This document shows, one piece after another, positions 1-64,000 of a DNA stretch of 64,000 nt. The position numbers were made by a program, and so were the translations under genes. A model generated the notes under the pieces. The model did not search any database. It was not told where the DNA came from and was given only the letters and a program-made list of their open reading frames with translations. Position 1 is the stretch's first letter. Each line of letters begins with the position of its first letter. This DNA comes from Photorhabdus khanii NC19 (GTDB lineage: Bacteria > Pseudomonadota > Gammaproteobacteria > Enterobacterales > Enterobacteriaceae), in the NCBI RefSeq assembly GCF_000517265.1, contig NZ_AYSJ01000017.1, positions 166,065 to 230,064 on the forward strand, in the 5' to 3' direction.

Positions 1-1
1 G

Positions 2-1965
2 AGTTATGCCACTGCCCTGTTTGATCACTCGACGATAAAGCGGCAGGTGGGATATCTGCACGCGGTGTTGCAAGAGATGGTCGCTCATGCTCAACAGCGG
101 ATCGGGGAAATTGATATCCTGGCGCTGGCGGAGCGCAGGTTGTTATTGGAAACCTGGAACGCGACAGAAACAGTTTACCCTGACCAGTTATGCATCCATC
201 AGTTGTTTGAACAACAGGTGGAGAAAAATCCGGATGCGATAGCATTAGTGTATGAAGAGCAAACCTTCAGCTATGCCGAATTAAATGCCCGCGCTAACCG
301 GCTGGCCCATCAGTTGATTGCACTGGGTGTGGTGCCGGAGCAGCGAGTGGCGATTTGCGTCTCACGTTCGCCGGCAATGGTGGTGGCGGTACTGGCAGTG
401 CTGAAAGCCGGTGGTGCCTATGTGCCACTGGATCCGGTCTATACTGGGGAGCGTCTGACTCATATTCTGACCGATGCGGCTCCGGCTATTTTGCTGGCAG
501 ATAAGGCCGGACGTGCTGCGCTGGATGAGAAAACGTTGGCTGCGCTGACTGTGCTTGACCCGAATACCCTGCTTGAACAGCCGGATAGTAACCCGCAGGT
601 ACCGGCGCTAACTGCCCGGCACCTGGCGTATGTGATTTACACCTCTGGATCGACGGGGACGCCGAAGGGGGTGATGGTCGAGCATCGTAATATCCTGCGT
701 TTGTTTGAGGCGACTGAATCCTGGTATCACTTTAACCGGCAGGATATTTGGTGCCTGTTGCATTCCATCGCCTTTGATTTCTCGGTATGGGAATTGTGGG
801 GGGCGTTACGCTACGGCGCAAAACTGGTTCTGGTGCCACACGCGATCGCCCGTTCACCTCAGGAGCTGCATCAATTTGTGTGTCAGCACGGTATCACCGT
901 GTTGAATCAGACGCCGAGTGCTTTCAAAGCCTTTATTGCCAGTTATGTCGACAACCCATTACCGGACCAGTTGCGTTATATCATCTTTGGGGGAGAAGCC
1001 CTCGATCCGGGGATGTTGCGGCCGTGGTATCACCTGCATGGAGAGACGTCGCCCCGGTTGGTGAATATGTACGGTATCACGGAGACGACGGTTCATGTGA
1101 CTTATCGGGAACTGAGTTCTCATGATGTGGCGCAGATAACCAGCCCTATTGGTACGCGTATCCCGGATTTAACGCTCTATCTGTTGGATAAATACGGCCA
1201 GCCAGTGCCGTTGGGGACAATCGGTGAATTGTATATTGGCGGCGCAGGTGTGGCGCGGGGTTATCTGAATCGCCCTGAGCTGACGGCGGAACGTTTCCTG
1301 GTTGACCCGTTCAGTGATAAACCGGATGCGCGCATGTACCGTACCGGGGATTTGGCCCGTTATCTGCCGGAAGGGGATTTAGTGTTTGTCGGCCGTAACG
1401 ACCAGCAGGTTAAGATCCGGGGTTTCCGTATTGAACCGGGGGAAATTGAAGCCCGGTTGGCAGAGCACCCAGCGGTGCGTGAATCTGCCGTGTTGGCGTT
1501 AGGGGATGAGCAGGATAAGCGTCTGGTCGCTTATGTGGTGGCACCCGTGGATGAGGGGCTGGCGAATAGTCTGCGTACCCACCTGAGTACAACTTTACCT
1601 GACTATATGGTACCAACGGCCTTTGTGCGGCTGGATGCACTTCCGTTGACCCCGAACGGTAAGCTGGATCGCCGGGCGCTACCGGCACCGGATAATGAAG
1701 CGTTTGCTCGTCAGGTTTATGAAGCGCCACAAGGGGATACGGAAATCACATTAGCAGCGATTTGGTGTGAGTTGCTGGGCGTTGAGCAGGTTAGCCGACA
1801 TGATAATTTCTTCGCGTTGGGTGGTCATTCTCTGCTTGCGGTACGGATGATTGAACGTTTGCGTCACTTGGGGTTGACGCTGGCAGTGCGTAACCTGTTT
1901 CAGTCTCCGGTGTTATCAGACCTGGCTCAAACGTTGGGGCAGCACCGGGCTGTGGTGGTGCCACC
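2..1965 (+). other. NRPS module a: C(end)-A-T, predicted Thr
   Basis: Only the last ~45 residues of a condensation domain are present, followed by A (about 143-1690) and T (about 1725-1950). Pocket residues read by alignment to the GrsA numbering are D F W N I G M V H, the established threonine code. The next module starts with a dual C/E domain, so this Thr is predicted to be epimerised to D. Confidence 0.8.
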
Positions 1966-4900
1966 GAATGTCATTACGTCAGCGACGACGACACTCACCC
2001 CGGAAATGTTGCCACTGATCGATCTGACTCAGGCTGACATTGACCGCATCGTCAGGCAGGTGCCAGGCGGGATGACCCATATTCAAGATATCTATGCCCT
2101 GTCGCCATTGCAGGACGGTATTTTGTTCCACCACTTACTGGCAAACGAAGGGGATCCGTATCTGGTGGTCAGTCAGATGGCTTTTGCTGACCGATCCTTG
2201 CTAGACCGTTACTTAGCGGCAGTGCAACAGGTGATTGATCGTCATGATATCTTGCGGACCGCTTTTATCTGGCAAGGATTATCTGTGCCGGCTCAGGTGG
2301 TTTGGCGTCAAGCCACGTTGTCAGTGATGGAGCTGACCCTGGATCCGACTGACAGGCCGGTTTGCGATCAATTAACGCAACGTTTTGATCCCCGTCATTA
2401 TCGTATTGACCTGAATCAGGCACCGTTGTTGCGGTTTGTGGTGGCACAGGAAATGGATGGTCGTTGGATTGTCCTGCAATTGCTGCATCACCTGATTGGC
2501 GACCATACCACTCTGGACGTAATGAACCGTGAAGTACAAGCTTGTCTGGACGGACAGCAGGATAGCCTGTCTGAGCCGGTGCCGTTCCGCCATCTGGTGG
2601 CGCAGGGCCGGCTGGGTGTCAGTCAGGAAGAACACACCCGTTTCTTTACTGACATGTTGGCGGCGGTAGATGAACCGACATTGCCGTTTGGTTTGACGGA
2701 AGTGCATCGTGATGGCTCGCAGGTGGCGGAATCTCACCGGATGTTGTCAGCCGGGCTAAATAACCGTTTGCGTCATCAGGCGCGACATCTGGGCGTCAGT
2801 TTGGCGGCATTGTGTCATCTGGCCTGGGCCCAAGTGTTGTCGCGTACCAGTGGGCAGGAGCAAGTGGTGTTCGGTACCGTACTGTTTGGGCGTATGCAGG
2901 CCGGGGAAGGAACAGACAGCAGTATGGGATTGTTTATCAATACGTTGCCGCTGCGGCTGGATATGGATGATACCCCGGTACGAGACAGTGTGCAGGCTGC
3001 CCATACTCGACTGGCCGGACTATTGGAACATGAACATGCTTCATTGGCGCTGGCCCAGCGTTGCAGTGGTGTACAGGGGGAGATCCCCCTCTTTAGCAGC
3101 TTGCTGAATTATCGGCATAATGCCCTGTCGGCACCGTCAGATGAGCTGATAAGCGGCATTGAGTTTATTGGTGCACAGGAGCGGACCAACTATCCGTTAG
3201 TGCTGTCGGTGGAGGATTGTGGTGAATCTCTGGGGCTGACGGTTCAGGTAGTACAACCGTTTGATCCGAAAAACCTGTGCGACTATATGCAACAGGCACT
3301 GGAGAGCTTGGTGGAGGTACTGGAACAAGCTCCGAAAACGCCGGTACGACAGTTGGAGATTTTGCCGGAAGCGGAGCGTACGTTGTTGTTAAAAACCTGG
3401 AACGTGACGGAAACTGCTTCTCCTGACCAGTCATGCATTCATCAATTGTTTGAACAGCAGGTGGCGCAAGCCCCTGATGCGCCCGCGTTAGTGTATGAAG
3501 ATCAGCTCTTCAGTTATGCCGAATTAAATGCCCGTGCCAACCGGCTGGCCCACCAACTGATTGCATTGGGTGTAGTACCCGAGCAGCGGGTGGCGATTTG
3601 TGTGTCACGTTCACCGGCAATGGTGGTGGCGGTACTGGCGGTGCTGAAAGCCGGTGGCGCGTATGTGCCGTTGGATCCGGTCTATACTGGTGAGCGTCTG
3701 GCCCATATTCTGACGGATGCGGCTCCGGCTATTTTGCTGGCGGATAACCCCGGACGTGATGCGCTGAACGAGCAAACGCTGGCTACGCTGACCGTGCTCG
3801 ACCCGAATAATACCCTGCCGGATCAGCCGGATGTTAACCCGCAGGTCCCTGAGCTGACGTCCCGGCACCTGGCGTATGTGATTTACACCTCGGGTTCGAC
3901 GGGGATGCCGAAGGGGGTGATGGTCGAGCATCGTAATATCCTGCGTTTGTTTGAGGCGACTGAATCCTGGTATCACTTTAACCGGCAGGATATTTGGTGC
4001 CTGTTGCATTCCATCGCCTTTGATTTCTCGGTATGGGAATTGTGGGGGGCTTTACGCTACGGCGCAAAACTGGTTCTGGTGCCACACGCGATAGTCCGTT
4101 CACCTCAGGAGCTGCATCAATTTGTGTGTCAGCACGGTATCACCGTGTTGAATCAGACGCCGAGTGCTTTCAAAGCCTTTATTGCCAGTTATGTCGATAA
4201 CCCATTACCGGACCAGCTGCGTTATATCATCTTTGGGGGAGAAGCTTTTGATCCCGGTATGTTGCGGCCGTGGTATCTCCTGCGTGAAGAGACGTCGCCC
4301 CGGTTGGTGAATATGTACGGTATCACGGAGACGACGGTTCATGTGACTTATCGGGAACTGAGTTCTCATGATGTGGCGCAGATAACCAGCCCTATTGGTA
4401 CGCGTATCCCGGATTTAACGCTCTATCTGTTGGATAAATACGGCCAGCCAGTGCCGTTGGGGACAATCGGTGAATTATATGTTGGTGGTGCGGGTGTTGC
4501 GCGGGGTTATCTGAACCGGCCAGAATTGACGGTGGAACGTTTCCTGGTCGATCCGTTCAGTGACAACCCGGATGCGCGCATATACCGGACCGGGGATTTG
4601 GCGCGTTACCTGCCGGACGGTAATCTGGAATTCCTGGGCCGTAATGACCAGCAGGTGAAAATCCGCGGTTTCCGCATTGAACCGGGGGAAATTGAAGCCC
4701 GGCTGATAGAACACCCGTCGGTACGTGAATCGGTGGTGTTGGCGTTGGGAGAAGCGCAGGATAAGCGTCTGGTCGCTTATGTGGTGGCACCCGTGGATGA
4801 GGGGCTGGCGAATAGCCTGCGTACCCACCTGAGTGCAACTTTACCTGACTATATGGTGCCGTCCGCCTTTGTGCGTCTGGATGCGTTGCCATTGACCCCG

Positions 4901-7900
4901 AACGGTAAGCTGGATCGTCGTGCGCTACCGGTGCCGGATGGTGAAGCCGTTGCCCGTCAGGTTTACGCGCCGCCGCAAGGCGAAACAGAAATTGCCCTGT
5001 CGGTTATTTGGCGTGAATTACTGGGGGTTGAACAGGTCAGCCGGCATGACAGCTTTTTTGCTCTGGGTGGTCATTCACTGCTCGCGGTACGGATGATTGA
5101 ACGCTTACGTAACCTGGGGTTGACACTGGCGGTGCGTGACCTGTTCCAGTCGCCGGTGTTGTCTGAACTGGCTCGAACGTTGAGGCAGCACCGGGCTGTG
5201 GTGGTGCCACCGAATGTCATTACGTCAGCGACGACGACACTTACCCCGGTGATGTTGCCGTTGATCGATCTGACTCAGGCTGACATTGACCGTATCGTCG
5301 GGCAAGTACCGGGTGGGATGGCTAATCTTCAGGATATCTATGCTCTGTCGCCATTGCAGGATGGCATTTTGTTCCACCACTTATTGGCAAATGAAGGGGA
5401 TCCGTATCTGGTGATCAGCCAGATGGCTTTTGCTGACCGGCCTCTGCTGGACCGTTATTTGGCCGCGGTACAACAGATGGTTGATCGGCACGATATTCTG
5501 CGTACGGCCTTTATCTGGCAAGGATTGTCAGTGCCAGCTCAGGTAGTCTGGCGTCAGGCACCGTTGTCGGTCACTGAATTGACGTTGGACCCGGCTGATG
5601 GGCCGGTGGGTGATCAACTGGTTCAACGTTTTAATCCCCGTCATTATCGTATTGATTTGGGGCAGGCACCGCTGCTGCGTTTTGTCGTGGTTCAGGAGAC
5701 CGATGGCCGCTGGTTTTTACTGGAATTGCTGCATCACCTGATTGGTGACCATACCACGCTGGATGTGATGAATCGCGAAGTACAAGCGTATCTTACGGGT
5801 CAGGAAGACGGCCTGCCTGCGCCGGTGCCGTTCCGCAATCTGGTGGCGCAGGCCCGGTTGGGTATCAGTCAGGAGGAACATACCCGCTTCTTTACTAACA
5901 TGTTGGCGGAGGTGGATGAGCCGACATTGCCGTTTGGGCTGGCGAACGTGCACCATGATGGATCTCAGGAGAGGGAATCCTACCGGATGCTGACTACCGG
6001 GTTAAATGACCGTCTTCGCTATCAGGCCCGGCATTTGGGTGTCAGTCTGGCGGCGCTGTGTCATCTGGCCTGGGCACAGGTGTTATCCCATACCAGTGGT
6101 CAGGAGAACGTGGTGTTTGGTACTGTGCTGTTTGGGCGCATGGCGGCGGGAGAAGGGGCTGACAATGGGATGGGGCTGTTTATCAATACCCTGCCGTTAC
6201 GCCTGGATATCGATGAGACCCCGGTACGGGACAGCGTGCGGGCGGCTCATTTACGGCTGGCTGGGTTGCTGGCGCATGAGCATGCGTCACTGGCGCTGGC
6301 CCAGCGTTGCAGTGGGGTTGCCAGTGGTACGCCTCTCTTTAGTGCCCTGCTGAACTATCGGCATAATGATCAACAGGATCCGCTGAATGAAACGATGGAC
6401 GGGATTGAATTCCTGGGCGGGCAGGAGAGCACTAACTATCCCTTTGGGTTGTCGGTGGAGGACGGGGGATCCACTTTGGGACTGACGGCTAATGCGGTGC
6501 AGCCGTTTGATCCGGACAGAATATGCGGTTATATGCAGCAGGCGCTGGAGAGTCTGGTGGAGGCGCTTGAGCAGGCACCGGAAACGTCGGTACGGGCGTT
6601 GAATATCTTGCCGGAAACGGAACGCTCGCTGTTGCTGGAAACCTGGAATGCCACGGAAACCGCGTATCCTGACGCGTTATGTATTCACCAGTTGTTTGAG
6701 CAACAGGTGAAGCGGGCTCCGGAGGCGACGGCACTGGCGTATCAAGAACAGACCCTCAGTTATGCCGAATTAAATGCCTGCGCCAACCGCCTGGCCCATC
6801 AATTGATTGCGCAGGGTGTCACACCGGACCAGCGGGTGGCGATTTGCGTGGAACGCTCTCCGGCGATGGTGGTGGCTTTGCTGGCGGTACTGAAAGCCGG
6901 TGGGGCTTATGTGCCGCTGGATTTAACCTATCCAGGGGAACGTCTGGCGTATATCCTGAATGATACCGCCCCAGCAGTGGTCTTGGCTGATGCGGCCGGT
7001 AGGATGGCGTTGGGTGAAGCCGCGCTGGCAGGGCTGACAGTGCTTGACCTGAATACCCGGCCAGACCAGCCGGACAGCAACCCGCAGGTCCCGGCGTTGA
7101 CGCCACAGCATCTGGCTTATGTCATCTATACCTCCGGCTCAACCGGGCAGCCGAAAGGGGTGATGGTAGAGCATCAGGCGATTTATCAACGGTATCTGGG
7201 TTTTAATGACACCTATGCTGTCACGGCACAAGACCGGCTGTTGCAATTTGCCGCTTTTGCGTTTGATGTTTCAGTGGAAGATTTTTTCTCGTCATTATGC
7301 AATGGCGCTACGCTGGTTCTTCGCGATGACAGCTGGCTGGCTTCGATGCCGGAATTTATTGCTTTAACCCAGCAATATCGTATTACGGTGGTGTCACTAC
7401 CGACCCTGTTCTGGTCTGAACTGGCGGCCAGAGATACGGGGTTACCGCTGCCGGATTGTCTCCGGCTCATCATCATTGGTGGTGAGGCGGTCAAAAAGAA
7501 CGCCATTCAGGATTGGTTCAGGCAGGAAGGCCACCGGCCCCGGCTGTTGAACGGTTATGGTCCGACTGAAAATGTCGTGACGGTGACCTATAAGGACGTA
7601 TTATCCCCAGCCGATGCGCATTCTATTGGCCGGCCGGCTAAAAATGCCCGCATCTACCTGCTGGACCAATATGGTCAACCGGTGCCATTAGGCTGTGCGG
7701 GTGAAATGTATATTGGTGGCGTCGGGGTAGCGCGCGGTTATCTTAACCGACCGGAACTGAGCGCGGAGCGTTTTATACCGGATCCCTTTAGCCCGATAGC
7801 GGGTGCGCGGATGTATCGTACCGGGGATTTGGCCCGTTATCTGCCGGACGGTGATCTGGAATTCCTGGGCCGTAACGACGAACAGGTTAAAATCCGCGGA

Positions 7901-10900
7901 TTCCGTATTGAGCTGGGTGAAATTGAGGTCCGGTTGGCGGAACACCCGGCGGTGAGTGAATCGGTGGTATTGGCGCAGGGTGAAGGGCAGGATAAACGGC
8001 TGGTGGCCTATGTGGTGGCGTCAGCGGATGAGGGGCTGGCTAATCGCCTGCGTGAGCATCTGAGCGTTCAGTTGCCTGACTACATGGTGCCGTCGGCCTT
8101 TGTGCGGCTGGATGCCTTCCCGTTAACTCCGAACGGTAAGTTGGATCGTCGTGCGCTGCCGGCACCGGACGAAGAGGCGTTTGCCCGTCAGGTTTACGAG
8201 GCTCCGCAGGGAGAAACGGAAATCGCCCTGGCGGCGATTTGGTGTGAAATCCTGGGGATTGAACAGATTAGCCGACATGATAATTTCTTTGCCCTGGGGG
8301 GGCATTCACTGTTGGCGATACGGGTGATGAATCGGATGGCCGCTTTCGATGTTGAATTGCCGCTGACCAAGCTGTTCAAATCCCCGTCTTTGGCTGCCTT
8401 TGCTGAGGAGATCATCACTACCCGGCTTGATAAGCAAGACAGAGCATTGTCCGCTATCCTGCCGATATCCCGCGAGGGTGAATTGCCGTTGTCATTCGCT
8501 CAACAGCGCCTGTGGTTCCTTGCTCAACTTGATGGCGTCAGTGAGACTTATCATATCCCGATCGCGTTGAGTTTGCGTGGTTCACTAGATATTGTCGCCT
8601 GGCAGCAAGCACTTAACGCTTTGTTTGCTCGCCATGAAGCGTTACGTTCTGTCTTTGTCTCTATTGAGGGTCAGCCACAAGTGCGGTTGTTGGCACCGGA
8701 TGGCGGCCTGCTGTTATCTCAACATGACCTGCGCGGGTTCCCGGATGCGCAGGGGGTTCTTGAGTGCCTGTGTGCCGAGGAAGCCTGCGCATCATTTGAC
8801 CTTGACCGTGGCCCGCTGATCCGCGCCAGTCTTATCCGGCTTACCGATGACGAATACGGGTTCCTGCTCACCCAGCATCACATTATTTCCGATGGTTGGT
8901 CTGTCGATGTGCTGATAGGTGAACTGAGCGCACTCTATACGGCGTTTTTGGCCGGGCAACCGGATCCATTGCCACCGCTGGCGATTCAATACCCGGATTA
9001 TGCTGCCTGGCAGCGTCAGTGGCTGTCAGCGGAACGTGTTCAGATTCAATCTGACTATTGGCGTACTCTGCTGGCTGACGCGCCGGTCTTGCTGGATTTG
9101 CCTACTGATCGGCCTCGTCCGTCTGAGCAGTCGTTTGCCGGGAATGCCGTGCTGGTTAACTTGGATACGGCATTAACGACGGCGCTTAAACGGCTGAGTG
9201 AGCAGCACGGTGTCACGTTATTTATGACGCTGTTGTCAGCCTGGACGGTGGTCCTGTCGCGCCTGTCAGGTCAGGACGATGTGGTGATAGGCACACCGAG
9301 TGCAGGCCGCAGTCGTCAGGAAGTGGAGCCGCTGATCGGATGCTTTGTCAATACGCTGGCGTTACGCATGGATGTTTCGGGTGATCTGACGGTGACTGAA
9401 TTATTGGCGCGTGTACGGCAGACCGCTCTAGCGGCACAGGAACATCAGGATTTACCATTTGAGCGGGTAGTGGAAATCGTGCAGCCACCGCGCCGACTGG
9501 CGCATACCCCGCTGTTCCAGGTCATGTTTGCCTGGCAGAACAATGAGAGCACGGCCTGGCAACTACCGGGGCTGGCTGTGTCACCGGTCGATCAAGCTGT
9601 TGATATTATCAAGTTTGATCTTGAACTAGGCTTGTCAGAAGAGGAGGGCCGGATTGTCGGTGCGTTGAGTTATGCCACCGCTCTGTTTGATCAATCGACA
9701 ATGGAGCGACAGGTGGGATATCTGCACACGGTGCTGCAAGCTATGGTCGCTCATGCTCAACAGCGGATCGGGGAGATAGATATCCTGGCACCGGCGGAGC
9801 GCAAGCTGTTGCTGGAAACTTGGAATGCGACGGAAACCCCTTATCCTGAGGCGTTATGTCTCCATCAGTTGTTTGAACAACAGGTGGAAAGAACCCCGCA
9901 GGCCACGGCGTTAGTGTATGAAGAGCAGATCCTCAGTTATGCTGAATTAAATGCCCGCGCCAACCGGCTGGCTCATCAATTGATTGCTCTGGGGGTCGAG
10001 CCGGATCAGCGGGTGGCGATTTGTGTGTCACGTTCCCCGGCAATGGTGGTGGCATTGCTGGCAGTGATGAAATCTGGTGGGGCCTATGTGCCGTTGGATC
10101 CAACCTATCCGTTGGAGCGGTTGGCGTATATCCTGAATGATACTACTCCGTCAGTGGCGTTGGCTGATGCGGCCGGACGAGTAGCATTGGGTGATAAGGT
10201 GTTGGGCGGGTTAACGGTACTTGACCCGAATACCTTGCCAGACCAGTCGGACCGTAACCCGCAGGTCCCTGCGTTGACGCCACAGCACTTGGTTTACGTC
10301 ATCTATACCTCTGGCTCAACTGGGCAACCGAAAGGGGTGATGGTGGAACATCAGGCGGTGTATCAGCGTCACTTGGGCTTTAATGAAACCTACGCGGTCA
10401 CGGCGCAAGATCGGATGTTGCAATTTGCTTCCTTTGCTTTTGACGTTTCAGTGGAAGAATGTTTCTTGACATTATGTAATGGCGCTACGTTGGTTATGCG
10501 TGATGACCGCTGGCTGGCCTCTATGTCGGAATTTATTGCCTTGGCCTGGCAGAACCGTATCACGGTGATGTCTCTGCCTGCATTATTTTGGTCCGAACTG
10601 ATTGTCAGAGACAACAGTGCATTACCGCTACCGGATTGTCTCCGGTTAATTATCATTGGTGGTGATGCGGTGAAAAAGAGCGCCATTCAGGACTGGTTTG
10701 CACGGGAAATCCACCGGCCCCGGCTGTTGAACGCCTATGGCCCGACAGAAAATACCGTGACGGCGACCTGTCAGGATATCTTATCCCCGGCAGATGATAG
10801 TTCTATAGGCCGACCACTTAAAAATACCTGTGTTTATCTGTTGGACAGATACGGTCAGCCAGTACCATTAGGCTGTATTGGCGAAATGTATATTGGCGGA

Positions 10901-13900
10901 GTGGGTGTAGCACGGGGTTATCTTAACCAGCCGGAATTGAGCGCTGAACGTTTCATACCGGATCCCTTTAGTCCAGTATTCGGTGCGCGGATGTATCGTA
11001 CCGGGGATTTGGCCCGCTATCTGCCGGACGGTGACTTGGAATTCCTGGGCCGTAACGACCAGCAGGTGAAAATTCGGGGCTTCCGTGTTGAGTTGGGGGA
11101 AATTGAAACCCGGTTGATGGAACACTCGGCAGTGCAAGAGGCGGCAGTGCTGGTGCTGGATGATGGGCAAGGAAAACGACTGGTTGCCTATGTGATAGCG
11201 GAAGCGCAGGCGGGGTTGGCAGCCCGTTTGCGTGAACACCTGAGCGTCGTTTTACCTGACTATATGATCCCGGCGGCCTTTGTGCGGCTGGATACCTTCC
11301 CGCAGACCCCGAATGGCAAACTGGATCGCCGGGCGTTGCCGGCACCGGGGGAGGAAGCATTTGCCCGTCAGGTCTATGAAGCCCCGCAAGGGAAGATGGA
11401 AACGATGCTGGCGGCAGTCTGGTGTGAGTTGCTAGGGGTTGAGCAGATAAGTCGGTATGACAGCTTCTTTGCCTTGGGGGGACATTCACTGCTTGCTGTG
11501 CGCATGATCGATCGATTGCGGCGTATCGGCCTGAGTGTATCGGTAAAAACGCTATTCCAGTATCCAACACTCTGTATTTTGGCACAGTCCTTGGTTCAGC
11601 ATGATGAAATTCAGGTGCCTGACAACCATATTACACTGGATACGACGGTACTGACGCCGGCGATGTTGCCGCTGATCGATCTGACTCAGGCTGACATTGA
11701 CCGCATCGTCAGGCAGGTGCCGGGCGGGATGGGCAATATCCAGGATATCTATGCACTGTCACCGTTACAGGACGGTATTTTGTTCCACCACTTATTGGCA
11801 AACGAAGGGGATCCGTATCTGTTGATGGGGCAGATGGCCTTTGCTGACCGGGATCTGTTGGATCGTTATTTGACGGCGGTTCAGCGGGTAGTTGATCGGC
11901 ACGATATTCTACGTACTGCTTTTATCTGGCAAGAATTGTCAGTGCCGGCACAGGTGGTCTGGCGTCAGGCCCAATTGTCGGTAACGGAACTGACACTGAA
12001 CCCGGCCGACGGCCCGGTCAGTGACCAGTTAACCCGGCGTTTTGATCCGCGTCGGCATCGTCTTGACCTGAATCAGGCACCACTATTGCGTTTTGTTATT
12101 GCTCAGGAAACTGATGGCCGTTGGATTGTATTGGAATTGCAGCATCACCTGATTGGCGATCATGAAACGATGGAAGTGATGCACCGTGAAGTACAGGCGT
12201 ATCTGACGGGGCAGGAGGATAGCCTGCCTGCGCCGACACCGTTCCGTAATCTGGTGGCGCAGGCCGAGTTGGGTGTCAGTCAGGAAGAACACACCTGTTT
12301 CTTTACCGACATGTTAGCGACGGTAGATGAACCCACCTTGCCGTTTGGTTTGACGGAAGTGCATCGTGATGGCTCGCAGGTGGAGGAATCCCACCGGATG
12401 TTGCCAGCCGGGCTAAATAACCGTTTGCGTCATCAGGCGAGACATCTGAGCGTCAGTTTGGCGGCGTTGTGTCATCTGGCCTGGGCCCAGGTATTGTCGC
12501 GTACCAGCGATCAACAGAAAGTGGTGTTTGGCACCGTGCTGTTTGGGCGTATGCAGGCGGGGGAAGGGGCAGACAACAGTATGGGGTTGTTTATCAATAC
12601 CTTGCCGCTGCGGCTGGATATCGATGAAACTTCGGTACGGGATAGCGTGCAGGCTGCCCATACCCGACTGGCCGGACTATTGGAACATGAGCACGCGTCA
12701 CTGGCGCTGGCCCAGCGTTGCAGCGGGGTGAGGGGTGATATTCCACTCTTTAATAGCCTGTTGAATTATCGGCACAATACCTTGCCGGCAACATCGGATG
12801 ACATCATAAGCAGTATTGAATTTCTGGGCGCACAAGAGCGGACCAACTATCCGTTAATGCTGTCAGTGGAGGACTTTGGTGGCTCCTTGGGGCTGACCGC
12901 TCAGGTAGTGCAGCCGTTTGATCCAGCAAGCCTGTGCGGTTATATGCAGCAGGCATTGGAAAGTCTGGTGGAGGCGCTTGAGCAAGCCCCGGATACACCG
13001 GTACGAGCCCTGAACATCCTGCCGGAAGCGGAGCGGATGTTGTTGTTAAAAACCTGGAACGCGACAGAAACAGTTTACCCTGATCAGTTATGTATTCATC
13101 AGTTGTTTGAGCAACAGGTGGAGAAAAACCCTGACGCTATAGCGTTAGTGTATGAAGAGCAAACTCTCAGTTATGTCGAATTAAATGCCTGTGCCAACCG
13201 GCTGGCCCATCAGCTGATTGCTCTGGGGGTAGAACCGGATCAGCGGGTGGCGATTTGTGTCTCACGCTCACCGGCAATGGTGGTGGGCTTGTTGGCGGTA
13301 ATGAAAGCGGGTGGGGCTTATGTGCCGCTGGATCCGGCTTATCCTGGCGCGCGTCTGGCCCATATTTTGACCGATGCTGCCCCGGCTATGGTGCTGGCGG
13401 ATGAAGCCGGTCGTACTGTGTTGGGCGAGGAAGCGTTGTCTGCGCTAACTGTGCTCGACCCGAATACCTTGCTTGATCAACCGGATAGTAATCCACAGGT
13501 CCCTGCGCTGACTGCCCGGCACCTGGCGTATGTGATTTACACCTCCGGCTCCACAGGGGTGCCAAAAGGGGTGATGATTGAGCACCGGAATACGGTGAAC
13601 TTCCTGCACTGGGCCCAGCAGGCTTTTGGCGCGGAAGAATTCCGGGAGATACTGTTCTCAACGTCGATGAATTTCGACCTGTCCATTTTCGAATGTTTTA
13701 TGCCGTTATCCTGTGGTGCGGCGATCCATCTGGTCGAGGATGTCCTGTCATTGATGCGACATCCCCGGCCGGTGAGTTTGATTAACTCAGTCCCGTCGGC
13801 AATGAAACCGTTGTTGCAGGCTCAGGCGCTGATGGCGTCGGTCCATACCGTCAATCTGGCGGGTGAGCCGCTTAAAAGTGCTCTGATTGAACAGATTTTC

Positions 13901-15607
13901 GCAGAAACGCCGGTGCAACGGTTATGTAATCTCTATGGACCTTCCGAAACGACAACCTATTCTGCCTGGATATCGATACCGCGGGGTGACCGGGTAATTG
14001 AAAGTATCGGGCGCCCGATAGCCAACACCGGCCTTTACTTGCTGGACGGGTATGGTCAGCCGGTGCCGCTGGGTGTGGTGGGGGAAATTTATATCGGGGG
14101 CGCGGGAGTGGCGCGTGGCTACCTCAATCGCCCAGACTTGACAGCGGACCGTTTCCTTATCGATCCGTTCAGTGATAATCCGGGTGCCCGTATGTACCGC
14201 ACCGGCGATCTGGCCCGCTACCTGCCGGACGGCAACCTGGCGTTCCTGGGCCGTAATGACCAGCAGGTTAAGATCCGGGGTTTCCGCATTGAACCGGGAG
14301 AAATAGAAGCCCGGCTGGTGGAACACCCGGCGGTGAGTGAGTCGGCGGTATTGGCGCAGGGTGAAGGGCAGGAGAAACGGCTGGTGGCTTATGTGGTGGC
14401 ACCCGCGGATGAGGGGCTGGTCAATAGCCTGCATACTTATCTGAGTGCCATTTTACCGGATTATATGGTGCCGTCGGCCTTTGTGCGGCTGGATGCCTTC
14501 CCGTTAACCCCGAACGGCAAGCTGGATCGTCAGGCGTTGCCGGCAGCGGACAATGAAGCGGTTGTCCGTCAGGTTTACGCCGCGCCGCAGGGCGAAACAG
14601 AAATCGCGCTGGCGGCGATTTGGTGTGAAATCCTGGGGATTGAGCAAATCAGCCGGCATGACAATTTCTTTGCCCTGGGCGGCCATTCGTTGCTGGCGGT
14701 ACGGGTGATGAACCGTGTCGCGGCGTTCGGTGTCGAACTGTCGCTGGCAACCCTGTTTAAATCCCCTACGTTAAGGGCTTTTGCCGAGGTCATGCAGGCC
14801 CGGTCTGGTCAACCGGCCCCTGTTCTGCCGGCCATCATGCCGATATCCCGTGAGGGTGAGTTGCCGCTGTCATTTGCTCAACAGCGCCTGTGGTTCCTGG
14901 CACAGCTTGAGGGGGTCAGCGAGACTTATCATATCCCGATGGCCCTGCGCTTACGTGGTCAGCTGGATATCATGGCCTGGCAAAAGGCGCTGGATACCTT
15001 GTTTGCCCGTCATGAAGCGTTACGCTCTGTCTTTGTCTCTATTGAGGGGCAGCCACAAGTGCAGCTGTTGGCACCGGATAGCGGCTTGCGGCTATCTCAA
15101 CATGACCTGCGTGGGCTCCCGGATGCGGAGAGGGTTCTTGAACGCCTGTGCAGCGAGGAAGCGCGCGCATCATTTAACCTTGAGCGTGGCCCGCTGATCC
15201 GCGCCGGTCTTATCCGGCTCACCGATGATGAATATTGGTTCCTGCTGACGCAGCATCACATTGTTTCCGATGGCTGGTCTGTCGATGTGTTGATACGTGA
15301 ACTGAGCGCACTCTATACGGCGTTTCTGGCCGGGCAACCGGATCCGCTGCCCCCGCTGGCGATTCAATACCCGGATTACGCTGCCTGGCAGCGTCAGTGG
15401 TTGCTGGCGGAACGGACCCAACGGCAATCCGACTATTGGCATGCGATATTGGCTGACGCCCCGGTTCTGCTGGATTTACCTACTGACCGGCCCCGTCCGT
15501 CGGAGCAGTCGTTTACCGGGCATGCCGTGCCGGTTAACCTGGATCCGGCATTAACGACGGCGCTTAAACGGCTGAGTGAGCAAGCACCCGTGTCACGTTA
15601 TTTATGA
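2..15607 (+). CDS. Nonribosomal peptide synthetase, 5' partial, ends at a frameshift
   Basis: Open from the left edge (in frame from base 2; the GTG at 47 is internal, since the preceding codons encode the end of a condensation domain). About 5,201 codons. Domain order: C(end)-A-T, C/E-A-T, C/E-A-T, C-A-T, C/E-A-T, C(start). Each A domain shows the YTSGSTG loop, a YGxTE/YGPTE motif, TGDLARYLP and NGKLDR; each T domain has [11 protein letters not shown] with the phosphopantetheine serine. It builds a peptide in the cytosol by thiotemplate assembly. The reading frame stops at 15605-15607 in the middle of an L,L-type condensation domain because of a net 2-base insertion near 15585-15595 relative to the parallel copy at 9205-9225; the homologous protein continues in another frame. 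Peptide product unknown. The true start and loading module lie outside the window. Confidence 0.95.
1990..5200 (+). other. NRPS module b: dual C/E-A-T, predicted Thr
   Basis: The condensation domain (about 2000-3340) contains [10 protein letters not shown] near 2126-2155, matching the HH[I/L]xxxxGD signature of dual condensation/epimerisation domains, and a second active-site motif HHLIGDH (HHxxxD with H in place of the usual final G). The A domain (about 3390-4930) gives code D F W N I G M V H, threonine. The A core is almost identical in DNA to that of module a. Followed by another dual C/E, so D-Thr is expected. Confidence 0.8.
5230..8425 (+). other. NRPS module c: dual C/E-A-T, predicted basic residue
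   Basis: Dual C/E ([10 protein letters not shown] again), then A (about 6640-8160) with pocket D V E S I G G V T. The acidic residue at position 239 suggests a basic, guanidino-type substrate such as arginine or a relative, but I cannot match this code to one amino acid with certainty. The T domain is of the type that pairs with an L,L condensation domain ([12 protein letters not shown]), and an L,L-type C domain follows, so the residue should stay L. Confidence 0.65.
8455..11615 (+). other. NRPS module d: C(LCL-type)-A-T, predicted basic residue
   Basis: The condensation domain begins with [16 protein letters not shown] and has the intact HHIISDG motif; it lacks the dual C/E signature, so it is called LCL-type. 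The A domain (about 9830-11340) reads D V E S I G A V T, one change from module c, again suggesting a basic, guanidino-like substrate. The following C domain is dual C/E, so a D residue is predicted. Confidence 0.65.
11650..14820 (+). other. NRPS module e: dual C/E-A-T, predicted Ala
   Basis: Dual C/E domain with [10 protein letters not shown]; its second motif is HHLIGDH. The A domain (about 13050-14560) gives D L F N N A L T Y, a known alanine code. The T domain ([12 protein letters not shown]) is followed by an LCL-type C domain, so L-Ala is predicted. Confidence 0.75.
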
Positions 15608-17980
15608 CGCTGTTGTCAGCCTGGGCGGTGGTCCTGTCGCGCCTGTCAGGTCAGGACGATGTGGTGATAGGCACACCGAGTGCAGGCCGCAGTCGTCAGG
15701 AAGTGGAGTCGCTGATCGGGTTCTTTGTCAATACGCTGGCGTTGCGTGTTGATTTATCGGGTGAGCTGACGGTGACGGAGTTGCTGGCGCGTGTGCGGCA
15801 GACCGCTTTAGCGGCACAGGAGCACCAGGATTTACCGTTTGAGCAGGTGGTGGAAATCGTGCAGCCGCCGCGCCGACTGGCGCATACGCCGTTGTTCCAG
15901 GTCATGTTTGCCTGGCAGAACAATGAGAACACGGCCTGGCAATTACCGGGGCTGGCCGTATCACCGGTCGATCAGGTCTCTGATATTGATATTGTCAAAT
16001 TTGATCTTGAACTGAATCTGTCAGAAGAGAAGGGGCGGATTGTCGGTGCGTTGAGTTATGCCACCGCCCTGTTTGATCACTCGACGATAGAGCGGCAGGT
16101 GGGATCGACTCCACGCGGTGCTACAAGAGATGGTCGCTCATGCTCAACAGCGGATCGGGGAAATGGATATCCTGGCTCAGGCGGAGCGCAGGTTGTTATT
16201 GGAAACCTGGAACGCGACAGAAACAGTTTACCCTGACCAGTTATGCATCCATCAGTTGTTTGAACAACAGGTGGAGAAGACTCCAGAGGCGACAGCACTA
16301 ATGACAGGAGATAAAACCCTGAGCTATACGGAATTGAATGCTCGTGCTAACGGGTTGGCTCGTCAGCTGATCGGACAAGGGATTGGTCTTGGTGATCATG
16401 TTGTGATCTTGTTCGAGCGATCGATAGAGCTGGTGGTGGCCCAATTGGCGATTCTCAAAGCGGGTGCCGTTTACGTGCCGATTGATCCCAGTGTGCCGGA
16501 TGAGCGGAAAAACTGGCTGATAAGTGATTGTTCCGCCAGGTTGTTGCTCACCGATACACAGGCTGATATTCCGGCTGACCTGGCTGTTCCGCTGCTTCGT
16601 TTCTCTGATGAGGAGAATACGAGTAGAGAGGAAGAGTGTTTCAACCTTGACTTACCGCGTTTTAGTACCGAATCAGCGTATATCATGTATACCTCCGGCT
16701 CGACTGGAATGCCAAAAGGGGCGGTAGTGTCTCATCGTGCGGTGGTCCGGCTGGTCATCAATAATGGCTATGCTGAAATTGGACCGGATGATCAGGTTGC
16801 CTTTACGGCTAACCCGGCTTTCGATGCCAGCACGTTTGAAGTCTGGGCACCATTGCTCAATGGCGGTGCGCTAGTGGTTATCGACCGCGCTACGTTATTG
16901 ACACCGCCGGAGTTAATACGGGTTTTACAGGCTCACCGCATCACGGTTCTGTGGCTGACTATCGGGTTGTTTAACCGGCTGGCGGTAGAGTTATCCCCAA
17001 TTCTTCCGCAGATTAAGATCCTGATTTTCGGGGGAGATATTCCCGATTTACATGTGATTGCCCAAGTTCTGGATAGTCGCCCGCCACAACAATTATTGCA
17101 GGCTTATGGTCCGAGTGAGGGAACCACCTTTACCACGATATATCCTATCAAGGAGTTAGCGCAGGGAGCGATCCGGGTTCCCATTGGCCGGCCAATCGCT
17201 AATACCCGTGTTTATCTGCTGGATGCGTATGGTCAGCCAGTACCGTTGGGGGTGGTCGGAGAAATTTATGTCGGGGGGGATGGGGTAGCCCTAGGTTATT
17301 TCAATCGTTCTGAGTTAACTGCTGAACGTTTCCTGGTGGATCCGTTTAGTGATAATCCGGATGCACGCATGTACCGTACCGGGGATTTGGCGCGTTATCT
17401 GCCGGACGGCAATCTGGAGTTTCTGGGCCGCAACGATCAACAGGTCAAAATCCGGGGTTTCCGCATTGAACCGGGGGAAATTGAGACGCATCTGGTAGAT
17501 CACCCCGTGGTGCGTGAGGCGGCTGTGTTGGCGTTAGGTGATGGGGCGGATAAACGACTGGTAGCCTATGTGGTGGCACCTGAGGATGACGGGCTGGTGA
17601 ATAGTTTGCGTGTTCACCTGAGTAAAATTTTGCCTGATTATATGGTGCCGTCAGCCTTTGTGCGGCTGGAGGAGTTTCCATTGACCCCGAACGGTAAGCT
17701 GGATCGTCGTGCACTACCGGCCCCGGACAATGAAAACGTGGTCCGTCAGGTTTACCAGGCACCACAAGGAACAATGGAAATGACCTTGGCGGCGATTTGG
17801 CGTGAATTATTGGGGATTGAACAGGTCAGCCGGTATGATAATTTCTTTGCCCTGGGCGGCCATTCACTGCTCGCGGTGAGCATGATTGAACGCCTGCGTC
17901 ACCAGGGGTTGACCCTGACGGCGCGTGATCTGTTCCAGTCTCCAATGCTGTCAGATTTAGCCCAAACATTGGGACAGCAT
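14840..17980 (+). other. NRPS module f: C (frameshifted)-A-T, predicted Val-like
   Basis: LCL-type condensation domain ([23 protein letters not shown]) that is broken by two frameshifts, then A (about 16210-17730) and T. Pocket residues D A F W I G A T F differ at one position from the classic valine code (D A F W I G G T F). Followed by dual C/E, so a D-Val-like residue is predicted if the module works. Confidence 0.65.
15604..16236 (+). pseudogene. Out-of-frame piece of the NRPS condensation domain
   Basis: This reading frame starts at an internal ATG and encodes the C-terminal half of the condensation domain ([19 protein letters not shown] through the [10 protein letters not shown] region), continuing the protein interrupted at 15607. 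After about 16107 it departs from the family because of a further 1-base insertion, and its last ~45 residues are frame-shifted nonsense. The two indels add up to +3, so the upstream and downstream parts are in the same frame. The encoded sequence is well conserved against the parallel module at 9200-9780, so the damage is recent or a sequencing/assembly error. Not an independent gene. Confidence 0.85.
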
Positions 17981-20900
17981 CAGGCTGTAATCGTACCGCC
18001 TAACGTCATTACATCAGCGACGACGACACTCACCCCAGAGATGTTGCCGCTGATCGATCTGACTCAGGCTGACATTGACCGCATCGTCAGACAGGTACCG
18101 GGCGGGGTGACCAATATTCAGGATATCTATGCCTTGTCACCATTGCAGGACGGTATTTTGTTCCACCACTTACTGGCAAACGAAGGGGATCCGTATCTGG
18201 TGGTCAGCCAGATGGCCTTTACTGAACGGACTCTGCTGGACCGTTATCTGGCGGCAGTGCAACAGGTGGTTGATCGTCACGATATTTTGCGTACCGCTTT
18301 TATCTGGCAAGAATTGTCTGTGCCGACTCAGGTCGTCTGGCGTCAGGTGCCTTTATCGGTCATTGAATTGACTCTGGATCCGGCTGATGGGCCGATTTGT
18401 GAACAACTGGCTCAACGTTTTAATCCTAGTTATTATCGTCTTGACCTGAATCAGGCACCATTGCTGCGGTTTGTGGTGGCGCAAGAAGCCGATGGCCGCT
18501 GGATTGTCCTGCAATTGCTGCATCACCTGATTGGTGACCATACTACGCTGGACGTGATGAACCGTGAGGTTCAGGCGTATCTTACCGAACAGGAGGACAG
18601 CCTGCCTTCCCCAGTTTCTTTCCGTAATTTGGTGGCTGAGGCCCGGTTGGGGGTCAGTCAGGAAGAACACACCCGCTTCTTTACCGATATGCTGGCGGCG
18701 GTGGATGAACCTACGCTGCCGTTCGGATTGACGGAGGTGCATAGTGATGGTTCACAGGTGATGGAATCCCACCGGATGTTGGTGCCTGAGCTGAATGATC
18801 GTCTGCGTGGTCAGGCCCGGCGTTTGGGGGTCAGTTTGGCAGCGTTGTGTCATCTGGCCTGGGCCCAAGTATTGTCGCATACCAGCGATCAGGAGAAAGT
18901 GGTGTTTGGCACTGTGCTGTTTGGACGCATGGCGGCGGGAGAAGGGGCTGATAGTGGCATGGGGCTGTTTATCAATACCTTGCCGCTGCGGCTGGATATC
19001 AATGATACCCCGGTACGGGACAGCGTGCAGGCTGCCCATACCCGACTCGCCGGTCTATTGGAACATGAACATGCTTCACTGGCGCTGGCCCAGCGTTGCA
19101 GTAATGTGCAGGGGGAGATCCCCCTCTTTAGCAGCTTGTTGAATTATCGACATAATGCATTGTCAACAATGCTGGATGAACTGATCAGCGGGATTGAATT
19201 CCTTGATGCGCAGGAGCGAACCAATTATCCGTTAGTGTTGTCGGTGGAGGATTGTGGTGAATCCTTGGGATTAACTGCTCAAGTTGTCCAGCCGTTTGAT
19301 GCGGATCGGATATGCGGTTATATGCAACAGGCGCTGGAGAGTTTGGTGGAGGCGCTTGAACAAGCGCCTGAAACGCCGGTACGGCAGTTGGAAACTCTGC
19401 CAGAATCGGAGCGTACATTGTTGTTAAAAACCTGGAACGCGACGGAAACCGCGTATCCTGATGCGTTATGTATCCATCAGTTGTTTGAACAACAAGTGGA
19501 GAAAACCCCGAATGCCACAGCATTAGTGCATGAAGATCAAACCCTCAGTTATGCGGAATTAAATGCCCGTGCTAACCGGTTGGCCCATCAGCTAATTGCG
19601 CTGGGCGTAGAGCCGGATCAGCGAGTGGCGATTTGTGTGTCACGTTCACCGGCAATGGTGGTGGGGATATTGGCAATACTAAAAGCCGGTGGAGCCTATG
19701 TGCCGCTGGATCCGGTTTATACCGGGGAGCGTCTGGCCCATATTCTGACTGATGCCGCTCCGGTTATTTTGCTGGCGGATAAAGCTGGACGTGCTGCGTT
19801 GGGTGAGAAGGCACTGGCAGAATTAACCGTACTTGACCCAAATGCATTGCTCAACCAGCGGGACTACAACCCGCAAATACCTGCACTAACTTCACGACAT
19901 CTGGCGTATGTCATTTATACCTCGGGTTCGACAGGGACACCGAAAGGCGTGATGTTGGAACATCGTGGTGTCTGCAACTACCTGCTATGGGCGCGGAGTG
20001 ATTACCTAACTGAAAAGCAATTCAATAGTATCGTTTCGTCATCGATAGCCTTTGATGCCACGGTCACCAGTCTTTACCTGCCTTTACTGTGTGGTGGCAA
20101 GATCCATTTGCTCCGTGACGGGCAGGAGCTGGTTGAATTGCTTCCCGCATTGTTGTCAATGGAATCGGGTGCTTTGGTTAAAATTACTCCTGGTCATCTT
20201 TCGGCAATGGGGCAGAAATTGAAAACCGTGGGACGAAAATGCCCCTCTCACTGCTTTATTGTGGGTGGAGAGACACTGCCCAGTTCCACTATTGCACTTT
20301 GGCAAACATTATCGCCTGGATCACGCATCATCAACGAGTACGGCCCAACCGAAACCGTCGTGGGTTGTACCGTGTTTGATATCAACCATCCGAGCTGTTT
20401 TGCCGATAACGTACCGATTGGCCGCCCAATATCCAATACCCAAATTTATATTCTCAATACCCACGGGGAACCTGTCCCAATGGGTGTCACTGGTGAACTT
20501 TACATTGGTGGAATCGCTGTCGCCCGTGGCTACCTGAATCGGCCAGAATTGACAGCTGAACGTTTCCTGATTGATCCGTTTAGTGATCAACCGGGTGCTC
20601 GTATGTACCGTACCGGGGATTTAGCTCGCTACCTGCCGGATGGTAACTTGGAATTCCTGGGCCGCAACGACCAGCAGGTTAAAGTCCGCGGTTTCCGCAT
20701 TGAACCGGGGGAAATTGAAGCCCGGCTGATAGAGCACCCGGCGGTACGTGAATCAGTGGTGTTCGCGTTGGGAGAAGCGCAGGATAAGCGTCTGGTCGCT
20801 TATGTTGTGGTGCAAGCGGATGAGGGGCTGGCGAATAGCCTGCGTACCCACTTGAGTGCAACTTTACCTGACTATATGGTACCAACGGCCTTTGTGCGGC

Positions 20901-21175
20901 TGGATGCACTTCCGTTGACCCCGAACGGTAAGCTGGATCGTCGAATGCTGCCGGCGCTGGATAATGAAGCGTTTGCCTGTCAGGTTTATGAAGCGCCACA
21001 AGGGGAAACGGAAATTGCACTGGCAACTATTTGGCGTGAATTGCTGGGGGTTGAGCAGGTCAGCCGGCATGACAACTTCTTCGCGCTGGGGGGCCACTCA
21101 CTGCTCGCCATGCGAATGACCAATTATCCGGTCAGGTTATCCGATTTATGCGCTGCCCTGGCCGTCCATCAGTGA
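16118..21175 (+). CDS. NRPS continuation: A-T, dual C/E-A-T (truncated)
   Basis: In the same frame as the first NRPS part; the ATG at 16118 is internal to the C-A linker, so this is a continuation of one polypeptide and not a separate gene, unless the frameshifts are real. Contains A6 (Val-like), T6 ([14 protein letters not shown]), dual C/E ([10 protein letters not shown]) and A7. T7 keeps [12 protein letters not shown] and then departs from the family within about two codons, ending after 18 unrelated residues. Compared with the other carrier domains about 30 residues of T7 are missing, as is the start of the thioesterase, so the junction at about 21117-21130 is a deletion plus frame change. 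Confidence 0.85.
18005..21120 (+). other. NRPS module g: dual C/E-A-T(truncated), predicted Asn
   Basis: Dual C/E domain, then A7 (about 19440-20960) with pocket D A T K I G E V G (VKITP supplies the K, NEYGPTE the E), an asparagine-type code. It is the last module, since a thioesterase remnant follows. The carrier domain is cut shortly after its GGHS serine motif. Confidence 0.7.
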
Positions 21176-21182
21176 AGAACCG

Positions 21183-21875
21183 ATGTCGACGGTGGAAGAG
21201 CAGGCGGTCAGAATGATCAGCTTGATGAAAGCGGTTCAACCGACAGGCCCGTACCGGATAAGTGGTTACTCTTCCGGCGGTATATTGGCTTATGCTGTTG
21301 CCCGGCAGCTTTTGCATGCCGGTGAGACGGTGAACTTCCTGGGGCTGATTGATACGCCGGCTCCTCATTATTTCGGGGAGCAATCCGCACAACCTAAACA
21401 TCTGTTCCTGGCTGAGTTGGCACGACAGTCAGGGGAGGAGTGCACAGAAGAGGTTGCGGAGTTGTACCGGCGAATTGATGAGTTGAATTTGGTGCAGTTT
21501 ATTGCAGCGGCACAGGAATTGGCGCTATACCCTGCCAGTCTGCGGCCTGATTTAATCGCAAAACGTTGGGAGCAGATAGAGCGTTATACGCAAATAGTCA
21601 GAGAGTATGAACCGCAAGCATTAGCGTTAACGCTGCATCAGTTTTATGCGAGAGAGCCTTCTCCTTCTGTGTCTTTTGTCACGGATGAAAAGCCAGAGTC
21701 GTTAGATATAGAACCGTCATTAGGCTGGGCGCAGGTCATGCCTGACTCTTCACTTCAGTTGATGGCTATTTCAGGTAATCATTTCAGTTTGTTGGAGGAT
21801 AAGGAGCATAGAATGGCTTTAGCTCAGGCTCTGAATAAGGCATTGGCAATACATTGTGATCGGGGGACGTTGTAA
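21183..21875 (+). CDS. NRPS thioesterase domain, N-terminally truncated
   Basis: Type I thioesterase domain that would release the finished peptide by hydrolysis or cyclisation. It shows the nucleophile elbow GYSSG (Ser at residue ~30), the acid in GLIDTPAP and the catalytic His in GNHFSLLE, so the triad is complete. The frame is open further upstream to about 21123 (reading [10 protein letters not shown] before the ATG), which is thioesterase sequence too; the ATG at 21183 is therefore internal. About 50 N-terminal residues of a normal thioesterase domain, including the HP-G-G oxyanion strand, are missing, together with the end of the preceding carrier domain. As written it is a broken fusion; an assembly collapse is an alternative. 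Confidence 0.85.
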   Translation: MSTVEEQAVRMISLMKAVQPTGPYRISGYSSGGILAYAVARQLLHAGETVNFLGLIDTPAPHYFGEQSAQPKHLFLAELARQSGEECTEEVAELYRRIDELNLVQFIAAAQELALYPASLRPDLIAKRWEQIERYTQIVREYEPQALALTLHQFYAREPSPSVSFVTDEKPESLDIEPSLGWAQVMPDSSLQLMAISGNHFSLLEDKEHRMALAQALNKALAIHCDRGTL

Positions 21876-21920
21876 TACGGAGATATTAACCATTATAGAA
21901 TAATTTAACGTTGGTATGAT

Positions 21921-21954
21921 AATCCGGTATATATTGTTTATACCGGATTTTTTA
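21921..21954 (+). terminator. Rho-independent terminator after the NRPS
   Basis: Perfect 11-bp stem (AATCCGGTATA at 21921-21931 with TATACCGGATT at 21939-21949) followed by a T run, 45 bases after the thioesterase stop. Confidence 0.85.
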
Positions 21955-22043
21955 TATTAAAAATAAGGGAGTGGATAATGTTCATATAATTTATTTGCTC
22001 TTGGATTCGCATAGTAAGTGCAACATCATTACTCTGGAAATAA

Positions 22044-22091
22044 ACGGTCGCGGTAGGAATAGCCGTTACCGGCTACCCCTACCGCGACCGT
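22044..22091. repeat. Long nested inverted repeat, probable insertion-sequence or gene-end remnant
   Basis: Perfect 14-bp arms (ACGGTCGCGGTAGG at 22044-22057, complement at 22078-22091) with an inner TAGCCG/CGGCTA stem. It is G+C-rich within an A+T-rich gap. Read on the - strand, the adjoining 22090-22160 gives a short open peptide ending at a stop in the hairpin (THIEALALAQLVKRL...), so this may be the tail of a lost gene or transposase with its terminator. The rest of the 21955-22389 gap holds nothing else I can support. Confidence 0.5.
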
Positions 22092-22389
22092 ATCTCCGCC
22101 CAGTTCAGCCGCTTAACCAGTTGCGCTAAGGCCAGCGCTTCAATGTGGGTTAAAAGAATTTCAAATGCACAATGGCAGTAATATCTTAATCTTCATGAGT
22201 TATGATGAGGCTTATATCCACAATATCCATGTAACTGATTGATTTGTTTTAGATGAAAATCGCCTGCTTTGTCATATCGTTTTTCACGCTGAAACACTTT
22301 TAAGTTATTGAAATTTTGCCTATTTTGTTTTCTCCTTTTATACTTTATAATCCGGCTAAATTTTTTATTTAGAACAGTACTGGATAGAA

Positions 22390-22914
22390 ATGAAAACGAT
22401 AGAAGTTGATGAAGACCTTTACCGCTATATTGCCAGCCACACACAACATATCGGTGAAAGTGCATCTGATATTTTACGCCGGATGTTGAAATTTAACGCC
22501 GAGCAGCCAGTACAGAACGTCCAGCCTTTTAGCGCTGTGGAGAAAACATCAGTATCCCGTCCGCGTGATTCTGTTCGTGTAATACGTGAATTGTTACTTT
22601 CAGATGACTATTCTGAGAAGAAAAAATCAGTTGATCGCTTTATGTTGATCTTATCCACATTATACAGCTTGAACAGTGAAAGTTTTTCTCAGACAACCGA
22701 TGCTATGCATGGTCGTACCCGTGTTTATTTTGCCGGCGATCAACAGACGTTGCTTGCCAATGGCAAACAAACCAAACCTCGTCATATTCCGGGCACACCT
22801 TTTTGGGTCATTACTAACACTAATACTGACCGTAAGCGCAATATGGTTGAGCAAATTATGCAGGATATGCAATTTTCAGCCAATCTTATTGAAAAGGTGT
22901 GTGGCACGATTTAA
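22390..22914 (+). CDS. seqA: SeqA, negative modulator of replication initiation
   Basis: 174 residues. SeqA binds hemimethylated GATC sites and sequesters oriC after initiation; it acts on the nucleoid. The N-terminal oligomerisation domain (MKTIEVDEDLYRYIASHTQ, residues 1-35) and the C-terminal DNA-binding domain (TRVYFAGDQQTLL, PFWVITNTNT) match E. coli SeqA closely; the linker (about 36-60) is shorter and divergent. It is followed 56 bases later by pgm, the usual enterobacterial pair. In E. coli the gene upstream is ybfF; here that place is taken by the NRPS and a remnant-bearing gap. Confidence 0.97.
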   Translation: MKTIEVDEDLYRYIASHTQHIGESASDILRRMLKFNAEQPVQNVQPFSAVEKTSVSRPRDSVRVIRELLLSDDYSEKKKSVDRFMLILSTLYSLNSESFSQTTDAMHGRTRVYFAGDQQTLLANGKQTKPRHIPGTPFWVITNTNTDRKRNMVEQIMQDMQFSANLIEKVCGTI

Positions 22915-22970
22915 ATGACTAAAGCTGCGCTGCAACAGTCGAGGCAGTGCAGCCACCCAGGAGAGATAAA

Positions 22971-24611
22971 GTGGCAAATCATCCGCGCGCGGGGCAGCTT
23001 GCCCGCCAAAGTGATCTGATAAATGTAGCGCAACTGACTTCACAGTATTACACCCTACATCCTCAGCCGGAAAACCCAGTGCATAAGGTTAAATTCGGTA
23101 CATCCGGCCATCGTGGCAGCTCTCAGCGCAGTAGTTTTAATGAAGCGCATATTCTGGCAATTGCTCAGGCAGTTGTGGAAGCCCGTAAGCAGCGGGGAAT
23201 AAATGGCCCTTGTTATGTGGGTAAAGATACTCATGCGTTGTCAGAAGCTGCTTTTATTTCTGTGTTGGAAGTGTTGACCGCCAATAATGTGCATGTGATT
23301 GTGCAGGAAAATAATGGATTTACGCCAACACCGGCGATTTCTCATGCCATCCTCTGTTATAACCGTCAGGGGAAGGCGCTGGCGGATGGGATCGTGATTA
23401 CACCATCCCATAATCCGCCGGAAGATGGCGGCATTAAATATAATCCACCTGATGGCGGCCCCGCCGATACGGATCTGACCACGATTATCGAACGTCGTGC
23501 TAACGAGTTGCTTGAAGAAGGCCTGAAAAGCGTTAAGAGTCTGCCATTTGCTCAGGCATTGAGCAGTGAATATCTGCACCAGCAAGATTTAGTCGAGCCA
23601 TATGTCGCTGCGCTGGGTGATGTGGTTGATATGGCTGCTATCCAGAAGGCAGGTTTGAAAATCGGTATTGATCCGTTGGGTGGCTCCGGCATTGCGTTTT
23701 GGCAGCGTATCGGTGAGTACTACAACCTGAATCTGACGTTAGTTAATGATCAGGTCGATCAGACGTTCCGTTTTATGCATCTGGATCATGATGGTGTCAT
23801 TCGCATGGATTGCTCATCTCCTTGGGCAATGGCAGGTTTGCTGGCAATGCGAGATAAGTTTGATCTGGCTTTTGCCAACGATCCTGATTATGACCGCCAC
23901 GGTATTGTCACACCAGCCGGTTTGATGAATCCAAACCACTATCTGGCAACCGCGATAGATTATTTGTTCCGTCATCGTCCACAATGGTCGGAAAGCGTTG
24001 CGGTAGGTAAAACGCTGGTTTCCAGTGCCATGATTGATCGGGTCGTTGCCGATCTTGGCCGTGAATTGGTGGAAGTGCCGGTCGGTTTTAAGTGGTTTGT
24101 TGATGGTTTGCATCAGGGCAAATTGGGCTTTGGCGGAGAGGAGAGTGCAGGGGCTTCTTTCCTGCGTTTCGATGGTATGCCGTGGTCCACGGATAAAGAT
24201 GGGATTATCCTCTGTTTGCTGGCAGCAGAAATAACCGCCGTGACAGGGGAAAATCCACAGCAGCGTTACGATAAGTTAGCCGCCCGTTTTGGTACACCGA
24301 GTTACAGCCGCATTCAGGCACCCGCAAGCCATCAGCAGAAGGCGTTGTTAGCCAAGTTGTCACCAGAAATGGTGACAGCAGATAAGCTTGCCGGTGATCC
24401 CATCACTGCCCGGTTGACGAAAGCCGCCGGTAACGGCGCATCCATCGGCGGCCTGAAAGTGATGACAGAAAATGGTTGGTTTGCCGCCCGTCCATCAGGA
24501 ACAGAGGAAGCCTATAAGATTTACTGTGAAAGTTTCCTTGGCCCTGAACATCGGGAGAAGATTGAACGCGAAGCACAGGATATTGTTAACCAGGTTTTTG
24601 CCGCCGTTTGA
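22971..24611 (+). CDS. pgm: Phosphoglucomutase (alpha-D-glucose 1,6-bisphosphate-dependent)
   Basis: Interconverts glucose 1-phosphate and glucose 6-phosphate in the cytosol, feeding UDP-glucose and glycogen metabolism. A GTG start at 22971 with AGGAGAG ten bases upstream gives 546 residues, exactly the E. coli length, and begins VANHPRAGQ like E. coli MAIHNRAGQ; an ATG further upstream at 22947 would add eight residues without family match. Visible motifs: substrate loop KFGTSGHRG, the active-site phosphoserine loop [12 protein letters not shown], the metal-binding DPDYDRHG, sugar loop GGEESAG and the phosphate-binding RPSGTE near the end. Probably cotranscribed with seqA. Confidence 0.97.
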
Positions 24612-24629
24612 TATTTGGTTCGATTGAAT

Positions 24630-24666
24630 AATCCGCAATAGCTGTCACAGGTTATTGCGGATTTTT
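24630..24666 (+). terminator. Rho-independent terminator after pgm
   Basis: 11-bp perfect stem AATCCGCAATA (24630-24640) with TATTGCGGATT (24653-24663) followed by a T run. Confidence 0.9.
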
Positions 24667-24752
24667 GTTTTTAATCGCTATAAAATAAAAATGAGTTTGG
24701 ATGATAAGACAATTCTCTCTGTCTGAATATATCATTACTCTCATTAAGGAAA

Positions 24753-24874
24753 CTAAAGAATAAACTCATTACTAATCTCAGTTTTAGTGAGTGAATATTT
24801 TGGGGCTGTGGAATGGTTTCCAGTTTTATCTCAGATGGCCTCATATAAATCTATAAATAATAATTATCCCCACC
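24753..24874 (-). pseudogene. Decayed 3' fragment of a second kdpE copy
   Basis: About 120 bases align end to end with the 3' end of the intact kdpE on the same strand (31683-31803), for example TTTAGTGAGTGAATATTTTG against TTCAGTGAGTAAATGTTTTG, and CATATAAATCTATAAATAAT against CATATAAATCCGTAAGTAAT. Conceptual translation on the - strand keeps matches such as NYYL, IYM, KLET to KdpE NHYL, IYM, KLET, with an in-frame stop. The corresponding stop codon is at 24753-24755. It lies on the far side of the 25.3-31.6 kb gene cluster from the real kdpE. Confidence 0.85.
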
Positions 24875-25345
24875 AGAGTTTAGCTATTAAACTAAAATGC
24901 AATTTTATTTATCTATTTCACTTTGAATATAATATTACAGATTATTTTTTGGTTAGATTAAGCTGAGTTTTCTCGTTAATTGATCAATATTTGAATAGAT
25001 AAAGATTGAACTAAAAGGTTTTTATCTGAGATTAAGGACCCTTTTTATCCGTGTTTTCGCCTGTTAAAGTGCAAAGTACTTATGTCATTATGTTGCTCAT
25101 TAACATCACAAGCATTTGCTCTGTGTTTAACGTGTAACAAAAGTGTCATATTTTGTTTGCAATTAACATTTATTTTGATAATATATTAAAGATAAATTAT
25201 ACATCGTTGAATTTGCTTTATCGTGCAGATCATCCTAATGCTTGCTTCTACATTTGATTTTTGTAGCGGCAAGTGGGTTTTATGGACTTTCGTAAATATT
25301 TTAAATGCTTGGTTTAAAAGATATCAATAATATAAGAACATAATA
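24875..25345. other. A+T-rich intergenic region upstream of the biosynthetic cluster
   Basis: About 470 bases without a plausible gene. It must contain the promoter of the cluster beginning at 25346, but I cannot fix -35/-10 boxes with confidence in such A+T-rich sequence. No repeat or RNA structure stands out. Confidence 0.5.
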
Positions 25346-26578
25346 ATGAAAAATTTTTCTCTTAGTAGTTATACATCCATACCGGCATGTATATGGGGTT
25401 TATTTTTGGGGACTTTCGTAACAAGATCAACATCAATGATGGTATGGCCTTTTATATCTATTATCTTGTATACCAAGTTCCATTTTACTGCATCGATGAT
25501 TGGATTAGTTCTCTCTTTATCCATTGCGATTTCATCAATATTAAGTTTTTATGCAGGTTACTTCTCTGATAAAGTTGGCCGAGCCAGGATAATTATCATT
25601 GGATGTCTTATATCTTCATTGGCATATTTGATATTATGGTTATCTGAGCATCAGTCTGGTTTTATTATCGGTACGTTATTAGCGAATATCTCCTGGGCGC
25701 TGGTTAATAACCCAATAAAAGCAGTTATCGGTGATATTATCGAAGAAAAGCAGGTAAGAGAGAATGCCATGTATTTAAGGTATTTATTTCTGAATGCGGG
25801 TGCTGTAGTCGGGCCTTATTTAGGGGTAAAGTTAAGCCTGGATATTAATTCTATCTCATTTTTGATTGTTTCGGTATCCTATGTGATTTTTATGATCCCG
25901 GTCTATTTATTTGGTAAGAAAATAAAAATAAACTTAACTAATGATGATGATTTTAAAGGCACGATAAAGATTTTATTGAATGATCGGGTGTTTTTAATGT
26001 TGGTCATCAATAATATTCTCATGATGTTTATTTTTGGTCATTTTGATTCAACTCTGCCGCAGTTGATTACTTCATTAGGGTTTAATGGATATGCTGAGTT
26101 TATCGCTTCGCTTATTATGCTGCATGCGCTAACTATTGTAGTTATGCAGTTACCGTTTTCCATGTTAACGCAACAAATGGCATTAGAAACGAAAATAAAA
26201 ATAGGCACTGTATTACTCATTTTAGCTGAATTAATGTTCTTTATTTCATTTAAGTATTATGATGTTTATTTATTTTGGTATCTGGCTGCTTTTATCATGA
26301 GTATCAGTCAAACTATTTTGTTTCCATGTGTGAATGTTTTTATCGATCGTTTAGCGCCAAATGATTTACGTGGTGCATATTTTGGCGCAGCATCACTTTA
26401 TAGTATCGGTTTTTGTATCTCTCCATTAGTGGGTGGTACTGTTATTCAGTTCTTTAATGGTGGCGTGTTATTTCAATTATTAGCGATATTAAGTGTGTTG
26501 GTGTTGGTAATTTTTTGCCGTATGTTTAAACTAAGGGATAAACATGAAATTAATATTAGAAGAAGTCTCGAATCTTAG
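25346..26578 (+). CDS. MFS transporter, probable product exporter
   Basis: 410 residues, inner membrane, with about 11-12 hydrophobic segments and the MFS motif A between TM2 and TM3 (GYFSDKVGRARIIIIG, residues ~72-87). Overall resembles drug/H+ antiporters of the MdtH type more than sugar transporters; it does not resemble the fosmidomycin exporter Fsr by eye. It is the first gene of a tightly packed cluster and overlaps the next gene by 35 bases, so translation is coupled. The natural reading is export of, and self-protection against, the small molecule made by the downstream enzymes. Substrate is inference. Confidence 0.85.
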   Translation: MKNFSLSSYTSIPACIWGLFLGTFVTRSTSMMVWPFISIILYTKFHFTASMIGLVLSLSIAISSILSFYAGYFSDKVGRARIIIIGCLISSLAYLILWLSEHQSGFIIGTLLANISWALVNNPIKAVIGDIIEEKQVRENAMYLRYLFLNAGAVVGPYLGVKLSLDINSISFLIVSVSYVIFMIPVYLFGKKIKINLTNDDDFKGTIKILLNDRVFLMLVINNILMMFIFGHFDSTLPQLITSLGFNGYAEFIASLIMLHALTIVVMQLPFSMLTQQMALETKIKIGTVLLILAELMFFISFKYYDVYLFWYLAAFIMSISQTILFPCVNVFIDRLAPNDLRGAYFGAASLYSIGFCISPLVGGTVIQFFNGGVLFQLLAILSVLVLVIFCRMFKLRDKHEINIRRSLES

Positions 26579-26939
26579 ACCAACTGAATTACATTGTCCT
26601 GCTCGTGTTGAGCAGTTAATAGAGAAAGTTAAACTTGAAGGTTTTTGGACTCAACCTATCTGGATTGATGAAGCAACGAATGTGGTGATTGATGGTCATC
26701 ATAGACTCGAATTAGCCAAAACACTCAAGCTAAGTTGTATTCCTTGTCTGGCATTTGATTATCAGAAAGAGTTGTTGGTTTATTCACGTAATGAGAATAA
26801 AACAATTAGTCATGTTGATGTTATTAATGCGGGTCTGGATGGGAAACCATTGGGTTATAAACAGACTCGTCATGAGTTTGCCGGGAATGTTATTGAAACG
26901 CAAATTGCGTTAAAAATGTTAGGGTTTGTCAATGAATAA
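26544..26939 (+). CDS. ParB/Srx-fold protein, SerK/SbnI-like free amino-acid kinase
   Basis: 131 residues. The sequence VVIDGHHRLELAK (D50-G-H-H-R54) is the phosphate-handling motif of the ParB-like superfamily, in the DGHHR form found in the free serine kinases SerK (archaeal, ADP-dependent) and SbnI (staphyloferrin B locus), both of which make O-phospho-L-serine. The protein has no helix-turn-helix or partition partner, so a plasmid-segregation role is unlikely. In this cluster, O-phosphoserine would be the natural substrate for the cytidylyltransferase-PLP fusion two genes downstream. Kinase activity and the serine substrate are inferred from family and context. Overlaps the upstream gene by 35 bases and the downstream gene by 8. 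Confidence 0.75.
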   Translation: MKLILEEVSNLRPTELHCPARVEQLIEKVKLEGFWTQPIWIDEATNVVIDGHHRLELAKTLKLSCIPCLAFDYQKELLVYSRNENKTISHVDVINAGLDGKPLGYKQTRHEFAGNVIETQIALKMLGFVNE

Positions 26940-28128
26940 GCAGTTTTATGATGTTGTGATGTGTGGTGCAGGTCCTGCAAATATCTCTTTAATTCCAGAT
27001 TTATTAAAAGATGAAGCTATAAAACATTGTCTGATTTTAGAAAAAACAGAGATGGTCGGTTCTGGTGCATTAAAGAAGTATAAAATTACTGCGAACTCTT
27101 TAGGTAGTGTATTTTTAGAGAAATTTGGCGGCGGTGATGATGAGTTGAGTCAATATATAAGATCAACCTCAGAGTGGGAATATTTTAGTGCCAATAAAGA
27201 TAAACCGGTTGAATTGAGAGTTGTCGGTCAATATTTGGAGAGAATTGCACGCTTTATTCAGGAAAATAAATATGGTGATCGGTTTGGTGTATTGACCGGT
27301 GCGGAAGTAAAAAAGATTAAGCAGAATGAAAATGGCGACTATGATATAACTTATCATAAAGATAATGAAGACTATATTGTATCAACGCGAAAAGTCCTGT
27401 TTAATATAGGTGGAAACCCGAACGAATCCAGATTATTACATAATAGTCATAATATGACTTCAGGTGATTTTATTAAAGGTGTTTATGATGAGATCATCAA
27501 TAAAGGTGATATAAAAAGTATATCAATATTAGGTTCGTCACACAGTTCTGTTTCCTGTTTGATTCGGCTGATAGAACAATTAAAGTTTACTGGTAAGATA
27601 AATGTTCTGGTTAATAAAGATTTCAAGCTGTTTTTTGATTCACCTGCCAGTGCAGAATCTTACGGCTATGATTTCGTCCAGGAAGATATCTGCCCTTTAA
27701 GTGGCCGGGTTAATCGATATTCAGGTCTGAGATATGACTCTTTTGTATTTGCACAAGAGCTTAAAGTAAGAAAACATAAAAATATTTCTATTTTAAATAT
27801 CTCAGAAATATCGAGTGATGAGGTTATTCAACGTATTAATTGTGACGATTTATTAATTCATTGTACTGGGTATCACTCCAAACTTGTTGAAATCGTTGAT
27901 AAAAATAATATTCATGTTAAATTTAAAAGTGATAAATATGGTTTGCTGACTAATGCAAAATTAAATCCTATATCAATGTCGGGTGAAACGCTCAATAATT
28001 TTCATACATTTGGTCTGGGATCTGGTGTAAAAACCGGTGGTGAAATTGGTGGCGAGGCAAGTTTCCACGGACGAATTGACGGGGTTTGGGTATATCAGCA
28101 TGTGATATATGACGCTGTATTTAATTGA
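26932..28128 (+). CDS. Flavin-dependent N-monooxygenase (ornithine/lysine N-hydroxylase type)
   Basis: 398 residues from the ATG at 26932 (a TTG two codons earlier is possible). FAD-binding motif GAGPANISL near the N-terminus, an internal dinucleotide-binding motif ILGSSHSSVS (~residue 200), and the late LLIHCTGYHS motif typical of class B flavin N-hydroxylating monooxygenases. Such enzymes convert a primary amine to a hydroxylamine using NADPH and O2. FrbG of the FR-900098 pathway is of this class and acts on a CMP-linked aminoalkyl phosphonate; here the neighbouring cytidylyltransferase suggests an analogous CMP-linked amine as substrate. Cytosolic. Specific substrate is inference. Confidence 0.8.
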   Translation: MNKQFYDVVMCGAGPANISLIPDLLKDEAIKHCLILEKTEMVGSGALKKYKITANSLGSVFLEKFGGGDDELSQYIRSTSEWEYFSANKDKPVELRVVGQYLERIARFIQENKYGDRFGVLTGAEVKKIKQNENGDYDITYHKDNEDYIVSTRKVLFNIGGNPNESRLLHNSHNMTSGDFIKGVYDEIINKGDIKSISILGSSHSSVSCLIRLIEQLKFTGKINVLVNKDFKLFFDSPASAESYGYDFVQEDICPLSGRVNRYSGLRYDSFVFAQELKVRKHKNISILNISEISSDEVIQRINCDDLLIHCTGYHSKLVEIVDKNNIHVKFKSDKYGLLTNAKLNPISMSGETLNNFHTFGLGSGVKTGGEIGGEASFHGRIDGVWVYQHVIYDAVFN

Positions 28129-28239
28129 TAGATAGCTCAATATCAATTTTACATTATTAACGAGCTGTATTTTAGGTTAATTCTTATTTAAGAATTCCGA
28201 TAGCTTTCTAACATCTATTTAAAATAAATTATCAAAACT

Positions 28240-30096
28240 ATGAATGAAAAAACAGTAATACTGCTTTGTGCAGGAAGAGGCAGCCGTTTATCTACCAGAA
28301 CATCAAATAAACCAAAACCTTTGGTAGAAACCAATCAAACATCATTTATCGATAATGCGCTGAAAAATATCGAATCTGTCGGTATTAGGAAAGTGATTAT
28401 TGTGGTGGGTTATAAAAGTTATGTTTTAATGTCTCATATTAAACAAAAGACATATAACCTGGATATTGAATTTGTTAATAGTGAAAAATGGGAATCGACC
28501 AACAATCTCTATTCTTTATATCTTGCCAGAAATTGGATTAAGCAAGATACGCTGATCCTTGAAGGTGATATATTCTTCACCAAGAAATGTCTGGAAACGG
28601 TGATGTTAAAAGCAGGCGATCTGAATGTCCTGGTTTCTCCTCTTAGTGGGAATATGGAAGGGACTTATGCAAAAATAGATAAAGATAATATTATTGCATT
28701 AAATTCCACCAAGGATAGTGATTATCAGGTTGAAGATGGGCAATATAAGACAGTAAATATTTATCATATTTGCAGCGCTAATTTTGCGGAATATGTGAAT
28801 AAAGAGTTAGAAAATTACGTTAATAATGGGTTAACCGGGCTATATTATGAAGATATATTTAAAAAATCTTTATTGGATAATATAGCTGAATTTAAAGCAA
28901 GTATTGTTGATCATTCTCAATGGTATGAAGTCGATAATACTTATGATCTTGCTATTTGTGATTTCATTTCAAGTAATAATAAGCTGGATCTTGTGCAGAA
29001 TAGGCATGGTGGATATTGGCGTTATCCTATTATTGATTTTGCATTAATTTATAATTTCAACTTTCCACCTAAAAAATTGAAAGATGAAATGAAGAATAAT
29101 TTTGATGAGATATTACTCAATTATCCTGGTGGAAATCGTTTAGTTGAATACGCCTTATCTGAATTTCTTGGCGTAGAAAAAACGAAATTATGTATTTCAA
29201 ATGGTGCTGCTGAAATAATAAAACGGCTACCTGAAATTTATACAGGTAAAGTATTAGTCACTGTGCCATCATTTAATGAGTATGCTAATTGTTTTGGTAA
29301 AGACAGAACAATATTTAGCTATAGCAAAGAGAGCAGAGATTTTGAGATAGATATTGATGAATTATTAACGTTGGCGAAAGAAGAAAAGCCAAGTGTGGTG
29401 GTGATTGAGTCACCAAATAACCCGACAGGTAAACTGACGCCAATTAATAGTTTGTTATATTTGGCTGGCGAGTTATTGACATTAAATATAGACCTGATTG
29501 TTGATGAATCTTTCTTAGATTTCTCTAAAATGCGTGACGATACAATGTTAATGCATTTAGATAACTATAAAAATTTATCTGTTATTCGCAGTATGAGTAA
29601 AACCTTTGGTATTGGTGGTATTCGGATAGGATATATTGCAACCGCGAATCAAGCATTACTCGGTAAAGTGAGGTCAGTATTGCCTATTTGGAATATTAAT
29701 GGTTTTGCTGAAGAATTTTTATTGCGGTTGCCGCAATATAGAGAGAGCTATAAATTAAGCTGTGAACAGGTGATTATTGATACGTTAAAATTACAGCAAG
29801 AATTGAATTCAATTGAAGGTATTACTGCCTATGAAACGGATTCTAATTTTGTTTACTGTAAATTCCATGTTTCCGATGCAAAAACGGTATCACAGTTACT
29901 TTTAGAGATTCATGGCGTGTATATAAAAGAGTGTTCCGGGAAAGGCAATGCCGATTCTGATCTATATTGCCGGGTATCTTGCCGGACACAAAGCGATAAT
30001 GAAATTTTAATCCGCTCATTACGCATGGTAATGCAGGGGCTGATTAATATTAGTGATATTAGTACGATTAAGGAAGTTAACGAGGTCTGCGAATGA
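28240..30096 (+). CDS. Bifunctional cytidylyltransferase - PLP-dependent decarboxylase/aminotransferase (FrbH/PntC-like)
   Basis: 618 residues. Residues ~1-240 are a nucleotidyltransferase: CAGRGSRLSTRTSNKPKPLV signature, NNLYSLYLAR and WYEVDNTYD resemble the phosphocholine cytidylyltransferase LicC. Residues ~255-610 are a fold-type I PLP enzyme of the HisC/CobD group: SNGAAE, ESPNNPTG, VDESFLDF, and the PLP lysine K454 in SMSKTFGIGG. The same fusion is known in FrbH (FR-900098; attaches CMP and decarboxylates) and PntC (CMP-aminoethylphosphonate). With a serine kinase next door, a likely reaction is O-phosphoserine to CDP-ethanolamine by cytidylyl transfer and decarboxylation. No phosphoenolpyruvate mutase is in the window, so a phosphate rather than a phosphonate substrate is favoured. 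ATGA overlap with the next gene. Confidence 0.85.
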   Translation: MNEKTVILLCAGRGSRLSTRTSNKPKPLVETNQTSFIDNALKNIESVGIRKVIIVVGYKSYVLMSHIKQKTYNLDIEFVNSEKWESTNNLYSLYLARNWIKQDTLILEGDIFFTKKCLETVMLKAGDLNVLVSPLSGNMEGTYAKIDKDNIIALNSTKDSDYQVEDGQYKTVNIYHICSANFAEYVNKELENYVNNGLTGLYYEDIFKKSLLDNIAEFKASIVDHSQWYEVDNTYDLAICDFISSNNKLDLVQNRHGGYWRYPIIDFALIYNFNFPPKKLKDEMKNNFDEILLNYPGGNRLVEYALSEFLGVEKTKLCISNGAAEIIKRLPEIYTGKVLVTVPSFNEYANCFGKDRTIFSYSKESRDFEIDIDELLTLAKEEKPSVVVIESPNNPTGKLTPINSLLYLAGELLTLNIDLIVDESFLDFSKMRDDTMLMHLDNYKNLSVIRSMSKTFGIGGIRIGYIATANQALLGKVRSVLPIWNINGFAEEFLLRLPQYRESYKLSCEQVIIDTLKLQQELNSIEGITAYETDSNFVYCKFHVSDAKTVSQLLLEIHGVYIKECSGKGNADSDLYCRVSCRTQSDNEILIRSLRMVMQGLINISDISTIKEVNEVCE

Positions 30097-30767
30097 GTCA
30101 TCCAAAAACAGTCGTGATTTGTGGTAAAGGAGAATTGGCAATTTTCATTTGTCAGTATTTCTTGAATCATAAAGATTATCAAATATTGCATGTTGTGGCA
30201 GATAAATTCGAACCTGTCAGTACTGAGCAGACATTAATAGATTTTTGTCATGAAAACAATATTTCTATTATTGAAGATAATAAAGTTGAGAATTTACCCG
30301 GTTATGAAAGTGGTAATTTCAATTGCGATTTGTGCTTTGTCGTATTTCATAAGCGGATATTGCCGTTAAAATTCATTAATTCTTGTAAAAGAATATTGAA
30401 TATCCATTTGTCCCATTTGCCTAAATATCGCGGCGTCAGGCCAGTAAATTGGGCTTTGAAAAATGGTGAGTCATCTCATGGTGTGACGATCCATGAAATT
30501 AATGAAGGTATTGATGCGGGTCCAATTGTGAATCAGGTTTCATTTTCTATTTATCCAGAATTTGAAGAAGTTATTGATACTTATACCCGGGCTGTTAGCT
30601 ATGCCAGACAATTATTCCTTGATACCATGCCAATGGTGGAAAAAATAACGCCAAGACCGCAAATGGATTCAGAGGCTAGTATTTATTATGAGAAAGATAA
30701 TCATAATCTGGCAGAAAGGATGACATTTACCAAGAAAGCATCGCTTGAATTGCTGAATAAAGCGTAG
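30093..30767 (+). CDS. Formyltetrahydrofolate-dependent formyltransferase
   Basis: 224 residues of the formyl_transf_N family. The catalytic triad Asn103-His105-Asp141 is in place (NIHLSHLPKYRG and GIDAGPIV), aligning with N106/H108/D144 of methionyl-tRNA formyltransferase, but the tRNA-binding C-terminal domain is absent, so the substrate should be a small amine. Expected donor is N10-formyl-tetrahydrofolate. Starts inside the stop of the upstream gene (ATGA), hence translationally coupled. In this context it would N-formylate the hydroxylamine made by the flavin enzyme, giving the N-formyl-N-hydroxy group that chelates the metal of DXP reductoisomerase in fosmidomycin-like inhibitors. Product is inference; family is solid. 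Confidence 0.85.
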   Translation: MSHPKTVVICGKGELAIFICQYFLNHKDYQILHVVADKFEPVSTEQTLIDFCHENNISIIEDNKVENLPGYESGNFNCDLCFVVFHKRILPLKFINSCKRILNIHLSHLPKYRGVRPVNWALKNGESSHGVTIHEINEGIDAGPIVNQVSFSIYPEFEEVIDTYTRAVSYARQLFLDTMPMVEKITPRPQMDSEASIYYEKDNHNLAERMTFTKKASLELLNKA

Positions 30768-30800
30768 ATAATAATTGCTTTTAATGTACCGGGGAAGTTC

Positions 30801-31622
30801 ATGTATAATCTTATTGCTACAGATCTTGATGGAACTCTGTTACTTCAAGGGGATACGGTAGGTAAATTTACCCGCCAAGTGTTGACTGATTTGTCAAATA
30901 CGGGAAAACAGATCGTATTTGCCACTGGTAGACATCATGCTGATGTTAACGCCATTATTGGTGATTTTGATATACCTGTACATCTGATTACGTCTAATGG
31001 TGCCAGATTGACAAGTGCCTGTAAAAAGTTGGATATCAGACAATATCTGCCGGGTGATGTAGTAAAAAGATTAATTGAGGAAACGCAGGCAGATCACGAT
31101 TTAGTGATTAATATGTATTGTGGTTCCCAATGGTTAACCAGTGAATTACACCATAGTTTCAGTGATTTTAATCAGAATGATAATTTTAATCCAACGATCA
31201 GACCGGCTGATGAAATGCCTTGTGATGCTGTTGAAAAAATCTTTTTCATTCATAAGCGCAGAGATCACGACGTGTTGGTTAAATTGGAACGCCATTTAAT
31301 TGAGCTGTTTTCTGATAGTGTCAGTGTCGCTTTCTCGTTTCCTTGGTGTCTGGAAGTGATGGACTGTGGGGTTTCTAAGGGACAGGCGTTAATTCAGTTA
31401 GCTGGGTTTCTTGGGGTTCCAATCAATCAAACTATTGCATTTGGCGATGGTATGAATGATGTGGAAATGCTTTCAACCGCCGCTAAAGGGGTCATCATGG
31501 GAACGGCACAGGATAGGGTTAAACAAGCGCTGCCTCATGCGGATGTTATTGGTTCTTGTTGTGAAGAGTCTGTCGCTCATTATTTATCTGAACATGTCTA
31601 TCAGGTGAATAATCTGTCCTAA
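30801..31622 (+). CDS. Cof-like HAD-superfamily phosphatase
   Basis: 273 residues, HAD subclass IIB. Motif 1 DLDGT (Asp8 nucleophile, Asp10), motif 2 TSNGAR region, motif 3 lysine in VSKGQAL and motif 4 GDGMNDVEML. Overall it is close to E. coli Cof (272 residues), sharing KIFF/KICF, CLEV and the ending VIGSC..SVSHYL-like segment. Cof hydrolyses small phosphates such as HMP-PP. It lies 33 bases after the formyltransferase on the same strand, so it may belong to the cluster (trimming a phosphorylated product or protecting the host) or may be a housekeeping gene brought along; I cannot decide. Confidence 0.85.
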   Translation: MYNLIATDLDGTLLLQGDTVGKFTRQVLTDLSNTGKQIVFATGRHHADVNAIIGDFDIPVHLITSNGARLTSACKKLDIRQYLPGDVVKRLIEETQADHDLVINMYCGSQWLTSELHHSFSDFNQNDNFNPTIRPADEMPCDAVEKIFFIHKRRDHDVLVKLERHLIELFSDSVSVAFSFPWCLEVMDCGVSKGQALIQLAGFLGVPINQTIAFGDGMNDVEMLSTAAKGVIMGTAQDRVKQALPHADVIGSCCEESVAHYLSEHVYQVNNLS

Positions 31623-31645
31623 ACTTTGCCAAGAGCAGTTAATTG

Positions 31646-31680
31646 CCTGAGACATGAAGCGATTCGATTCGTGTTTCAGG
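31646..31680. terminator. Convergent stem-loop between the cluster and kdpE
   Basis: Stem CCTGAGACATGAA (31646-31658) with TTCGTGTTTCAGG (31668-31680), 13 bp allowing two G-U pairs, lying between the stop codons of two converging genes. No strong T run, so termination strength is uncertain. Confidence 0.5.
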
Positions 31681-31682
31681 TA

Positions 31683-32369
31683 TTAAAGCATAAACCGATA
31701 ACCAATGCCGGTTTCAGTGAGTAAATGTTTTGGTCTGGTAGGGTCAGTTTCCAATTTTTGTCGCAGATGCCCCATATAAATCCGTAAGTAATGGTTATGT
31801 TCAACATAATTAGGCCCCCAGACCTGATTGAGTAACTGGCGTTGTGTCAGCACTTTACCGCTATTTGCCAATAATTCACCCAGCAAACGAAACTCAATCG
31901 GCGTCAGATGCAACTCTTCATTACTTTTGGTTATCCGGCGGTTAACCAGATCGACAACCACATCAGAAAAATAGACGATAGATTCTTCCTGATGGGTTCT
32001 GGCAAAGTGGCGCAAGGCAACCCGTACTCTTGCTAACAATTCACTGATGCCAAATGGTTTACTCAGATAATCATCAGCGCCGGCATCCAGTGCGGCAACT
32101 TTATCAGCTTCTGCATCACGGGCAGAGAGAACAATAACGGGAATGGTGCTCCATTGGCGCAGATCACGGATCAAATTAATGCCGTCACCATCGGGCAGCC
32201 CCAAATCAAGAATAATCAAGTCAGGTTTACGGGTTCCTGCTTCAATCAAGCCTCGTTTCAGCGTCTCACTTTCAAATACGCGACAGCCTTCCCCTTCCAG
32301 CGCCAGCCGGACAAAGCGACGGATCTCTTTTTCATCTTCGATGATTAAGATGGTGTTATTGTTGGTAAT
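31683..32369 (-). CDS. kdpE: KdpE, response regulator of K+ uptake; apparent ATT start
   Basis: OmpR-type regulator that activates kdpFABC when phosphorylated by KdpD at low K+. Receiver domain (LIIEDE, phosphoacceptor Asp in LIILDLGLPDGDG, K in LSKPFG) and winged-helix domain (LTPIEFRLL, HYLRIYMGHLRQKLE), ending GYRFML as in E. coli. The first ATG or GTG in frame is at 32249, deep inside the receiver domain and missing IIEDE. The frame is open upstream to a TGA just before 32376; the only reasonable initiator is ATT at 32367-32369, eight bases after GAGGAG, giving TNNNTILIIEDE (E. coli: MTNVLIVEDE) and 228 residues against 225. A GTC in the E. coli-GTG position is also nearby. Either rare ATT initiation or a base error. 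Overlaps kdpD by 25 bases. Confidence 0.9.
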   Translation of the reverse strand: MTNNNTILIIEDEKEIRRFVRLALEGEGCRVFESETLKRGLIEAGTRKPDLIILDLGLPDGDGINLIRDLRQWSTIPVIVLSARDAEADKVAALDAGADDYLSKPFGISELLARVRVALRHFARTHQEESIVYFSDVVVDLVNRRITKSNEELHLTPIEFRLLGELLANSGKVLTQRQLLNQVWGPNYVEHNHYLRIYMGHLRQKLETDPTRPKHLLTETGIGYRFML

Positions 32370-35071
32370 GGTGACATCTCCTCAGTCATTTCTTCAATTT
32401 CAGGCGGCTTCTCTAACGGTAGAACAAAGTGAAAACTCGCTCCACCTTTTTCGTTATTGGCAGCCCAAATCTTTCCATTGTGAATTTCAATAATTGCGCG
32501 ACAGATTGCCAGCCCAAGGCCTACTCCGGGAATGGCAGATTCTTTGCGGGCGCGGGAAAATTTATCGAAAATTAACTGTTCCTGCTCCGGTGGAATACCT
32601 TTACCTGTATCCCAGACTTCAATATGAACCTGATTTTTTTCTGTTGTCGCCTTAATGCCCAGTGGGGTCTGTTCATCGGTGTATTTGATCGCGTTTTCCA
32701 ATAAATTGATAAATACCCGTTCCAGCAGGCTGGCATCACAATGCAAGAGTAAATCAGATGGCAGGGCAACGGTGACCGGATGGCGATTAAGCGCATATTC
32801 CAGTGAACGCAAGGTACTGCCGACGATCTCTTCCAATGATTGCCATTCCAGATTGAGTTGAATGCCCCCCGATTGAATACGCGCCATATCCAGCAAGTTA
32901 TTGACCAGACGGGAAGTGCTGAGAATTTGCTGGCGGATTTGATTCACCTGCTTGGTATGTGGGGAACCTTCGGCAGATAAATCCAGCATCAGGATTTCTG
33001 CCTGACCGAAAAGGACTGTCAGAGGGGTGCGTAAATCGTGAGAGAGTGCCGCCAGAAGTGAGTTACGTAACTGTTCCCGCTCTGCATCCAGTTTCGCCGA
33101 TTCTGCCCGGCGGGAGAGGTGCAATCTTTCCAACGCATTGGCAATCAGGCCGGTAAATGTTTGCAATAATCGCTGTTGCTCCGGGATGAGCAGTTGACGC
33201 AAATAGGATGGTTCAATCGCCAGCACCGCGAACGTTTGTGACGGTGTTGCGATAGGCAGTAACTGGTAAGGTACGCTCGGTAGGGTATCGGTTCCTGCGC
33301 CCGCCGGCAGATTTTTATCAAAACTCCATTTGGCAATGGCATCGTCAATCAGCATATGACCGCCATTGTTGGTGGTGAGTTGATGTAAATCGCCATTATT
33401 GTTCGGTAAAAACAGGCCAGTTTTAGCCTGAAAACCATTGGCAAGGAAATGGTAGCTGGTACGGGCAATATCTTCTTCATTCAATGCCCGGCTGAGTTCA
33501 CGGGTCATTTCATAGAGATGGCGGGTGCGCTGTTCGCGGTAACGGGCAATTCGTGCTTGATATCTCATGCCGGCTGTCAGATTTCCGACCACGACCCCCA
33601 CGATCAGCATGACCGTGAAAGTCAGCAGGTACTGCATATCCGTGACGGCAAGCGACCAGTGAGGCTGTACAAAGAAGATATCGAAACTGATGACGTTAAT
33701 AAAAGCGGCGAATATTGATGGTCGGCGTCCATAAAACAGTGCAATGATGACGACGCCGAGCAGATAAAGCGTAACCAGATTGGCTTTATCGAGAGTCAGC
33801 AAGAATGTCCGGGAGAATAGGGTGATTAGCGTGCAGAGGGCGATTGCGATCAGGCAACCCTGAATCTGTATCCGCCATTTTTCAGTGACAGAACGGCTGT
33901 CTTGTTCTTTATCCCATTGGCTGCGATCTTCCAGCGCGACAATCACTAAATCCAAATCTGGCCCCAGTTTTCCTAACCGATCAGCAAAACCAAGGCGCCA
34001 TTTCCAGTTAAGCAGCTTATGTTTGGATTCACAGCGGCGGCCTATCAAAATTTTGCCGAGGTTATGCTCTCTGGCATAACGTAATACCGCTTTTTCTTTG
34101 TTTGGATCGGCGAGGGTTGCGGTTTCCGCCCCCAATTCATGGGCTAATCTGAGTGCGGTTAAAATTGTGCGCCGTTTACCTTCCGGCAATTGGTGCAGTT
34201 TTGGGGTTTCAACATAGATTGCATGCCAGATACAGCCTAACCGGGCAGCCAGCCGGGCGGCGGTACGGACCAGTTTTTCATTGCCTGAGCTGTTGCCGAT
34301 GCATAGCAGAAGATTATCACGGGTGTGCCAGACCGGTTCATGCCCTTGTGCGTCGCGGAAAGCACGCATTTGATCATCAACGCGATCAGCGGTACGGCGC
34401 AAAGCCAGTTCCCGCAGAGCAATCAGATTGCCTTTGCGGAAAAAATGTTCAATAGCACGTTCTGCCTGGCTGGGAATATAGACTTTACCTTCATTGAGCC
34501 GTTGGCGCAGATCATCAGGTGGCAGATCAACCAGAACAATTTCAGTTGCCTGATCAAAGATGTGGTCAGGGATGGTCTCCCTGACCTGGATGCCGGTGAT
34601 GTCACCCACCACATCATTAAGGCTTTCCAGATGCTGAACGTTAATGGTCGTCAGCACATCGATTCCCGCTTGCAGTAATTCTTCAACATCCTGCCAGCGC
34701 TTGGGATGACGGCTGCCGTGAGGATTACTGAATGCCAGTTCATCCATCAGAATCATCGCCGGGTGGCGGGCAATGGCGGCATCAAGATCAAAAACGGTGA
34801 TTCTGCGCTTGCGGTAGTGGATCGGTTTAAGTGGCAGTTGTGGCAGACCATCAACTAAAGCGGCCGTTCCCTGCCGCTCATGGGTTTCTACCACACCGAT
34901 AATCACATCCAGCCCTTGAGCACGCAATCTTTGTGCTTCCTGCAACATGGCATAGGTTTTTCCCACGCCGGCACAGGCACCGAAAAATATTTTTAATTTA
35001 CCGCGCTGTTTCTCATTAACCAGTGTCAGTAATTCATCAGGGTCAGGACGTTGGGGTTCGTGTTGATCCAT
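32345..35071 (-). CDS. kdpD: KdpD, K+-responsive sensor histidine kinase
   Basis: 908 residues (E. coli 894), inner membrane. N-terminal KdpD domain with a Walker A motif (GACAGVGKT, ~residue 32) and MDELAFSNPHGSRH; a Usp-like domain (about 250-375, IGNSSGNEKLVRTAARLA); four membrane segments (about 400-500); a GAF-like region; then the HisKA domain with phosphorylated His in ALSHDLRTPL and the ATPase domain with N (NLLENAIKYT), DTGKGIP and GVGLGLAI. Senses K+ limitation and turgor and controls KdpE phosphorylation. Starts 9 bases after kdpC, within the operon. It has a proline/threonine-rich C-terminal tail of about 20 residues past the usual end. Confidence 0.97.
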   Translation of the reverse strand: MDQHEPQRPDPDELLTLVNEKQRGKLKIFFGACAGVGKTYAMLQEAQRLRAQGLDVIIGVVETHERQGTAALVDGLPQLPLKPIHYRKRRITVFDLDAAIARHPAMILMDELAFSNPHGSRHPKRWQDVEELLQAGIDVLTTINVQHLESLNDVVGDITGIQVRETIPDHIFDQATEIVLVDLPPDDLRQRLNEGKVYIPSQAERAIEHFFRKGNLIALRELALRRTADRVDDQMRAFRDAQGHEPVWHTRDNLLLCIGNSSGNEKLVRTAARLAARLGCIWHAIYVETPKLHQLPEGKRRTILTALRLAHELGAETATLADPNKEKAVLRYAREHNLGKILIGRRCESKHKLLNWKWRLGFADRLGKLGPDLDLVIVALEDRSQWDKEQDSRSVTEKWRIQIQGCLIAIALCTLITLFSRTFLLTLDKANLVTLYLLGVVIIALFYGRRPSIFAAFINVISFDIFFVQPHWSLAVTDMQYLLTFTVMLIVGVVVGNLTAGMRYQARIARYREQRTRHLYEMTRELSRALNEEDIARTSYHFLANGFQAKTGLFLPNNNGDLHQLTTNNGGHMLIDDAIAKWSFDKNLPAGAGTDTLPSVPYQLLPIATPSQTFAVLAIEPSYLRQLLIPEQQRLLQTFTGLIANALERLHLSRRAESAKLDAEREQLRNSLLAALSHDLRTPLTVLFGQAEILMLDLSAEGSPHTKQVNQIRQQILSTSRLVNNLLDMARIQSGGIQLNLEWQSLEEIVGSTLRSLEYALNRHPVTVALPSDLLLHCDASLLERVFINLLENAIKYTDEQTPLGIKATTEKNQVHIEVWDTGKGIPPEQEQLIFDKFSRARKESAIPGVGLGLAICRAIIEIHNGKIWAANNEKGGASFHFVLPLEKPPEIEEMTEEMSPLPTITPS

Positions 35072-35080
35072 CTTCCAGCC

Positions 35081-35662
35081 TTACTGTTTTTTCTTTTGCA
35101 AATTATCAAGGGCAAGATTGAGTTTTAACACATTAATCACCGGTTCACCGAGAAATTCCGATGGCGGGGTTTCAGTATTATTCCAGATTAATTGTTTTAC
35201 CGCTTTAACGGGTAAACGGCGTGCGTCAGCCACTCTCTGTACCTGAAAATCAGCCGCTGCGGGTGAAATGTGAGGATCGAGGCCGCTAGCGGACGCGGTG
35301 ACCAGATCAACCGGTACAGGCAGGTTTGGCTGGCGGTTAAATTGGCGCAAATGTTCAACTCTGCGCTTGATTTCATCATCCAATACCGGGTTAGAAACCG
35401 CCAAATCACTGCCACCGGATAACATCGTGTTATAAGGGTAGTCCATTGTCGCGGAAGGGCGTCCTTGAAAATAGATATCTTTAGTGAAGGGTTGACCAAT
35501 CAGTTCAGAACCCACTATCTGGCCGTCTTGTTCCACCATAGAACCCTGGGACTGGTAAGGAAACATCAGTTCTGACAAACCTGTTGCCAGCAACGGGTAA
35601 GCCACTCCAGTTATCAGAGTCAGGAATAGCAACAATACAACAGAAGAACGTAACCAAATCAT
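35081..35662 (-). CDS. kdpC: KdpC, K+-transporting ATPase subunit C
   Basis: 193 residues from ATG at 35662, preceded by AGGTG; a GTG three codons earlier (35671) is possible but overlaps the ribosome site. One N-terminal membrane helix (LLLFLTLITGVAYPLLATGL) and a periplasmic domain with GRPSAT, SGGSDLAVSNP and the conserved VTASASGLDPHISP block. Assembles with KdpA, KdpB and KdpF as the P-type K+ pump. Almost abuts the kdpB stop codon. Confidence 0.96.
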   Translation of the reverse strand: MIWLRSSVVLLLFLTLITGVAYPLLATGLSELMFPYQSQGSMVEQDGQIVGSELIGQPFTKDIYFQGRPSATMDYPYNTMLSGGSDLAVSNPVLDDEIKRRVEHLRQFNRQPNLPVPVDLVTASASGLDPHISPAAADFQVQRVADARRLPVKAVKQLIWNNTETPPSEFLGEPVINVLKLNLALDNLQKKKQ

Positions 35663-35673
35663 TTTCGTCACCT

Positions 35674-37740
35674 TTATTTAAATATCAGCAAAGTCAGCAA
35701 CATGTCTATCAGTTTGATGCCGATGAAAGGCGCTATCAGACCACCCAGACCATAAATCCACAGATTGCGGCGCAAAAGTGACAATGCGTTCATGGGTCGG
35801 TAGCTCACGCCTTTTAGAGCTAATGGGATCAGGAAGACAATAATCAGTGCATTGAAGATAACTGTCGATAAAACCGCCGAAGTTGGCGAATGCAGATGCA
35901 TGATATTCAAGACATTTAACTGTGGATAGGTGACAGCAAATGCCGCCGGGATAATGGCGAAATATTTTGCGATATCATTGGCGATACTGAACGTGGTCAG
36001 AGAACCTCGTGTCATCAACATCTGTTTACCAATACGAACGACTTCAATCAGTTTGGTTGGGTTGGAGTCCAGATCCACCATATTGCCGGCTTCCTTGGCG
36101 GCCTGAGTGCCTGAATTCATGGCAACGGCAACATCAGCCTGAGCAAGCGCGGGCGCATCATTAGTACCGTCGCCGGTCATGGCAACCAGACGGCCTTCGG
36201 ATTGATACTGGCGGATAAGCGCCAGTTTGGCTTCGGGTGTGGCTTCCGCCAGAAAATCATCGACGCCGGCTTCAGCCGCGATCGCAGCGGCAGTCAGGCG
36301 GTTATCGCCGGTAATCATCACGGTTTTGATGCCCATTCGGCGCATTTCATTGAATCGCTCTTTGATGCCGCCTTTTACGATATCTTTCAGCGCGACAACA
36401 CCCAGTACCCGCTGATTTTCTGCGACAACCAGCGGTGTTCCCCCTTTACGTGCGACGGTCTGTACCAGGATCTCGACTGTTTCAGGGAACTTGCCGTGAT
36501 TAACTTCAATATGACGACGGATGGCATCTACGGCACCTTTACGGATCATACGATTTTCCACATTCACGCCGCTCATTCTGGTCATGGCAGAGAAAGGCAC
36601 AAAACTGGCATTCAGTGAGCGCAGATCACGTTCGCGCAGGTTGAAGCGCTGTTTTGCCAGAATGACAATGCTGCGGCCTTCCGGTGTTTCATCGGCCAGA
36701 GAAGAGAGCTGGGCGGCATCTGCCAGCTGTTGTTCTGTCACGCCGGGAACCGGCAGGAACTGAGATGCCTGGCGATTTCCCAGAGTGATAGTGCCGGTTT
36801 TATCCAGCAGCAGCACATCCACATCCCCCGCCGCTTCAACGGCCCGGCCGCTGGTGGCAATAACATTCGCAGCCAGCATTCGGCTCATGCCTGCGACACC
36901 GATCGCAGAAAGTAAACCGCCAATGGTGGTCGGAATAAGACAAACCAACAAGGCTATCAATACCGTGATGGTGATGGGTTGACCAGATTGGTTGGTTTCC
37001 ACACTGAATATTGAGAATGGCAATAGGGTGACACACACAAGGAGGAAGATAATCGTCAGAGCTGTCAGCAGAATCGTCAGAGCGACCTCGTTTGGGGTTT
37101 TGCGCCGTTTAGCGCTTTCTACCATTGAAATCATGCGATCGAGAAACGTTTCACCGGGATTAACCGAACATTCGACTATCAGCCAATCAGACAGCACGCG
37201 TGTACCGCCGGTAACAGAGGAAAAATCACCGCCGGATTCGCGGATAACTGGGGCAGATTCTCCGGTGATGGCACTTTCATCAACGGAAGCGCCGCCTTCG
37301 ATAACTTCACCATCACAAGGAATGGTTTCATTTGCTTCGATAATGACGATATCGCCTTTACGCAGGCTATCAGACGGGACCTTTTCCCGCGTTGCGTCAT
37401 GGCTGGCTGAGGCAAGTTTGGTTGCCCAACTGGTTTTTCTTACTCCTTTAAGGCTGGCGGCTTGTGCTTTGCTTCTGCCTTCTGCCAGTGCTTCGGCAAA
37501 GTTAGCGAACAGCAAGGTAAACCATAGCCATAAGGCGATGTTGCCGGTAAACAGTGTGTTTCCCTTAAACTGACCGGTCAATATGGCAATCCATAGAATT
37601 GTGGTTAACCCACTGCCCAGATAGACCACAAACATCACCGGATTACGCCATTGTGCGGCCGGATGGCATTTTTTTACTGAATCAATAAGAGCATTACGAA
37701 TCAAAGAGGGTTCGAATAATGTCTGTTGTTTGTTTGTCAT
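35674..37740 (-). CDS. kdpB: KdpB, catalytic P-type ATPase subunit of the K+ pump
   Basis: 688 residues from ATG at 37740, which has GAGAGGAA upstream; an in-frame ATG at 37764 would add eight residues but lacks family match. Motifs of P1A ATPases: TGESAPV, the phosphorylated Asp in DKTGTI, KGAVDAI nucleotide domain, and [20 protein letters not shown]; membrane segments around 35-85, 215-275 and the C-terminus ([21 protein letters not shown]). Hydrolyses ATP to drive K+ through KdpA. Very similar to E. coli throughout, no anomalies. Confidence 0.97.
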
Positions 37741-37772
37741 GGTGTTCCTCTCTCTATTCCTCATGTTGGCAC

Positions 37773-39479
37773 TTACCGGGACATCAGCCAGATTTGTAAA
37801 TGTTCAATTACCGGGCCAAGGATCAGTGCCGAAATAAACGTCAATGCACCAATTAACATAATGGTCAGGATTAATAAGCCGATAAACAGCGGGCCATTGG
37901 TGGGGAGTGTGCCGTTGCTGACAGGCTGGCGTTTTTTCACTACCAGAGAGCCGGCAATGGCAAGTACCGGCAGGATCACGCCAAAACGGCCCAAAAATAG
38001 GGTGACTGCCAGCAGTAGGTTGTAGAACACGCTGTTGGTATTGAGGCCCGCGAAAGCACTGCCATTATTGTTGGCGGCAGAGGAGAGGGCATAGAGCACT
38101 TCACTGAAACCATGAGCACCGGGGTTCAGAATACCGGCACGTCCACTGGTGGTGGATATGACAAGTGCCGTACCTAAAAGTACCAGTGTCGGGGTGACCA
38201 GAATCGCCAGTGCGACCATTTTCATCTCGAATACTTCGATTTTTTTGCCGAGATATTCAGGTGCCCGGCCTATCATTAAACCACCAATAAACACTGTCAG
38301 CAGAACGAACAGCAACATACCGTATAGGCCGGAACCCACGCCGCCGAATACGACTTCGCCAATTTGTATCAACCACATTGGGATCATGCCGCCAAGTGCG
38401 GTGAAGGAATCATGCATAGCATTGACTGCCCCGCAGGAGGCCGCGGTTGTCACTACCGCATAAATTGAGGTTGCAAGGATACCGAAGCGATTCTCTTTGC
38501 CTTCCAGATTGATATTACTGGCAGCACCTAGCAGACTGAAATGGGGATTGCCTTTGAGTTCGGCATACATCACTCCCACGGTGGCAGCGACAAAGATGAT
38601 ACACATCGCCCATAATAAAGCGTGTCCCTGACGGTTATCGCCAATGATCTGACCAAAGGCAAAACAGAGCGCACAGGGGATCAGCAGGATAGATAATATT
38701 TGAATAAAATTGCTGATAGCGGTTGGGTTTTCAAACGGATGAGCTGAACTGGCGCCAAAGAATCCACCGCCATTGGTTCCCAATAACTTAATGGCTTCCT
38801 GTGAGGCGACAGGCCCCATCGGGATCACATGCTGTTGGTCTTCAATGGTATGAGCTAATTGATAGGGTTCGAAATTCTGTATTACTCCCTGACTGACAAA
38901 AACCAGCGCGATAATCATAGACAGCGGTAGCAGCAGATAAAGTGTAATACGGGTGATATCAACCCAGGCGTTCCCCACGGTTTTTACACCATGACGGGAA
39001 AATGCGCGTATCAGCGCAAATGCCACAGCGATACCGGTCGCGGCGGAAAGAAAGTTTTGCACGGTTAAACCCGTCATCTGACTAAAATAGCTTAACGTGT
39101 TTTCCCCGCTGTAGGCTTGCCAGTCAGTATTGGTGATAAAGCTGACCGCTGTATTCAGCGCCAGGTCCCATTTTAGCCCGGGAAAATGTTCAGGATTTAG
39201 CGGAAGGACTCGTTGAGCGACCAGCAGGGTAAATAACAGTAATAATCCAGTCAGATTAAAAATAATGATCGCTAATGCGTATTGTTGCCAGCTCATTTCT
39301 TTCACTGTGCCGCCAGGCTTGTGTAAACCACAGCAACGCCAAAGGCCAGATTCTGTTTTAGTCAGCCAGAGCGGAATATCACCGTTGATCATATTGGCGA
39401 TCATATTTCCAAGCGGTTTTGCCAGCAGCAGCAAAATCAGTAAGAAACTTGCGATCAGTAAAAAAGCGGATGATGCCAT
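37773..39479 (-). CDS. kdpA: KdpA, K+-translocating subunit
   Basis: 568 residues (E. coli 557), integral inner-membrane protein with about ten helices and four selectivity-filter repeats; [19 protein letters not shown] and [13 protein letters not shown] are clearly visible. Binds and conducts K+ in the Kdp complex. Starts immediately after kdpF (stop and start one base apart) and is followed by kdpB after a short spacer. Confidence 0.97.
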
Positions 39480-39569
39480 TTAAAAATCCTCCGCATGGAG
39501 TAACGCGTAAATCAGATAGACCAGTAACAGGGCTACTAATAACGCGCCGGAAATCAGAAATATGCTCAC
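39480..39569 (-). CDS. kdpF: KdpF, small stabilising subunit of the K+ pump
   Basis: 29 residues from a GTG start at 39567-39569 with GGAGAG upstream: MSIFLISGALLVALLLVYLI then YALLHAEDF. A single membrane helix matching E. coli KdpF in length and ending (YALINAEAF). First gene of kdpFABCDE; its stop is adjacent to the kdpA ATG. Confidence 0.95.
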   Translation of the reverse strand: MSIFLISGALLVALLLVYLIYALLHAEDF

Positions 39570-39644
39570 TGCTTATCTCTCCTGAGAATTTGGATAGATA
39601 AAGGTTAGGGAAGGTAGTGCAAAGAAGCTGATAAAAGAGTGAAT

Positions 39645-39668
39645 GGATGTGTAAAAAAAGTGTAAAAA
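39645..39668 (-). promoter_or_regulatory. KdpE-box-like T-rich operator of the kdp operon
   Basis: Read on the - strand the region gives TTTTTACACTTTTTTTACAC followed by ATCC, closely resembling the T-rich KdpE site of E. coli kdpFABC (TTTATACTTTTTTTACACCC). It lies 76-99 bases upstream of kdpF; a TTTGCA...TTTATCT pair between it and the gene could serve as promoter. Function inferred from resemblance and position. Confidence 0.7.
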
Positions 39669-39715
39669 TGACTACCGTATTTCCCTTTTTCAGGAGATAC
39701 GGCACCGGGGAGCAG

Positions 39716-40453
39716 TCACGGAAGTATGGCAAACGAACGAACGGGAAAACCAGATGCTTTTTTAGGTTTGGCTACAATGTTGAAAATGACTGCACCCCGT
39801 ACAGGTACTTGGTCCAAATTAGCCAAAAGTTCTATCTGATAAGTATCTTGTTTTAATACATAATCTTCACCCAACAACGCATTATTCTTTCTAAAATCTT
39901 TAGCGGAGTCGGTATCAAATGTTTCATGCCCAATGGCTTTAACATGACGCTCCTCAAATAAAAATTTGAGGGCATCCATTCCCCATCCGGGTATTTGGTT
40001 ATTGCCACGATCATCTTTATTATCCATGGCTTGCTGAGATGACCAGCGTTTACTCCAGTCAGTTCTGAGCGCAACGAAAGTACCTGCCTCAATAATGCCA
40101 TATTCTTCTTCAAATTTAAGAATGTCTTCTTTAGAAAGTGAAAAATTAGGATCCTGTTTTGCTCTTTCTGACTGATTAAGTACGATTAAAGGCAAAACCA
40201 ATTCTTTTAATTCCAGCTCATCAAGACAACGGGCATTAGGAACAAAATGGCAGGGAGCATCAATGTGAGTCCCATATTGGCCGGGAAAAGAAAATTGTTG
40301 AGCAAAAAAACCATCTTTATAATCAAACAGGGTTTTAAACTCGGCGGGTTCAAACATAAAAAAATGGGGAGAATCTTTATCGAAGCTATGCGTTAAATCG
40401 ACCCATTTTTTCGATTTCAGTAAAGTGAGTGCTTGTAAGATGTTATTTGACAT
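39716..40453 (-). CDS. Cyclase-family metal hydrolase (kynurenine formamidase-like)
   Basis: 245 residues, cytosolic, no signal peptide. Family signature QYGTHIDAPCHF (residues ~59-70) matches the metal-binding HxGTHxDxPxHF block of the cyclase/KynB/isatin hydrolase family, except that the first His is Gln. Other family landmarks: WVDLTHSFDKDSPHF at the start, ALRTDWSKRW, GWGMDALKFL, AIGHETFDTD and the late PVRGAVIFNIV. Members hydrolyse formamides or cyclic amides; the substrate here is unknown. It lies upstream of the kdp operon on the same strand but behind the KdpE box, and is not part of that operon. It has no counterpart between kdpF and ybfA in E. coli, so it belongs to the inserted block. 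Confidence 0.8.
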   Translation of the reverse strand: MSNNILQALTLLKSKKWVDLTHSFDKDSPHFFMFEPAEFKTLFDYKDGFFAQQFSFPGQYGTHIDAPCHFVPNARCLDELELKELVLPLIVLNQSERAKQDPNFSLSKEDILKFEEEYGIIEAGTFVALRTDWSKRWSSQQAMDNKDDRGNNQIPGWGMDALKFLFEERHVKAIGHETFDTDSAKDFRKNNALLGEDYVLKQDTYQIELLANLDQVPVRGAVIFNIVAKPKKASGFPVRSFAILP

Positions 40454-40535
40454 AAAAACCTCATTTTTGATAATTGTAGATGTTTTTTTACCGACATGGT
40501 TTTTTCTATAATAAAAACAAAGCTATAGATTTTCA

Positions 40536-40916
40536 TTAATTTAAAGAGTTAACTATTTCTTTAAATGTTGTATTTGAGTCTATTGCCTGATAGAAGCCAT
40601 TTTCGACATGTATTGGCGTAATTATATTGGTGTTTTTCAATATTGGTTTATTATTAAAGAAAACAGATATTTTTTCCCCTACGTTTTTCTTAATAAAAAG
40701 ATTAAAGGGTTTGCTGCAATGATCGCCATTTCTTACTTTAATGAATATGGAATAATAGTCACTCCCTTTTTTCGGGGTAATTTCTTCTATACATGATGGA
40801 GTTAAATGAAAAGTTTCACTATTGGTTTTATAGTCAATAGAAAAAGGATGTTTTTTGGGGGCACAACCTGAAACGTTTATTACTAGAATTAATAATATGA
40901 GCGTTAATATTCTCAT
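40536..40916 (-). CDS. Small predicted lipoprotein, function unknown
   Basis: 126 residues from ATG at 40916 with an excellent GGAGG site; the frame is open further upstream but the lipoprotein signal fixes the start. Signal peptide MRILTLILLILVINVSGC ends in a lipobox with Cys18, so the mature protein is anchored to a membrane facing the periplasm. The rest is a small beta-rich-looking domain with two further cysteines (PSCIEE, GDHCSKP) that could form a disulfide. Size and layout resemble small periplasmic immunity lipoproteins of toxin systems, but no family is recognised with certainty. Confidence 0.7.
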   Translation of the reverse strand: MRILTLILLILVINVSGCAPKKHPFSIDYKTNSETFHLTPSCIEEITPKKGSDYYSIFIKVRNGDHCSKPFNLFIKKNVGEKISVFFNNKPILKNTNIITPIHVENGFYQAIDSNTTFKEIVNSLN

Positions 40917-41208
40917 CTCTCCTCCTGTTATCGTCAATCCATAGACATTCTGGAAAAATAACTTGGTACAACAGCTTATATCATTCTTCCGTACCCATGT
41001 AATAATTGTCAATGAAAATTTTTATATGGGCAATTTCTGCGTTTATCGCCAGCGTTAAACGGATATTTCTAACTGCGTGTATCGTTATCCGCAGGCATTT
41101 TTTTCAATAAGAATTATCTATTGAATTCAATCCATTTCCTGAGCAAGGTGGAACCGATGATGACAGGAATAGGATCAAGGAGCGTAAAAAAATTGACTCC
41201 TACGTTAT

Positions 41209-41246
41209 GAGGTTCGACGTCCAATGGAACGAAAAACTACGCTAAG
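41209..41246 (+). mobile_element. Tn3-family terminal inverted repeat (one end)
   Basis: 38 bases, exactly the length of Tn3-family ends. It matches the Tn3 repeat along its length: GAGGTTCGACGTCCAATGGA then ACGAAAAACTACGCTAAG, against the Tn3 pattern GGGGTCTGACGCTCAGTGGA then ACGAAAACTCACGTTAAG. Orientation places the element to the right. The opposite end was not found in the window. The surrounding 40917-41964 gap otherwise holds only the transposase scrap below. Confidence 0.75.
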
Positions 41247-41688
41247 AAAATAACCCTATGTTTTAACCGAAGGCGCAAATAAACTTAAAAAATGTGTCAC
41301 GTCTGTAAAACTAACCAGAACGGGGGGTATCGATGCTCTCTTTTTTGCTCTCATTGGCATTATTTTCCTTTCTCTTAACTAAGGGTAAGTAATACCCAGC
41401 TTCGGGGCGTATTAACTTCTCGCGTTCCCTGGAACACTCTTCTGCCCCTTACCGGCAAATTAGCTTCAATTGTTACTTAAATTATTTTAAACTATTTTTC
41501 GTTTATATAGTTTTTTTAATTGACGGCTTTCTAAATTTAGTATTATATAAATAATTCAATGACTTACTCATGTGTCAAGTTCAATGGCCGTTGGGGTGAA
41601 GAAACTGGCGATAGGCCGGTTTCTTCGTATGTATACGGGAATAAATTTCGTGCACACAACGTTTTTTGTCGATGGTTACAATTCTGCT

Positions 41689-41814
41689 TTCTTATCTTAC
41701 CGACGGGGGCGCCGCATCTCTATCCTGCGCCATCTGCGCGACCCGCAGTTAGAACGGAACGTGCATTGCTCGCAGAACTGTATCGAGTCTTATCACCAGC
41801 TACGCTCGGCCATC
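41689..41814 (+). pseudogene. Tn3-family transposase remnant (C-terminal scrap)
   Basis: About 42 codons, FLSYRRGRRISILRHLRDPQ then LERNVHCSQNCIESYHQLRSAI, resemble the conserved C-terminal block of Tn3 transposases (R-x-x-N-x-x-E-S-x-x-x-L-x-x-A-I). Flanking codons in this frame do not continue the family clearly. Together with the 38-base end at 41209 it marks a heavily deleted Tn3-type transposon beside the secretion genes. Confidence 0.55.
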
Positions 41815-41964
41815 TTATCTCGGCTGCTGAAGAAGTTTGATAGTGCAACTATCTTGTTGTTAGCGAATGAATATTAATTAACAACAAGCTGCAACAATCA
41901 TTCCCTACATTGCTTAATGTTTTCAGTTTGCAAAGATAGGCACGGACGCAATTATGGAAAAAAA

Positions 41965-44100
41965 ATGAGTACTGAGTCACCCCATTCTTCCCCAGAGCTG
42001 GACACCGGCCTGATTTGTCTGGCCATGTTGGCCCGGTTTCACAACATGGCTATATCGACTGAACAACTTTCACACGAATTTTCTACCACTAATCAAGGTG
42101 TTACCCAGCATGAGCTGCTGCTGGCTGCACGGAAGTCGGGGCTGAAAGCCAAGGCTGTGCGTACCACACTTGCCAGGCTTGAGCACACGCCATTGCCCGC
42201 TATTGCTATTGGCCGAGATGGGAAGTTTTTTATTTTAGCTAAGCTGGATCAGGAACAAGCTTTGATTCAGGATCCACGTTCGGCGCGCCCCGAAGTTATC
42301 AGCTTCGAGGGGCTTGAGCAGCGTTGGACTGGGCAGTTGGTGTTGGTGCGTTCCAGTAACGGTCTGTCCGGCGAATCCTCGCGTTTTGATTTCACTTGGT
42401 TCATTCCGGCCATCGTCAAATACCGCAAGTTGTTGGGTGAAGTTTTGTTGGGGTCTTTTGCTTTGCAGCTGTTTGCCTTGGTGACTCCGTTGTTCTTTCA
42501 GGTGGTCATGGACAAAGTACTGGTGCACCACGGCCTAACCACACTGGATGTTGTCGCAGCGGGGTTGCTGGGTATCATGCTGTTCGAGTCGGCCCTGAGC
42601 GGTCTTCGTAGTTACGTGTTTTCCCATACGACCAGCCGTATTGATGTGGAGTTGGGTTCGGGTCTGTTTCGGCATTTAATCAATTTACCGCTGGCTTACT
42701 TCCAGGCCAGGCGCGTCGGTGATTCTGTGGCTCGTGTACGAGAACTGGAAAACATTCGTAGTTTCCTCACTGGCAACGCCATTACGTTGATGATCGATGT
42801 CTTTTTTTCCTTGGTATTCATCGTGGTAATGCTTTTTTACAGTGGCTGGCTGACTCTCATTGTCCTGTTGTCTTTGCCACTCTATGCTCTGGTATCGGCG
42901 TTGGTTACCCCTCTCTTGCGTAAGCGATTACAGGATAGCTTCACACGCAACGCCGAGAACCAGGCATTCCTTGTTGAAACGGTAAATGGCATTGATACCC
43001 TAAAATCAATGGCGGTTGAACCGCAGGCCATCCGCAAGTGGGACAACCAGATGGCGGCTTATATTGCCGCGAGTTTCAAAACACAGGCCTTGTCCACCCT
43101 CGCCAATGAGAGTGTATCGCTTATTGGCAAGTTAGTGACGGTCGCCACACTCTGGCTCGGTGCGCGCCTCGTGATAGACGGGCAGCTGTCGGTGGGGGAA
43201 CTGATCGCATTCAATATGCTGGCCGGCCGTGTCAGCGGCCCTATTATGCGTCTGGCGCAATTGTGGACCAGCTTCCAGCAAACCGGGGTCTCGGTGCAGC
43301 GTCTGGGAGACATCCTCAATTCCCGTACTGAATTGTCTCAGGCTACACGTAGCACGGTACCGCCGCTCAAGGGGCGAATAGAGTTTGATCAGGTGCATTT
43401 TCGTTATCGGACCGATGGCTCTGAGGTGCTGCGCGGAGTTAACCTGGTCATTGGCGCGGGAGAAATCATTGGTGTGGTGGGCCGCTCCGGTTCTGGCAAG
43501 AGCACCCTGACCCGCTTGTTGCAGCGGCTCTATGTTCCGGAGCGCGGACGGGTCATGGTCGATGGCATGGATCTGGCATTGGCTGATGTGTCCTCGCTGC
43601 GCCGGCAGATTGGCGTGGTGTTGCAGGACAATATGCTATTCAACCGCAGCATTCGCGAAAACATTGCCTTGAGTGATCCGGGTGCGCCGCTCGAAGTGGT
43701 CATGCACGCCGCCAGCATGGCTGGAGCCCATGAATTCATCCTTGAACTGCCTGAAGGTTACGACACCATGGTGGGTGAGCACGGCACGTCACTTTCGGGT
43801 GGTCAGCGGCAACGGGTGGCTATTGCCCGAGCTTTGATCGGCAATCCTCGCATTTTGATTTTCGACGAGGCGACCAGTGCGCTGGACTATGAGTCTGAAC
43901 GGGTTGTGCAGCAGAACATGCAAAGCATTTGCAAGGGGCGAACGGTCATCATTATCGCTCATCGGTTGTCCGCTGTACGCGATGCGCATCGCATCCTCGT
44001 GATGGATCGCGGGCAGATCGTCGAACAGGGAACCCACGCCGAGTTATTGGTGCGTCAGGACGGCCATTATTCACGACTGTATCGAATGCAGCAGGGCTGA
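41965..44100 (+). CDS. Type I secretion ABC exporter, HlyB/RtxB family
   Basis: 711 residues from ATG at 41965 (E. coli HlyB 707); an upstream ATG at 41917 is possible. Inner-membrane exporter with an N-terminal C39-like domain (about 10-130) in which the peptidase Cys is replaced (DTGLICLAML where C39 peptidases have DCG), as in HlyB, so it binds but should not cleave its substrate. Membrane domain about 155-430 (FTWFIPAIVKYRK, SRIDVELGSGLFRHL), then the ATPase: Walker A GRSGSGKST, signature LSGGQRQRVAIARAL, Walker B ILIFDEATSALD, H-loop IIIAHRLS. It should pair with the adaptor downstream and a TolC elsewhere to secrete the RTX protein at 46896. Base composition is richer in G+C than the backbone genes. 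Confidence 0.95.
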   Translation: MSTESPHSSPELDTGLICLAMLARFHNMAISTEQLSHEFSTTNQGVTQHELLLAARKSGLKAKAVRTTLARLEHTPLPAIAIGRDGKFFILAKLDQEQALIQDPRSARPEVISFEGLEQRWTGQLVLVRSSNGLSGESSRFDFTWFIPAIVKYRKLLGEVLLGSFALQLFALVTPLFFQVVMDKVLVHHGLTTLDVVAAGLLGIMLFESALSGLRSYVFSHTTSRIDVELGSGLFRHLINLPLAYFQARRVGDSVARVRELENIRSFLTGNAITLMIDVFFSLVFIVVMLFYSGWLTLIVLLSLPLYALVSALVTPLLRKRLQDSFTRNAENQAFLVETVNGIDTLKSMAVEPQAIRKWDNQMAAYIAASFKTQALSTLANESVSLIGKLVTVATLWLGARLVIDGQLSVGELIAFNMLAGRVSGPIMRLAQLWTSFQQTGVSVQRLGDILNSRTELSQATRSTVPPLKGRIEFDQVHFRYRTDGSEVLRGVNLVIGAGEIIGVVGRSGSGKSTLTRLLQRLYVPERGRVMVDGMDLALADVSSLRRQIGVVLQDNMLFNRSIRENIALSDPGAPLEVVMHAASMAGAHEFILELPEGYDTMVGEHGTSLSGGQRQRVAIARALIGNPRILIFDEATSALDYESERVVQQNMQSICKGRTVIIIAHRLSAVRDAHRILVMDRGQIVEQGTHAELLVRQDGHYSRLYRMQQG

Positions 44101-44224
44101 AAGGCTTCCATTTCCCGGAAAAGTACGATGAAAACGGCTAATAACGTAATCAATGGTTAATAACACAGTCAGAGGTAGATGTGACCAAGATAAATATACT
44201 CCGATTCAAGGAAAATAACTTCGC

Positions 44225-45640
44225 ATGAGTGCCACCCTTTCCTTATTGCAGCGCTATCGCCATGCGTGGAGTCAGTCTTGGTGTCAACGTAAAAGTATGG
44301 ATGTGTCGCCGCGACTCGCTCATGAATTGCAGTTTTTACCGACGGCTTTGGAGTTGCAGGAAACACCTGTTCACCCAGCACCGAGAATTTTCATCTGGAG
44401 CATTATGGGTTTCGCCGTATTGGCGTTGCTCTGGGCCTGCATCGGCAAAATCGAGGTAGTGGCTATCGCCCCGGGAAAGGTTGTTCCCAATGGCAAGACC
44501 AAGTTGATTCAATCCAGCGAAACGGCGGTAGTCAGAGCGATCCACGTCAATGACGGTCAAGCGGTGAAAGTCGGCGAGTTGTTGGTCGAACTCGACCCGA
44601 CGGCGGCAAGCGCCGACGTCAGCCGGATCCAGAGCGAGCTGCTGGCTGCTCGTATCGACAGTGCGCGGAGTGCCGCCATGCTTGACGCGATCAATCAGCA
44701 ACAGCCGCCGGCGTCACTGGTAGGGACGATTGCCAACGCCAACCCTGAGCAGGTGCTCAGTACCCAACGCTGGCTTCAAGGACAATACCAGGAATACCGC
44801 AGCAACCTGGAGTTGGTGGACGCAGAAATCCTCCAACGCAGCGCCGAAATCCAGTCTGCTCAGGCTCAGGTGGCTAGCCTGCGACAAACGATACCGATTG
44901 CTACACGATTGGCCGAGGATTACCAACGGTTATTGACGAAACAGTATGTGTCGCGGCATGAATATCTGGAAAAAGAGCAGACGCGGCTGGATCTGCAACG
45001 CCAGTTAAGCGTACAGCTGGCCAGTGTCTTGCAGCACACCGCCGCCCAGGACGAGGCGCGACGTCGGCGTGAGGCTGTTGTTGCACAAAATCGCCGCGCC
45101 ATGCTCGACCTGCAACAGGAAGCCAATCAAAAAGCAGCGATCCGGGTTCAGGAGCTGGCGAAGGCCCGTTACCAGGAAACCCTGACCAGCCTCAAAGCCC
45201 CAGTGGCCGGCACAGTTCAACAACTCGCTATCCATACCGTCGGTGGAGTGGTTACACCGGCTCAATCGCTGATGGTCATCGTCCCCGCAGACCAACAGGT
45301 AGAAGTGGAAGCTATGCTGGAAAACAAGGATGTAGGTTTCGTCCACGTCGGCCAACCGGTCACCGTCAAGGTGGAAACCTTCACTTTCACCAAGTACGGC
45401 ACTGTTGACGGCGAAGTGCTCAATGTGTCGAACGATGCCATCGAGGACGAAAAGCATGGACTCATCTATAGCAGCCGTATTCGCTTGAAGTCTGATCACG
45501 TGCTGGTCAATGGTCAGCGAGTCGCGCTGTCTCCGGGCATGTCGATCACGGCAGAAATAAAAACCGATCAACGTCGGGTGATCGATTACTTCTTGAGCCC
45601 ATTGCAGCAGCATATGGATGAAAGTCTGAGAGAGAGGTAA
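44225..45640 (+). CDS. Type I secretion membrane-fusion protein, HlyD family
   Basis: 471 residues (HlyD 478). A short cytosolic N-terminus with LQFLPTALELQETP, one membrane helix (about 55-78), a lipoyl-like strand (GKVVPNGKTKLIQSSETAVV), a long coiled coil (about 130-320, rich in Q/E/A/R), then the second lipoyl half (LKAPVAGTVQQLAIHTVGGVV) and the beta-barrel domain with the RTX adaptor signature near the end (EDEKHGLIYSSRIRL). Bridges the ABC exporter to an outer-membrane TolC. Lies 124 bases after the exporter on the same strand, so one operon is likely. No tolC-like gene is in the window, as is usual when the housekeeping TolC is used. Confidence 0.95.
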   Translation: MSATLSLLQRYRHAWSQSWCQRKSMDVSPRLAHELQFLPTALELQETPVHPAPRIFIWSIMGFAVLALLWACIGKIEVVAIAPGKVVPNGKTKLIQSSETAVVRAIHVNDGQAVKVGELLVELDPTAASADVSRIQSELLAARIDSARSAAMLDAINQQQPPASLVGTIANANPEQVLSTQRWLQGQYQEYRSNLELVDAEILQRSAEIQSAQAQVASLRQTIPIATRLAEDYQRLLTKQYVSRHEYLEKEQTRLDLQRQLSVQLASVLQHTAAQDEARRRREAVVAQNRRAMLDLQQEANQKAAIRVQELAKARYQETLTSLKAPVAGTVQQLAIHTVGGVVTPAQSLMVIVPADQQVEVEAMLENKDVGFVHVGQPVTVKVETFTFTKYGTVDGEVLNVSNDAIEDEKHGLIYSSRIRLKSDHVLVNGQRVALSPGMSITAEIKTDQRRVIDYFLSPLQQHMDESLRER

Positions 45641-45739
45641 GCGCGCTTTGCCATACTCACCGTTTTCCGCCTTTGAGATAAGTTACCGTTAATAGTCAGG
45701 GATGTTTTTTCGCAGTCTTACTTTGTTTGGAGTGACGTG

Positions 45740-46267
45740 ATGAAGAGATTACAGGTACATGAAATAGTTAAAAGCTGGCACAAAATGATTATTGTTTTGA
45801 GTTGTGCTTGGTTGGTGGCCTGTTCTGAACGCGTTGATATCTGCAAACCGATTGATGTGTCGCATTCTGGGCAATCCGTCGAGATTAATTTTGAACTCAG
45901 TAAGCGCAAGGCCGGGGATTATCAGTTTGCCCTGCTGTTTGCGAAGGGGCGTTCTTATGCTGAAATGGAAAGGCGATTTGAGTTATTCGGGAGTATTGAT
46001 AAGGACGGGGTTACAACCCCCGTTTCGCTTCGTCTGGTTAAAGACGGCAAGGTTTTTTTTGACGAGAAAATAAACGCAGTGGGGCGCGGTTGGGGGCAAT
46101 CCTTCTATTATAAAGAGAGAAGTATAAATACCGCGGTACGCAATATTAAAATACTGGAGTTACTCCCCGGACGTTATTCTGCGGTAATTACTACACTGGA
46201 AGATGTGCCTGCTTTTAATGGTATTCAGAGTTTTGTAGAGCTTGCGTATTTTAATTCGAAGATTTAA
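45740..46267 (+). CDS. DUF5625-like lipoprotein, putative immunity protein (copy 1)
   Basis: 175 residues from ATG at 45740 with GGAG seven bases upstream (GTG at 45737 is the alternative). The signal segment MIIVLSCAWLVAC gives a lipobox Cys, so a periplasm-facing lipoprotein. The body matches the DUF5625 pattern: PIDVSHSGQSVEINFEL, a YQFALLF strand, VSLRLVKDGK, LPGRYSAVITTLEDVPAFNG. This family is often found beside antibacterial toxins as immunity protein (family knowledge, not proven here). It sits between the secretion genes and the toxin gene, and is visibly more A+T-rich than both the transporter genes before it and most of the toxin gene after it. Confidence 0.8.
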   Translation: MKRLQVHEIVKSWHKMIIVLSCAWLVACSERVDICKPIDVSHSGQSVEINFELSKRKAGDYQFALLFAKGRSYAEMERRFELFGSIDKDGVTTPVSLRLVKDGKVFFDEKINAVGRGWGQSFYYKERSINTAVRNIKILELLPGRYSAVITTLEDVPAFNGIQSFVELAYFNSKI

Positions 46268-46325
46268 GAAGATTTAAAATAGTATCAGTATAAACAAAGA
46301 AAATATAAAAATTTGGAGTGACGTG

Positions 46326-46847
46326 ATGAAAGTATTACAGGCTCATGAAAGGTTCAAAAATTGGCGAAACATTATTATTTTTATGAGCTGCACCTTATTA
46401 ATGGCATGTTCTAAATACATTGATATATACAAACCGATTGACGTGTCGAAGTCTGGTCAATCAGTCAAATTTGATTTTGAGATCAGCAAGGAAGGAAATT
46501 ATCAGTTTGCCCTGCTGTTTGATACTGGAGATGATTATGACGAAATGAAAAGGCGGTTTAAGTTGTTCGGGAGTATTTATGAGAGCGGGGTTAAATCCCC
46601 CGTTTCGCTTCGCTTGGTTAGAAACGGACAGATTTTTTTTGACGAAAAAATAAATGCAGGGGGATACGGTTGGGGGCGGGCCTTTTATTATGGAGAGAAA
46701 TTTATAAATACAGCTGCGCGAGAAATCAAAACACTTGAGTTACCCCCCGGGGGTTATTCTGCTGTGATTACCACCCTGGAGGATGTCCCTGCTTTTAATG
46801 GAATTGAGAGTTTTGTCGAATTCACCTATTACGATCCGAAGATTTGA
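46326..46847 (+). CDS. DUF5625-like lipoprotein, putative immunity protein (copy 2)
   Basis: 173 residues from ATG at 46326, a tandem paralogue of the gene before it. Same architecture: lipobox FMSCTLLMACS, PIDVSKSGQSVKFDFEIS, YQFALLFD, VSLRLVRNGQIFFDEKIN, PPGGYSAVITTLEDVPAFNG. The duplication includes the ribosome-binding site (TTGGAGTGACGTGATGA precedes both copies). Divergence between copies is spread over the whole length, so the duplication is not very recent. Probably protects against the toxin encoded 48 bases downstream, or against variants of it. Confidence 0.8.
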   Translation: MKVLQAHERFKNWRNIIIFMSCTLLMACSKYIDIYKPIDVSKSGQSVKFDFEISKEGNYQFALLFDTGDDYDEMKRRFKLFGSIYESGVKSPVSLRLVRNGQIFFDEKINAGGYGWGRAFYYGEKFINTAAREIKTLELPPGGYSAVITTLEDVPAFNGIESFVEFTYYDPKI

Positions 46848-46895
46848 TTTCTATAGAAAAACAAAAAGAAATAACAAATAGAGGAAATAACAAGT

Positions 46896-49800
46896 ATGGA
46901 AAAGAAATACACTGTAACCTATAAAGTTGCTCCGATGGGGGCTAAGTATGTTTATCAGGAAGATAAGGGTAAGAATAAAGCTGGAGATGTACATTCTTCA
47001 TCCGCCGGTCATATGTGGTATTCAATAAATGACGGGAACGGAAATGAGAAAAGTTACGGATTTGAGTCAAAGCATGGTGAACCGTGGGGTGAAGGGCAAG
47101 TAACGACTCATGATAATGCTGCCTATCAACAGACCTCTTATGAAGTCACCATAGCCTTGACGGAAGATCAATACAACAAGTTAAGTGAATTTTCAGGTAA
47201 CCCAAAGATAGGTAGATTTAGGGTTAAAGAATACAGTGTGAACAGCAACAGTTGCGTAGATTTCGTGTTTTTCTCATTAACATCCATTGGATACAATACG
47301 CATGGTATGCAAGGAAATCAGTTTCCCGTAAATAACATTATTCCTTTGAGTAATATGTTAAAATATAATGGAGCTGAAATTATTCGTAACAATCTGGTTC
47401 GTGATGGTAAGTATTATGAATATCATGAGGCAAGAGATGTTATTAAAACTTTATGGTTGACCCCAGATGAGAATAAGAGCGTCTCCCCACCATCGACAAA
47501 CTTGATTAATATTGATATCAAGTCCTCTCCACAGCCCCAGAAACATATTCAGGGTGAAAACAAAGCGCAGCAGGATGTTGCCAACGGTTATATTCAAAAT
47601 TCAGCGACCCATAAAATCTTCACTTCTTCGGGCATTCTTGACAAAACCGACTTTGTTTCAACACAGATGGCTAGCCTTGCCACCGGTGGCATTCGTCCCG
47701 GTGAAATGCAGCTTGACCCCAATGTTCGGCCCAACACTTATTTGTCGGAGTTCTACAAGCCTTTCTACCAACCCGGGGACACTAGCAAGCTGGACTTTGG
47801 CCTGCGCAATGCCGTGACGTTGAACGGCTTATCGGCGATGACGACGTTCAACACCTATGTTGACCCGCTGTTATTGGATTTGAGTGGCAATGGTGTGCAC
47901 ATGACCGACATCGGTGATGGCGTACTGTTCGATATGGACAACAGTGGTACGCTCAAGCGTAGCGGTTGGGCAGATAGCAATACCGGAATACTGGTGATCG
48001 ACGATGGTAGCGGTCAGATAAAAAATGCCAGTCAGATGTTCTCCGAGTACTACAGTGGTAAGGCCGGAATAAACGGAGCCGCTGGCGAAAAAAAATTCAA
48101 GGATGGTTTTGGTGCCTTAGCCAGTGAAGATGCCAACAAGGATGGAGTGATTGATGAACGTGATCCGATCTGGAGCCAGTTGCGGGTTTGGGTCGACAGC
48201 ACCCACGATGCAAAAGTCGATGCGGGCGAACTCAAAACACTGGCGGAATTGGGTATTACCCAGATAAACGTCCGGGCTTTGGACAAAACAGAAGTGCGTG
48301 ATGGGAATAAGGTCGTTGCCAGTGGGTCGTTTACTATCAATGGTAAAACTCAGGAAATGCTGGCCGTCGATTTTCTTGGTGATACTGTTAGCAACACCCT
48401 GAGTACTCAGGGTGTTGGCACGAAAGTGACTTCCACCACCAAAGGTATCACTACCACGGCTTATGCCAGTCAGAGTAACACAGATGAAACCCTAAATGCT
48501 GAGCAACTGGGAGTAAGCAATCTGTATGGTGGCAGTGGCAATGATACGTTGATTGCGGCAAAAACCGGTAGTTGGCTGGTCGGGGGTGCAGGGAGCAATA
48601 CCTATGTTGGCGGTGCCGGCGATGACGTTTTTGTCATCAGCGCTTCTGACGATACGAAAAACATTCACGGCAATGGGGGGCACAATACGGCGATCATTGT
48701 CGGCAAAAAAGGTATGGAGCTGAACATGGCTCAAGCCGGTTTAACTATCGCCCAAGGCGGTAGCGGCAGTGATGTCATCAGAAGCGGTGGAGCCAATGGT
48801 GTCTTTATCAAAGGAGGCTCCGGCGATTCGGTTCTGGTCGGTGGAATGGGTAACGACGTCTTGGTCGGCGGCAGTGGGCACAATACCATCATTGGTGGCA
48901 CTGGTAAGTCGGTTATCTATGCCGGTCCTCAGGGTGACGCAATTTACGCCTCCGAAGGCGGCAGTATCATTCACGCAGGCGGTGGCAGCGATAAGATTTT
49001 CGGCGGCTTGGGTGACGACGTTATCGAAGTGGGTCACGGCAATGCAACGATTGATGGGGACGGCGGGGTCAACATAGTCAGCCTACACGGTAACCACGGC
49101 GATTATCGAATCACCCGCACCGACAGTGGGTATGAAGTGGCCGACAAGGTCGCTGGGCGTGACGGCACGGTGACGCTGAAAAATATCCAAAAACTCAATT
49201 TTTCGGATATTTCGGCTGTTGATTTACAAATACCCAATGCTATGCCTGTCGAGGATGTCCTCACCCACGACAAGGACGGCAAGGTTTTTGATCGTACTCA
49301 GCCTCATCTGATTTCCGCAGAGAGCCTGCTGACCAACGATCAACATCTTAACAGTCAGGGAGCTTTGCGCATTGCCAATGTTGGGGATGCGATAGGCGGC
49401 ACGGTCAGCCTCACAAACCAAGGCGATGTTTTGTTCACTCCAGACCCACATTACACGGGCCTGATTAGCTTCAAATACGGCGTAACCGATGCAGCCGGTA
49501 ATCCTTCGGCATCAGTAGTAGACCTGAACAGCGGGCAGACAGCGCCGATGCGTGCTGCTGTCACGCTACTGACTCCGGAAGTTCCTCTCGATCCATTGGC
49601 TGCTCAGCAATGGTATCTGAGCGATGCCAACATTCTGCCGGTCTGGAAGGACTACACCGGCAAGGGGGTACGAATTGGTCAGTTCGAGCCGGGCGGTAAG
49701 TTTGCCACCGCGCCTGAAATATTTGATATCAATCACCCCGACCTTGCGGCGAATGTCGACAAAGCTTGGTTGCAGACTCAACAAACCAATGGCACCTTGC

Positions 49801-52800
49801 CGAACGTGGTCTCCAACCACGCGACAATGGTGGCGGGTGTGATGGTCGCGGCGAAAAATAATGCAGGGGGCGTAGGAGTTGCCCATGATGCTACGTTGGG
49901 TGGCTATTATCTGGCCAATGACGGTGCCGATCTGGCGGGACTGGGGCATATGGTCAGTTTTGACGTTGCCAACAATAGCTGGGGATTTACCAACGATTTC
50001 GCACTCAGCAGCTTTCAGGACGGCTCTATAAATACTGCCGCGTCGCTGAGTATGAATGCGCAGTACGCGGCGGCCAATGGTCGTGGCGGATTGGGTACTG
50101 TCATCGTGGCGGCAGGCGGCAACCATCGTGCAGAAGGTGGCAATGCCCAGGGATCGCTGACCAATAACAACCGCTTTTCGGTGGAAGTCGGTGCGATCAA
50201 CGCGCAGGGCGATTTGTCAACTTTGCAGATTGGTTCCTCACCGTTCTCCAACCCGGGAGCCAGCCTGCTGGTTTCGGCACCGGGCAGTAATGTTGTGTCT
50301 ACCAGCCATATGCTGAAAACCGAACGTGGCTCAACTTTCGGCAATGACTACACCAGCATGCAAGGCACCAGCTTTGCCGCTCCGATAGTCTCCGGTGTTA
50401 TTGCGCTGATGCTTGAGGCGAACCCGAACCTGGGCTATCGGGATGTGCAGCAGATCCTTGCCTTATCCGCTCGCAAGATCAACGACCCATCCACCGAATG
50501 GCGCGACAATAAAAGCCACAGCTGGAATGGCGGCGGTATGCATACCAGCAACGATTACGGTTTTGGTCAAGTCGATGCGCGAGCCGCTGTGCGCTTGTCC
50601 GAGGCTTGGATGACTCAAAGCACCGCTGCCAACGAGTACGTCTATAGCGCATCCAGCGGCCTTCTGGGGAAAACCTTGGCCGCGGGTGAGACGCTGACGT
50701 CGTCCATCGCCATGAATGCTGGTCTGAATGTCGAGCATGTCGAGATCGATTTTGACGCCCAGGTAGGCCGTCTTGGCGATCTGACGCTCAAACTGATCTC
50801 TCCCGATGGCACTCAGAGCATATTGCTCAATCGTCAGGGTAAGGTTCCGGACGGCATGCCGGGCGCAAGTGCGACCGATTTGGGTAGCAGCCAGTCGGGG
50901 ACGTTCAAGTACAGCTTTATGTCGACCCATGATTTTGGTGAACGTTCGGTTGGCAACTGGACCCTACAGGTGACCGATTCGAGTTCCGGCTTGCCGGTCA
51001 CGTTAAATGCCTGGTCGCTACGTTTGTACGGCAGCAAGAGCACCCCAGATGACACTTACTTTTACACCGACGAATATATCCAATCGGTGGTCGGGCAGGC
51101 CAACCGCGCGGTGCTGGATGACGCGGTCAATGGCGTGGCGGGTGGGCGTAATACCCTCAATGCGGCGGCTGTTTCGCGGGATACCTCAGTTAACTTGCTG
51201 ACCGGTGTTGCCAGCATTGGCGGCACAGCGTTGACGATAAAGGATCCGTCGAGCATTCAGAACATCATCACTGGTGATGGCAACGATACGTTGGTCGCTG
51301 GTAATGCCGATGCATTGCTTGATGGCGGGCGTGGAAACAACACACTGGCAGGCGGTGCGGGTAAGGACTTCTTTGTGATCCACCGCCGTGAGACAGGCAG
51401 CGATGTTATCAGCAACTTCGAGGCCGCTCGTGGCGAAATCATCGATCTGGTCGGATTTGGTGGAAAAACATTTGCCGATCTACTGCTGACGCAGCAGGGG
51501 GCGGATGTTAAGGTCGATCTGGGTAAGGGGCAAAGTATTGTTCTGAAAAATCAGACAATAGCCGGGATCGGTGCGGCGAACTTCAAGTTTCAGGACACCT
51601 TTATCGCCCCGATGGCTTACACGAGTAGCGACACCTCAACGCTCCAGCCACAAGAAGGCTTGGGAACCGTGATCCTTAAGGGCGGCGGCAAGGGTGTTAT
51701 GCTCACTAGCGATGCTCAGGGTCAGATGAAATTTAGCTTGAATGGGACTATCTATAGTCATGACAGTGCGGCGTCAGACGTTTTTGTGGTGGCAGCCCAA
51801 CCGGGCGTCAAGGACTACAAGAATGCATTACGTGGGTTCCGTCACGGCATTGATAAAATTGATTTGCGTCAAACCGGAATCACTGATTTCAGCCAACTAA
51901 CCATCGCTAAGAGTAATCGTGGCACGATCAACGGTCTGTCACAAATTCATGGCGTTGACGTTACCTTTAATGGGGCCAGCGGTACTGATTCAAACGTGAA
52001 GCTGCTGTATCTCGATACCTTGGATACTTCGCAGGTCGATGCTGCCGATTTCCTCTTTGCGGATCCTTCGCCGGATTTGGTGCCAACGGTCGGGCCAGTG
52101 GTGACGCAATCTCCCGATAAACCGACGGTTACTGTACCGGGCTCATTGACACCCATTATCGACCCCCTTGGTGTTGACAAGCCTTTACCGCTTCCCTCTA
52201 TCGACCTGAAGCCGCTTATTGACTGGGAACCGATTAAAATTCCTTCTATTGATATTGACCGGGAGATGATTAGACTTCCCCCTGTTAAGCTGGAGCCAAT
52301 TAGCTTTCCCGTTCATGACCTAAGGCGCCTTCGTGACTGGATGTCACCTATTGACCGGGAGCCAATTATCATTCCTCCTGTTGAGCTGCACCCAACGCTT
52401 AACGTTCCGAAAATTGAGCCAGCAGTGGAACCTACACCGGTGACCACTGACCTTAATTCTATTACGGTCCAAAAAACTTTTGGCAAGGTTACTTTGGGGG
52501 ACGAGAGCAAGACTATCAATGTGGAAGCTATAAGTGGCAAAGTGGTTGCCGGCAACGGTGATAATAAAGTGAATGTGACGGGACAGGGAGCCTATATCAC
52601 GCTAGGTAATGGTAACAACGTCATTGTCGGCAATGTCGGCAGTCTAACAGTCGGACATGGCAATAATCTTATTACCGACACCGGCACTGGAGCTTTAGCT
52701 CAGGTGAAAGTAGGGGATGGTAATAACCATATCGTGACCAGTAGTACCATGTCGCGAGTGGAAGCCGGGGATGGTAATAACCATATCATGACCAGTGGTA

Positions 52801-53216
52801 CTATGTCGGAGGTGAAAGTAGGGGATGGTAATAACAATATTGTGACCAGTGGTACTATGTCGACGGTAGAAGTCGGGCATGGGGATAACGATTTGGAATT
52901 TAGAGGTGAGGTGGGGCGGTTGGTGTTTGGAAAGGATATCAGCCCTGATCGTCTGTGGTTCCAGCATGAAGGACAGGATCTGCAAATTTCGGTCATTGGC
53001 AGCAAGCAGGAGGTAACGCTGCATAATTGGTATGCCAGTCACACCGAACGACCAAAAAGCATCATGGCCGGTGACGGTCATCGGTTGATGGACAGTGATG
53101 TCGAACACCTTGTTCAGGCGATGGCTGCATTTGCGCCGCCAGCGCCTGCGACCGCAATGCTCGGCGATGTCGAGCAACAGCGGCTGCAACCTGTGCTGGC
53201 AGCCAACTGGCACTGA
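46896..53216 (+). CDS. Type I-secreted multidomain RTX protein with N-terminal His/Cys domain and subtilisin-like domain; probable antibacterial toxin
   Basis: 2,106 residues, good AGAGGA site. Domains: ~1-170, an enzyme-like domain with AGHMWYSI (His39) before NSCVDFVFFSL (Cys120), the His-then-Cys order of permuted NlpC/P60-LRAT hydrolases; ~320-520, RTX-associated region (LLLDLSGNGVHM, DMDNSGTLKRSGW, EF-hand-like DANKDGVIDERD); ~540-760, glycine-rich calcium-binding repeats (GGSGNDTL, GGAGDDVF, GGLGDDVI); ~780-880, tandem-95-like strand block; ~900-1240, subtilisin-like S8 domain with His975 and Ser1159 (GTSFAAP), but Glu931 (FEPGG) where Asp is expected; ~1255-1385, P-domain; ~1450-1540 more RTX repeats; a proline/isoleucine-rich linker (~1735-1850); then GDGNN repeats and a C-terminal export region. 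Secreted by the upstream HlyB/HlyD pair. Activity and target are inference. Confidence 0.85.
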   Translation: MEKKYTVTYKVAPMGAKYVYQEDKGKNKAGDVHSSSAGHMWYSINDGNGNEKSYGFESKHGEPWGEGQVTTHDNAAYQQTSYEVTIALTEDQYNKLSEFSGNPKIGRFRVKEYSVNSNSCVDFVFFSLTSIGYNTHGMQGNQFPVNNIIPLSNMLKYNGAEIIRNNLVRDGKYYEYHEARDVIKTLWLTPDENKSVSPPSTNLINIDIKSSPQPQKHIQGENKAQQDVANGYIQNSATHKIFTSSGILDKTDFVSTQMASLATGGIRPGEMQLDPNVRPNTYLSEFYKPFYQPGDTSKLDFGLRNAVTLNGLSAMTTFNTYVDPLLLDLSGNGVHMTDIGDGVLFDMDNSGTLKRSGWADSNTGILVIDDGSGQIKNASQMFSEYYSGKAGINGAAGEKKFKDGFGALASEDANKDGVIDERDPIWSQLRVWVDSTHDAKVDAGELKTLAELGITQINVRALDKTEVRDGNKVVASGSFTINGKTQEMLAVDFLGDTVSNTLSTQGVGTKVTSTTKGITTTAYASQSNTDETLNAEQLGVSNLYGGSGNDTLIAAKTGSWLVGGAGSNTYVGGAGDDVFVISASDDTKNIHGNGGHNTAIIVGKKGMELNMAQAGLTIAQGGSGSDVIRSGGANGVFIKGGSGDSVLVGGMGNDVLVGGSGHNTIIGGTGKSVIYAGPQGDAIYASEGGSIIHAGGGSDKIFGGLGDDVIEVGHGNATIDGDGGVNIVSLHGNHGDYRITRTDSGYEVADKVAGRDGTVTLKNIQKLNFSDISAVDLQIPNAMPVEDVLTHDKDGKVFDRTQPHLISAESLLTNDQHLNSQGALRIANVGDAIGGTVSLTNQGDVLFTPDPHYTGLISFKYGVTDAAGNPSASVVDLNSGQTAPMRAAVTLLTPEVPLDPLAAQQWYLSDANILPVWKDYTGKGVRIGQFEPGGKFATAPEIFDINHPDLAANVDKAWLQTQQTNGTLPNVVSNHATMVAGVMVAAKNNAGGVGVAHDATLGGYYLANDGADLAGLGHMVSFDVANNSWGFTNDFALSSFQDGSINTAASLSMNAQYAAANGRGGLGTVIVAAGGNHRAEGGNAQGSLTNNNRFSVEVGAINAQGDLSTLQIGSSPFSNPGASLLVSAPGSNVVSTSHMLKTERGSTFGNDYTSMQGTSFAAPIVSGVIALMLEANPNLGYRDVQQILALSARKINDPSTEWRDNKSHSWNGGGMHTSNDYGFGQVDARAAVRLSEAWMTQSTAANEYVYSASSGLLGKTLAAGETLTSSIAMNAGLNVEHVEIDFDAQVGRLGDLTLKLISPDGTQSILLNRQGKVPDGMPGASATDLGSSQSGTFKYSFMSTHDFGERSVGNWTLQVTDSSSGLPVTLNAWSLRLYGSKSTPDDTYFYTDEYIQSVVGQANRAVLDDAVNGVAGGRNTLNAAAVSRDTSVNLLTGVASIGGTALTIKDPSSIQNIITGDGNDTLVAGNADALLDGGRGNNTLAGGAGKDFFVIHRRETGSDVISNFEAARGEIIDLVGFGGKTFADLLLTQQGADVKVDLGKGQSIVLKNQTIAGIGAANFKFQDTFIAPMAYTSSDTSTLQPQEGLGTVILKGGGKGVMLTSDAQGQMKFSLNGTIYSHDSAASDVFVVAAQPGVKDYKNALRGFRHGIDKIDLRQTGITDFSQLTIAKSNRGTINGLSQIHGVDVTFNGASGTDSNVKLLYLDTLDTSQVDAADFLFADPSPDLVPTVGPVVTQSPDKPTVTVPGSLTPIIDPLGVDKPLPLPSIDLKPLIDWEPIKIPSIDIDREMIRLPPVKLEPISFPVHDLRRLRDWMSPIDREPIIIPPVELHPTLNVPKIEPAVEPTPVTTDLNSITVQKTFGKVTLGDESKTINVEAISGKVVAGNGDNKVNVTGQGAYITLGNGNNVIVGNVGSLTVGHGNNLITDTGTGALAQVKVGDGNNHIVTSSTMSRVEAGDGNNHIMTSGTMSEVKVGDGNNNIVTSGTMSTVEVGHGDNDLEFRGEVGRLVFGKDISPDRLWFQHEGQDLQISVIGSKQEVTLHNWYASHTERPKSIMAGDGHRLMDSDVEHLVQAMAAFAPPAPATAMLGDVEQQRLQPVLAANWH
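52704..52880 (+). repeat. Tandem 54-base repeats in the toxin gene
   Basis: Three contiguous 54-base units (52704-52757, 52758-52811, 52812-52865) and the beginning of a fourth, encoding 18-residue repeats of the form V-x-[VA]-G-D-G-N-N-x-I-[VM]-T-S-[SG]-T-M-S. DNA identity between units is high, so they arose by recent slippage or unequal exchange; the upstream GNGNN/GHGNN segments are older, diverged units. They should extend the calcium-binding beta-roll. Confidence 0.9.
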
Positions 53217-53227
53217 TCGCTAACAAG

Positions 53228-53253
53228 ACCCGCGATGGTTATCGCGGGTTTTC
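53228..53253 (+). terminator. Rho-independent terminator after the toxin gene
   Basis: ACCCGCGAT (53228-53236) pairs with ATCGCGGGT (53241-53249), followed by TTTT, 11 bases after the stop codon. Confidence 0.9.
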
Positions 53254-53738
53254 ATAAATAGGGCCAGTGGGGAACAGCCCTGTGGATCATAGAAACTAAG
53301 AGCCTATCCCAATAGGGGTGATGTAGAAGAACCTCCAAACAACTTATTGACTAAGGCACATGTCATCACAAAGTTACTTTTTCGACAAAGTAACTCTCTG
53401 AGATCCAGCCGGCCAGTTTGCCTGACTGATGTTCCAGCTATTGTATAAAAGCGCTGACGCACTGAACCAGTAACGTAAGTAGCTTTTTGTTATCCCATTA
53501 TTAATTCCATTCTCATTAATTGTTAACTAAATGTTGTTGTTTGCTTGTAATATTACATTTTTATCATATTTAATGTAATAAAATTACATGATATGGAAAA
53601 TAGAGTGATGATAACTGCTTAAAAGTGGTCGGATAAGTAGTAAATTTTCATTTTGTGCGGTAAAATTTTAAACAATTTACAGATGGATTATTTTGGGGAT
53701 TCTGCTGTCCGGCAGGATCTTTTTTAGGAGGGTCTAAT
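53254..53738. other. Intergenic region before ybfA
   Basis: About 485 bases. The left part (53290-53470) is a patchwork with a short imperfect palindrome (GCCTATCCCAATAGG) and non-coding scraps that look like mobile-element debris; the right part is A+T-rich and should contain the ybfA promoter. No gene supported. Confidence 0.5.
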
Positions 53739-53948
53739 ATGTCTGCATATCGTAAATATCCTCGGCACCAGATTCTTTTACGTCGTATTGGTGCTGTAAC
53801 TGTAGGTGTGTTGGCGCTACCAGTTATGTTGTTTCGTTGTGATCGTGCCCGTTTTTACAGTTATTTGTACCGTGTATGGGTAAAAACCAGCGATAAGCCT
53901 GTATGGTTAGAGCAATCCGAGCTGGTTGCTCAAGTCAGAACTAACTGA
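53739..53948 (+). CDS. ybfA: YbfA family protein (DUF2517)
   Basis: 69 residues with a strong AGGAGG site. Matches E. coli YbfA closely: [26 protein letters not shown], then [20 protein letters not shown] and VWLEQSE. One central hydrophobic stretch suggests a small inner-membrane protein of unknown function. In E. coli ybfA directly follows kdpF; here the two are separated by about 14 kb of accessory genes, which marks the insertion. Confidence 0.95.
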
Positions 53949-54000
53949 TGTTTGGCGGAAAATCTGGTTTTCCGCTGTTGATAGAGAGTTAAATAGTTAA

Positions 54001-54034
54001 ACGCCTTGCCTGTTTATTCTGGCAAGGCGTTTTG
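54001..54034 (+). terminator. Rho-independent terminator after ybfA
   Basis: 10-bp perfect stem ACGCCTTGCC (54001-54010) with GGCAAGGCGT (54021-54030) followed by TTTT. Confidence 0.9.
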
Positions 54035-54130
54035 CTTTATACCGGAATCGGAAAAATCACAAAGCTCAATTGCTATGGCTGGTGCAGATGGGTATGGTAC
54101 TTCCACACAACCAAATACAGGACGAATATG

Positions 54131-54874
54131 ATGCATAATATTGAGCTGGAAAATGTGATTAACCAAGAGCTGAATGTTGGTGAGTTTCAGGATTATGCGC
54201 CCAACGGTTTACAAGTTGAAGGGCGTGCTCATATTCAGCGGATCGTTACCGGTGTCACCGCTTGTCAGGCGTTATTGGATGAAGCGGTTCGCCATCAGGC
54301 TGATGCGATTATCGTTCATCATGGCTATTTTTGGAAAAATGAACCCGCGGTGATTCGTGGCATGAAACATCGTCGTCTGAAAACGTTGCTCTGCAATGAC
54401 ATTAATTTGTATGGCTACCATTTACCGCTGGATGCTCATCCATCGTTGGGAAATAACGCGCAACTGGCCCAGAAGATGGGGGCGAAAGTTGTCGGTCTGA
54501 TTGAACCATTCGTGCCGTATGGGGAGTTTGATCAGCCAATAACGCCGGTTGAGTTAGCTTCACGCATTGAACAGGCGCTGGGCCGTAAGGCATTGCATGT
54601 GGGTGATAATGCACCCGCAGAAATTCGCACTCTTGCCTGGTGTACCGGCGGTGGGCAGAGCTTTATTCAACCGGCGGCTGAATTTGGTGTTGATGCTTTT
54701 ATTACCGGTGAAGTTTCAGAGCAGACTGTGCATATCGCCCGCGAAATGGGGCTGCATTTTTATGCGGCAGGCCATCATGCCACTGAGCGTTATGGTGTTA
54801 AGGCACTGGGGGAGTGGTTGGCTAATAATTATGGGCTGGATGTGACTTTTATTGATATTCCCAATCCGGCTTAA
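54131..54874 (+). CDS. ybgI: YbgI, NIF3-family dinuclear-metal protein
   Basis: 247 residues from the ATG at 54131, identical in length to E. coli YbgI; a second ATG directly before it (54128) and an open frame further upstream are not supported by the family or by the AGGA site at 54119-54122. Conserved blocks: DYAPNGLQVEGR, the metal-binding VHHGYFW and LYGYHLPLDAHP, AWCTGGGQSFI, and the C-terminal FYAAGHHATERYG. Members form toroidal hexamers binding two metal ions; the cellular reaction is not established (often labelled GTP cyclohydrolase 1 type 2 homologue without proof). Confidence 0.95.
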   Translation: MHNIELENVINQELNVGEFQDYAPNGLQVEGRAHIQRIVTGVTACQALLDEAVRHQADAIIVHHGYFWKNEPAVIRGMKHRRLKTLLCNDINLYGYHLPLDAHPSLGNNAQLAQKMGAKVVGLIEPFVPYGEFDQPITPVELASRIEQALGRKALHVGDNAPAEIRTLAWCTGGGQSFIQPAAEFGVDAFITGEVSEQTVHIAREMGLHFYAAGHHATERYGVKALGEWLANNYGLDVTFIDIPNPA

Positions 54875-54901
54875 GCAAATTTTTCTGACACGGAAATAAA
54901 C

Positions 54902-54923
54902 GAAGCCCACCAGAGTGGGCTTC
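54902..54923 (+). terminator. Stem-loop after ybgI
   Basis: GAAGCCCAC (54902-54910) pairs with GTGGGCTTC (54915-54923), 28 bases past the stop; the following T run is weak and interrupted. The remaining 54924-55498 gap is A+T-rich with no gene I can support. Confidence 0.65.
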
Positions 54924-55180
54924 AAAGCTTTTGACAAACTTTTCATATTTTCATAATTAACGTTGTTCTATCCGCTTTATAGAATTGTGAATTTTGATCC
55001 TAATGATCCGGCTACACACGCAAGCGGTGGCTACGTTTGATAATTTAGAGAGTAGGATAGCGTGTATCCGCTCTTGAAAAACGAGCATACACAAGGAAGA
55101 TGGCGAGATCAATTTTTACGATGATTTCAGTCGTGCTGGTATAACCTCAATTCCCACTAAGTCATTTCCCCAATTAAATA

Positions 55181-55208
55181 AAAGTTCTAACTATCAAGTT
55201 AAAGCTTC
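55181..55208. repeat. Diverged second copy of the gltA terminator hairpin
   Basis: Matches the 57623-57650 hairpin at 25 of 28 bases (AAAGTTCTAACTATCAAGTT then AAAGCTTC, against AAAGCTCTAACTATCAAGTT then AGAGCTTT), in the same orientation. The two copies bracket the tpsB fragment and the A+T-rich desert. Confidence 0.75.
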
Positions 55209-55498
55209 AGGTTGTTGACCAACCCATTTAAAAACATCCCCAAAGACATAAGCAGAATGCTACACACCTGCCGGGCTAGGGACGTAATACCATTAATAAA
55301 TTTAAAGGACTGCTGTTGATGTACAAAATTATCTCCATCCTTAATTACCACTTTCTGGTATTTAATACATTTCATTCCCCATTGTCAGGATTAAACAACC
55401 AGATCTTGATCGCATTTTGCGCTATCCATTCAGATGGGTAATTAATACAATATTAGAATAGTTTAATAATGTCACTATCAAATTATTAACTATTATCT

Positions 55499-56146
55499 AT
55501 GAGAAAATTATCCATTTATCACCGAAGCCTGACAGGGCTTACCCTGCTGGCAATTTCCGCACTGGCACAGGCTTCAATCCCTGTCAGCCCGGCGGATCAA
55601 GAAACCATCACGCAACAACAAAAAGCCGTGTTGCAGCAAGCCCAACAGCAACGGGAAGCGCTGCGCAACAACATCACTTTATCTCCACCATCCGAGCCAA
55701 CACCCGGTGCACAAGGATCTGTTTGCCATACCATCCACCAAATTGAGTTTAAAGGTGCTGAAAGCCTGTCAAGGTCAGTCAAACAGAACTTGATTCACCC
55801 TTATTTATCTCATTGTTTAACTTTGCAGGACATTAATGGGCTGATGCGTAAAGTATCGAATGCCTATATCGAACGGGGTTATGTCACTTCCCATGCCAGC
55901 CTCAAAGAGCAGGATTTATCCTCCAGTACCCTCACTATCGCCGTGAATGAAGGCAAAATTGAGTCAATCAGCCTTGATGATGAAACACCCCGCTCACTCA
56001 AAATGGCCTTTCCGGGCATGATCGGCAAGACGCTTAATCTGCGGGATATTGAACAAGGTATGGAACGCCTGAACCGCCTGCCTTCCCAGCAGGTAACCAT
56101 TGATATTCAGCCGGGAAAGCAACCGGGCTATTCTGCTGTCTCTTAA
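55499..56146 (+). pseudogene. Truncated TpsB transporter (ShlB/FhaC/HecB family), POTRA part only
   Basis: 215 residues. Signal peptide (GLTLLAISALAQAS), a Q-rich helix (QQQKAVLQQAQQQ, the plug-like H1 region), then a POTRA domain with the family pattern CHTIHQIEFKGAESLS, LTLQDINGLMRKVSNAYIERGYVTSHASL, LTIAVNEGKIESI and LNRLPSQQVTIDIQPG. Full proteins run to about 560 residues and end in a 16-strand barrel that secretes a TpsA exoprotein. Here a stop follows shortly after the first POTRA repeat pair and no barrel sequence is visible downstream, nor any TpsA gene. A remnant of a two-partner secretion system; the ribosome site is poor. Confidence 0.8.
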
Positions 56147-57622
56147 TCAGATCTCTCGGTTAAGAGACAGAACAAAACAGCCGATGCCGTTAATGGCCTG
56201 AGATGGATGTTTGTCATCTTTTAAACATAGTGCACTTTCTCTTTTTATTTGTTTTCCCTTTTTTGGCGATCAGAAAACTGCTTTTTCGGTGATGAGTTAA
56301 CTAAGGGTAAAAAAACAGATGTCCGTTAATGCCAGATTTTTAAAAGGTATTGAGTGACTAAAAACAACTTATTCCCTGTCATGTTTAATGTATTCATTGA
56401 CAATGCTATTCTTCGCTTATTTAATATTAATCTGGCCTGCCATGACCATTTAAAAGCACGAAAACAGAAATATTAAAGCTTTTATATAAAAGACGGATTT
56501 TGCAGATTTTTAAAATGACGTTAATTAAATTTAATCGAAGCCTATTAACCATTAAAAGAAAGTTAAAAATAAATCAATGAGAAAAAATTATTGTCCGAAA
56601 AAATATAAAAGAGTATCTATAATCAACATTGATTAAACATAAAACACAATATACCCTGATGATTAAACTTAATAAAAAGCAAGTGTTAAAAGCAGTAAAA
56701 ACAACGATTAAAACCTTATTATACCAGTTAAAAAGCAAAGATTAAAAAATGGTTTTTAATAACAGTTTAAAACCTGCTGATCATAAATCTATCAGTAAAA
56801 AATGAGAAAAGAATTGGCTTTATTAAAGCTTATATTTCCCGTAAAAAAGGCAAATAAAAACATAAAATAGATCAACAAGATAATATATTTAAAACATCAC
56901 CTGATTTTAATAATGCTTTCAACTGGAGATTAAAATTTTTATCAACCAGTTAAATAATCGTTTATAAAAAACCAGAATAATAAAAGTCGAAAATAAATCA
57001 TTTAACCTAATACGAACTGGATTGCTTTTAGCATTATTATATGGTATTTGCTATTCAACATCGTGATACATCAAATACGCTTACTTAAACTTGTTTTATA
57101 CTATTTTACCCCATCCAATAGCATTGCTTTTCTACGGTTTGATTTAAATCATGCCTCTTTTTATACCATTAATGTGATTTAACGCTTAAATACCCGTTTA
57201 ATCATTATAACCTTTCTGGCAAATGAATTAGCCAGACTTTTCAATATTGTTGATGTAATAAAACGTTATTAAATGAATTAACCGATTTATTTAAGCATAA
57301 TTTAAATAGATACAGGTGAATGAGGTTAAGTGAAAATCTAAAATCAGATGGCGAGTCTATTTTAACAAATAAACGATTTTATTCTGATAACCCTAATCAT
57401 TTTCAAAATGATATTGACTAAATTACATGCCATTTATTATGCTAAAATAAATCTCTTTTTAAAAAGTTAAAAACTTTCTATTTAAACACACCACTAAACA
57501 ATCAAATCACGTTTGAAAACTGAAGCAGGTAAATATCAAAGCAATATAAAGATATTACAGATAATGCGGATTTCAGCAGGCTGCGATCTGGATCTCGTCG
57601 GTACTCAGTGAGTGTCTAGCCC
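56147..57622. other. 1.5 kb A+T-rich region without genes
   Basis: Very A+T-rich sequence with many TTTAAA/TTTATA and AATAAA stretches; no open frame of note on either strand and no recognisable protein remnant. It follows the truncated tpsB where its barrel or partner exoprotein gene would be expected. No tRNA, CRISPR or strong hairpin was seen. Confidence 0.6.
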
Positions 57623-57650
57623 AAAGCTCTAACTATCAAGTTAGAGCTTT
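57623..57650 (-). terminator. Terminator of gltA
   Basis: Perfect 12-bp stem AAAGCTCTAACT (57623-57634), loop ATCA, AGTTAGAGCTTT (57639-57650), 27 bases beyond the gltA stop on the - strand. Confidence 0.8.
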
Positions 57651-57677
57651 GCCCTTAATCGTAATCGGATTTTGTTA

Positions 57678-58964
57678 TTATTTTTTCAACTGGCTTTGGA
57701 AATCACGTTGAGTGTAGCCGGTGTAGAGTTGACGGGGGCGGGCGATTTTCACACCGTCATCATGCATTTCGTTCCAGTGAGCTATCCAGCCGATGGTACG
57801 GGCAATGGCAAAAATAACAGTGAACATGGTGGATGGAATACCCATGGCTTTCAAGATGATACCTGAGTAGAAATCCACGTTCGGATACAGTTTCTTCTCA
57901 ATAAAGTACGGGTCGTGCAGAGCAATACGTTCAAGCTCCATCGCAACTTCCAGCAGGCTGTCATTCAGGCCGAGTTCATCTAGCACTTCATGGCAGGTTT
58001 CACGCATGACTGTTGCGCGAGGATCATAATTTTTGTAAACACGATGACCAAATCCCATCAGACGGAAAGCGTCGTTTTTGTCTTTAGCACGTTCAATAAA
58101 TTCAGGAATATGTTCAACTGACTGAATTTCTTCCAGCATACGCAGACAAGCTTCGTTTGCGCCGCCATGTGCAGGCCCCCAAAGGGAAGCGATACCTGCG
58201 GCGATACAGGCAAATGGGTTAGCGCCGGAAGAACCTGCGGTACGTACTGTTGAGGTAGAGGCGTTCTGTTCGTGGTCGGCATGCAGGATCAGGATGCGAT
58301 CCATGGCACGTTCCAGCACTGGGTTCACTTTATATTCTTCGCATGGTGTGGAGAACATCATATGCAGGAAGTTGCCGGCATAGGAGAGATCATTGCGTGG
58401 ATAAACGAATGGTTGACCAATAGAATATTTGTAGCACATTGCCGCCACTGTCGGCATTTTGGACAGCAGACGGTACGCGGTAATGTCACGATGACGCGGG
58501 TTGTTCACATCAAGGGCATCGTGATAGAAAGCCGCCAGAGCACCGGTGACGCCACACAGTACTGCCATTGGATGAGAATCACGGCGGAAGCCGTTGAACA
58601 GACGATGGATCTGTTCATGGATCATGGTATGGCGGGTAATGGTTTTTTTGAATTTCTCAAACTGTTCTTGTGTGGGTGTTTCGCCATAAAGCAGGATGTA
58701 GCAAACTTCCAGATAAGTGGATTTTATCGCCAACTGGTCGATAGGGAAACCACGGTGAAGTAATACGCCTTCATTACCATCAATGTAGGTGATCTTGGAT
58801 TCGCAAGATGCTGTGGAAGTAAAACCAGGGTCGTAGGTATAAAAACCTTTGGAGCCAAGAGTACGAACGTCGATGACTTGAGACCCAAGGGTCGGTGTTA
58901 GCACGTCCAATTCAATAGCAACTGTACCATTTGGGGGGGTTAGAGTTGCTTTGTTATCTGCCAT
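57678..58964 (-). CDS. gltA: Citrate synthase (type II)
   Basis: 428 residues from ATG at 58964 with AAGGAG upstream (E. coli 427); the open frame extends to 59048 but without homology. Condenses acetyl-CoA with oxaloacetate to citrate, first step of the TCA cycle, cytosolic. Family blocks: [30 protein letters not shown], the catalytic [14 protein letters not shown] and [14 protein letters not shown] histidine motifs, and the catalytic Asp region [16 protein letters not shown]. As the hexameric type II enzyme it is expected to be inhibited by NADH. It is transcribed away from sdhCDAB with a shared 876-base control region. Confidence 0.97.
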
Positions 58965-59020
58965 TACAGTCTCCTTAGCGCTTTCATTTTTATAACTCTT
59001 AACAACCACGGCAGAAAGAT

Positions 59021-59283
59021 ACAGTATAGAACCTATTTCATCAGGCATGAGGCTATTTTATTGACCATTCTTGGTGGTCAAAAACGGACCTGGAGAGTGC
59101 TCTGACAAAAGCGATAACTTTTGAATGCACTTTGGGATGGCCCGCGCCGGTGAGCGATTTATGAGTGAATCGCTTTTTACAGACTGCGTGCATATTCCGG
59201 TTTCTGCCCGCGATCTGTGCCCTCAATTTATTGGTAAGAATGGCCTACGCCAATGATGCCAACGGAATAGGTTCTTATACTGT
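59021..59283. mobile_element. MITE-like element with terminal inverted repeats
   Basis: ACAGTATAGAACCTATT at 59021-59037 is matched in inverted orientation by AATAGGTTCTTATACTGT at 59266-59283 (one extra base). They enclose about 230 bases that are clearly more G+C-rich than the surrounding control region and contain no gene. No convincing target duplication was found. Size and layout suggest a non-autonomous insertion element inside the gltA-sdhC promoter region. Confidence 0.5.
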
Positions 59284-59586
59284 GCTCCCTGGCACTGTAC
59301 CACCGGAGAAAATTTGAAATCAGGCCAATATCACATTTAAGGCTGAAATCTCACCCCGGACGACAATGGTTTTCAGATTGTTAGCGAGTTTTTGAGTGTT
59401 ATGTTTTATGCATGACTACAAAAAAAATTATGATTTGTGTGGACTACACAGTTACATAACTTTAGCTTTTAGTGAAGTCTTTCCTCTTATCGGAAATCAA
59501 TCTCAAAAGTATTTTCAACCATATATGTAAGATAAATGTTTAAAGTTTGTCAAACAAGATAATTAATTTTGTGCAATATGTTTGAA

Positions 59587-59604
59587 TCGTGATCTTAATC
59601 ACTG
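59587..59604. promoter_or_regulatory. CRP-like site upstream of sdhC
   Basis: CGTGATCTTAATCACT fits the CRP pattern TGTGA-N6-TCACA with good half-site symmetry, in the divergent gltA-sdhC region where E. coli has CRP and ArcA control. Prediction by eye only. Confidence 0.5.
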
Positions 59605-59840
59605 TTCAGTGGAAATGTAGCTAATCATATTGTGTTGGAATTGTAATAATAATGTGAAGCACATATACTGCCGCTAGGTCTCCGGATTACCCTGCTGTAG
59701 GAGCACCCAGCGTAACTAAACCACGACATTTTTTAACATGAAGGATCTTTCATCTTGATTAAATGTTGTGTCTTTGTATCCTCTTATCGCTGTCTGATTT
59801 CCGCCCAGGTCCGGAGGAAGGAAAATAATAAAAGAGCTGT

Positions 59841-60230
59841 GTGGGCAAAATTGTGAAAAAACAAAGACCTGTCAACCTTGATTTGCAGACGATACACTTT
59901 CCAGTCTCTGCAATAGCCTCGATCTTGCACCGTGTCTCTGGCGTCATTACTTTCATAGCAGTAGGAATTCTCCTCTGGTTGTTAGGGATGTCTCTCTCCT
60001 CGCAAGAAGGGTTTCAGCAAGCCGCCGATATTATGACGGGATTTTTCGCCAAGTTTATCGTGTGGGGCATTCTGACCGCACTGGCTTACCATATCTGTGG
60101 TGGTATCCGTCATATGCTGATGGATTTCGGCTACTTGGAAGAAAACTTAGCGGTCGGTAGTCTCTCTGCCAAAGTGGCAATCGGGATTGCTGTGATTCTG
60201 TCGATTCTGGCTGGAGTACTGGTATGGTAA
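59841..60230 (+). CDS. sdhC: Succinate dehydrogenase cytochrome b556 subunit
   Basis: 129 residues from a GTG start, same length as E. coli. Begins [20 protein letters not shown] and contains SILHRVSGV (quinone site Ser/Arg), three membrane helices and the haem-ligand His in [12 protein letters not shown]. Anchors the SdhAB catalytic part in the inner membrane and takes part in ubiquinone binding and haem b ligation. First gene of sdhCDAB; the 3' end overlaps sdhD by 7 bases. Confidence 0.96.
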
Positions 60231-60571
60231 GTAACGCTTCTGCATTAGGTCGCACGGGTATCCATGATTGGTTATTATTGCGCGCGTCCGCAATCATTAT
60301 TGTTTTATATGTTCTCTATATGTTGGTCTTCGTCGCAACAACGTCGGATATCACTTATGAAGTCTGGAGTGGTTTCTTCTCCTCATCCATCACTAAAGTC
60401 TTCACCGTGCTGGCACTGTTTTCCATCCTGGCTCACGCCTGGATTGGTATGTGGCAAGTACTGACTGACTATGTAAAGCCACTGGCACTGCGCTTAGTGT
60501 TGCAATTTGCAATTATCGTTGTATTGATGGCTTACTTGATTTACGGAACAATTGTGGTGTGGGGTGTATAG
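60224..60571 (+). CDS. sdhD: Succinate dehydrogenase hydrophobic membrane anchor
   Basis: 115 residues, three membrane helices. [20 protein letters not shown] at the start and [16 protein letters not shown], which holds the second haem ligand His and the quinone-site Tyr, match E. coli SdhD. Overlaps sdhC by 7 bases and directly abuts sdhA, so translation is coupled. Confidence 0.96.
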
Positions 60572-62338
60572 ATGAAACTGCCAGTAAGAGAGTTTGACGC
60601 GGTCGTTATTGGCGCGGGTGGTGCGGGTATGCGCGCCGCGCTGCAAATTTCACAAATGGGATTATCCTGTGCTTTGATTTCCAAAGTATTCCCAACTCGT
60701 TCTCATACTGTATCCGCGCAGGGGGGCATCACCGTTGCGCTGGGCAATTCCCATGAAGATAACTGGGAGTGGCACATGTATGACACGGTAAAAGGTTCCG
60801 ACTATATCGGTGACCAGGATGCGATTGAGTACATGTGTAAGACTGGCCCGGAAGCCATTCTGGAACTGGAACACATGGGATTGCCATTCTCCCGTTTGGA
60901 TGATGGCCGGGTTTATCAGCGTCCATTCGGTGGTCAGTCAAAAAACTTTGGTGGTGAACAGGCCGCACGTACAGCCGCAGCGGCAGACCGTACCGGTCAT
61001 GCATTGTTGCACACCCTGTATCAGCAGAATTTAAAAAATCATACCACTATTTTTTCTGAATGGTATTCGTTGGATCTGGTTAAAAACCAGGATGGCAGCA
61101 TTGTGGGTTGTACGGCTATCTCGATTGAAAGCGGTGAAGTTGTTTATTTCAAAGCGAAGGCGACAATTCTGGCAACCGGTGGTGCAGGTCGTATTTATCA
61201 ATCGACAACCAACGCTCACATTAATACCGGTGACGGCGTTGGTATGGCGCTGCGTGCCGGCGTACCTGTGCAGGATATGGAAATGTGGCAATTCCATCCG
61301 ACCGGTATCGCGGGAGCTGGGGTTCTGGTAACCGAAGGTTGCCGTGGTGAAGGCGGTTATTTGTTGAATAAAGATGGCGAGCGCTTTATGGAGCGTTACG
61401 CGCCAAATGCTAAAGATCTGGCTGGTCGTGATGTGGTGGCCCGTTCCATCATGATCGAAATTCGCGAAGGCCGTGGTTGTGATGGTCCCTGGGGGCCTCA
61501 TGCTAAACTGAAATTGGATCATTTGGGCAAAGAGGTGCTGGAATCTCGTCTGCCGGGCATTCTTGAGCTGTCCCGTACTTTTGCTCACGTTGATCCGGTA
61601 AAAGAGCCGATTCCGGTTATTCCAACCTGCCACTATATGATGGGCGGTATCCCAACGAAAGTGACCGGTCAGGCACTGGCTGTTAACGAGAAAGGCGAAG
61701 ATGTGGTTATTCCGGGCCTGTTCGCTGTTGGTGAAATTGCCTGCGTATCGGTTCACGGTGCAAACCGTCTGGGGGGGAATTCTCTGCTGGATTTGGTGGT
61801 GTTTGGCCGCTCTGCCGGTTTACATCTGAAAGAGTCACTGATGGAGCAGGGCACCAGCCGCGAAGCCAGTGAATCTGATATTGAGCAATCACTGCAACGT
61901 CTGAACCGTTGGAACAGCACCCGTACTGGCGAAGATCCGGTGGGAATTCGTAAAGATTTGCAGGCGTGTATGCAGAATAACTTCTCGGTATTCCGTGAGG
62001 GTGATGCAATGGCGAAGGGCTTGGAAGAGCTGAAAGTTATCCGTGAACGGCTGAAAAGTGCGCGTTTGGATGATACTTCCTCAGAGTTCAATACCCAGAG
62101 AATTGAGTGTCTGGAACTTGATAACCTGATGGAAACGGCGTTTTCTACGGCTGTTTCCGCTAACTTCCGTACTGAGAGCCGTGGTGCTCATAGCCGTTTC
62201 GACTATCCTGATCGTGATGATGCGAACTGGTTATGCCATACCCTCTATCTGCCGCAAACTGAGACCATGACGCGTCGTGATGTCAACATGCAGCCAAAAC
62301 TGCGTGAAGCATTCCCGCCGAAAGCGCGTACTTACTAA
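60572..62338 (+). CDS. sdhA: Succinate dehydrogenase flavoprotein subunit
   Basis: 588 residues, exactly the E. coli length. Oxidises succinate to fumarate with covalently bound FAD on the cytosolic face of the inner membrane. FAD motif [13 protein letters not shown], the flavinylated His in SHTVSAQGG, catalytic HPTGI and the substrate Arg region, [12 protein letters not shown], and [20 protein letters not shown] are all intact. Confidence 0.98.
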
Positions 62339-62374
62339 TGAGTTGCTGATGATCCAGTTGCGAAGGAATAGATT

Positions 62375-63091
62375 ATGAAGCTTGAATTTTCGATTTATCG
62401 TTACAACCCGGATGTTGACAGCGCGCCTCATATGCAGGATTACACGCTGGAAGCAAAAGATGGGCGTGACATGATGTTGCTGGATGCATTAATCCAGCTT
62501 AAAGAGCAGGACCCGACACTCTCTTTCCGTCGTTCTTGCCGTGAAGGGGTTTGTGGTTCTGACGGCCTCAACATGAATGGTAAAAATGGTCTGGCCTGTA
62601 TTACACCGGTTTCGGCTTTGCGGCGTGGCAGCAAGAAAATTGTGATCCGTCCGCTGCCAGGTTTGCCGGTTGTCCGTGACCTGGTTGTAGATATGGGGCA
62701 ATTCTATGCACAATATGAGAAGATTCGCCCATATTTGCTGAATGACGGTAAAAACCCGCCGGCGCGTGAACATTTACAGTCACCTGCACAAAGGGAAAAA
62801 CTGGATGGCCTGTACGAATGTATTCTGTGTGCATGTTGTTCAACTTCTTGCCCGTCATTCTGGTGGAATCCAGACAAATTTATCGGACCTGCGGGGTTGC
62901 TGGCAGCCTATCGCTTCCTGATCGACAGTCGAGATACTGAAACCGATTCACGGTTAGATAAGCTGAATGATGCTTTCAGTGTTTTCCGCTGCCATAGCAT
63001 CATGAATTGTGTCAGTGTGTGCCCTAAAGGGTTGAATCCAACAAAAGCCATTGGCCATATTAAATCTATGTTGTTAAAACATAGCGCGTAA
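62375..63091 (+). CDS. sdhB: Succinate dehydrogenase iron-sulfur subunit
   Basis: 238 residues (E. coli 238). Passes electrons from FAD to ubiquinone through three clusters: the 2Fe-2S ligands in SCREGVCGSDGLNMNG and NGLACIT, the 4Fe-4S motif CILCACCSTSCPS, and the 3Fe-4S ligands in CHSIMNCVSVCPKGLNP. Follows sdhA after 36 bases with a GAAGGAAT ribosome site. Confidence 0.97.
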   Translation: MKLEFSIYRYNPDVDSAPHMQDYTLEAKDGRDMMLLDALIQLKEQDPTLSFRRSCREGVCGSDGLNMNGKNGLACITPVSALRRGSKKIVIRPLPGLPVVRDLVVDMGQFYAQYEKIRPYLLNDGKNPPAREHLQSPAQREKLDGLYECILCACCSTSCPSFWWNPDKFIGPAGLLAAYRFLIDSRDTETDSRLDKLNDAFSVFRCHSIMNCVSVCPKGLNPTKAIGHIKSMLLKHSA

Positions 63092-63098
63092 TTGGCTT

Positions 63099-63128
63099 GC
63101 CCTCCGCGCAGTTTTATCTGCGGAGGGC
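63099..63128 (+). terminator. Stem-loop after sdhB
   Basis: GCCCTCCGC (63099-63107) pairs with GCGGAGGGC (63120-63128). No T run follows, so it may be a processing or partial-termination structure rather than a full terminator between sdh and suc. Confidence 0.6.
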
Positions 63129-63185
63129 ACAAAGAATTGAGAATGATGAGTTGCCAACTGCTAATGATGACAAAAGCTTTGAGGT

Positions 63186-63228
63186 AAGGAACCTTTAAAA
63201 ACCATGTAACGGTTTTTAAAGGTTCCTT
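63186..63228. repeat. Perfect 18-bp palindromic hairpin between sdhB and sucA
   Basis: AAGGAACCTTTAAAAACC (63186-63203), loop ATGTAAC, then the exact complement at 63211-63228. It is the longest perfect stem seen in the window and lies in the region that should carry the sucA promoter. Confidence 0.85.
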
Positions 63229-63357
63229 GAAGGGTTCCGAAACCCAAAAGAGAACATGCATAAAGCACGTCCAAATGAACCTTTTATCGACACCGCATTT
63301 AAGCGGTAATAGTTAACCACGGCGAAAACTAAAGCTTTTAAAGCTTAAGGGATCACA

Positions 63358-64000
63358 ATGCAGAACGGCGCAATGAAGGACTGGCTGGATTCAAGCTTCC
63401 TGGCTGGTTCAAACCAGTCTTACATAGAGCAAGTCTATGAAGACTATATAACCGATCCAAACTCCGTTGATGCAAGTTGGAAAGAAATTTTCCAACAATT
63501 GCCGAATGCGGGATTAAGCGGTGAACAACTCCACTCGCAGACGCGTGATTACTTCCGCCGCCTTGCGAAAGATACTACGCGTTATCACTCCTCTGTCAGT
63601 GATCCGGCAATGGATGCAAAACAAGTTAAGGTTTTGCAGCTCATCAACGCATTCCGTTTCCGCGGACATCAAAATGCGAATCTTGATCCGTTGGGATTAT
63701 GGAAACAGGATAGTGTTCCTGATTTAGATCCTGCTTTCCATAATCTAACGGAAGCCGATTTTGCCGAGACATTTAATGTCGGTTCTTTTGCTCTCGGCAA
63801 AGAAACGATGAAGTTGGCTGATTTGTATGAAGCCCTGAAACGCACTTATTGCGGTTCTATTGGTGCTGAATATATGCACATCACCAATACGGAAGAAAAA
63901 CGTTGGATTCAGCAGCGTCTGGAATCTGTTACCGTCAGCTCTCAGTTCAGCGCAGAGGAAAAACAGCGTTTTCTGGCGGAACTGACGGCGGCTGAAGGTT
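63358..64000 (+). CDS. sucA: 2-oxoglutarate dehydrogenase E1 component, 3' partial
   Basis: 214 codons before the window ends. Begins MQNGAMKDWLDSSFLAGSNQ and matches E. coli SucA through DYFRRLAKDT, KQVKVLQLINAFRFRGHQNA, NLDPLGLWKQD, ETFNVGSFALGKETMKL and YMHITNTEEKRWIQQRLES. Thiamine-diphosphate enzyme that decarboxylates 2-oxoglutarate in the TCA cycle complex. Preceded by AAGGGA; lies 266 bases after sdhB in the usual sdh-suc order. Confidence 0.97.
   Translation, partial: MQNGAMKDWLDSSFLAGSNQSYIEQVYEDYITDPNSVDASWKEIFQQLPNAGLSGEQLHSQTRDYFRRLAKDTTRYHSSVSDPAMDAKQVKVLQLINAFRFRGHQNANLDPLGLWKQDSVPDLDPAFHNLTEADFAETFNVGSFALGKETMKLADLYEALKRTYCGSIGAEYMHITNTEEKRWIQQRLESVTVSSQFSAEEKQRFLAELTAAEG

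Follow-up and report, generated by a model that had tools for sequence, protein, structure and literature searches.

A candidate fosfoxacin gene cluster with FrbG- and FrbH-like enzymes in Photorhabdus khanii NC19

A low-GC, compact cluster of six genes was found at positions 25346-31622 of the window (the whole 64,000-nucleotide stretch of Photorhabdus khanii NC19 DNA that was analyzed), and its gene content predicts that it likely directs the formation of fosfoxacin, 2-(N-formyl-N-hydroxyamino)ethyl phosphate, via the CMP conjugate fosfocytocin. Enzymes for activation, decarboxylation, N-hydroxylation and N-formylation are all represented in the cluster, as judged by homology only. Fosfoxacin, fosfocytocin and fosfadecin are natural products known since 1990. 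The features of the locus are as follows.

24630..24663, + strand, terminator-like hairpin after pgm, a possible upstream boundary (14-pair stem, then a T-rich tail)
25346..26578, + strand, MFS transporter, probable exporter (410 aa; MFS_1 PF07690, 6.5e-40)
26544..26939, + strand, half-length ParB-fold SerK-like protein, candidate L-serine kinase (131 aa)
26932 (ATG; TTG at 26926 possible)..28128, + strand, FrbG-like flavin N-monooxygenase, activity predicted from homology to the FrbG-position protein
28240..30096, + strand, FrbH-like fusion of a LicC-type cytidylyltransferase and a CobD/HisC-type PLP enzyme, probably a decarboxylase (618 aa)
30093..30767, + strand, small N-formyltransferase (224 aa; Formyl_trans_N PF00551, 2.1e-23)
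30801..31622, + strand, Cof-type HAD-IIB phosphatase, candidate maturation or self-protection enzyme (TIGR00099, 152.2 bits, cut-off 137)

Re-reading of the ORF coordinates placed all five ORFs of the original prediction where it had located them, and the HAD gene, which lies outside its coordinates, seems to be a cluster member too. The tight packing that it described was found in a 35-bp overlap between the MFS and SerK-like genes, an 8-bp overlap between the SerK-like and flavoprotein genes (with the ATG start) and an ATGA junction between the fusion and formyltransferase genes, but not between the flavoprotein and fusion genes, which are separated by 111 bp. GC content is 33-36% in the first five genes, 40% in the HAD gene and about 50% in pgm and kdpD. 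The order MFS, SerK-like, monooxygenase, fusion, formyltransferase recurs in all 8 named Photorhabdus loci and in Photobacterium, and dN/dS across the six genes is 0.07-0.12 (one relative compared, P. luminescens). Because gene order is the same in relatives and dN/dS is low, a cluster is favored over chance, and the reading as chance ORFs was rejected. At one of the 8 named Photorhabdus loci the fusion is interrupted by an insertion. The hairpin after pgm is a consensus match only, such sites numbering 4 in the region versus 3.2 in shuffles.

The fusion contains NTP_transferase (2.2e-11) and Aminotran_1_2 (7.8e-30) domains. Its top NCBIfam model is CobD (4.7e-48, below the cut-off of that model), and its matches in the PDB are CobD/HisC-type chains and LicC, a threonine phosphate decarboxylase-like chain heading the list. 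It is 32.6% identical over 586 aa to the Streptomyces rubellomurinus fusion, with which it shares K26, EGD, WYEVD, PLP K454 and Arg motifs (the Saccharothrix row of this motif alignment was disregarded, while the Saccharothrix fusion was included in the trees). Loss of one Lys abolishes the cytidylyltransferase activity of FrbH, according to the available part of PMC6697681, and this essential Lys is among the shared motifs. The PntC-AEPT fusion (PDB 6PD1) likewise joins a LicC-like cytidylyltransferase to a PLP enzyme, but there the PLP half bears the name of a class V aminotransferase, and the window protein matches the nucleotidyl half only.

The monooxygenase is 26.6% identical over 417 aa to the FrbG-position protein of S. 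rubellomurinus (locus L029). It matched Lys_Orn_oxgnase PF13434 at 3.2e-4 (20.4 bits, under the 21.3-bit gathering cut-off), and a profile search of the PDB gave KtzI, which we take to be an ornithine N-hydroxylase, as the best match at 1.3e-5, with thioredoxin reductases close behind. Single-sequence searches of the PDB returned 0 matches for the window monooxygenase and likewise 0 for the S. rubellomurinus protein; a crystal structure of FrbG is reported in the passages available of PMC7347517. In a genome scan the fusion and monooxygenase genes were neighbors at all 16 loci, S. rubellomurinus ATCC 31215 included; the scan was based on two peptide patterns only, so that relatives without them are missed. 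Some FrbG-like proteins are encoded apart from any fusion: of 42 Pseudomonas matches, 38 are distant, and inspection of five regions among these 38 turned up no fusion.

The analogy to FrbH and FrbG drawn in the original prediction is thus borne out: both proteins have homologues encoded in the frb locus of the species that produces FR-900098 (33% identity with shared motifs for the fusion, 27% for the monooxygenase). In S. rubellomurinus ATCC 31215 the gene order is PEP mutase, Iso_dh-type dehydrogenase, Antibiotic_NAT acetyltransferase, monooxygenase, fusion, NUDIX, TauD-type oxygenase and DXR. Both clusters have an FrbG-like gene directly before an FrbH-like fusion, an acyltransferase in the cluster and an MFS gene nearby. 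The frb cluster is set apart by PEP mutase, the enzyme of C-P bond formation, along with further C-P genes, and by its AAC(3)-type acetyltransferase, NUDIX protein and second DXR; the window, for its part, encodes a formyltransferase, the SerK-like protein and a HAD phosphatase, and its genome has a single DXR and no PEP mutase scoring above the cut-off. Neither an AAC(3)-type acetyltransferase nor a NUDIX hydrolase was found at the window locus.

The MFS gene, whose top NCBIfam model is YdeE (7.1e-29, below its cut-off), opens the cassette in Photorhabdus, Photobacterium and Pseudomonas. The assignment of the second gene as a ParB/SerK-like kinase stood in part. E15 aligns with the catalytic E30 of SerK, and the DGHHR motif of SerK is retained, E15 and D50-R54 being invariant in 10 of 10 rows (9 from Photorhabdus). 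In contrast, the protein has 131 aa against 242-256 aa in the free serine kinases SerK and SbnI and is far under the curated cut-offs: it aligned only with positions 17-92 of the 244-position SerK model, at 2e-7 (30.4 bits, cut-off 380). All 10 relatives match the SerK model (best 2e-7), and a Pfam scan of the window protein gave no match. Its profile had 7 matches in the PDB at E<=1, all weak (E 0.011-0.17), 6 of them named SerK or SbnI and the top one an unnamed 242-aa homologue. Genome-wide searches of two Pseudomonas carriers found no match to the SerK-like protein; since it is also half-length, a dedicated kinase does not appear to be obligatory.

The N/H/D triad of the formyltransferase, previously read as intact, was confirmed by alignment (N103/H105/D141) and is also retained in the Photobacterium row and three Pseudomonas rows. 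The claim of one gene per step, five genes with none left over, did not survive: the kinase has half the length of SerK and is missing from two Pseudomonas carriers, and the HAD gene, a sixth, trails the cassette in both Photorhabdus and Pseudomonas. It adjoins the cassette in the window, at 8 of 8 named Photorhabdus loci and in 4 of 4 close Pseudomonas carriers; at the single Photobacterium locus no match to it was found. At E<=1e-60 it was detected in 5 of 392 family genomes, every one Photorhabdus, and since it also stands beside the Pseudomonas cassette, the reading as a mere native neighbor was rejected. The monooxygenase was found in 9 of 12 Photorhabdus genomes, and in all three without it the HAD gene still has an open reading frame of 272-276 aa, which means that its presence does not strictly depend on the biosynthetic genes.

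On the proposed pathway, O-phosphoserine, an isostere of the FrbH substrate, would come from primary metabolism, perhaps supplemented by the SerK-like protein. The N-terminal half of the fusion would couple it to CMP and the PLP half would decarboxylate the conjugate to CDP-ethanolamine. The FrbG-like enzyme may then N-hydroxylate the CMP-linked amine and the formyltransferase N-formylate the resulting hydroxylamine, possibly with these two reactions in reverse order. FR-900098 is freed from CMP by FrbI, a Nudix enzyme, and the HAD protein might free fosfoxacin from CMP in the same manner, or else cut stray product and so protect the producer. The MFS protein would export the product, whose predicted target is DXR (IspC) in the MEP pathway of competitors. 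As to the order of hydroxylation and acylation, a review, in the portions available, places FrbG on the N-acetyl compound in a figure legend but speaks of a CMP conjugate in its text (PMC7347517), so that the order is not fixed.

The N-formyl-N-hydroxyaminoethyl phosphate named in the original prediction is, according to literature passages, fosfoxacin itself. This phosphate analogue of fosmidomycin, which bears an N-formyl group, was isolated from P. fluorescens and inhibits Synechocystis DXR with a Ki of 19 nM (PMC9782300, PMC9919496, both in part). Against E. coli DXR it is described as rather weak, about eightfold less potent than fosmidomycin (PMC9919496, same passages). Among fosfoxacin, fosfocytocin and fosfadecin, the product predicted for the window corresponds to fosfoxacin, the link from genes to compound being one that we infer. 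A comparison with the producer side agrees at the genus level: the full formyl cassette including the HAD gene is present in 4 of 398 sampled genomes of Pseudomonas, the published producer genus.

A different outcome would be that the cassette finishes a phosphonate: the fusion would accept a C-P precursor, for example 2-amino-4-phosphonobutyrate, supplied by genes outside the cluster, with fosmidomycin or a close relative as the product. The fusion and monooxygenase are frb homologues, and the frb pathway uses a phosphonate (PMC13302981, as far as its Figure 5 legend goes); moreover, PEP mutase is present over the cut-off in 3 of the 14 formyl-type genomes (for one of which, G571, only the MFS, SerK-like and monooxygenase genes and part of the fusion were read). 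In these three, however, the PEP mutase gene is either on a different contig or some 0.5 Mb away from the monooxygenase gene, none over the cut-off was found in the other 11 or in the genome of the window (119.8 bits versus 319.55, the S. rubellomurinus PEP mutase scoring 306 and thus itself slightly below), and a serine-kinase-like gene is embedded within the cluster. A phosphonate cluster was rejected as first choice on the PEP mutase results, and we consider it highly improbable; with no PEP mutase scoring above the cut-off in the genome of the window, a phosphate product is a better fit than a phosphonate one.

The same chemistry could also act on another backbone, the PLP half using O-phosphothreonine or another phospho-amino acid to give a methylated or altered fosfoxacin relative. 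CobD acts on O-phosphothreonine, the NCBIfam and PDB searches of the PLP half were led by CobD and a threonine phosphate decarboxylase-like chain, and the SerK-like protein is only a candidate serine kinase of unproven specificity. Against this, it is O-phosphoserine that is isosteric with the FrbH substrate, the ParB-fold relatives found are serine kinases, and fosfoxacin is already known from Pseudomonas in the passages cited, which makes an altered backbone unlikely. That the CMP-linked hydroxamate instead serves as the donor in the modification of a surface polymer or lipid, or acts as a signal, appears very unlikely. Similar fusions do adjoin CDP-alcohol phosphatidyltransferases in Rahnella, Erwinia, Agrobacterium and Priestia, and a Fusobacterium fusion follows a formyltransferase-domain protein among apparent surface-sugar genes (read without a domain scan), but a domain scan found no CDP-alcohol phosphatidyltransferase among the six window genes, the first of these genes encodes an MFS transporter, and a related Priestia cluster holds a DXR gene.

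Searches used cut-offs set by query, namely E 1e-8 (the Pseudomonas scan among them), 1e-40 and 1e-60 (HAD). The formyl-type cassette is also present in Photobacterium galatheae, and the formyltransferase query gave no match among plasmids at 1e-40. In both midpoint-rooted trees, which omit L030 and L031 (contig ends), L016 (split fusion), and L018-L021 and L023 (near-identical), the cluster of Priestia megaterium plasmid pBM700 branches beside the formyl clade. Its monooxygenase and fusion are 38 and 44% identical to those of the window, and no PEP mutase was found on the plasmid, as was the case over the cut-off in the genome of the window. Unlike the window, the pBM700 cluster has an AAC(3)-type acetyltransferase, two ATP-grasp proteins, a CDP-alcohol phosphatidyltransferase and DXR. 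DXR as the target is supported by the linkage of its gene to the Priestia cluster, while target duplication gives no support in the formyl-type genomes, since a second DXR was not found in the genome of the window or in any of the other 13, each of which has one.

We see about an even chance that this is the first cluster of a phosphate (C-P-free) branch of fosmidomycin-type compounds, in which serine phosphate is fed to FrbH/FrbG machinery, gamma-proteobacteria formylate, Bacillota acetylate and carry their own DXR, and the Photorhabdus and Pseudomonas HAD serves release or self-protection, being kept by cassette-less Photorhabdus after gene loss. If so, serine would be the starting point for a fosmidomycin mimic that has no carbon-phosphorus bond, and the carriers would offer directly testable producers and a gene signature overlooked by PEP-mutase genome mining. 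Photorhabdus is a nematode partner that lives in insect cadavers, and the cluster would suggest that it is armed against MEP-dependent competitors. A literature search, with subscription journals mostly outside its coverage, found no genes for fosfoxacin or its nucleotide forms. The main text of PMC10676414 and PMC9491552, in the portions available, contains no 'fosm', 'fosf', 'cytidyl' or 'formyltransferase'. Those portions mention phosphonate-type clusters once in each paper, and three Photorhabdus genomes are named there with phosphonate, nucleoside or tRNA-derived clusters (PMC9491552).

The island that holds the cluster is low in GC (~33% GC) and is bounded, in a genome of 5.2 Mb, by pgm and an opposite-strand kdp-like set. 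Domain searches identified in it an MFS exporter, a half-length SerK-like protein, a flavin monooxygenase, a cytidylyltransferase-PLP fusion, a formyltransferase and a HAD phosphatase.

22947-24611, pgm, left flank of the island
25346-31622, plus strand, the six genes from the MFS exporter to HAD
26932-28128, plus strand, FrbG-like monooxygenase
28240-30096, plus strand, FrbH-like fusion

The original prediction had described a set of five genes with gene overlaps and an ATGA junction; the overlaps and junction are seen in the ORF coordinates and sequence and all five genes are present, but a sixth, HAD, lies in the same island. Gaps of 111 bp (monooxygenase to fusion) and 33 bp (formyltransferase to HAD) occur, and judged by gene spacing and order the six genes would form a single operon. 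In a comparison with one genome, P. luminescens, the six genes had dN/dS values of 0.07-0.12 and pgm one of 0.05. The closest named relatives of the genome are Photorhabdus, with monooxygenase identities of 94% (P. thracensis) and 92% (P. tasmaniensis).

We interpret the cluster as a hydroxamate pathway of the frb kind that involves no C-P bond, with fosfoxacin or its CMP ester, fosfocytocin, as the very likely product. According to excerpts of two papers (PMC9782300, PMC9919496), the phosphate congener of fosmidomycin that occurs naturally in P. fluorescens is fosfoxacin, and its acetyl form is an analogue; fosfoxacin is thus the N-formyl compound predicted by the gene set. Literature coverage was thin for subscription journals and yielded no published gene cluster for fosfoxacin, fosfocytocin or fosfadecin, so an unseen report may exist.

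The S. rubellomurinus locus, whose genes carry the frb letters, runs PEP mutase, Iso_dh-type dehydrogenase, Antibiotic_NAT acetyltransferase, monooxygenase, fusion, NUDIX, TauD-type oxygenase and DXR, with an MFS gene farther along. Alignment showed that its fusion and that of the window share K26 in a PK motif, EGD, WYEVD, the PLP lysine K454 and a C-terminal Arg. Excerpts of PMC6697681 and PMC7347517, together with the legend to Figure 5 of PMC13302981, document the roles of FrbH and FrbG, and cytidylyltransferase activity is lost in FrbH K38A (excerpt of PMC6697681); the matching Lys is residue 37 in the Streptomyces ORF as read here. Against a phosphonate product, the genome carrying the window has one PEP-mutase-superfamily protein, and this scores 119.8 bits where the cut-off is 319.55, a value that the S. 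rubellomurinus control (306) itself narrowly misses. Among 14 genomes with a formyltransferase-containing cassette (9 Photorhabdus, 1 Photobacterium, 4 Pseudomonas), PEP mutase exceeded the cut-off in three, on another contig or ~0.5 Mb off. Three Photorhabdus genomes with a PEP mutase above the cut-off (G573:C71:89861-90715; G566:C173:4094-4903; G571:C1:2210269-2210988, where the match is broken in two) may hold phosphonate clusters of an unrelated kind.

Fosmidomycin and fosfoxacin both target DXR, and fosfoxacin has a Ki of 19 nM on the Synechocystis enzyme and is ~8 times weaker than fosmidomycin on that of E. coli (excerpts of PMC9782300, PMC9919496). The strongest outside evidence for DXR as target is plasmid pBM700 of Priestia megaterium, where one gene run encodes a monooxygenase (38% identity), an AAC(3) acetyltransferase, a fusion (44%), a CDP-alcohol phosphatidyltransferase and DXR, and where no PEP mutase was found on the plasmid. 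With its acetyltransferase, two ATP-grasp proteins and own DXR (L010:4510-12635), this cluster perhaps makes an acetyl-fosfoxacin-type compound that is further conjugated. S. rubellomurinus has two DXR copies and each of the 14 formyl-type genomes has one, so that self-protection in the latter must come otherwise, from export, HAD or poor uptake.

The monooxygenase is present in 9 of 12 Photorhabdus genomes and, at E<=1e-8, in 1/369 sampled class genomes, the window's own; the fusion (E<=1e-40) was found in 2/198 sampled family genomes, both Photorhabdus. Monooxygenase matches occur in 42/398 sampled Pseudomonas genomes, of which four are close (>=60% to the P. piscis protein), all with MFS, monooxygenase, fusion, formyltransferase and HAD in order. 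At five of the 38 distant matches the fusion was sought and not found, and the monooxygenase alone is therefore not diagnostic. A genome-collection scan with the monooxygenase alignment as query relied on two peptide patterns only. Its 16 loci comprise eight from Photorhabdus, one from Photobacterium galatheae, two from Pseudomonas and five from actinobacteria, S. rubellomurinus ATCC 31215 included, and the fusion adjoins the monooxygenase in every one, two loci beginning at a contig end and the P. thracensis fusion being interrupted. There, a ~1.1 kb insertion with a minus-strand DDE_3-domain transposase ORF (12650-13717) splits the gene (L016:11305-14260), and the cassette is probably inactive. 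When the monooxygenase and fusion trees were rooted at the midpoint, with long-branch joins flagged, the formyl-type proteins grouped in one clade adjoined by Priestia, the actinobacterial set standing apart.

N103, H105 and D141 are all kept in the aligned formyltransferase. The SerK-like protein has DGHHR and the Glu replaced in SerK variants 5x0e and 5x0j, and a PDB profile search gave seven matches at E<=1 (E 0.011-0.17), six named SerK or SbnI and one an unnamed 242-aa homologue; short length and distance rule out SerK as a label. The gene was absent genome-wide from two Pseudomonas carriers, and O-phosphoserine from primary metabolism would be able to supply the pathway regardless. CTP binding has been observed for a SerK-like ParB-fold protein (excerpt of PMC12704722).

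The three Photorhabdus genomes without the monooxygenase retain HAD directly after pgm as an open frame of 272-276 aa, and each has short matches to the formyltransferase end (window 30521-30622): a 49-aa piece in one (E 1.6e-7) and 32-33 bp in the others (E 1e-5 to 3e-6). Though small, these remnants favour a cassette that was ancestral in Photorhabdus and later deleted in the three. HAD (E<=1e-60) was found in 5/392 sampled family genomes, every one Photorhabdus, and also follows the Pseudomonas cassette (49-54% identity). HAD appears to belong to the cluster and to have been retained after cassette loss, which would be in keeping with a protective role.

Related gene sets were seen elsewhere. 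Rahnella and Erwinia plasmids (L011:7719-18626, L012:7719-18711) carry monooxygenase and fusion beside CDP-alcohol phosphatidyltransferase, MaoC/SDR, ATP-grasp and MFS genes, along with a large protein that combines an AAC(3)-type domain and a HAD-type region, perhaps for another product built around this CMP-hydroxamate core. The fusion of Streptomyces sp. MspMP-M5 (L028) is also followed by a similar AAC(3)-HAD protein. In Fusobacterium vincentii (L013:5219-7827) a similar fusion lies directly 3' of a formyltransferase-domain protein, and the locus gave no match to the monooxygenase. Elsewhere in the window, the final NRPS ORF of 16118-21875 ends at 21175 and a thioesterase domain begins at 21183 in a different frame, possibly through a frameshift in the gene or in the assembly; a condensation domain (15604-16236) is likewise its own ORF. 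The region 41917-53216 encodes a secretion-like pair (C39 peptidase ABC transporter, HlyD) followed by a protein of 2106 aa that bears RTX, subtilase and P-domains, and a 215-aa ORF (55499-56146) with ShlB-type POTRA domains only is perhaps a remnant.
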